27,551 bases of DNA, from IMG/VR virus record IMGVR_UViG_3300050821_001022, positions 1 through 27,551 of that record; one strand, 5' to 3'. Shown piece by piece: positions 1 to 27,551 of this stretch. Source of the stretch: a virus. The notes beneath the pieces are model-generated. The model was not told the DNA's origin and did not search any database. It worked only from the letters and a program-made list of their open reading frames with translations. The first letter of the stretch is position 1. Every line of letters starts with the position of its first letter. A program made the position numbers and the translations under genes.

Positions 1-23
1 AAGCTGCGGCTGTGTGAAAGTTG

Positions 24-37
24 ATGCAATTTTGCAT
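24..37. promoter_or_regulatory. Short palindrome upstream of first promoter
   Basis: The sequence ATGCAA-TT-TTGCAT is a perfect inverted repeat with 6-bp arms. It lies about 30 bp upstream of the -35 position of the first promoter. It could be an operator for a regulator, or the end of a terminator of an upstream gene outside the window. Only the symmetry is seen; the role is a guess. Confidence 0.3.
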
Positions 38-63
38 GCTCTGCACATGCACCCGCCTGCCTG

Positions 64-92
64 TTATCTGCGTGTCGCGGGTACGCTATACT
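64..92 (+). promoter_or_regulatory. Promoter P1 (TATACT -10)
   Basis: A -10 box TATACT lies at 87-92 with a weak -35 candidate TTATCT at 64-69 and a 17-bp spacer. The core GTACGCTATACTAG (81-94) differs by one base from the core of the second promoter at 1190-1203, which supports both as real phage promoters of one class. Transcription would start near 99-101, at the foot of the stem-loop at 101-168. It would drive the two small genes and the glycosyltransferase. Confidence 0.6.
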
Positions 93-100
93 AGGCTCAT

Positions 101-168
101 GGCAAGGTCGGGACCTATCATCCGCGTTGCATGTGCGCTGAACGATGCGCTGGACTCCCGGCCTTGTC
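101..168 (+). promoter_or_regulatory. Stem-loop leader RNA L1
   Basis: Positions 101-113 (GGCAAGGTCGGGA) pair with 156-168 (TCCCGGCCTTGTC) over 13 bp with two G-U pairs, enclosing 42 nt. Within the loop GCAT and ATGC, or CGTT and AACG, can also pair. The stem begins where transcription from the promoter at 64-92 should start, so the transcript would carry a 5'-terminal hairpin. The ribosome binding site and ATG at 191 lie beyond the stem. The role is unknown: mRNA stabilisation, a regulated leader or a separate small RNA are all possible. Confidence 0.5.
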
Positions 169-190
169 TCTATCTATCAGAAGGGGCATC

Positions 191-382
191 ATGGTCATCG
201 ATCCAAACAGCGCCGTGGTCGCATACTGCGCTCCAGGCATGAAGGACTACGTCACCAGTGTTCTGGACCATGAGACCGTGCGCGAGGTCATCGAGGACCC
301 GGCCATGACTGGCCTTACGAACGTCAGACTGGTAGCAGACCCCATCTATACGCAGATCAAGGACAAGGAGCGGGCCACGTGA
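191..382 (+). CDS. Small hypothetical protein, 63 aa
   Basis: I do not recognise this family. The start ATG at 191 is chosen because GAAGGGG lies a few bases upstream; an in-frame ATG at 131 has no comparable site and would lie inside the stem-loop leader. The protein is soluble, mildly acidic in the middle (a stretch around DHETVREVIEDPAM, residues 27-40) and has no membrane segment or cysteine motif. It is the first gene after the promoter at 64-92 and overlaps the next gene by 4 bp (GTGA), so the two are probably co-translated with the glycosyltransferase that follows. Confidence 0.6.
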   Translation: MVIDPNSAVVAYCAPGMKDYVTSVLDHETVREVIEDPAMTGLTNVRLVADPIYTQIKDKERAT

Positions 383-525
383 CGCCTCTACAGCAGAAGC
401 TGGCTTCACTCACATGTGTCCAGGCAGGCTGGGCTTTCGGAGTCCCAGAGGACGGACGCCAGCAATGGCTTGACCTGGTCGAGGAAGCAGTCAGGGATGC
501 CGTAGCAGCAGGGATCATATCATGA
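379..525 (+). CDS. Small hypothetical protein, 48 aa
   Basis: A GTG start at 379 overlaps the previous stop (GTGA) and the TGA at 523-525 overlaps the next ATG at 522 (ATGA). This double 4-bp overlap is the main evidence that the frame is real, because the protein is short. It reads as a helical, acidic peptide with one Cys and three Trp, ending in DAVAAGIIS. No family is recognised. As the middle gene of a three-gene coupled unit it probably acts with the glycosyltransferase or in the same early or accessory function, but that is inference. Confidence 0.5.
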   Translation: MTPLQQKLASLTCVQAGWAFGVPEDGRQQWLDLVEEAVRDAVAAGIIS

Positions 526-1127
526 CCGGCGGTGTGATGATCGGCTACGTCAGGCCGACGATGGTACACGGCGAGTTCATGGAGTCTGTGTTTCTGGAGG
601 CGACCAGAGCCGGGGCCGTAGTCCAGGGCAAGTACTCAGAGCCGCACGTGGACCTTGCACGCAACTGGCTGGTCGACAAGTTCCTGGCCACCGGCTACGA
701 GTGGTTTCTCTCCGTCGACACAGACATCATTCTGCCCGAACTCGTAGTCCAGAGACTGCTGGCGCGGAGACAGAAGCTCATCGGCGCACTCATCTATGTA
801 GCTGCCGATCCCATCTTTCCGCAGATATACAACAAGATCGCTGACTTCGGGGTCGGTGGCGCAGGCCAGTACATTGTCAATGACAAGTGGGAGCCAGGAG
901 AGCTGGTACAGGCAGATGCGACTGGCGCGGGATGCCTACTCATCCACCGCGAGGTGTTCGAGAAGATACCAGGCAATACACCCTACCGTTGGTTCCAGCA
1001 CGAGTTTGAGGGAACCCAGCTGTTCGGCGAGGACTTCACGTTCTGCCGTCGAGCGCGCTCAGTCGGATACCAGCTATATATCGACACCGCGGTCAAGGCC
1101 GGGCATATCAAAACCCGCGTCATCTAG
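522..1127 (+). CDS. Glycosyltransferase, GT-A fold (family 2-like)
   Basis: This 201-residue protein has the order of motifs of a compact GT-A glycosyltransferase: SVDTDIILP with a DxD metal and nucleotide-sugar site at residues 66-68, ATGAGCLLIHREVF at 133-146 (acceptor-side segment), and GEDFTFCRRAR at 169-179, whose Glu-Asp is the usual position of the catalytic base. It ends with AGHI at 193-196. It would transfer a sugar from a nucleotide donor to an unknown acceptor, such as a virion protein, phage DNA or host wall polymer. It overlaps the preceding small gene by 4 bp. It sits in its own short transcription unit ahead of the packaging genes, with no sugar-nucleotide synthesis gene beside it in the window, so the donor must come from the host or from genes elsewhere. 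Confidence 0.8.
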   Translation: MTGGVMIGYVRPTMVHGEFMESVFLEATRAGAVVQGKYSEPHVDLARNWLVDKFLATGYEWFLSVDTDIILPELVVQRLLARRQKLIGALIYVAADPIFPQIYNKIADFGVGGAGQYIVNDKWEPGELVQADATGAGCLLIHREVFEKIPGNTPYRWFQHEFEGTQLFGEDFTFCRRARSVGYQLYIDTAVKAGHIKTRVI

Positions 1128-1128
1128 G

Positions 1129-1142
1129 CGCGCGTACGCGCG
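1129..1142. promoter_or_regulatory. Perfect 14-bp CG-rich palindrome
   Basis: CGCGCGTACGCGCG begins one base after the glycosyltransferase stop (1125-1127) and is fully self-complementary, followed by another run of CGCGCG near 1146. It has no T-run, so it is not a classical terminator. It could be a protein binding site between the first operon and the promoter at 1172-1201. Function not known. Confidence 0.35.
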
Positions 1143-1171
1143 GTATCGCGCGAGGGCCATCACGCCTGGTC

Positions 1172-1201
1172 TAGACCTCGCGGACGCTCGTACGGTATAC
1201 T
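1172..1201 (+). promoter_or_regulatory. Promoter P2 of the structural operon
   Basis: TAGACC at 1172-1177 and TATACT at 1196-1201 are separated by 18 bp. The -10 region GTACGGTATACTAG matches the first promoter at 13 of 14 positions. The -35 resembles TAGACG of the promoter before the scaffold gene. Transcription should start at about 1207-1209, exactly at the foot of the 15-bp stem of the leader. It is placed to drive the packaging and head genes from 1307 onward. Confidence 0.7.
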
Positions 1202-1208
1202 AGCCGAC

Positions 1209-1288
1209 GTGCTGACCTGGTGATCTTGCCAAGTGGTCACGCTGCCCCTCACATACAGTGTGGACGCCGAGGGTCACCAGGTTAGCAC
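1209..1288 (+). promoter_or_regulatory. Structured leader RNA L2, 15-bp stem
   Basis: GTGCTGACCTGGTGA (1209-1223) pairs with TCACCAGGTTAGCAC (1274-1288) over 15 bp with a single G-U pair. The 50-nt interior can form further helices: CTT-GCC-AAG at 1225-1233, and CCCTC (1246-1250) with GAGGG (1269-1273), the latter ending next to the main stem and able to stack on it. The structure starts where the upstream promoter should begin transcription and ends 5 bases before the AGGAGG at 1294-1299 of the small terminase gene. It is either a 5' stabilising or regulatory leader, or part of a packaging recognition region, since such regions often lie near the small terminase gene. No known riboswitch class is recognised. 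Confidence 0.6.
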
Positions 1289-1306
1289 CGTACAGGAGGG
1301 AAGTTA

Positions 1307-1750
1307 ATGCCAACGCCGAGGAAGAGGCCAGCAGACCGGACGGGTGCTGGATCAGGCCACGGCGATGACCCACGTTTCATCAAGGTGACGAGCGGATCGT
1401 CATCTGGCAGAGACTTCCCAATCCCGACAGCCGATAAGGCTTGGCACCCGAAAGCTCGGAGCTGGTACAACTCGCTCCGCATTTCCGGGCAATCAGAGTT
1501 CTGGGAACCGTCCGACTGGGCAACAGCCGTCGCTGCGGCTGATGCCTACAACGTATTCCTGAGAACACACAACGCCAGTATCCTGGCGCAGTTTGTGCGT
1601 CTGAGTGAACGGCTCGGTGCTACCCTTGCCGACCGTAAGCGCAGCCGCGTAGAGTTGGTAGAGCCCGTACAAGAAGATGAGGATGAGAAGGCAGCTGATG
1701 AGGCAGTCCAAGGATGGCAAGGCCGTCTGCACTCTGTCCCATCGGCATAG
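1307..1750 (+). CDS. terS: Terminase small subunit
   Basis: This 147-residue protein would recognise phage DNA and hand it to the large terminase to start packaging. The diagnostic part is residues 45-100: AWHPKARSWYNSLRISGQ, then EFWEPSDWATAVAAADAY, a pattern common to small terminases of actinobacterial siphoviruses, followed by an amphipathic helix (ILAQFVRLSERLGATLADRKRSR) and an acidic tail. The N-terminal 40 residues are basic and Gly/Ser rich. AGGAGG at 1294-1299 with a 7-bp spacer fixes the ATG. It is the first gene after the structured leader. Unusually, three genes separate it from the large subunit. Confidence 0.85.
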   Translation: MPTPRKRPADRTGAGSGHGDDPRFIKVTSGSSSGRDFPIPTADKAWHPKARSWYNSLRISGQSEFWEPSDWATAVAAADAYNVFLRTHNASILAQFVRLSERLGATLADRKRSRVELVEPVQEDEDEKAADEAVQGWQGRLHSVPSA

Positions 1751-1767
1751 GGCAATGGGAGCACACC

Positions 1768-2082
1768 ATGACCAACTATGCGCAGAACGTACATGCTGCG
1801 ACAGGGCCGGGAACCGTTAAGCATGACGCGGGGGCGGGTAATACATTCAGGACATTCACGCTGCGTGTCTGCAGCCCTGTCCCTGACAGTGTCGTGGCTC
1901 TAGAGACGAGCCCGGATAACACCACCTGGACCGCTCGCGGAAGTGTCACCGGCGACGGCTGGATTACCGCCGCGTCAGACGTCAAGATCCGCGCAGCCCG
2001 CGCGAACGTTACTGCTCTGGGAGCAGGCGGCGCAGGCGCTCTCGGCAATGGTCTCTCTTCGATTGTTCTGTGCATCCCGTAG
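1768..2082 (+). CDS. Hypothetical virion-type protein, 104 aa
   Basis: The start at 1768 follows GGGAG with a suitable spacer; the longer frame upstream overlaps the small terminase and lacks such a site. The protein is rich in alternating Thr, Val and Ala with segments such as FTLRVCSPVPDSVVALETSPD and TTWTARGSVTGDGWITAA, which suggest a small beta-sandwich, and it ends in a Gly/Ala-rich stretch and SSIVLCIP. No membrane helix is clear. The fold impression and place next to a collagen-like gene suggest a structural or decoration protein. I do not recognise a named family. Confidence 0.6.
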   Translation: MTNYAQNVHAATGPGTVKHDAGAGNTFRTFTLRVCSPVPDSVVALETSPDNTTWTARGSVTGDGWITAASDVKIRAARANVTALGAGGAGALGNGLSSIVLCIP

Positions 2083-2135
2083 CCTTACCCATTCACGGCA
2101 AGGTCGGTTCAATTCACGCACAATTAGGAGAGACA

Positions 2136-2486
2136 ATGACTGAGGGACCTCCAGGACCAGAAGGACCTCCAGGCCCAGAGGGGCCACAAGGACCGCAAGG
2201 ACCGCCCGGAGCTACGGGCGCTACAGGGCCACAAGGCCCAAAGGGCGACACAGGCTCAGCAGGCCTGCCAGGGGAAAGCGGATCAGGTGGAGGGCTGGAA
2301 ATGAACAGCACTGGATGGTACGTCAACTGGAAGGACGGCGCAATGTCGCTCGTCGTCACATTCCAGGCGGGAGACGATGGGCTCGTGCCCATGGTCCTGG
2401 CAGAGGACAAGAAGACCATAGTCCCAGCGAGTGATCTAGGCGACTACACTCTGGAACACCCGAACGAACTGACCAGGGGTTTTTAG
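2136..2486 (+). CDS. Collagen-like repeat protein, 116 aa
   Basis: The start ATG follows AGGAGAG. Residues 4-53 are nearly perfect Gly-X-Y triplets rich in Pro, Glu, Gln and Lys (GPPGPEGPPG, GPQGPQGPPG, GPKGDTG), giving about sixteen triplets that should form a collagen-type triple helix. After a GSGGG linker, residues 55-116 form a small globular domain beginning LEMNSTGWYVNWKDGAMS. Collagen-like segments in phages occur in fibres and surface proteins, where the triple helix trimerises and projects a terminal domain. The position between the terminase genes rather than in the tail module suggests a capsid-surface or accessory fibre role, which is inference. Confidence 0.8.
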   Translation: MTEGPPGPEGPPGPEGPQGPQGPPGATGATGPQGPKGDTGSAGLPGESGSGGGLEMNSTGWYVNWKDGAMSLVVTFQAGDDGLVPMVLAEDKKTIVPASDLGDYTLEHPNELTRGF

Positions 2487-2516
2487 CCTCAACCGTTCGC
2501 AGGGAAGGGTCGAGGT

Positions 2517-2666
2517 ATGCGCTGGGGCGACAGTACCTTTGACATGGCGTGTGCGCTCGCACTGTCATGCCTATTCGTGGCTTCACTGTTCTTCGGATGG
2601 ACAATACTGCTCATCCACATGCTCATCCCGCGCGGGGCTCATCGCGTGCGCCGAGGTGTCCTATGA
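2517..2666 (+). CDS. Small single-pass membrane protein, 49 aa
   Basis: This short frame starts at ATG 2517 behind AAGGG and ends with CTATGA, overlapping the large terminase ATG at 2663 by 4 bp. The peptide has a short N-terminus (MRWGDSTFDM), a hydrophobic stretch from about residue 10 to 37 (ACALALSCLFVASLFFGWTI and on), and a basic tail RGAHRVRRGVL, a topology with the basic end in the cytoplasm. It is a convincing membrane peptide, but no family is recognised. Its coupling to the packaging ATPase is odd, since most phages have no membrane protein here. Confidence 0.6.
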   Translation: MRWGDSTFDMACALALSCLFVASLFFGWTILLIHMLIPRGAHRVRRGVL

Positions 2667-4327
2667 GACAGGACATCCAGCTGATAGCTCCGCGCGATCG
2701 TACGGTGACAATACCCGACGGTATCCCAGAGCTGACACTCGGCTGGGAGGCCATTCACTGGGCCAGCAAGTACCTGCGCCAGCCCGACGGCCAGTACACA
2801 GGTCAGCGCTGGGAGTTCATCGAGAGCCAGGTCAGGTTTATCCTGTGGTGGTATGCCCTCGATGAGAACGGGCGCTGGCTCTTCTACCATGGAGTGCGTC
2901 GTTACCCAAAAGGCGCTGGCAAGTCACCATTTGCAGCGGTGATGAGCCTGATCGAGCTACTCGCACCAGTTAGGCTCAAGGACTTTGATAATCGTGTGCT
3001 CGGAGGGTGCGTTGGACGTCCCGTTGGCATGCCCCTCGTGCAAATTGCCGCTACCAGTCATGACCAGGCAAATGTCAATACAATGCGTATGGTACGCGCA
3101 CTTCTGCCTCCCAAATCCCGCATACGTGGAGATTATGATGTCGAGACAGGTAAGACTGTGTTCCACATACCGGGTGGTGGGCAGCTCATGGTCATCACGT
3201 CAAGCCCGGTCACTGAGGAAGGCGCCCTGGTCACTTTTGCTATCCTAGACCAGACCGAGAGCTTCCTGCCCGTCAACGGTGGCAAGGCGCTGAGCGAGGT
3301 CCTCGACCGCAACGTCGGCAAGTCCGGCAGTCGACTACTGGAGACGAGCAATGCCTGGGAGCCCGGCAAGGAATCAGTGGCTGAGTCTACTTTTGATGCT
3401 TGGGTCGCTCAAGAAGAGGGACGGCTGCGCGGACGTGGCCGCATTCTTTACGACTCTCGTATGGCTCCGCCTGATACTGACTTTGAGGATGACAAGTCGA
3501 TTGAGCGAGGTGTCCAGCACGCTTACGGTGACGCCTACTGGGTCGACGTGGATGATATCGTACAGAACCGCATACTGTCTCCAAAGAACCCGCTCGATGT
3601 CTCGAAGCGGTACTATCTGAACTGGCCGGAGGCGGCCGAGGATGCATGGACTACGCAGCAGCTCTGGTCTAAGCTCGCTGATCCAGCTTTTTATATTGCT
3701 GACGGTGATGATATCACCATGGGTTTTGACGGCAGTCGCATCAATGATGCCACCGCTCTGATCGGCTGTCACATTAAGACCGGATTTACATTCAGCCTAG
3801 GCGTATGGGAGACTGATGATGGGCGACGCCCTATCCCTGTCGCGGAGGTAAACGCAGCCGTCGAGGCCGCAGCCAAGCGCTGGAACGTGTGCGCATTCTT
3901 CGCCGATGTGAACGAGTGGGAAGAGCACACCAAGATTACCTGGCGTGACCTGTTCGAGGAAGACTTGCCGGTCTGGGCGGTACCAGCCGGTCGCGACCCT
4001 CAGCCGGTAGCCTGGGACATGCGCTCTCACATCGCCGAGTTCACAATGGCCTGTGAGATGGTGCTCGGCGAGATTGAGTCGGGAACGTTCGTACACGACG
4101 GCGACAGCTTCCTCGGCCGCCATGTTATCAACGCTCGGCGTCGGCCGAACCGCTGGGGTATCAGCATCGCCAAGGAGAGCCCGAAGTCATCACGCAAGAT
4201 TGACGCGTGTGTAGCTATGATCATAGCTCGTCACGCTCGCCGACTGGTCCTGTCGAGCAAGAACTTCAAGGAGCAGAAGAAAGAGGCCGAGCGTGCTTCA
4301 AAGAGGCAAGTCTGGAGCTTCTCATGA
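2663..4327 (+). CDS. terL: Terminase large subunit
   Basis: This 554-residue protein is the packaging motor. The ATPase half shows Walker A KGAGKSP at residues 83-89 and Walker B FAILDQTE at 192-199 with the catalytic Glu at 199. The nuclease half carries three acidic residues in family order: GFDGS (Asp 356), FADVNEWEE (Asp 415) and RKIDACVAM (Asp 514). It cuts concatemers and drives DNA through the portal. The start at 2663 was preferred over an upstream in-frame ATG at 2549 because of the 4-bp overlap with the preceding membrane-protein gene and because the extra 38 residues have no family character. The stop overlaps the portal start as ATGA. Confidence 0.95.
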   Translation: MRQDIQLIAPRDRTVTIPDGIPELTLGWEAIHWASKYLRQPDGQYTGQRWEFIESQVRFILWWYALDENGRWLFYHGVRRYPKGAGKSPFAAVMSLIELLAPVRLKDFDNRVLGGCVGRPVGMPLVQIAATSHDQANVNTMRMVRALLPPKSRIRGDYDVETGKTVFHIPGGGQLMVITSSPVTEEGALVTFAILDQTESFLPVNGGKALSEVLDRNVGKSGSRLLETSNAWEPGKESVAESTFDAWVAQEEGRLRGRGRILYDSRMAPPDTDFEDDKSIERGVQHAYGDAYWVDVDDIVQNRILSPKNPLDVSKRYYLNWPEAAEDAWTTQQLWSKLADPAFYIADGDDITMGFDGSRINDATALIGCHIKTGFTFSLGVWETDDGRRPIPVAEVNAAVEAAAKRWNVCAFFADVNEWEEHTKITWRDLFEEDLPVWAVPAGRDPQPVAWDMRSHIAEFTMACEMVLGEIESGTFVHDGDSFLGRHVINARRRPNRWGISIAKESPKSSRKIDACVAMIIARHARRLVLSSKNFKEQKKEAERASKRQVWSFS

Positions 4328-5940
4328 TAGTTGATATCGCAGAGGTTGGTACCCTGGCCGAGCAGATGATGCAGCTCCGGGGCATGGAGCAGGTTCGACT
4401 TGACAAGATCGCTCGGTACATGGTGGGCAACCATGCCAAGCCGTACGCGCCCAAGGGCGTCAATGCTGAGTACCGCTGGATCATGTCGAAGGCCAAGCGC
4501 AACTTTCTGCCGCTCGTCGTTTCGGTCATCTCGGAGAACCTACACGTAGATGGCTACAAGCCGTCAGGGACGACGACCGTTGAGACAGCATCCAGTACCG
4601 ACCCTGAAGACTCTTGGAACGTGTTCCGCGCCAACCGGATGATATCCCGCCAGCACGGCGTTCACCGGTCTGTCAGCAAGTACGGGTCTGCGTACATAGT
4701 GGTGCTGCCCGGCGAGATGGCGCGGGACGAAGAGCTAGAGGCTGACAATGTACCGGTTATGCGTCCGGTCAGCCCGCGTCGAATGACGGCCTTCTATGCT
4801 GACGACGTTGACGACGAGTGGCCCCAGGTAGCGATCGAGGCGCGGGTCACAGGTAATCCGATGCGGCCGAGTGAACAGCGCGTGATAGTAACGCTGTACG
4901 ACGACATGATGCGATACATCCTGGTCAGCAAGCAGAGCGGCATCGTGACGAACGTTTCTCATCTCAGCCTCCAGATGGCCGATCCCAATGACCCGTACCT
5001 CAACGGTGTGAGCCCGATCATGAATCACGGGCTTGGTATCTGCCCGGTGGTCCGGTTCCTTTATGAGGCCGACCTCGACGGCGAGACTGACTGCTCAGGC
5101 GAGGTCGAGCCGCTCATCCCGGTCCAGGACCAGATCAACGCTACTACGTTTAACCTGATGATGGCCGAGCAGTATCAAGCGTTCAAGCAGCGCTGGGTCA
5201 CGGGCATGGCGCCGTCTGACGAGTCAGGACGCCCCAAGATTCCGTTCCAGCCAGGCGTCGATCGTGTCTGGGCGGCCGAGGACCCGACCAGCAAGTTCGG
5301 TGAGTTCAATGAGACGCATCTGCAGCCGTACATCGACAGTCGCGAGGCTGGTATCCGGCACATGTCTACTATCTCGCAGGTGCCGCCGTATCACCTCCTT
5401 GGGCAGATTGCGAACCTGTCGGCAGAAGCGCTGGCCGCCGCGCGGGATGGTCTAGACCGGAAGGTCGAGGAACTACAGGCCATTCTGACCGACCCCTGGC
5501 GGAACAGCTTCCGGCTCAACGCTCTCGCCTCTGGCGACAAGAAGGGCTGGAATGACCTCAACGGCGAGGTCGTCTGGCGAGACACTAGCGCGAGGGCATT
5601 CAGCGCCACGATCGACGGGCTCGGCAAGGCTGCCCAGATGCTCGGTATCCCGGTTGAAGAGCTATGGCGACTCATCCCTGGCGCGACCGCCGATGACGTC
5701 ACGTCCTGGGTACGCGCGAAGCAGGAGTACCAGGCCAAGGATGTTGTCAAGGACGCCGTGGCCGCAGCCATGCAGTCTCAGCCTCAGTACTCCAGTCTCA
5801 CATCGAACGTTGCCGGCACTGGGGTCGAGGCAACCGTGCCCGTTCAGATACCGGCCGGGACTCAGGGCGACATCACCAAGACGACCGGCTCGCGGTCGGC
5901 CCGGCCAGCTACTGGTGGCGGAGGCGTGAATGTCCATTAA
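4324..5940 (+). CDS. Portal protein
   Basis: This 538-residue protein is a portal of the SPP1 gp6-like type found in actinophages. It forms the dodecameric ring at the unique capsid vertex through which DNA enters and leaves. Recognisable parts are the N-terminal helix NHAKPYAPKGVNAEYRW, the wing segment VVSVISENLHVDGYK near residue 70, the clip and stem region around VPVQDQINATTFNLMMAEQ near residue 265, and the SQVPPYHLLGQIANLSAEAL segment near residue 355. The C-terminus is Gly and Thr rich. ATGA overlap with the large terminase selects the start at 4324. The end overlaps the MuF gene by 11 bp. Confidence 0.93.
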   Translation: MIVDIAEVGTLAEQMMQLRGMEQVRLDKIARYMVGNHAKPYAPKGVNAEYRWIMSKAKRNFLPLVVSVISENLHVDGYKPSGTTTVETASSTDPEDSWNVFRANRMISRQHGVHRSVSKYGSAYIVVLPGEMARDEELEADNVPVMRPVSPRRMTAFYADDVDDEWPQVAIEARVTGNPMRPSEQRVIVTLYDDMMRYILVSKQSGIVTNVSHLSLQMADPNDPYLNGVSPIMNHGLGICPVVRFLYEADLDGETDCSGEVEPLIPVQDQINATTFNLMMAEQYQAFKQRWVTGMAPSDESGRPKIPFQPGVDRVWAAEDPTSKFGEFNETHLQPYIDSREAGIRHMSTISQVPPYHLLGQIANLSAEALAAARDGLDRKVEELQAILTDPWRNSFRLNALASGDKKGWNDLNGEVVWRDTSARAFSATIDGLGKAAQMLGIPVEELWRLIPGATADDVTSWVRAKQEYQAKDVVKDAVAAAMQSQPQYSSLTSNVAGTGVEATVPVQIPAGTQGDITKTTGSRSARPATGGGGVNVH

Positions 5941-6835
5941 CCAAGACACGACCTTCGACCGGAAGCCGCAAACCGACCGGGACGCGATTAGAGGTCGCGA
6001 AAAGCCGGACCCTGGGACGACTAGCCGGAACCCTAGTTCAAGAGCCCCTAGAGCGCGCCGGTTTATATTCACTGGCACGTCGGGTCCTCTCGCGGCTATC
6101 GCGCCGAACCCTCCACGGGCGCTTCATGCACATCATCAGAGCCATCAGGGTGCCCTCGGCGAATACGTCAAGAACTCCATCCGGGCGATGTGGGATGCGC
6201 ATATCGACCCGGAGCGGTTCTCAGCGAGCTGGAAGGACATGGGGCCGATCCTCAAGATACTGATTGCTCAGGCCTACGCTGGATCGGCCGCTAACGCTGC
6301 TGAGTATTACCGCAACCTACATGTTGTCCATGGCCTCGACTTCCCGGTCGTACGGACAGCACCGTTCAATGCTCAGCATCTCCACCGGATGACGGGCTCC
6401 GTAGCAAACGGAACCTTCTACCATCATCTGAACACGAAGGGAGAGGAACCGGGCAGAGCATCGGAGGTAGCGCGCAACACCCTCTCTGGCGCTGGTGCCC
6501 GGTTCGCCCTGAACGGCGCACGGAATACAGTGACTGCGGCCGTAGCTCGCGACCCGCTCGCGACGGGCTGGGAAAGGCTGCTTAGTCCGACCGCGTGTTC
6601 GTATTGCGCAGCACAGGCTGCGAAGGGACCATTCAAGTCCGGCAATACCAGCTTCCGCGCTCACGACTACTGTAGCTGTCTGGCTAAGCCGGTGTTGCGC
6701 GGAGTGAGCGATGAGAGCCCGAATGCGGGACTGCGAGATGAGTGGAACCGTATAACAGAGACATTCACCGGCAAGGAAGCGAGAGCTGCCTGGGATCAAT
6801 ACTGGAGAGAACATGGCAACGACACCAGTTCATGA
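5930..6835 (+). CDS. MuF-like minor head protein
   Basis: The 301-residue product has a variable, basic and Pro-rich N-terminus (residues 1-60), a helical region, and a C-terminal MuF-type domain. The domain is marked by SPTACSYCAAQAAKG near residue 220 and FRAHDYCSCLAKP near residue 243; the paired Cys and His residues suggest metal binding. MuF proteins sit inside the head near the portal and are injected or needed for head assembly. In actinophages this gene is sometimes labelled capsid maturation protease, but no clear protease catalytic set is seen here. The start follows GGAGGC. It overlaps the portal by 11 bp and the next gene by 23 bp. Confidence 0.85.
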   Translation: MSINQDTTFDRKPQTDRDAIRGREKPDPGTTSRNPSSRAPRARRFIFTGTSGPLAAIAPNPPRALHAHHQSHQGALGEYVKNSIRAMWDAHIDPERFSASWKDMGPILKILIAQAYAGSAANAAEYYRNLHVVHGLDFPVVRTAPFNAQHLHRMTGSVANGTFYHHLNTKGEEPGRASEVARNTLSGAGARFALNGARNTVTAAVARDPLATGWERLLSPTACSYCAAQAAKGPFKSGNTSFRAHDYCSCLAKPVLRGVSDESPNAGLRDEWNRITETFTGKEARAAWDQYWREHGNDTSS

Positions 6836-7073
6836 GACGGCAGCCGGGCGAAAGGCAGCGGCCAGCAAGGGCGCAGCACTGCCCAGCAAGAGCGGTGGGG
6901 CTCCGCGCTACCCGACGCCTAACGTGGCGTACCTCAAGAAGGCAATCCGCGCTGTCGGACGTGGCAAGGGCGATCACTCGGTGATCAGGCGCTACCTGAT
7001 CAGGCGTGCTAACGCCCTGAACGCGCGGAACCTCATCCCAGACAACTGGAACTCAGACGGGAGTACAAGCTAG
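6813..7073 (+). CDS. Small basic phage protein, 86 aa
   Basis: A GGAGAG motif just before ATG 6813 supports the start despite the 23-bp overlap with the MuF gene. The N-terminus is Ala, Lys and Ser rich and flexible. The C-terminal half carries a recurring phage motif: YLKKAIRAVGRGKG, then HSVIRRYLIRRANALNA and LIPDNWNSDG. This motif commonly closes head protease or MuF-region proteins in actinophages. Here it stands as its own gene directly after MuF, which hints at an ancestral fusion or split. The role is not known; it is probably a small head-associated protein. Confidence 0.7.
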   Translation: MATTPVHETAAGRKAAASKGAALPSKSGGAPRYPTPNVAYLKKAIRAVGRGKGDHSVIRRYLIRRANALNARNLIPDNWNSDGSTS

Positions 7074-7249
7074 TGGCCGGAACAACGAGTAAGAAGGCAA
7101 AGGCCAAGCAGGCCGACGACGCAGAAGACCAGAACGACAAGGGCGACGACGAGGATCAAGAGCAGGAGGACGACAGCAACAAGTCCGACGCGCAGAAGCG
7201 TGAGGACGCATTCCGAGAGATGGTCGCAAAGAAGCGAGGCAAGAAGTAA
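7073..7249 (+). CDS. Highly charged small protein, 58 aa
   Basis: A GTG at 7073 shares one base with the previous TAG, and the TAA shares one base with the next ATG. The product is almost entirely charged or polar: a Lys-rich start (TSKKAKAKQ), an acidic core (DDAEDQNDKGDDEDQEQEDD) and a basic end (AKKRGKK). It is likely disordered. Such peptides beside portal and MuF genes may bind DNA or assembly intermediates. The tight one-base overlaps on both sides are the best evidence that it is translated. No family recognised. Confidence 0.6.
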   Translation: MAGTTSKKAKAKQADDAEDQNDKGDDEDQEQEDDSNKSDAQKREDAFREMVAKKRGKK

Positions 7250-7503
7250 TGGCAAACGTAGGCGAGAGGTACGCATTCGGTCATGCGGACGGCCTTGGCT
7301 TCGGCGAGCTGGCCAAGGGCGAGCCCCTGACCGCAGAGATGAGGGAACTTGACCTCAAGGATGGACAAGAGGTCACCCTGATCGCATTCGATGAGGACTC
7401 AGAATGGCCCATCATCGAGTGGACCGACGGAACCGGTATCAACCGTATCACAACGGTTGAACCAGACATATTCGACAGCACCTTCCAGCTAGTGGAGGCA
7501 TGA
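7249..7503 (+). CDS. Small acidic hypothetical protein, 84 aa
   Basis: The ATG shares one base with the stop of the preceding gene. The sequence looks like a small beta-barrel: LDLKDGQEVTLIAFDED, SEWPIIEWTDGTGINRITTV, then a C-terminal FDSTFQLVEA. This pattern resembles a compact SH3-like or OB-like fold, but the assignment is only by appearance. It ends in ATGATG, coupling to the next gene. No membrane segment or catalytic motif is visible. Confidence 0.65.
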   Translation: MANVGERYAFGHADGLGFGELAKGEPLTAEMRELDLKDGQEVTLIAFDEDSEWPIIEWTDGTGINRITTVEPDIFDSTFQLVEA

Positions 7504-7967
7504 TGACTCTCCTATCAGCCGGCCAGCTCATGCAGTACGCGCAGCAGCAGGCCCTCAACGCAGTGTTCCTGAAGGCCCAGAGCCCTGCCGTAGCTGCGAC
7601 CTACCTGGCGCTGTCAAGCGCAGCGACCTCGGGTGTGCTCAACTCGACCGAGGTGCTCATGTCCGGGGCCAGTATCAATGAGCTGCCTACCGCGAGCGCG
7701 TACGCGCGTCAGGCGTATGGCCCCGTGGCCGCTACTGGCGCGAGCCCTTCGGTCATCTACAACACATCCCTGATCACTTGGGGACCGTTCACGTCCGCGC
7801 CAGGCACGGCCAACTGGGGCATTGCTACCGACGCGGTGTCTGGTGGCGCTGCTCATCCCATCGCAGCATTCCTACTCGCGTCGTCGCGTACCCCGGCAAT
7901 CGGAGACAGCCTCCAGGCTGCTGCTGGTACTGGCAGCGCGGGTGTGGGCTTCCTCTGCCAGGTGTGA
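7500..7967 (+). CDS. Phage fibre-like structural protein, 155 aa
   Basis: Two adjacent ATG codons (7500 and 7503) are possible; GGAGG at 7494-7498 favours 7503 by spacing. The protein follows the pattern of a common phage surface or fibre family: an N-terminal helix (AQQQALNAVFLKAQSPAVAA) and TYLALSSAATS, then YARQAYGPVAATGASPSVIYN, ITWGPFTSAPGTANWGIATDA, and a final GDSLQAAAGTGSAGVGFLCQV. The pattern predicts a beta-sandwich with a subunit-binding helix. It begins a cassette of such proteins placed in the head module, so a head fibre or decoration role is as likely as a tail fibre role. Confidence 0.65.
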   Translation: MMTLLSAGQLMQYAQQQALNAVFLKAQSPAVAATYLALSSAATSGVLNSTEVLMSGASINELPTASAYARQAYGPVAATGASPSVIYNTSLITWGPFTSAPGTANWGIATDAVSGGAAHPIAAFLLASSRTPAIGDSLQAAAGTGSAGVGFLCQV

Positions 7968-7968
7968 C

Positions 7969-8250
7969 ATGACAATCTTTACGATCAGCCCGGTTGTTCC
8001 AGACCTCAAGGTAGTGCGGGCGTATCCGTGTAGCGCTATCGTGGACGTGGGCGTCGAGTGTGGAGCCACTCCGGCGGCCTTGTACCAGAGGTACTGTGGC
8101 GTAGTCGGGCATGACCGGAAGATATGGCTATGTCCTATACACGCGACGATCGCGGCCTGCGGTGGCGCCATCTGTCAGGAGTGCGCTAAAGCAGGCGGCG
8201 TTGTTCCTGTCGTCCTAACCCTGCTATCGGAACCGATGAGGTTTACGTAA
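7969..8250 (+). CDS. Cys-rich, probable zinc-binding protein, 93 aa
   Basis: The 93-residue product has eight Cys. The C-terminal half reads RYCGVVGHD, then IWLCPIHATIAACGGAICQECAKAG, a set of CxxH and CxxC pairs suited to one or two zinc sites. The N-terminal half has two further Cys (YPCSAIVDVGVEC). Zinc-binding proteins are unusual between virion fibre genes and could be a structural knob, a chaperone or a regulator. The start ATG lies one base after the previous stop and follows AGGTG. The end shares one base with the next ATG. No named family is recognised. Confidence 0.65.
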   Translation: MTIFTISPVVPDLKVVRAYPCSAIVDVGVECGATPAALYQRYCGVVGHDRKIWLCPIHATIAACGGAICQECAKAGGVVPVVLTLLSEPMRFT

Positions 8251-8684
8251 TGGCTCTATATGACGTCGCGTGGACGGTGACTGGAGTTTCCGCATCCGCG
8301 CTATTCTGGCTCAGGAGCACAGCGGGCAAGGATATGCGCTTGTTCGAGATGGGTGTGTTCCTTGAATCGGGAACAGCGGCTGCCTCGGTTGTCGGCCTGG
8401 GACGACCGGCAGCTGTCTCGGTTACGCCTACCGCACTAACGCCGCAGCCGCAGGACACGTCGGCTGCTGCTGCTGCTTGCATGGGAGCTGTCGCGGCAAC
8501 GACCAAGCCGACATCCCCGGCTAACTTCATGAGACGGTTCGGTATGCCTGCTACCCTAGGCGCGGGTATCGTCTGGAGCTGGGGTAGAGGACTGGTTATC
8601 CCGTCCGGGCCTGCCGAGCTTGTGGTCTGGAACATAGGTGCGTCAACTTCCGTGTTTGGCGGGTATGCTACTTACGAGGAGTAA
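8250..8684 (+). CDS. Virion surface or fibre-type protein, 144 aa
   Basis: The start follows GAGG at a good distance and overlaps the previous stop by one base. Segments such as ALFWLRSTAGKDMRLFEMGVF and the end pattern GRGLVIPSGPAELVVWNIGASTSVFGGYATYEE are typical of small phage beta-sandwich proteins found beside head or fibre genes in actinophages. The middle is Ala, Thr and Pro rich. It sits directly before the long repeat protein with a one-base overlap, so the two are probably made in fixed proportion, perhaps as cap or adaptor and shaft. That pairing is inference. Confidence 0.65.
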   Translation: MALYDVAWTVTGVSASALFWLRSTAGKDMRLFEMGVFLESGTAAASVVGLGRPAAVSVTPTALTPQPQDTSAAAAACMGAVAATTKPTSPANFMRRFGMPATLGAGIVWSWGRGLVIPSGPAELVVWNIGASTSVFGGYATYEE

Positions 8685-10795
8685 TGGCACAGGACCCGTA
8701 CCAGGTCACTCCGGCCGGTAAGCCCTGGGGCAACACCGTGCCGGGATTCGGCACACGTCCTGCCATTGCCGTAACTCCCCCGCCTAGTATTCTTGCCGAG
8801 ATTCAGCCGCTATCGCATTCATACCCAGGTGTTATCACAGACGACCAGATAGTACCATTCCCGGCGTCCTGGGGCGTTCTGCCAGTGCTTCCGGTATGGC
8901 TGCCCGGTCAGGAGCTTGACGGCCTAGCGGTTAGCACATCATCCGCGACCGGCTCGCTCGGGCGAACCGCCGTCATATCAGGCTCTAGCGCTTCATCATC
9001 ATCCGCGACCGGTGCCATCACTACTACGATGCGCATTGCGGGCTCCGCGTCGAGCACATCGACCGCTACGGGCTCCATCAGTGCGCTTGGTTCGATCAAC
9101 GGCTCGGCCTCGACTACCTCGTCGGCGTCAGGCACAGTTGTACGCATAGGCGTCATTTCAGGCACCGCGCTTTCTGCTTCGTCAGCGTTCGGCACCATTT
9201 CTGGTCTCGGCGGCATTAACGGTTTCGCCACAACGACCTCGGCCGCGTCAGGAACGATAGCCCAGATACTTGCCTGCGCGGGGTCAGGCGCATCCTCCTC
9301 ATCTGCTACCGGTGCATTTACAGCTGCTGCCATATCTGGTTACTCGTCTACTGCGTCATCCGCAGCGGGCTCAGTAGTGTTGATCGGCGCGGTGGCGGGT
9401 TCGTCCGTCACAATGAGTACAGCCTCCGGGTCTGTGTCTCGGTTCTCTCCGATGGCTGGGCAATCCGCCACCGCGTCCCAGGCTAACGGTGCCGTGGTTT
9501 TGATCGGTTCCGTATCGGGTACGTCCTCGACCGCGACCACCGCGTCAGGTTCCCTCGGCACGCTTTCTCCAATCAGTGGGACCGCCACCACGGTTAGCGC
9601 TGCCTCAGGCGCGGTGGTCGCTATACTTGTTCTGTCAGGTTCGTCCGCTACCGCGTCCTCTGCTACTGGGGCAATTGGCGGAGAGGACATAGTATCTGGC
9701 TCGGCCTCGACCGCATCTGCTGCATCTGGCTCTATTACTATGACCCTGGCCTGCGCGGGGTCGTCCTCCACAACCTCCACCGCGTCAGGCACCCTCGGCA
9801 GACTGTCGCCCGTTGCGGGTTCTTCTGCCGCAATCAGCTCTGCGTCTGGCGCGGTGGTTATTCATGTAGGGGCTATCACTTATGATGTGAATGGCGTAGC
9901 CTCTACGCAGAGCGCCGCGAATGGAACCGTGTCCCTCTTCGCGGCTCTGGCTGGCATGTCAGTTAGTGCGTCGGCAGCGACCGGCGCGTTGACGCGTTTG
10001 GGCGTGCTAGCCGGCAGTGCGGTCTCGGCCAGTGGTGCTACGGGCTCCATCCAACTGGTCGGGGCTGTCACTGGTATGGCCACCTCGGCCAGTGTTGCTG
10101 CGGGCTCCATTATGCTGGCCGGGGTGGTCGCCGGTGTTTCGGCCACGTCGAGCAAGGGAGACGGCTGGCTAGCTGGTGGACCGATGTCGGGCTCGGCATC
10201 GACGCAATCGAGTGCTACCGGTTGGTTGGGGCTTGAGGCTGCAATCTCCGGGACCAGCGCCACAGCTAGCCAGGGCTCTGGCGATGTTACTATAGTTGGC
10301 AAGCCGCCTCTGACTATTGCAGGCTTCTCAGCTACCGTGTCGACGGCAAGCGGCGCGGTCGTATCGGTTATGATGCTCTCCGGTACGGCTTTTAACGCGT
10401 CCTCGGCGTCCGGTAGTATAAGTTCCCAGGGAGCGCTCTCAGGGACCTCCCGCGCGGTATCGGTAGGCTTGGGTGGGGTCGTCCTCGTGATGAGCGTGTC
10501 CGGTAGCGCGGAGACGGATAGCAGCGCTGATGGTTATCTGGCCGGGCTTGAAGTAATCACCGGACTGGCGCTATCTCAGAGTCAAGCGAGTGGCTGGATA
10601 GGCTTGCCGTTTGTGGCGGGTTCGCTGCCCGAAGAGGTCACGGCTATCGTTTGGGTTAGTAATGAGCTTGGCGCGGAGCTAAGCGTGAACGTGCTCTCGG
10701 CGTCGGTCGTAGCAGACAGTGTCGTTGCGGCGGTTGAGTCCGATACAGCCGCCGCTACTATCGAAACTAACGAAATATCTGCAGAGGTGACATAA
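8684..10795 (+). CDS. 28-repeat shaft-like protein, 703 aa
   Basis: After an N-terminal 80-residue region (Pro-rich, with SWGVLPVLPVWLPGQELDG before the repeats), residues 81-646 consist of 28 tandem units of about 20 residues with the pattern SxSATASSATGSVxLIGxxSG. Four units have small insertions or one-residue deletions. The C-terminal 57 residues (SLPEEVTAIVWVSNELGAEL and on) form a separate end domain with alternating Val, Ala and Glu. The composition is extremely rich in Ser, Ala, Thr and Gly with one hydrophobic strand per unit, which fits a beta-solenoid or other fibrous shaft. It lies between MuF and the scaffold, so it may be a head fibre. It contains no catalytic motif. GAGGAG lies just before the start. 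Confidence 0.85.
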   Translation: MAQDPYQVTPAGKPWGNTVPGFGTRPAIAVTPPPSILAEIQPLSHSYPGVITDDQIVPFPASWGVLPVLPVWLPGQELDGLAVSTSSATGSLGRTAVISGSSASSSSATGAITTTMRIAGSASSTSTATGSISALGSINGSASTTSSASGTVVRIGVISGTALSASSAFGTISGLGGINGFATTTSAASGTIAQILACAGSGASSSSATGAFTAAAISGYSSTASSAAGSVVLIGAVAGSSVTMSTASGSVSRFSPMAGQSATASQANGAVVLIGSVSGTSSTATTASGSLGTLSPISGTATTVSAASGAVVAILVLSGSSATASSATGAIGGEDIVSGSASTASAASGSITMTLACAGSSSTTSTASGTLGRLSPVAGSSAAISSASGAVVIHVGAITYDVNGVASTQSAANGTVSLFAALAGMSVSASAATGALTRLGVLAGSAVSASGATGSIQLVGAVTGMATSASVAAGSIMLAGVVAGVSATSSKGDGWLAGGPMSGSASTQSSATGWLGLEAAISGTSATASQGSGDVTIVGKPPLTIAGFSATVSTASGAVVSVMMLSGTAFNASSASGSISSQGALSGTSRAVSVGLGGVVLVMSVSGSAETDSSADGYLAGLEVITGLALSQSQASGWIGLPFVAGSLPEEVTAIVWVSNELGAELSVNVLSASVVADSVVAAVESDTAAATIETNEISAEVT
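8924..10621 (+). repeat. 28 tandem 20-codon repeats
   Basis: The repeat block encodes 28 consecutive units of mostly 20 codons (60 bp), each ending in a Gly, usually SG, AG, NG or TG. Units are similar in protein pattern but use clearly different codons, so the DNA copies are not identical. Examples are SSASSSSATGAITTTMRIAG and SASTTSSASGTVVRIGVISG. Longer units occur at unit 16 and unit 23, where five and four residues are inserted. Confidence 0.85.
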
Positions 10796-11121
10796 TGGAC
10801 ATGATAGCGCTGTTCTTCAAGCAGGGAGACGACATCGTCGTGACCGCGCGGTTCCCTGAGATATCAGACGGCACGGGCATGACGGCTACATTCTATGTCA
10901 AGGATGACAAGACGATACCTGACACTGATCCAGAAGTGATCAAGTACGATAGCGAAGTGCTAGACGACCCCGACAACTTGGGCGCTACGCTCTCCACGTT
11001 TGCCATCCCGTCTGCTGACACCCAGGTGACTGGAGCCTGGTGGTGGAAGGTCAGGGTCTTCGACCCGTTCGACAACGTGAGGACCGCTAGCCAGGGTCCT
11101 CTGCTCATCGAGGCGGTGTGA
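10795..11121 (+). CDS. Ig-like minor structural protein, 108 aa
   Basis: The ATG shares one base with the stop of the repeat protein and follows GAGGTG. The protein reads as a single immunoglobulin-like beta-sandwich: FFKQGDDIVVTARFPE, MTATFYVKDDKTI, STFAIPSADTQVTGAWWWK and RVFDPFDNVRTASQGPLLIEAV. The same pattern occurs in phage baseplate-upper or fibre-associated proteins of Gram-positive phages. Its tight coupling to the 703-residue protein suggests it joins or caps that shaft. No catalytic residues are evident. Confidence 0.65.
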   Translation: MDMIALFFKQGDDIVVTARFPEISDGTGMTATFYVKDDKTIPDTDPEVIKYDSEVLDDPDNLGATLSTFAIPSADTQVTGAWWWKVRVFDPFDNVRTASQGPLLIEAV

Positions 11122-11122
11122 C

Positions 11123-11359
11123 ATGGTAGCTGGGCGCGAAGCGTCGGCACAGGACGTAGAGGATACAGAACGGCTTATGCGGTACTGGGCCGAGGGGCCA
11201 GGCGCGGCCAAGATCGGCTGGGGTACGAAGGACGACTTCTACAGGTGCGAGGCGCTTCTCAGCAAGTACGTGAGCCAGGAGATAGTCAAGGGCCTGTGCT
11301 CGAATCTACATCAGCGCGCGACCGGGTTCAGGCCTGGTCATGCACCCTCGGAGCAGTAG
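11123..11359 (+). CDS. Conserved-type actinophage small protein, 78 aa
   Basis: The 78-residue product contains LMRYWAEGPGAAKIGWGTKDDFYRCEALLSKYV and CSNLHQRATGFRPGHAP (split here by other residues). The pattern, with a W-G-T-x-x-D-F-x-R-C core followed by an N-L-H and a PGHAP end, recurs as a small protein or protein domain near head genes in actinophages. Its biochemical role is unknown. It is the last gene before the promoter at 11398-11426, so it ends the fibre-like cassette. Confidence 0.7.
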   Translation: MVAGREASAQDVEDTERLMRYWAEGPGAAKIGWGTKDDFYRCEALLSKYVSQEIVKGLCSNLHQRATGFRPGHAPSEQ

Positions 11360-11397
11360 ACAACGCTGCCCCGTATATAGAGCGTCCGCGACGGGAC

Positions 11398-11426
11398 TAG
11401 ACGAAACGACGCGGATCAGCTATAAT
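11398..11426 (+). promoter_or_regulatory. Promoter P3 upstream of scaffold and capsid
   Basis: TAGACG at 11398-11403 and a perfect TATAAT at 11421-11426 are separated by 17 bp. The start of transcription would lie near 11433, giving a very short leader before the AAGGA (11437-11441) and ATG at 11448. It lies in an 88-bp gap between coding regions. It is the best -10 box in the window and is well placed to boost scaffold, capsid and tail tube synthesis. Confidence 0.75.
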
Positions 11427-11447
11427 CTACGCGAGCAAGGAATGGGA

Positions 11448-12083
11448 ATGAGCGAATCTGCAGTTGAAGGACTAGCTGGCGACACCGGAGTGGTCGACCC
11501 CACCGGCGGTGCTGACTCCACGCAAGAAGGCCATCCTGAAGACCAGGCGGCCGAAGAGCAGCTTCACGAGGTCATGCAGCAGCAGGACCCTGATGAGCTG
11601 AACAAGGAGCTAGCACGCTGGAAGAAGTTGGCCCAGCGGCACGAAAAGACCGCACGGGATAACTCTGCCGCTGCCAAGAACTGGCGCGAGCAGCAGGATG
11701 CCAACAAGTCCGAGCTGGAGAGGGCACAAGAGGCCCGGATAGCTGCTGAACAAGAGCGAGACGCCTTGGCGACTCAGCAGAACCGGATGCTCGCTGCCGC
11801 CGCGAATGACCTGTCACCCGACCTGATCGAGTACCTCGGTGATGGAACCGCTGAGGAGATTGGCGATCGGGCAGCAACGCTGTCAAGGCTCATTGAGGAA
11901 GAAATCACCAGTCGCATTGAGGCGCGGTCTAAGCAGCCTACTGGCACCAACAACGGACGCCCTACTGTCCGTGGTCAGGCTCCAGTCGGTACGATGCGGA
12001 CCGGGTCATCACCCGCCACTGGCGTCAGCCTTACGGGTCCTGAACAGTTGTTCCGGCAGCTCGTCCACGGAGACGACAGTTAG
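11448..12083 (+). CDS. Capsid scaffolding protein
   Basis: The ATG at 11448 is preferred to the one at 11442 because AAGGA at 11437-11441 is six bases upstream of it and would abut the other. The 211-residue protein has an acidic, disordered N-terminus (residues 1-50), a long charged coiled coil from about 50 to 110 (ELNKELARWKKLAQRHEKTA and RAQEARIAAEQERDALATQ), a short folded part with LSPDLIEYLGDGTAEEI, and a flexible C-terminus ending in PEQLFRQLVHGDDS. Order, length and location immediately before the major capsid gene fit a scaffold that organises capsid subunits and is then lost. Confidence 0.85.
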   Translation: MSESAVEGLAGDTGVVDPTGGADSTQEGHPEDQAAEEQLHEVMQQQDPDELNKELARWKKLAQRHEKTARDNSAAAKNWREQQDANKSELERAQEARIAAEQERDALATQQNRMLAAAANDLSPDLIEYLGDGTAEEIGDRAATLSRLIEEEITSRIEARSKQPTGTNNGRPTVRGQAPVGTMRTGSSPATGVSLTGPEQLFRQLVHGDDS

Positions 12084-12104
12084 CGCGAGCGCCAAGCAGT
12101 AACG

Positions 12105-12118
12105 CCGCGTCCGCGCGG
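12105..12118 (+). promoter_or_regulatory. GC hairpin in capsid gene leader
   Basis: CCGCG-TCCG-CGCGG forms a compact 5-bp GC stem with a four-base loop in the 46-bp space between scaffold and capsid genes. It overlaps the start of the GGAAAG ribosome binding site region (12117-12122). It may block exonucleases from the scaffold side or set the amount of capsid translation. No T-run follows, so it is not a classical terminator. Confidence 0.4.
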
Positions 12119-12129
12119 AAAGAGCACCC

Positions 12130-13365
12130 ATGCCCACGTACAACACCCATGTCGGGCGTACTACGACGGGCTCGGACCCGCTTGTTCCTGAGCCGCTGGC
12201 GACAGCTATCATTCAGGAAGCCCCCAAGGCTAGCGCGGCGCTGAGCTTGATGGCGAGTACGCCCCTATCCTCCAAGACCCAGCGCATGCCGGTCCTGGAC
12301 GTTCTGCCCGTCGCCTACTGGGTTGGCGGCGACACCGGCATGAAGCAGACGACCATGCAGCAGTGGAAGAACGTTGTGCTGGTGGTCGAAGAGATCGCCT
12401 GCATCGTTCCCATCCCTGAGGCATATCTGGACGACGCGGATGTCCCGCTCTGGGGCCAGGTCCAGCCGCGTATCACAGAGGCTGTCGGACAGCTGATCGA
12501 CCTCGCCGTCCTCTGGGGCATCAACAAGCCGTCCACCTGGGGCGAGGCTGTCTTCCCCGGTGCGGCCAAGTCCCAGCACTTCGTCGTCCAGGGTACTGGC
12601 GTCGACCTCGGCCAGGACGTGACCAAGCTCGGCGCGATGATGGCGACGACCGGCTACACCGTCAACGGCTTCGCGGCCATGCCGGGTACGAGCTGGAACC
12701 TCGCCGGTCTGCGTTCCGCGCAGGGCGTCCCGATCTATCAGCCGGACATGACCGGTCGGCCGGGCGGAGTCCTGTACGGCTACGGCATGAACGAGATCAA
12801 CAACGGCTCGTGGCAGATGGGGCTCGGCGGCGCGGTTATGCTCGCCGGGGACTTCACCAAGGCCATGATCGGTATCCGGCGCGACATCAGCTTCAAGATG
12901 TTCACCGAGGGCGTCATCTCCAACGACTCCGGCCAGGTCATCCTGAACCTGATGCAGCAGGACACGGTCGCCATGCGTATGACGATGCGTCTCGCGTACG
13001 CGACGGTCAACCCGGTCACGATCATGGAGCCGACCAAGCCAATGACCGGTACTCCCCCGCCCAACAACCGTTGGCCGTTCGGCGCGATCCTTCCTGTCGG
13101 CGCGACCCCGCCAGCAGCCGCAGCGATCAGCGTCATCCAGGCCCCGCCGTACCCGTATGTCGGCAGCTATGCCGTCGAGGGCGCGGCGTCCGAGGTGGAC
13201 CTGGACAACGAGCAGGAGACGGACGCCATGCTCGCCCAGCGCGAGTACGCGGAGCAGGTCGAGTCCGAGGCGCGCGAGGGTCTGGAGACCGCAGCCCACC
13301 GTCGCCAGGAGCGCACGCGTCCCGCGCGCAGGGCCGCAACCAGGGAGCGCGACAACAAGGAGTAG
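12130..13365 (+). CDS. Major capsid protein (HK97 fold)
   Basis: This 411-residue protein follows the scaffold and shows the pattern of HK97-fold major capsid proteins of actinophages: an N-terminal arm with PLVPEPLATAIIQEAPKASA, the extended-loop and strand region MPVLDVLPVAYWVGGDTGMK, NVVLVVEEIACIVPIPEAYL, then the long spine helix QVQPRITEAVGQLIDLAVLW. Later segments GGVLYGYGMNEINNGSW and MRMTMRLAYATVNPV belong to the axial and peripheral domains. From about residue 351 it carries an extra charged, helical tail of 60 residues (DNEQETDAML, then Arg-rich to the end). Codon choice is strikingly biased to G or C in third position. GGAAAG precedes the ATG. Confidence 0.93.
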   Translation: MPTYNTHVGRTTTGSDPLVPEPLATAIIQEAPKASAALSLMASTPLSSKTQRMPVLDVLPVAYWVGGDTGMKQTTMQQWKNVVLVVEEIACIVPIPEAYLDDADVPLWGQVQPRITEAVGQLIDLAVLWGINKPSTWGEAVFPGAAKSQHFVVQGTGVDLGQDVTKLGAMMATTGYTVNGFAAMPGTSWNLAGLRSAQGVPIYQPDMTGRPGGVLYGYGMNEINNGSWQMGLGGAVMLAGDFTKAMIGIRRDISFKMFTEGVISNDSGQVILNLMQQDTVAMRMTMRLAYATVNPVTIMEPTKPMTGTPPPNNRWPFGAILPVGATPPAAAAISVIQAPPYPYVGSYAVEGAASEVDLDNEQETDAMLAQREYAEQVESEAREGLETAAHRRQERTRPARRAATRERDNKE

Positions 13366-13368
13366 TCG

Positions 13369-14055
13369 GTGATCTATCCGACTGATGGTTCGCTACCCAG
13401 CTTGGCTGATCCAGATGCGATTATAGCCAGGCTGGGTAGGAACCTGAACCAGGTTGAGGCAGCGCGTGTCGACGCTATGCTCAAGGATGGTAGCGCTATC
13501 ATCCGCAGGCGAGCGCGGAACACGTTCATCTATGAGGCAACAGACACCATTACCATGGCTGCGCCTGATGGTCTCATCGTCCTGCCCGGACGACCGATAT
13601 ACCAGGTCATTACGGTCATAGCTCGGGCGGGCGTCGGGTCAATACCAAGCATCCCGATAACCTGGTTCATCTTCGACGGCGTGGACACCGTCACCATACC
13701 GGAGCCGCGCTATTCCGGCATCATCAACCTACCTACGTTCTGGTACAATGCGGCGTGGTACAGCCACTCGTACGACATAGAATACGAGCACGGCTACCGC
13801 AATGTACCGGCAGACATCGAGGGCCTTCTGTGCTCTGCGATCATATCGGAGTTGTCGACTCCAACGATGTCGGCTACCCTTCAGAGTGAATCTATCGGTG
13901 CGTATAGCTATAGCATGCGGAGAAGCTATAGCGGGGGTGGTACAGGGGGCGGAGCAATGGCCGGGCTTTACGCGGCACTTCGCGACTTCGGCATGGACGA
14001 GATACTAGGGGACTACAGATTCAAGGTGGGATCAATAGCAGTTAGGCGTAGTTGA
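13369..14055 (+). CDS. Head-tail connector (gp6-like adaptor), 228 aa
   Basis: GTG at 13369 with AGGAG six bases upstream starts this 228-residue protein. The helical N-terminus (LADPDAIIARLGRNLNQVEAARVDAMLKDG), basic segment IIRRRARNTF, DGLIVLPGRPIYQV and the later YDIEYEHGYRNVPADIEGLL and ISELSTP are typical of adaptor proteins that bind below the portal. The C-terminus has SESIGAYSYSMRRSYSG and a long Gly-rich insert. Order directly after the capsid gene agrees. A 15-bp hairpin lies within the first 25 codons. Confidence 0.85.
   Translation: MIYPTDGSLPSLADPDAIIARLGRNLNQVEAARVDAMLKDGSAIIRRRARNTFIYEATDTITMAAPDGLIVLPGRPIYQVITVIARAGVGSIPSIPITWFIFDGVDTVTIPEPRYSGIINLPTFWYNAAWYSHSYDIEYEHGYRNVPADIEGLLCSAIISELSTPTMSATLQSESIGAYSYSMRRSYSGGGTGGGAMAGLYAALRDFGMDEILGDYRFKVGSIAVRRS
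13393..13439 (+). promoter_or_regulatory. 15-bp hairpin downstream of capsid gene
   Basis: CTACCCAGCTTGGCT (13393-13407) pairs with AGCCAGGCTGGGTAG (13425-13439) over 15 bp with one U-G pair and a 17-nt loop. It lies 28 bp after the capsid stop and inside the start of the connector gene. No T-run follows. A stable structure here could protect the 3' end of capsid mRNA or slow ribosomes and lower connector yield relative to capsid. Confidence 0.55.
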
Positions 14056-14402
14056 TGTTTCCAGCGCTACCGCATGGTCAGTACGTGACGCTTCGGCATC
14101 GCGTAGTAGCAGGTCAGGACGAATACAACAACGATACCTACTCATTCACCGAGGTGAAGGTCGGACCCTGTTCAGTCCAGCAAACTACCAGCCGGGAGGC
14201 AGTGAACTTCACAGATCAAGTAGCAACGAACATCCTCGTGTTCGTGCCCTACGGAACGGATGTCGGTTATCTCGACGCTATGATAGTCGACGGCGTTGAG
14301 TACGAAGTAATAGGCGAACCAGACCGATGGATGTCCCCGTTCTCTGGGCATACGTCCCCGATCCGCGTCAGCGGACAGATCGTGAAGGGAGCATCGCCGT
14401 GA
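14055..14402 (+). CDS. Head closure / stopper protein, 115 aa
   Basis: The ATG at 14055 shares its first base with the previous TGA. The 115-residue protein begins MFPALPHGQYVTLRHRVVAG and continues through VGPCSVQQTTSREAVNFTDQ, VFVPYGTDVGYLDAMIVDG and YEVIGEPDRWMSPFSG, matching the beta-rich head-closure family (SPP1 gp16-like) that seals the portal and offers a surface to the tail. Size and place, between adaptor and gp10-like protein, agree. Confidence 0.83.
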   Translation: MFPALPHGQYVTLRHRVVAGQDEYNNDTYSFTEVKVGPCSVQQTTSREAVNFTDQVATNILVFVPYGTDVGYLDAMIVDGVEYEVIGEPDRWMSPFSGHTSPIRVSGQIVKGASP

Positions 14403-14725
14403 GCGACTACACAAGAAACGAGCCGGGCATGCGTGAGTTCCTGAACTCCGAGATGCTGATGCGCGTAGTCGAGCGCACGGCAACTCAGATCATGGAGCGC
14501 GCGATCGTGATGGCTCCGATCGGTAGTCCTCTGGGCGACGAGCACGCAGGACGATACAAGGCTAGCTTCCGCGTCCGGTCCCACCGGTTCGGTGGAGCTA
14601 CCGGAGACAGGGTCGAGGCGATCGTGGAGAACTACTCGCCTGAGGCCAAGTTCGTCGAGTATGGACACCGAGGTCTTGAGCCGTACCATACACTTCTACG
14701 CGCGGCGCGAGAGCTAAGGATGTAA
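14399..14725 (+). CDS. HK97 gp10-like neck/tail-completion protein, 108 aa
   Basis: GTG at 14399 overlaps the previous stop by 4 bp (GTGA) and follows AAGGGAG. The product has VVERTATQIMERAIVMAPIGSP, GRYKASFRVRSHRFGG, VEAIVENYSPEAKFVEYGHR and ends with HTLLRAARELRM. This is the pattern of the HK97 gp10-like family, which joins the head-tail interface during tail attachment. It follows the head closure gene and precedes the tail terminator, the normal order. Confidence 0.82.
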   Translation: MSDYTRNEPGMREFLNSEMLMRVVERTATQIMERAIVMAPIGSPLGDEHAGRYKASFRVRSHRFGGATGDRVEAIVENYSPEAKFVEYGHRGLEPYHTLLRAARELRM

Positions 14726-14726
14726 C

Positions 14727-15140
14727 ATGCCTATTACCCGGATGGTCACCCCGCTACCTGACGTCGAGGCGGCGCTACTATTCGCGCTCGTACCGATGGA
14801 GCCGGACATCCGGTTCGTGACTGTAATGCCTGCCGGCGACCTTCCCTCGCTGACGGCGCGGATCAGGCGCGTGAGCGGGACGGTCGGGGCTCACATCTGG
14901 ATGGACCATCCGGTAGTAGACATTGATATCTGGGGACAGACAAACAAGGGTTACAGCTCAACCGATGTATCACAAGCCGCGCGGAACATTCAGGCCGACA
15001 TGCAGAGCCTGATGAGCGCCCAAGTCATGAACGGAGTTATACAGCACGTCACCGTCATTAGTGGACCCAAATTCGTACCGGAGTTGAATCAGAACCTAGT
15101 CCGCAGTAACGCATCGTACCTAGTGCGAATCCACCCATAG
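14727..15140 (+). CDS. Tail terminator protein, 137 aa
   Basis: This 137-residue protein begins MPITRMVTPLPDVEAALLFAL and contains RIRRVSGTVGAHIWMDHPVVDIDIW, TDVSQAARNIQADMQ and a C-terminal RSNASYLVRIHP. These are features of the tail terminator family, which caps the finished tube and sets its joining surface. AAGGA sits a few bases before the ATG. Gene order, just before the tail tube gene, agrees with the call. Confidence 0.8.
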   Translation: MPITRMVTPLPDVEAALLFALVPMEPDIRFVTVMPAGDLPSLTARIRRVSGTVGAHIWMDHPVVDIDIWGQTNKGYSSTDVSQAARNIQADMQSLMSAQVMNGVIQHVTVISGPKFVPELNQNLVRSNASYLVRIHP

Positions 15141-15148
15141 GAGAGGCA

Positions 15149-15871
15149 ATGCCTGACGACACCAAGGCCGTAGCTCGTAACCCGCAAGTGCTCACAGACA
15201 ACCCCAGCCTGTTCGGGCTCCCCGTCCCGGCAACAGGACCGTACAAGGACAACACGCTGCTCTACGCGGCCGGTGACGTCGTGTGCTGGGTGGGACTCCC
15301 GAACGTCGGAGCGCCGCTGGGCTTCGAGGACCCAAGCACCATCGTGGCAGCGACCTACCACTGCCTAGGCTGGGTCGACGTATCCGGCTACATCTTCAAG
15401 CTCGACGAGACGATCAAGGACATCCCAGCTGCCGGGGTCCTGACGCCCGTCCGCTCCATCCTAACCGGCGGAAGCAAGACGGCCCAGGCCACCTTCCTGG
15501 AGGGCATGAACCCGGCCGTTCTGGCCCTGTACGACGACGTGCCAGTATTCCCCACCGCCACGTCTCCTCTCAAGGACAGCACCACGTCGACTTCGGCGCT
15601 GCCGCTCCATTCCGCGGTCTACATCATCCCCGACCCTCCGGCCGACAATCGCTACGGCCTGATCTTCGACAGCATCGATGGCGCAAAGCAGGAGCGCCTA
15701 TACGCTCCGTTCGCCAAGGTAACCGCTCGCGGGAACCGCCAGGCGCAGCAGGGAGACATCATAACGACCGACCTGACGTTCACGTTCTACCCCGGCACCA
15801 TCGGTGCCGCGACCGGCGTGGCTCAGCGGGCCGTGAACTACGGCAAGTCCATGACCTCCTACTTCACCTGA
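15149..15871 (+). CDS. Major tail (tube) protein, 240 aa
   Basis: AGGAGAGG precedes the ATG. The 240-residue product contains STIVAATYHCLGWVDVSGYI, DETIKDIPAAGVLTPVRSI, QATFLEGMNPAVLALYDD, GLIFDSIDGAKQERLY and TTDLTFTFYP, which match the tube protein of siphovirus tails (rings of six stacked around the tape measure). Third codon positions are strongly G/C biased like the capsid gene, as expected for an abundant protein. A small intergenic space follows before the chaperone gene. Confidence 0.9.
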   Translation: MPDDTKAVARNPQVLTDNPSLFGLPVPATGPYKDNTLLYAAGDVVCWVGLPNVGAPLGFEDPSTIVAATYHCLGWVDVSGYIFKLDETIKDIPAAGVLTPVRSILTGGSKTAQATFLEGMNPAVLALYDDVPVFPTATSPLKDSTTSTSALPLHSAVYIIPDPPADNRYGLIFDSIDGAKQERLYAPFAKVTARGNRQAQQGDIITTDLTFTFYPGTIGAATGVAQRAVNYGKSMTSYFT

Positions 15872-15889
15872 TAGGCAGGAGAGCCCGCC

Positions 15890-16279
15890 ATGGTAGCCGA
15901 GATGCAAGAAGACCCGGAACTTCAAGACACGCCCGAGGACAACGAGAGTGTTGATCTCGACCTCGATCTTGAAGGAGATCAGCTACGCCAGGAGCGCGTC
16001 GGGAATCCAATCACCGTCAGGGTAGGTGGACACGTTATCCACATTCTCCATCCAGGGGCCTGGCCTGCCTCAGCTATGCGAGGGGCCGGCCAGGGCGACT
16101 GGGACGTTTGGGCTCAAGGGGTTATTGATGACCCCGACGAACTCAAGCTGTGGTGGGAGCTTGACCTGGAGAACTACCAGATCGAGGCCGTCTTCCAGAA
16201 GTGCGGGGAGAAAGCCCGACTGACGGTGGGAAAATCTCAGAGGCGCTCTGGCTCACGAGCACGTATGCGGAGGAAATAG
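15890..16279 (+). CDS. Tail assembly chaperone, short form (G), 129 aa
   Basis: AGGAGAG six bases upstream fixes ATG 15890. The protein has an acidic N-terminus (DLDLDLEGDQL), a folded part with GNPITVRVGGHVIHILHPG and WAQGVIDDPDELKLWWELD, and a basic end. It corresponds to the G protein of the G/GT pair that holds the tape measure while the tail tube grows. A slippery heptamer at 16228-16234 lies near its 3' end, so a fraction of ribosomes switch frame and make the long form. Terminating at 16279 gives the basic tail RSGSRARMRRK. Confidence 0.88.
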   Translation: MVAEMQEDPELQDTPEDNESVDLDLDLEGDQLRQERVGNPITVRVGGHVIHILHPGAWPASAMRGAGQGDWDVWAQGVIDDPDELKLWWELDLENYQIEAVFQKCGEKARLTVGKSQRRSGSRARMRRK

Positions 16280-16722
16280 AGGTAGACCTACAGCGATACT
16301 ACGGCCTGGATTTCAGGGACTTGTTCCTGCCTGATACCAAGCTTACGTGGCGTCGCCTGGTGGTCCTGCTTCGACACCTTCCGCCGGAGAGCGCCTTGAA
16401 TACCGCGATACGGAACGACGCGTCAGAAAGCGAGCTGGCCAGAGGTAGCGCTCAGTCCGACCCCGCACGGGGTAGGTGGAGTGCCACTGATTCAATGCTT
16501 GCGTCCATCCTGGATGAGATACGAATGGGCAATTGGGCCTACGTGCAGGTCCACTCTGAGCAGACTGTAACTAAGCCAGAGCCCATTCGCCGTCCTGGCG
16601 TGACCGGCCGTCGCGGTAAGCTCATGACGCTTGAGGATGCTATGAAGATCGACCCGCGTCTGCGCGGAATGGAGCCAGACGAGGCCCAAGCGTTTTTGGA
16701 TGGGGTGAGAGGCCGTGGCTGA
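15890..16722 (+). CDS. Tail assembly chaperone, frameshifted long form (GT)
   Basis: A -1 shift at GGGAAAA (16228-16234) joins the first 115 residues to the frame continuing at ATC 16234 and ending at 16722, giving about 277 residues. The second part begins ISEALWLTSTYAEEIEVDL and contains RYYGLDFRDLF, WRRLVVLLRHLPPESAL and MKIDPRLRGMEPDEAQAF, typical of the T half that contacts the tape measure. The T frame has no separate ribosome binding site, which supports expression only as a fusion. It overlaps the tape measure start by 8 bp. Confidence 0.88.
16228..16250 (+). promoter_or_regulatory. Programmed -1 frameshift signal
   Basis: The heptamer G-GGA-AAA at 16228-16234 is in register with the short chaperone frame (codons GGA at 16229 and AAA at 16232), the exact X-XXY-YYZ arrangement. 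Three bases later CAGAG-GCG-CTCTG (16238-16250) can form a small stem, which might assist. Slippage gives GGG and AAA in the -1 frame, then ATC. Confidence 0.88.
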
Positions 16723-19700
16723 CGACATCTTCGTAGGCAGCGTCTCAGTTGGTGTCGTCCCTGATCTTCGTGGCTTCAATGACCGTATGCGGGCAGAGCT
16801 AATACCTGCCGCCAACCGCATCGGTCAGGACATGGGGAAGGAGATGACCAAGGGCATAATCGCCGGTCTCGACTTCCCCAAGATAGTGAAGGACGCTACG
16901 CCCAAGGCCACGGCCGCTGCCAGGGTTATGGGCCGGGAGATGGGGAAGGAGCTAACCAAGGGCGTAGCGGATACTTTCGACATCGGCAAGATCATAGTCG
17001 ACGCTACCAGGAAGGCAAAGCCGGTCGCGCGGCTGGCCGGTAAGGACCTAGGCGATACCTACGGCAGGGCATTCCGTCAGGGGCTTGACGACGCGCTCAA
17101 GGGTATCAAGGCCAAGGTAGATGTCGACCTGAACAAGGCTTCTCTGGCCAGAGCCAAGGCCGAGATCAGGGACTCCCTTGGTGGCGGCGTCAATGTCAAT
17201 CTCGGCGGTGGTGGCCGAGGTGGCGGCGGTGGCGGCGGAACCGGAGGTGCTGCTGAGGCCGCTGGTGGCGCAGGCTTCATCGGAGGAATCAATGCCCTGA
17301 TCAAGGCGCTGCCAGGCGGCACGTCAGGTTCCATCTCGGCTGTGCCTACCCCAGTCCTGATAGGCGCTGGTGCTGTAGCTGCCGCGGTCCTCCCGTTCCT
17401 AGGCCAGATGCTAGCCGGGGTCATTCCCGCGCTAGGCGGCGGCGCTATTGCTGGACTTGGCATCGCGGGCGCGTTCGGCGTCGGCGGGACGACCCAGGCA
17501 CAGGTTGCTCAGGCTCGGGCAGCGGCTCAGGCCGCTAACGCGAGGGTCCGCGCGGCTCAGGCTAGGCTCGCCGGTCTAGGGGCGGGAAGCGGACCCAGCG
17601 CGCTTGCAGCCACAGCCGCTGGTGACCGGCTAGCCGCTGCGCAGGAGAGACTGACGACGGCGCGCGGAGGCACGTCAGCCGCTTCTATCCTCAGCGCTGA
17701 GGCTTCGGTCGCGAGCGCGCAGGACCGTATAAACAAGCTGCGAACTACAGGCAAGGCTTCGACGGCTCAGCTAGCGTCGGCTGAGGCTTCGCTAGCATCC
17801 GCGCGGGCTGCTCAGTCTAAGGCTAGCCAGGCTTACCAGAAGGCGCAGGCCGACCAGATTACGGCCGGACAAGAGTCTGTGCGCCAGTCATTCAAGAACC
17901 TTGCCCAGGACGCTAAGCAGAGCCTGTCTGAGATCGGTGCGCCTATGGCGCCGGTCATGAAGAACATCCTTGACACTGTCGACAAGACGATGAAGTTCTT
18001 GACGCCGATATTCAAGGGTGCGGTTTCAACCATATCCGGTCCGTTTGAAGTCTTCTCTGACACCATTATCAAGTCGTTCAAGGACCCGCAGGTAACGTCA
18101 TCTATCACAGCCGTAACCAAGGCGTTCACAGATGTGATGAAGGCGTTCACGCCTGACATCCCTGGCATCATCAATTCGTTCGCGGACGCTATCGAGAGGA
18201 TAGCTGCGTCCGTGTCGAAGAACCCCAAGGCATTCGCTGACTTCCTGAACTTTGTCTTCCAGCTCGGCATTCTGCTTCTGAACACTATTGCCTACCTGTC
18301 AGACTTTGCGACCATTATCGAGAAGACGTTTGCAGCTATCAACCACGTCGTTATCCAGCAATGGAACTTGATGTGGTCAGATACCGTCACCCGTACGGTA
18401 AGCGCTCAGCGTCACCTCCAGATACTGATCAACGATTGGCTTCACAATATTGCCCACTGGTTCGACTCAGGCCGTCATCTGGTCGCAGCACAATGGAATT
18501 TGATGTGGTCGGATACGGTTGGCCGTACAGTCAATGCTCAAAGGCACCTTCAGCAGCTCATCTCCGACGGCCTACACAATATCGCGAACGCATATGACAT
18601 ATTCAGGCACGACGTAGCATCCATCTGGGATACTGTCTGGAACAATACGATCGGGCGCGCGGAACGCGGATATCACGACCTGCTGGACATTTTCCACCGT
18701 ATCAAGCAAGATGTCATCAACTGGTTCCACGACGCAGTTAACTGGCTTAGCAATGCCGGCAACCTCATCATTGAGGGCCTGAAGAACGGCATGAAGTCTG
18801 CCATGGGAGGTATCGGCAGCTTCGTCAAGTCGATTGTCGTAGACCCGATCGTCAACTGGGTGAAGCACCACTTTGGGATTTCGTCGCCATCGACTCTTAT
18901 GGCTGGGCTCGGACTGAGCCTCATCGAGGGCCTGCTCAAGGGTCTCATGACCAGCGCTCCAAACGTGGGCAAGGTTGTTCTCAAGATATTTGGCTCGATA
19001 CCGAACGCGCTGGGCGCTATAGTGGGCAAGGGCCTGATCGCCCTGGAGAAGCTGCCCGCGAGCGCGCTCAAGCTCCTTGGTGGTCTGGGCGGGAAGATCG
19101 GTCATTTCTTCTCCAACCTGTTCCATGGCGGACCGGCCGGTGCGGGTGTTCAGCGCTGGGCGCCTACGGTACTGCAGGCCCTAGGTATGCTCCACCTTCC
19201 GTCCTCGCTGTTGCCGCAAGTCCTCTACCAGATGCAGACAGAGTCTGGCGGTAACCCGAACGCCATCAACCTGACTGACATCAACGCACAGCACGGCGAC
19301 CCGTCACGCGGATTGCTCCAGACTATCGGCTCGACGTTCGCTGCATATCACGTGCCTGGTACGAGCAGTAACATATATGACCCGCTCGCTAACATTGCGG
19401 CCGCTATCAACTATGCTGTCCATACCTACGGGCCTTCCCTGATGCGCGGAGGCATGGGCATGGGCTCCGGTCATGGGTACGCAACCGGAACCGGAGGGGC
19501 GTCACCGGGCTGGGCCTGGGTCGGAGAGCGCGGGCCAGAGCTAGTCAACTTTATGGGCGGCGAGACTGTAGTGCCGACCGGTGGCCTGATGGGCTTCGCG
19601 AGCGGTACGGTGTCTGCGGCCGAGGCGCTGGCTGCTCACAACAGGGCGTTGATAGCGGCGGCTACCGCAAGCCGTAGGGCGTCGGCTGCGGCAATTGCGG

Positions 19701-20797
19701 CCTATAACAAGATGGTGAGCGTAGGTACGAGCCTCGCGGCAACGCTAGCCAAGATCACTCCGACGACTACGGCATCGGTGTTCGCGAGTGATCAGGCTAA
19801 GTTCCTGGCTGACCTCAGGCTCTACTTCAGTCCGAGTGTAGCTAAGTCCCGGTCGCTGCTAGTGATTAACCAGATCAAGGAGATGCAGGGTCTCCAGGCT
19901 CACATGAAGACGCTGTCTACTAACATCGCCAATGCCACGGCCTTCCAGCAGCAAGAGCTAGCGCATCTCCAGTCGACCGGCGGTATCGGCGCGATCGGCA
20001 TTCAGGGCGTAGGCGCGGCTGGCGGACGGTCTATCCTGTCTGGGCTTACCTCGCAGCTAACCAGCATGCGCAACTTCGGCTATGCAGTCAGGGACCTATC
20101 CCGCGCAGGAGGGTCGCAGGCCCTGCTCAAGACGGTTGCGGCGATGGACCCGGCTAGCGGTACTGTCTACGCTCGCAAGATGATCAGTGCCCTGAACAAG
20201 ATGCACGCGATGAAGCTCGCGCCCGAAATGATCAATCAGCTCGTCGCGCTTGGGCCGGATGCGGCGCTCGCCTACGTAAATGCTATACAGGCAGCCGGGC
20301 CTTCCGTCCTGAAGCAGGTCAAGAGTACTGAGGCCGCGCTAGCGTCGGCTACCCTGGGCACCTCGCGCGGGATAGCGTCGGTAGTCTCGGGAGGCGCGTA
20401 CAACACTGGCGCTAACTTCATCGCAGGGTTGAAGTCACAGCAGAGCGCCTTGAATGCGCAATTCAAGCATCTGGGTAAGGTGCTCGGCGAGGAAGCTATC
20501 AGGTGGATGCACGTTCCTGCCAATAGGCGTCCGTACGGGTACGCGGGTGGTGGCTGGATCAACGAGCCGGTCAGCGGCGTTGGCATGTATACCGGAGCGT
20601 TCTACACGTTCGCTGAGCAGGGTCGCGAGTACGTCCTGCCAGAGGGACAAGCTGGTGCTCGCGGAGGCGATGGCGATTCGTATCACGCTCACTTCGACGG
20701 GCTGACCGGCGCTGCGATCGAGGCGCATGTGGTCACGGCGTTCAAGGCCATGTCGTTGCAACAGGGTGCGCTTAACCGCGCAGGCAGGAGGTCATAA
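16715..20797 (+). CDS. Tape measure protein with lysozyme-like domain
   Basis: GTG at 16715 starts a 1360-residue protein that sets tail length. Parts in order: a repetitive N-terminus (residues 1-160), a Gly-rich hinge (about 150-190), a hydrophobic region around 209-258, an Ala-rich coiled coil about 265-400, three 44-residue Trp-rich repeats at 549-680, FGISSPSTLMAGLG near 720, a transglycosylase (SLT) domain near 810-915 with QTESGGNPNAIN (Glu 843 probably catalytic), SRGLLQTIGSTF and NIAAAINY, then GERGPELVNFMGGETVVP and a second helical region. The C-terminus has GGWINEPVSGVG. The enzyme domain would open the peptidoglycan during DNA entry. At about 1.5 angstrom per residue the tail would be about 200 nm, which is inference. 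Confidence 0.95.
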   Translation: MADDIFVGSVSVGVVPDLRGFNDRMRAELIPAANRIGQDMGKEMTKGIIAGLDFPKIVKDATPKATAAARVMGREMGKELTKGVADTFDIGKIIVDATRKAKPVARLAGKDLGDTYGRAFRQGLDDALKGIKAKVDVDLNKASLARAKAEIRDSLGGGVNVNLGGGGRGGGGGGGTGGAAEAAGGAGFIGGINALIKALPGGTSGSISAVPTPVLIGAGAVAAAVLPFLGQMLAGVIPALGGGAIAGLGIAGAFGVGGTTQAQVAQARAAAQAANARVRAAQARLAGLGAGSGPSALAATAAGDRLAAAQERLTTARGGTSAASILSAEASVASAQDRINKLRTTGKASTAQLASAEASLASARAAQSKASQAYQKAQADQITAGQESVRQSFKNLAQDAKQSLSEIGAPMAPVMKNILDTVDKTMKFLTPIFKGAVSTISGPFEVFSDTIIKSFKDPQVTSSITAVTKAFTDVMKAFTPDIPGIINSFADAIERIAASVSKNPKAFADFLNFVFQLGILLLNTIAYLSDFATIIEKTFAAINHVVIQQWNLMWSDTVTRTVSAQRHLQILINDWLHNIAHWFDSGRHLVAAQWNLMWSDTVGRTVNAQRHLQQLISDGLHNIANAYDIFRHDVASIWDTVWNNTIGRAERGYHDLLDIFHRIKQDVINWFHDAVNWLSNAGNLIIEGLKNGMKSAMGGIGSFVKSIVVDPIVNWVKHHFGISSPSTLMAGLGLSLIEGLLKGLMTSAPNVGKVVLKIFGSIPNALGAIVGKGLIALEKLPASALKLLGGLGGKIGHFFSNLFHGGPAGAGVQRWAPTVLQALGMLHLPSSLLPQVLYQMQTESGGNPNAINLTDINAQHGDPSRGLLQTIGSTFAAYHVPGTSSNIYDPLANIAAAINYAVHTYGPSLMRGGMGMGSGHGYATGTGGASPGWAWVGERGPELVNFMGGETVVPTGGLMGFASGTVSAAEALAAHNRALIAAATASRRASAAAIAAYNKMVSVGTSLAATLAKITPTTTASVFASDQAKFLADLRLYFSPSVAKSRSLLVINQIKEMQGLQAHMKTLSTNIANATAFQQQELAHLQSTGGIGAIGIQGVGAAGGRSILSGLTSQLTSMRNFGYAVRDLSRAGGSQALLKTVAAMDPASGTVYARKMISALNKMHAMKLAPEMINQLVALGPDAALAYVNAIQAAGPSVLKQVKSTEAALASATLGTSRGIASVVSGGAYNTGANFIAGLKSQQSALNAQFKHLGKVLGEEAIRWMHVPANRRPYGYAGGGWINEPVSGVGMYTGAFYTFAEQGREYVLPEGQAGARGGDGDSYHAHFDGLTGAAIEAHVVTAFKAMSLQQGALNRAGRRS
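18359..18754 (+). repeat. Three 132-bp repeats in tape measure gene
   Basis: Three tandem units of 132 bp (44 codons) begin at 18359, 18491 and 18623. The first two are close copies (QWNLMWSDTVTRTVSAQRHL against QWNLMWSDTVGRTVNAQRHL), and the third is diverged (IWDTVWNNTIGRAERGYHDL). Unit-length change here would alter tail length by a fixed step. Confidence 0.8.
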
Positions 20798-21705
20798 TGG
20801 TGATGCCAGCACCACCGTCGCCGCTCCAGATCGACTACATTGATCCTGACGGCAATGACTGGAACCTCAGTGATCTGACGATGGCGGACGGTTACGTCTG
20901 CACTGGCATCACAGGTATCGAGGGCTTGAGCATAGCGCTCCAGACAATACCGTTGCTCGACGGCACGGCATATGCTAGCTTCTATCTGCCTCAGCCGGGA
21001 ACGATAAACATTGGCATGCTAGTCGGTATGCCCGCAAGTCAGGATGAGAACGACTACTACGGCTTGCTTGACCGGGTATCGCGCGCATTCTTCCATCGTC
21101 GCAACGAGGCCCCGAAGCCTGGCTACATACAGGTTCAGCGGCCCGACGGTACGAGCAGGCAGATTGCCGTGTATACGACAGGTGGTCCGAACAGTCCTGA
21201 TGTAGCGATCAATGATTACAGCGTGTTCTCGTTCACGATGCAGACGCCTGACCCGTACTGGCAGGACTTGATCGCTCAGTCGCTCATATTCAAGATCAAC
21301 ACCTCGACTGGCATCCTGCCTCTCTTGCCCGTACCGCTCGCCGGAGCCTCTATCATTGGGTCATCGACCATTGTGAACACAGGCGGCGCTCAGGCCTGGC
21401 CGGTGTGGACTATCACTGGGCCGGGTACGCCGACGCTCCAGAACTTGAGTACTGGACGGCAATGGTCGCTGAACGCCGCTATCCCGTCCGGGCAAGTAGT
21501 ACAGGTTGTCACGAAGCCGGGACAGCAGATGGCTGTGAACACGACGACCTCGACTAACGTCTGGGATCAGCTCGTACTAGGAGGCACGCTGAGTAACCTC
21601 TGGTCATTGATGGCCGGACCGAATCAGGTAAACATCGCGATGGCGGGTTCGTCGGCTAACACGTCGGTCGGCGTCCAATGGGTGAACAGGTGGAATAGGG
21701 CATAA
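20797..21705 (+). CDS. Distal tail protein (Dit-like), 302 aa
   Basis: AGGAGG at 20786-20791 supports ATG 20797, which shares one base with the previous stop. The protein has the siphovirus distal-tail pattern: LQIDYIDPDGNDWNLSDLT, GYVCTGITGIEGLSIALQTI, LPQPGTINIGMLVG, then VFSFTMQTPDPYWQ and a C-terminal beta-sandwich half (VNTGGAQAWPVWTITGPG, SLNAAIPSGQVVQVV, NQVNIAMAG). It forms the hexameric ring at the tail tip to which the hub and fibres attach. It is the expected first gene after the tape measure. Confidence 0.87.
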   Translation: MVMPAPPSPLQIDYIDPDGNDWNLSDLTMADGYVCTGITGIEGLSIALQTIPLLDGTAYASFYLPQPGTINIGMLVGMPASQDENDYYGLLDRVSRAFFHRRNEAPKPGYIQVQRPDGTSRQIAVYTTGGPNSPDVAINDYSVFSFTMQTPDPYWQDLIAQSLIFKINTSTGILPLLPVPLAGASIIGSSTIVNTGGAQAWPVWTITGPGTPTLQNLSTGRQWSLNAAIPSGQVVQVVTKPGQQMAVNTTTSTNVWDQLVLGGTLSNLWSLMAGPNQVNIAMAGSSANTSVGVQWVNRWNRA

Positions 21706-22997
21706 TGGCTGTACTACCGGTTAATGCCTACACAGTCCATCGCTCACAGGCGTTTGGCACGCTCAAGCCTTCTGCCGTGTATATCTTCCCGTCTGCCGGA
21801 TCGACCGATCAAATATGGGTAGAGATACTCGACAAGAACCTGGTTAGCCAGGGGCCGGTCCAGTTCCTGAACATTCAGGCTCAGCTCTATTACAACGCTG
21901 TTGGCTCATGGACCATTACTGTACCGTACACGAATGCGCTCTGGAACATTATGATGGCCGGGGACTTTTTCGTCAATGTCAACTGGCGAGGGCTATTCAC
22001 GTTCGGCGGTAAGTGCGAGAACCCAGGCTATCAGGACTCTGTACCTGGCGCGGCAGGGGTCGGAGCTACCGGCGCTGGGCCGTTCATAATCCTGACCGGC
22101 GCGGACTGGCTAGGCCTGATTGCTAATCGCATATGCTACCCGAGCCCAGGCGCGGCATGGAATGCGCAGACGGCCGCAGCGTCCGATCCGGTCACCAACA
22201 CGCCACTAGAGTCGGCCATCAAGCACTATGTCGTCAATAACATAGGCTCTGGCGCTGTTGCCTCTCGCAGGAATAGCTCGCTAAACATTGCCGCTAGTCT
22301 CGGTCGCGGAACGAATGTAACGTACACGGTCAAGTTCGGCAGCGGAGTCGACCTCAACCTGATGGACGTGATCCGCGCGCTGATCAATTCGACCGGCAAT
22401 GGTAACGCGATGGGAGTTCAGATAGTCAGGAACCCGTCGACACACAACCTGACGTTCGATGTCTTCATTCCGCGCAACCTGACTGGCAAGGCTTGGTTCA
22501 GTGAGCAGCTAGGCAATATAACGGCGATCAACTTCAATATCGTTGACCCGACGTGTACCGACTCTCTCGTCCAGGGCGCGGGCACGAGTTTCATCCAGGC
22601 GGTAGCGGCTGGCCGTACAATATGGAATGCGGTCGAGGTATTCAATGATAGCTCGTCCGAGACGGTAGTTGCGAACCTGCAAACAACGGCTAACGATGCC
22701 TTGCTATCAGGCCAGGCCGGTCCTACGATGGGCGTAACCGCTACTGATATCCCGTTCCTGACGTTCGGCCGGGACTACTACCTAGGTGACCTAGTTTCGG
22801 TTGAGGTTAGGCCGGGTGTGGTGTATTCGGACGTTGTGACCAGTGTCCTGCTGACTGCGGACCCGACACAGAGCCCGGAGATAACAGTTGTTCCTACTAT
22901 CGGGCAAAACGCTAATGTTACAAATACTGATCAGACTATCATAGGCCAGCTGACCTCGCGGATACGGGCGCTGGAGCAAGCACTAGCTACGAAGTGA
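21705..22997 (+). CDS. Tail hub protein, ReqiPepy6 Gp37-like, 430 aa
   Basis: This 430-residue protein fits the siphovirus Gp37-like tail family: WVEILDKNLVSQGPVQFLNI, GSWTITVPYTNALW, FFVNVNWRGLFTFGGKCENP, ILTGADWLGLIANRICYPSP, then FDVFIPRNLTGKAWFSEQLG and FLTFGRDYYLGDLVSVEV with a helical C-terminus GQLTSRIRALEQALATK. It probably forms the trimeric hub or plug below the distal tail ring. ATG shares one base with the previous stop. No peptidase domain is visible in it, unlike longer Tal proteins. Confidence 0.85.
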   Translation: MAVLPVNAYTVHRSQAFGTLKPSAVYIFPSAGSTDQIWVEILDKNLVSQGPVQFLNIQAQLYYNAVGSWTITVPYTNALWNIMMAGDFFVNVNWRGLFTFGGKCENPGYQDSVPGAAGVGATGAGPFIILTGADWLGLIANRICYPSPGAAWNAQTAAASDPVTNTPLESAIKHYVVNNIGSGAVASRRNSSLNIAASLGRGTNVTYTVKFGSGVDLNLMDVIRALINSTGNGNAMGVQIVRNPSTHNLTFDVFIPRNLTGKAWFSEQLGNITAINFNIVDPTCTDSLVQGAGTSFIQAVAAGRTIWNAVEVFNDSSSETVVANLQTTANDALLSGQAGPTMGVTATDIPFLTFGRDYYLGDLVSVEVRPGVVYSDVVTSVLLTADPTQSPEITVVPTIGQNANVTNTDQTIIGQLTSRIRALEQALATK

Positions 22998-23000
22998 GGA

Positions 23001-23840
23001 ATGATGGTTACATATGACGCGCGCCCTAGCGCTTTCACCCAGATGACGACGACCGGCGAGTGGGAATACCTACACACTGCGATCGGCGCAGTCACTGCCA
23101 TTGACGCATCGGTCGGTAGCGCCATGGTTCCGTCGCTCGATACCGGCGGGCGCAATGCTGTGATCGCTGACGGTGTGGTCGCGATTAAGGGTCAGCTATG
23201 GCGCTGTGACGCCCCAGTGAGCACTCCCATTCCGGCCGCGTCCGCGCAGAACAGGATTGACCGGCTAGTCCTACGCCTGACGCGGGGCGCAACTACGAGC
23301 GCGACCGTCGTGGTACCAACTGTCATTACGGGTACGCCTTCTGGCTCTCCGGTCATGCCTCCTATAGTTCAGACTTCGACCGGCATATGGGATGTCCCTG
23401 TCTGTTCGTGGACTTCGACCTCGGCCGGGGCCATCACGACTCTGGTCGACCAGCGCCGGATGACGAATGACCCGTGGCACGACATGCGGCCGCTCTCGGC
23501 AGCTAACTGGGCCGGCACTGTTGCCGGCATGACACCGCCTCAGTACCGATTCAGCCAGGACCTAACAGCGGTAGAGGTGGCCGGCAAGGTCCAGACCAAC
23601 AACACGTCCGGGAACATGAACAACGTTGTGTTCTTTACCTTCCCAACAAACTACCGGCCACAGCTTGCCCAGAGGTATCTCGTCACTGATGTAGCAGATG
23701 GAGCGGCCTCTCCGATCGTTTCCATCAATGCGAATGGAACCATGAGCTTTAACTACCTGCCGAACCCGCTCGCAACAACACAGATCGGCATAGGCGGCCG
23801 GTTCCCGCTGGACGACCAGTTCGGATTCATACAGTCGTGA
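23001..23840 (+). CDS. Baseplate / receptor-binding candidate, 279 aa
   Basis: ATG codons at 23001 and 23004 are both possible; GAGGA at 22996-23000 favours 23004. The N-terminal half reads like phage fibre N-termini (TTTGEWEYLHTAIGAVTAID, NAVIADGVVAIKGQLWRCD, QNRIDRLVLRLTRGA, VITGTPSGSPVMPPI), and the C-terminal half from about residue 170 has a beta-rich binding domain (VQTNNTSGNMNNVVFFTFPTN, YRPQLAQRYLVTDVADG, GRFPLDD). This split is typical of a short tail fibre or receptor-binding protein. It is the last tail gene before the lysis genes. Confidence 0.75.
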   Translation: MMVTYDARPSAFTQMTTTGEWEYLHTAIGAVTAIDASVGSAMVPSLDTGGRNAVIADGVVAIKGQLWRCDAPVSTPIPAASAQNRIDRLVLRLTRGATTSATVVVPTVITGTPSGSPVMPPIVQTSTGIWDVPVCSWTSTSAGAITTLVDQRRMTNDPWHDMRPLSAANWAGTVAGMTPPQYRFSQDLTAVEVAGKVQTNNTSGNMNNVVFFTFPTNYRPQLAQRYLVTDVADGAASPIVSINANGTMSFNYLPNPLATTQIGIGGRFPLDDQFGFIQS

Positions 23841-23847
23841 GGTGACT

Positions 23848-24078
23848 ATGTGGGGAATACCAAGGACTGTAATAGGATCAGCCCTAGGCGCTATCGTCGG
23901 CACGACGTCAGTATTCCTTATCATACACTACCGGCCGCTCATGAACTTGCCCCCAGATATCAAGGATACGCTGTCTACGATATGGACTGCTCTCCTGTCG
24001 ATAGCCGGTGGAATGATTGAGCATTGGCGCATCGAGCGGGCGGCCAAGAAGCTAGCCGAGCAAGAGAAGGAGGCGTGA
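23848..24078 (+). CDS. Holin candidate 1, two-helix membrane protein, 76 aa
   Basis: GAGGTG before ATG 23848 fits better than the in-frame GTG at 23842, which lies inside it. Two hydrophobic segments (about residues 8-27, IGSALGAIVGTTSVFLIIHY, and 43-57, TIWTALLSIAGGMIE) are followed by a charged C-terminus RIERAAKKLAEQEKEA. Topology and place before the endolysin suggest a holin that opens the membrane at lysis. The stop shares a base with the next start, which encodes a second such protein. Confidence 0.7.
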   Translation: MWGIPRTVIGSALGAIVGTTSVFLIIHYRPLMNLPPDIKDTLSTIWTALLSIAGGMIEHWRIERAAKKLAEQEKEA

Positions 24079-24335
24079 TGTCTAGAAAGAATCCTGTGCA
24101 GTGGCGGCCGGTTGATCTGGTCGCGCTAGTCCTCGCACTCGGCCTTAGCCTGTCAATTCTCATGATCCTTATTGCCACTACAGTTCAGATCATTAACAGC
24201 AGCTTTCCGCAGGTCAAGCTATCAGAGAACGCTACGCAGGTACTCATAGCCGCGACGGGAGGACTAACCGGCCTGCTAGGCGCGTACATAGGCACGAATA
24301 GGGGCGGGAGACCGCCAGAACCGCCCAAGGAGTAG
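24078..24335 (+). CDS. Holin candidate 2, two-helix membrane protein, 85 aa
   Basis: AGGAGG at 24068-24073 lies four bases before ATG 24078. The product has two hydrophobic segments: VDLVALVLALGLSLSILMIL and on to about residue 40, and QVLIAATGGLTGLLGAYIG near 55-72, with a polar loop SSFPQVKLSENAT and a Pro-rich tail RPPEPPKE. It overlaps the previous gene by one base. A pair of adjacent two-helix proteins is consistent with holin plus antiholin; which is which cannot be read. Confidence 0.7.
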   Translation: MSRKNPVQWRPVDLVALVLALGLSLSILMILIATTVQIINSSFPQVKLSENATQVLIAATGGLTGLLGAYIGTNRGGRPPEPPKE

Positions 24336-24356
24336 AATAGGGATAGGAGGTGCACG

Positions 24357-24722
24357 ATGGTTAGTTTCAAGGAGATAGCCGAGGGTGTCGAATCCAGGCA
24401 TGAACAGCGGGTGGAAAGGAGGCAAGGACGGCGTGACAGGCGCGACCGGCGACACGAGCGCATAGACGCAATCCGTGTGCGGTGGGGTGATATCGTCGAC
24501 GAGGCCAAGCTGGAGAGCGGCGAGGCTGTCCTGGAGGACGTGGACCCAGACGAGGACCAGTCGGGCTCGGACGAAGCCAGCGAGCCGTGGGGCGAGTCCG
24601 ACAAGCCGCAGACTGGCGAGACCCGCGAGCGGTTGCGCCAGTACCGTGACTTCCTGCGCCAGTGGCGTGAGGAACATCACGACGATCCGCCCGACGATGG
24701 GCCTGAGGAGGTTCCCGAGTAA
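24357..24722 (+). CDS. Highly charged hypothetical protein, 121 aa
   Basis: A perfect TAGGAGGTG lies before the ATG, so this gene is probably well translated. The N-terminal third is Arg rich (EQRVERRQGRRDRRDRRHER), the middle is strongly acidic (LEDVDPDEDQSGSDEASEPW), and the C-terminal third is mixed helical (RLRQYRDFLRQWREEHHDD). It has no membrane segment or Cys and probably is coiled or disordered. It lies between the holin candidates and the amidase, sharing one base with the latter's start. No family recognised. Confidence 0.7.
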   Translation: MVSFKEIAEGVESRHEQRVERRQGRRDRRDRRHERIDAIRVRWGDIVDEAKLESGEAVLEDVDPDEDQSGSDEASEPWGESDKPQTGETRERLRQYRDFLRQWREEHHDDPPDDGPEEVPE

Positions 24723-25534
24723 TGGCATCGATCAAAGAGAAGTGGATGCCGTCGCCGCACTACTCGTCTTCGCGCGGACCGTACAACGTCATCGCGTTCC
24801 ACACGACCGAGGGCGCGATGACTATCGAGTCTCTGGGCTCGTGGTTCGCTAACCCGAGCGCGGGGTGTTCCAGCCATCACGGCGCGGACAACTCGTCGGC
24901 CGGGCTGCTCGGAGCTTACGTCTATGAGAACCACAAGGCGTGGACTCAGGGCAACGCAAACAACTACTGCCTCTCCCTGGAGATGTGCGCCTACGCATCG
25001 TGGTCGCGCTCGACCTGGATGAGCAAGAACATTCTGCTCAACAACTCGGCCGACTGGCTACGGTACTTGTGCGAGAAGTACAAGATCCCGTACACGGTCC
25101 TATCGAACTCGCAAGCCCAGTCAGGAACCGTCAAGGGCATCTGCCAGCATGTCAATTTCGGTTCCATGGGCTCCGGCCACCACGACGCGGGGTCAGGCTT
25201 CCCGCTCGACGAGGTCATCAAGCGCGCCAAGGGCGGCAGCTCCGGGGGCGGCTCAACACCAGCACCGACAGGAGGACTCCTAGTGTCATCGGCAATCGCC
25301 TTCTACGAGGGCAAGGAATACTACGCCTACATCAGGCCGGACGGCAAGGTCTGCATGAACGGCGGAGTCGTGGACCCCGGCTCGAATGCCAAGAGCGGTG
25401 TGGGCCTCGATATCAATCAGGCCAACGGGACGAAGGTCATCACCTACACCAACCAGGGAGGCAAGCTCTGCAAGTACACCCAGCCCGTCGGCGGTAAGTG
25501 GGGCTGGTCTACCTACGACCTAGACGCCAAGTGA
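24722..25534 (+). CDS. Endolysin, N-acetylmuramoyl-L-alanine amidase, 270 aa
   Basis: The N-terminal 165 residues form an amidase_2/PGRP-type zinc amidase that cuts between muramic acid and the stem peptide: NVIAFHTTEGA (His 27), CSSHHGAD (50-56), LSLEMCAYA with Glu 87, and GICQHVNFGSMGSGHHDAGSGFP split by motifs at His 143 and Asp 155, which fit the three zinc ligands. A GSSGGGSTPAPTGG linker (about 172-185) leads to an 85-residue C-terminal domain with YEGKEYYAYIRPDGKV and TYTNQGGKLCKYTQPVGG, probably a wall-binding module. No signal peptide is seen, so release depends on a holin. The last codons overlap the next start by 4 bp. Confidence 0.9.
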   Translation: MASIKEKWMPSPHYSSSRGPYNVIAFHTTEGAMTIESLGSWFANPSAGCSSHHGADNSSAGLLGAYVYENHKAWTQGNANNYCLSLEMCAYASWSRSTWMSKNILLNNSADWLRYLCEKYKIPYTVLSNSQAQSGTVKGICQHVNFGSMGSGHHDAGSGFPLDEVIKRAKGGSSGGGSTPAPTGGLLVSSAIAFYEGKEYYAYIRPDGKVCMNGGVVDPGSNAKSGVGLDINQANGTKVITYTNQGGKLCKYTQPVGGKWGWSTYDLDAK

Positions 25535-25713
25535 ACACAAGACGAGCGGCATGGCTGTTCTTCCTTGCGGGCGCCATCCTGCTCTTCCTCGCCGTCCTCA
25601 AGCTCGCGTTCACTCTCAGCGGGCTCCCCGACTGGCTAGAACCGGCCGGGCTCTGCTCGTGCGCTATCGCCGCGACGGCCTGGACGTTCCCGGTAGTCAC
25701 TCCGCGAGCGTGA
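25531..25713 (+). CDS. Small membrane protein in lysis cassette, 60 aa
   Basis: GTG at 25531 overlaps the amidase stop as GTGA. The 60-residue peptide has a basic start NTRRAA, a hydrophobic segment WLFFLAGAILLFLAVLKLAF, a short loop SGLPDWLEP, and a second hydrophobic stretch AGLCSCAIAATAWTFPVV. It is a two-helix hairpin protein, perhaps another holin, an antiholin or a helper of lysis. No family is recognised. It is the last gene before the hairpin at 25718-25747. Confidence 0.65.
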   Translation: MNTRRAAWLFFLAGAILLFLAVLKLAFTLSGLPDWLEPAGLCSCAIAATAWTFPVVTPRA

Positions 25714-25717
25714 AGAG

Positions 25718-25747
25718 TTAACGGGCTTGCAGGATTAAGCTCGTTAA
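25718..25747 (+). terminator. Hairpin after lysis cassette
   Basis: TTAACGGGCTT (25718-25728) pairs with AAGCTCGTTAA (25737-25747) over 11 bp with one G-U pair and an 8-nt loop. It starts four bases after the last lysis gene's stop. The T-run downstream is weak (GTTAG), so termination may be partial or need another factor. The rest of the gap to 25812 holds a doubled TACCCGG at 25753-25759 and 25765-25771 and an ACGAA-rich tract, then GGAGAG before the next ATG. Confidence 0.6.
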
Positions 25748-25812
25748 GTTAGTACCCGGACCCCTACCCGGCAAACCTACGAACGAAACGAAGTAAATCG
25801 GAGAGAACAAAG

Positions 25813-26091
25813 ATGCCAGTCTCGTGCGATATCAACGCAACCCCTACCGCGCCGGATCACGGCGATACCCTGATCGTTACCTACCAGGTGGACGGCAACG
25901 ATCCCATCGACCCGCAGGGTGCGACTGTACGCGGTACGGTCGTGGTCGCTGGGCAGACCTACAACGTGTCCACAGACATCACGCTCCCCGGCACACCGGC
26001 TGCTGACGTCACGTTCGGAGTCCCGACGTGCGACGGCCTGACGTTCGTGCAGGGCGCGAGCGACGCGGAGTTCACCGCAGTCGTGCCGTGA
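25813..26091 (+). CDS. Ig-like hypothetical protein, 92 aa
   Basis: GGAGAG lies before the ATG. The 92-residue product is a single beta-sandwich by appearance: MPVSCDINATPTAPDHGD, LIVTYQVDGNDPIDPQGA, TVRGTVVVAGQTYNVSTDI and VTFGVPTCDGLTFVQGA, with two Cys about 60 residues apart that could bridge. Such Ig-like proteins in phages are often displayed on virions and bind sugars weakly. It starts the accessory block after the lysis cassette and precedes a 37-residue frame by one base. Confidence 0.7.
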   Translation: MPVSCDINATPTAPDHGDTLIVTYQVDGNDPIDPQGATVRGTVVVAGQTYNVSTDITLPGTPAADVTFGVPTCDGLTFVQGASDAEFTAVVP

Positions 26092-26092
26092 T

Positions 26093-26206
26093 ATGATCGC
26101 CGTCATCACCGGCGTTGTCACGGTTGGCGGCGTCGAGTACCCAGTCCAGGTCGAAGTTGACCTACCAGACCCGGCCAGGAGGCCGGACAAGAGAAAGAAG
26201 AAGTAG
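26093..26206 (+). CDS. Very small protein, 37 aa
   Basis: ATG at 26093 lies one base after the previous stop. The peptide is IAVITGVVTVGGVEYPVQVE, then VDLPDPARRPDKRKKK. It resembles the second half of a beta hairpin followed by a very basic tail. No strong ribosome binding site is visible, so expression would rest on translational coupling. It fills the space between two better supported genes. No family recognised. Confidence 0.45.
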   Translation: MIAVITGVVTVGGVEYPVQVEVDLPDPARRPDKRKKK

Positions 26207-26211
26207 CAGTC

Positions 26212-26664
26212 ATGAGCACAATGGACGAGAGCGCGATCGAAGAGGCAGTGCGAGCCAAGCGCCTGGACGCTCCGCGTGTCACGCCTGGGGACATTGACGC
26301 CAAGATCGTGAACGAGCAGTTCTACGTCTTCCCAGGCACCACAGTGACCGTGGCTGCGCTCACGCTCGTCAACGGGTTCGTCGTGACCGGTAGCTCGGCC
26401 GCTGCTAGCCCGGAGAACTTTGACGAGGGCATCGGCCGGGACATCGCACGTGCGGAGGCCCGCGACAAGATCTGGGAGCTGGAGGGCTACCTGCTACGGC
26501 AGCAGCTCAGCCAGACAGAGAACAAGAGGCCGTTATGGCCGACGTACTCATCCGCCTCAAGAACTTCGAGAACATGGAGGCCGCCACCAAGACGGCCGAT
26601 GCGATCGGAGAGGCTGGCGGCATTACCTACGTCGACCAGTCCACCAACGAGACGGTCAACGTGA
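26212..26664 (+). CDS. N4 gp49 / Sf6 gene 66 family protein
   Basis: The central part matches the Phage_gp49_66 family: FYVFPGTTVTVAALTLVNGF, VVTGSSAAASPENFDEGIGR and DIARAEARDKIWELEGYLLR. The family has unknown function and commonly consists of about 110-130 residues ending soon after the LEGYLL motif, which here falls near residue 95. The frame continues to 150 residues, but the last 45 are Arg, Pro and Ser rich (RTWRPPPRRPM) and lie over the next gene, so they look like chance reading of another gene's frame. Either the overlap is real or a base error or frameshift exists near 26520-26535. The start could also be ATG 26221. Confidence 0.75.
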   Translation: MSTMDESAIEEAVRAKRLDAPRVTPGDIDAKIVNEQFYVFPGTTVTVAALTLVNGFVVTGSSAAASPENFDEGIGRDIARAEARDKIWELEGYLLRQQLSQTENKRPLWPTYSSASRTSRTWRPPPRRPMRSERLAALPTSTSPPTRRST

Positions 26665-26696
26665 CCGTCGGGGATGTGACGGTCGAGAACATCTAG
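26535..26696 (+). CDS. Small hypothetical protein, 53 aa
   Basis: ATG 26535 follows AAGAGG by a few bases. The peptide ADVLIRLKNFENMEAATKTA, DAIGEAGGITYVDQST, NETVNVTVGDVTVENI has natural composition and strand-like alternation at the end, unlike the other frame over the same DNA. It overlaps the 3' part of the gp49/66-family frame by 130 bp, in the -1 register relative to it. It ends 8 bp before the shared hairpin terminator. No family recognised. Confidence 0.6.
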   Translation: MADVLIRLKNFENMEAATKTADAIGEAGGITYVDQSTNETVNVTVGDVTVENI

Positions 26697-26703
26697 GCAA
26701 AGG

Positions 26704-26748
26704 GAACGGCCGACCAGTCCTGTCTCGGGAGAGCCTGGCCGGCCGTTC
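26704..26748. terminator. Bidirectional hairpin between convergent genes
   Basis: GAACGGCCGACCAG (26704-26717) and CTGGCCGGCCGTTC (26735-26748) are 14-bp arms with one imperfect pair: a G-U on the minus-strand RNA and an A-C mismatch on the plus strand. A small inner TCT-CGGG-AGA hairpin lies in the loop. It lies 7 bp after the plus-strand stop (26696) and 10 bp after the minus-strand stop (26759). The minus-strand transcript is followed by a short CCCTTTG, so the fit is slightly better for the minus strand. Confidence 0.75.
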
Positions 26749-26758
26749 GCTTGTGGAG

Positions 26759-27394
26759 CTAACAGTCGCCGCGCGTAGACCATTGACTCCAGTCCCTGCC
26801 GTTGCTGGACATGGAGATGGCTCTCTGTGCGTTGGCGAACGCGTTGAGCATCGAGTAGCCTCCATCATGAATCTGCCAGAGGCCCCAGTCGTTGGTGGGC
26901 GAGACCACCCATGTACGACCGGACGACTCGTGCTCCGCGATGCAGGCCGCGTGCCAAGCCGTACCGCCTGAGCCTCCAGCCGCGACCCACAGGCGAGCTA
27001 GACCAGCCTCGCTGTACACGACCGACGTGCCTGGTACGACCGCTGAGCCTTGCGCGTAGCTGGAGCCGCTGATAGAGCCGGAGCGCGCGGAGCTAGATGC
27101 GCTGTTACTGCCGCCGCCGGAACCGCCGCAGGCAAGCCAGATGCGCTGGCCCACGTCGATGACGTTGGGGTTGCTAATCCCGTTGGCTGATGCCAGTTCC
27201 CGGTACTTGGACGGGTTGTGGCAAAAGTACCCGGCGATTCTGCTTAGCGTGTCGCCGGGCTTGACGATGTAGATGACCTTGACCACTTGCGCGGAGCTAG
27301 CCTGCTCGTGACCGGCCAGTTCCGCTTTGCCTCCGGCAAGCAGGCCTGTTGCTGCTACCAGCAGGGCTGCTGCCTTTACGGCCAAGACGGGCAT
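26759..27394 (-). CDS. Secreted LysM plus lysozyme-like protein, 211 aa
   Basis: This is the only gene on the minus strand. An AAGGAGAGG lies before its ATG. The N-terminus MPVLAVKAAALLVAATGLLA is a Sec-type signal sequence (possible cut near residue 28-35). A LysM domain follows at about 41-88 (YIVKPGDTLSRIAGYF, NVIDVGQRIWLA), then a Gly/Ser linker at 89-115, and a transglycosylase or Rpf-like domain from about 135 (WHAACIAEHESSGRTW with Glu 156 probably catalytic, SPTNDWGLWQIHDGGYSMLN, AQRAISMSSNGRDW). It would bind and cut peptidoglycan outside the membrane. Own promoter and terminator make it a moron-like unit; it might act on the host wall during infection or lysogeny, or be a second lysin. 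Confidence 0.85.
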   Translation of the reverse strand: MPVLAVKAAALLVAATGLLAGGKAELAGHEQASSAQVVKVIYIVKPGDTLSRIAGYFCHNPSKYRELASANGISNPNVIDVGQRIWLACGGSGGGSNSASSSARSGSISGSSYAQGSAVVPGTSVVYSEAGLARLWVAAGGSGGTAWHAACIAEHESSGRTWVVSPTNDWGLWQIHDGGYSMLNAFANAQRAISMSSNGRDWSQWSTRGDC

Positions 27395-27444
27395 GATGGT
27401 CCTCTCCTTGAAGGTCCGTCCTACACAGGTTGCGGGGGTGCTTT

Positions 27445-27488
27445 TCGGACGGCTGCCGGTTAGGACGATACGCCGATCGGACGGCTGC
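27445..27488. repeat. 12-bp direct repeats across the LysM promoter
   Basis: TCGGACGGCTGC occurs exactly twice, at 27445-27456 and 27477-27488, with starts 32 bp apart (about three helical turns). One copy fills the space between the -35 and -10 boxes and the other lies just beyond the -10 box where transcription would start. This is a plausible pair of repressor sites. Confidence 0.55.
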
Positions 27489-27493
27489 GTCTA
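27465..27493 (-). promoter_or_regulatory. Promoter of the minus-strand LysM gene
   Basis: On the minus strand TAGACG (27488-27493) and TATCGT (27465-27470) are separated by 17 bp, the same -35 and spacer as the promoter before the scaffold gene. Its -35 is part of the palindrome TCTAGA, so a plus-strand -35 TAGACC (27492-27497) overlaps it. That plus-strand candidate has only a poor -10 (GATAGG at 27516-27521). Confidence 0.6.
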
Positions 27494-27535
27494 GACCAAT
27501 GGCAGTACCTGCCGCGATAGGCGGGGAGAGGCTAG

Positions 27536-27551
27536 GTGCCACGCAAGAGGA
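27536..27551 (+). CDS. Possible start of a new plus-strand gene (partial)
   Basis: GGGGAGAGG at 27522-27530 is a strong ribosome binding site five bases before GTG 27536, which opens a frame MPRKR running off the window end. Only five codons are visible, so the product cannot be named. The basic start would suit a DNA-binding or nuclease protein, but this is a guess. It would be transcribed divergently from the LysM gene. Confidence 0.35.

Follow-up and report, generated by a model that had tools for sequence, protein, structure and literature searches.

Leader and promoter of the late operon

The window, i.e. the whole analysed stretch of 27,551 nucleotides (IMG/VR record IMGVR_UViG_3300050821_001022), contains a late (structural) operon whose first gene is terS. 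It is preceded by a promoter, a long hairpin and a Shine-Dalgarno (SD) sequence (Table 1). Just upstream of this leader, at 522-1127, lies a glycosyltransferase-like gene with a weak, below-cutoff match to Anp1, and a collagen-like repeat protein (PF01391) is encoded between terS and TerL at 2136-2486.

Table 1. Features at the start of the late operon (window coordinates)
Feature	Position	Strand	Basis or remark
GC-rich partial palindrome GGCGCGCGTACGCGCGGTATCGCGCGAGGG	1127..1156	.	candidate activator site
-35 region CTAGACC	1171..1177	+	CTAGAC kept in relatives
-10 region TATACT, inside conserved TACGGTATACT	1196..1201	+	kept in relatives
Inferred transcription start	1207..1209	+	spacing taken from leaderless promoter (TATACT 87-92, ATG 99)
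P1 stem, 5' arm	1209..1227	+	double-sided changes in 16/17 aligned pairs
P1 stem, 3' arm	1270..1288	+	fold and aligned relatives
Conserved loop strand CCAAGTGGTCACGCTGCCCC	1229..1248	+	mostly retained in L005, L013, L014 and L016, with changed arms
P2 inner hairpin, 5' strand CACGCTG	1238..1244	+	fold; native versus re-paired halves, p 0.001
Apical loop with CCCC	1245..1255	+	C-rich in most relatives
P2 inner hairpin, 3' strand CAGTGTG	1256..1262	+	fold; re-pairing test
Shine-Dalgarno AGGAGGG	1294..1300	+	outside P1; the predicted fold keeps it free of the leader hairpin
terS, first gene of the operon	1307..1750	+	ATG 1307; Pfam PF25673 Terminase_7, E 4e-26

The sequence-only reading had placed a promoter TAGACC-N18-TATACT before the leader, and direct reading of the window gave exactly these coordinates and a spacer of 18 nt. 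The general form CTAGMC-N17-19-TAKAMT has 2 matches in the window where 0.01 are expected, and a promoter of this type is kept 5' of the leader in the relatives. The palindrome upstream of it is possibly an activator binding site; nearly all relatives have a similar GCGCG..CGCGC ahead of their promoter, among them L022 and L026, which have no hairpin. A second promoter, CTAGAC-N17-TATAAT, is located within the structural operon at 11397-11426, before a gene starting near 11449. In a 70-kb twin contig, a CTAGAC promoter precedes a nuclease-like gene (28357; L198 1070-1124, opposite strand), which by eye looks like a nuclease of the RecB/Cas4 type. A hairpin of the leader kind was found neither after the promoter at 11397-11426 nor at that of the twin contig.

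The left-end promoter (window 81-101) has TATACT at 87-92 and an ATG at 99, and almost every relative shows its 7-nt spacing; we read it as giving a leaderless mRNA. Applying this -10-to-ATG spacing to the late promoter puts its start at 1208-1209, so that the late transcript very probably begins at the base of the long stem. Another stem after the left-end promoter (101-113/156-168) was discarded, as it lies inside the leaderless ORF, folds weakly (z -0.5) and is not kept in relatives.

The leader stem had been described as 15 bp with one G-U (1209-1223/1274-1288), enclosing 50 nt. This is exact on direct reading, but the stem is longer than that and comprises 19 bp (1209-1227/1270-1288), here called P1. 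The fold of 1205-1320 has a z of -2.8, with 1 of 200 shuffles equally good, and the best-stem score of 42.5 was matched by none of 2000 dinucleotide shuffles. Indeed, P1 is the best stem in the 27.5-kb window, where no other 105-nt stretch equals its score. Two more helices had been proposed within the 50 nt. The predicted fold contains both, as P2 and a short 3-bp helix outside it, but they form one irregular arm instead of a multi-branch layout, and the leader is multi-helix only in the modest sense of P1 plus one inner hairpin. The gap between stem and AGGAGG is five bases as claimed (1289-1293, AGGAGG at 1294-1299), and the predicted fold leaves the first gene's SD open immediately 3' of the stem. 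An intrinsic terminator or attenuator was rejected: the stem is followed by CGTACAGGAGGG instead of a U run and is absent from the terminator-like sites.

Conservation of the folded RNA

With the complete TerL at 2549-4327 as query, 80 related loci were obtained from IMG/VR, and further loci were collected via TerS and the upstream glycosyltransferase-like gene until no new leaders turned up. The same promoter type and the hairpin were found upstream of terS in about 20 related loci from other metagenomes. Their arms diverge strongly (GTGCTGACCTGGTGA in the window versus GTGATCCGGCGGCT in L013), whereas the loop strand CCAAGTGGTCACGYTGYCCC is nearly identical, the inner hairpin being marked by a conserved strand GGTCACGYTG and a C-rich apical loop.

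Paired changes in related phages, which had been suggested as a check of the stem, were indeed abundant. In an alignment of 16 distinct sequences (A2), 90.3% of the P1 cells form standard pairs, and double-sided changes with pairing kept occur in 16 of the 17 P1 pairs, a result equalled by none of 500 shuffles. Sliding one arm by 1-3 columns reduced pairing to 22-44%; as these slid controls retain the sequence relatedness, common descent alone is not sufficient to account for P1 pairing. G.U occurs 17 times against 5 for A.C, and this excess argues that selection favours the transcribed plus strand and not a DNA palindrome. The covariation thus indicates that it is the folded plus-strand RNA, rather than the DNA sequence of the arms, which is maintained by selection. 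As MAFFT failed to register the 3' strands of P2, this helix was tested by re-pairing halves, and native halves paired better than swapped ones (p 0.001).

These observations also bear on the suggestion that the leader is a packaging-linked element. The leader precedes terS, as a packaging or cos-related DNA element might, but its arms vary freely while pairing stays, and the G.U bias points to RNA. In addition, the starts of more than ten contigs coincide at the homologue of window position ~7, most plausibly because the genome has its physical left end (cos) there, so that the leader lies 1.2 kb inside from the probable cos. A packaging function is hardly credible on these grounds. After the contig-start point, a conserved block TGATGCAATTTTGCATGC (window 1-60) probably comprises the cos end and a candidate terminase-binding region. 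With the packaging RNA of phi29 (Rfam phage_pRNA) the leader has in common that it is a structured phage RNA encoded near packaging genes, but it gave no Rfam match, is part of an mRNA and belongs to a phage with TerS/TerL.

Two leader forms and a proposed stabilising role

In seven loci, including the window, the stem starts no more than a few bases from the inferred transcript start, and in 13 other loci an extension of 20-79 nt precedes it. A near-perfect SD (SD-like GGAGG) is present at +3 to +32, counted from inferred starts, in 12 of the 13 extended leaders, whose summed anti-SD energy is -185 vs -107 (0/500). Either a stem or an SD is therefore found at the transcript 5' end, as placed by the inferred starts, in the seven loci and in 12 of the 13 others. 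Most of the 5' SDs have no start codon at suitable spacing, which speaks against a leader-peptide attenuator. Short frames do exist in some leaders, e.g. ATGCACGATGCTTCGTTCTGA in L011, but no frame is shared, most element lengths are not divisible by three and stop codons occur at any position, making this explanation highly improbable.

Between the -10 region and the stem lie anywhere from about 3 to 83 nt. In most loci of both forms, by contrast, 14-22 nt separate the 3' end of the stem from the first start codon, and this distance is unchanged in L005, where a different small gene replaces terS as the first gene. Exceptions are L030 and L047, where the stem is farther from the start codon, and L056, where a different short ORF follows; in all three, the glycosyltransferase-like gene is found downstream of terS and not upstream of the leader. 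Because the position of the hairpin tracks the ribosome-binding site of the first gene, with its SD open, a post-transcriptional role fits better than antitermination or attenuation.

The best explanation, in which our confidence falls just short of even, is that the late operon has a cis-acting 5' leader RNA which influences mRNA stability and ribosome loading, probably together with a bound factor. P1 would protect the long late mRNA from attack at its 5' end and hold a strong ribosome-binding site alongside, resulting in a long-lived mRNA and efficient ribosome loading. In the extended form, the second SD-like GGAGG near the 5' end would block attack likewise by binding a ribosome. The conserved P2 strand and the C-rich apical loop might constitute a binding site through which a phage or host protein tunes the leader.

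There are precedents for both designs: aprE mRNA is stabilised by a 5' stem-loop together with ribosome binding, SP82 and cry mRNAs by a 5' polypurine or STAB-SD, and mycobacterial katG mRNA by a polypurine (PMC7509114, PMC2358910). What the leader shares with the Bacillus aprE leader, the polypurine leader of phage SP82, the cry STAB-SD and the E. coli ompA 5' stem is a 5'-terminal stem-loop beside a strong SD, or else an SD at the 5' end that serves no ORF. It differs from these stabilisers in its conserved inner loop sequence, in the presence of both designs in one family and in its position before the late operon of a probable actinophage. As a plain stabiliser needs no conserved loop sequence, part of the leader function is left unexplained, and the conserved loop suggests a bound protein. 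Also counting against the stabiliser explanation, L022 and L026 do without the hairpin, and L030 and L047 have the stem at a greater distance from the start codon.

A bound protein could also repress. At a translational operator, a structural or packaging protein would bind P2 and the loop and repress translation of the first gene in a feedback, which would suit a sequence-conserved loop on a variable stem beside an open SD. Complementarity between the apical loop and the SD is slightly above that of swapped pairs (p 0.026), but it is weak and sterically doubtful across an arm of ~25 bp, and in L005 the operon does not begin with terS. We consider an operator unlikely. A pseudoknot of the CCCC loop with the SD was rejected, as swapping partners gave no better than this p of 0.026 and the pairing is weak in several loci.

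The conserved loop would also suit processive antitermination like that of HK022 put, in which a folded leader binds RNA polymerase and would here carry it through terminators of the late operon. The leader is situated where a long operon starts, or close to it, and stays there even when another gene is first. Put RNAs measure ~70 nt, and putL is found a short way 3' of its promoter (PMC9378689). Both kinds are cis leader RNAs of 70-90 nt, encoded by a phage promoter and ahead of a long operon. However, put is defined by two adjacent stem-loops (PMC9378689), and the leader consists of one long stem with an inner hairpin, before a late instead of an early operon. Furthermore, antitermination has no need for the fixed start-codon spacing, and terminator-like sites in 1100-20900 are not in excess (10 vs 9.8 expected), which makes it rather unlikely. 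More doubtful is a put-like control RNA that would make up a new class among phage RNAs and has no counterpart known in actinophages; its P2/CCCC loop would bind RNA polymerase or a phage protein and commit the late operon to full-length expression. Finally, the near-perfect stem of 12-19 bp with its inner helix is a plausible substrate for RNase III, and processing could define where the mature late mRNA begins, but this would leave the conserved loop unexplained, and lengths and internal loops vary; we regard it as very unlikely.

The two interchangeable 5' designs (stem or ribosome-binding site) on one conserved hairpin provide a natural test of late phage mRNA survival, and the conserved loop hints at an RNA-binding factor. 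Among double-stranded DNA phages, leader RNAs whose structure is backed by covariation are, to our knowledge, rare.

In the subclade of L017, L019 and L020 (and L021) the loop is diverged, and a CCTCC right after the stem can base-pair with the first gene's SD. There, an upstream AGGAGG could compete for the CCTCC and thereby possibly form a switch.

Distribution of the leader

With the covariance model, each phage yielded a single element, located where the operon starts, and the score was 59 bits on the plus strand versus 25 on the minus strand. No match to Rfam 15 (riboswitches, T-box, pRNA and others) was obtained at gathering score in the window, or up to E 1 in 8 relatives. Together with the covariation, this bears out the proposal of a structured operon leader outside the known families. 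No description of such a leader was found in the papers available to the literature searches.

Searches of annotated phages with the leader DNA returned nothing related, and the covariance model gave no credible match in the cultured phages Juicebox, Poushou, Nergal, MalagasyRose, Aaronocolus and Werner or in prophage TerL neighbourhoods, all chosen for related terminases. A match in a bacterial genome (L203) lies within a membrane-protein gene and was judged to be due to chance, three extra matches from an exact loop-motif scan of viral contigs all lack the stem, and no convincing second copy exists in the 70-kb twin contig. The leader family thus seems to be limited to one group of uncultured phages.

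In the TerL tree, all carriers fall into one clade (support 99/99). The sequence-only reading held that homologous phages should be able to form the stem at this location; this is true of the ~20 relatives, but L022 and L026 keep the promoter and have lost the hairpin. Both belong to the L022/L023/L026 subclade, which implies one loss. TerL relatives are found in phages of Corynebacterium, Mycobacterium and other actinobacteria as well as in actinobacterial genomes, so that the host group is probably the Actinomycetota.
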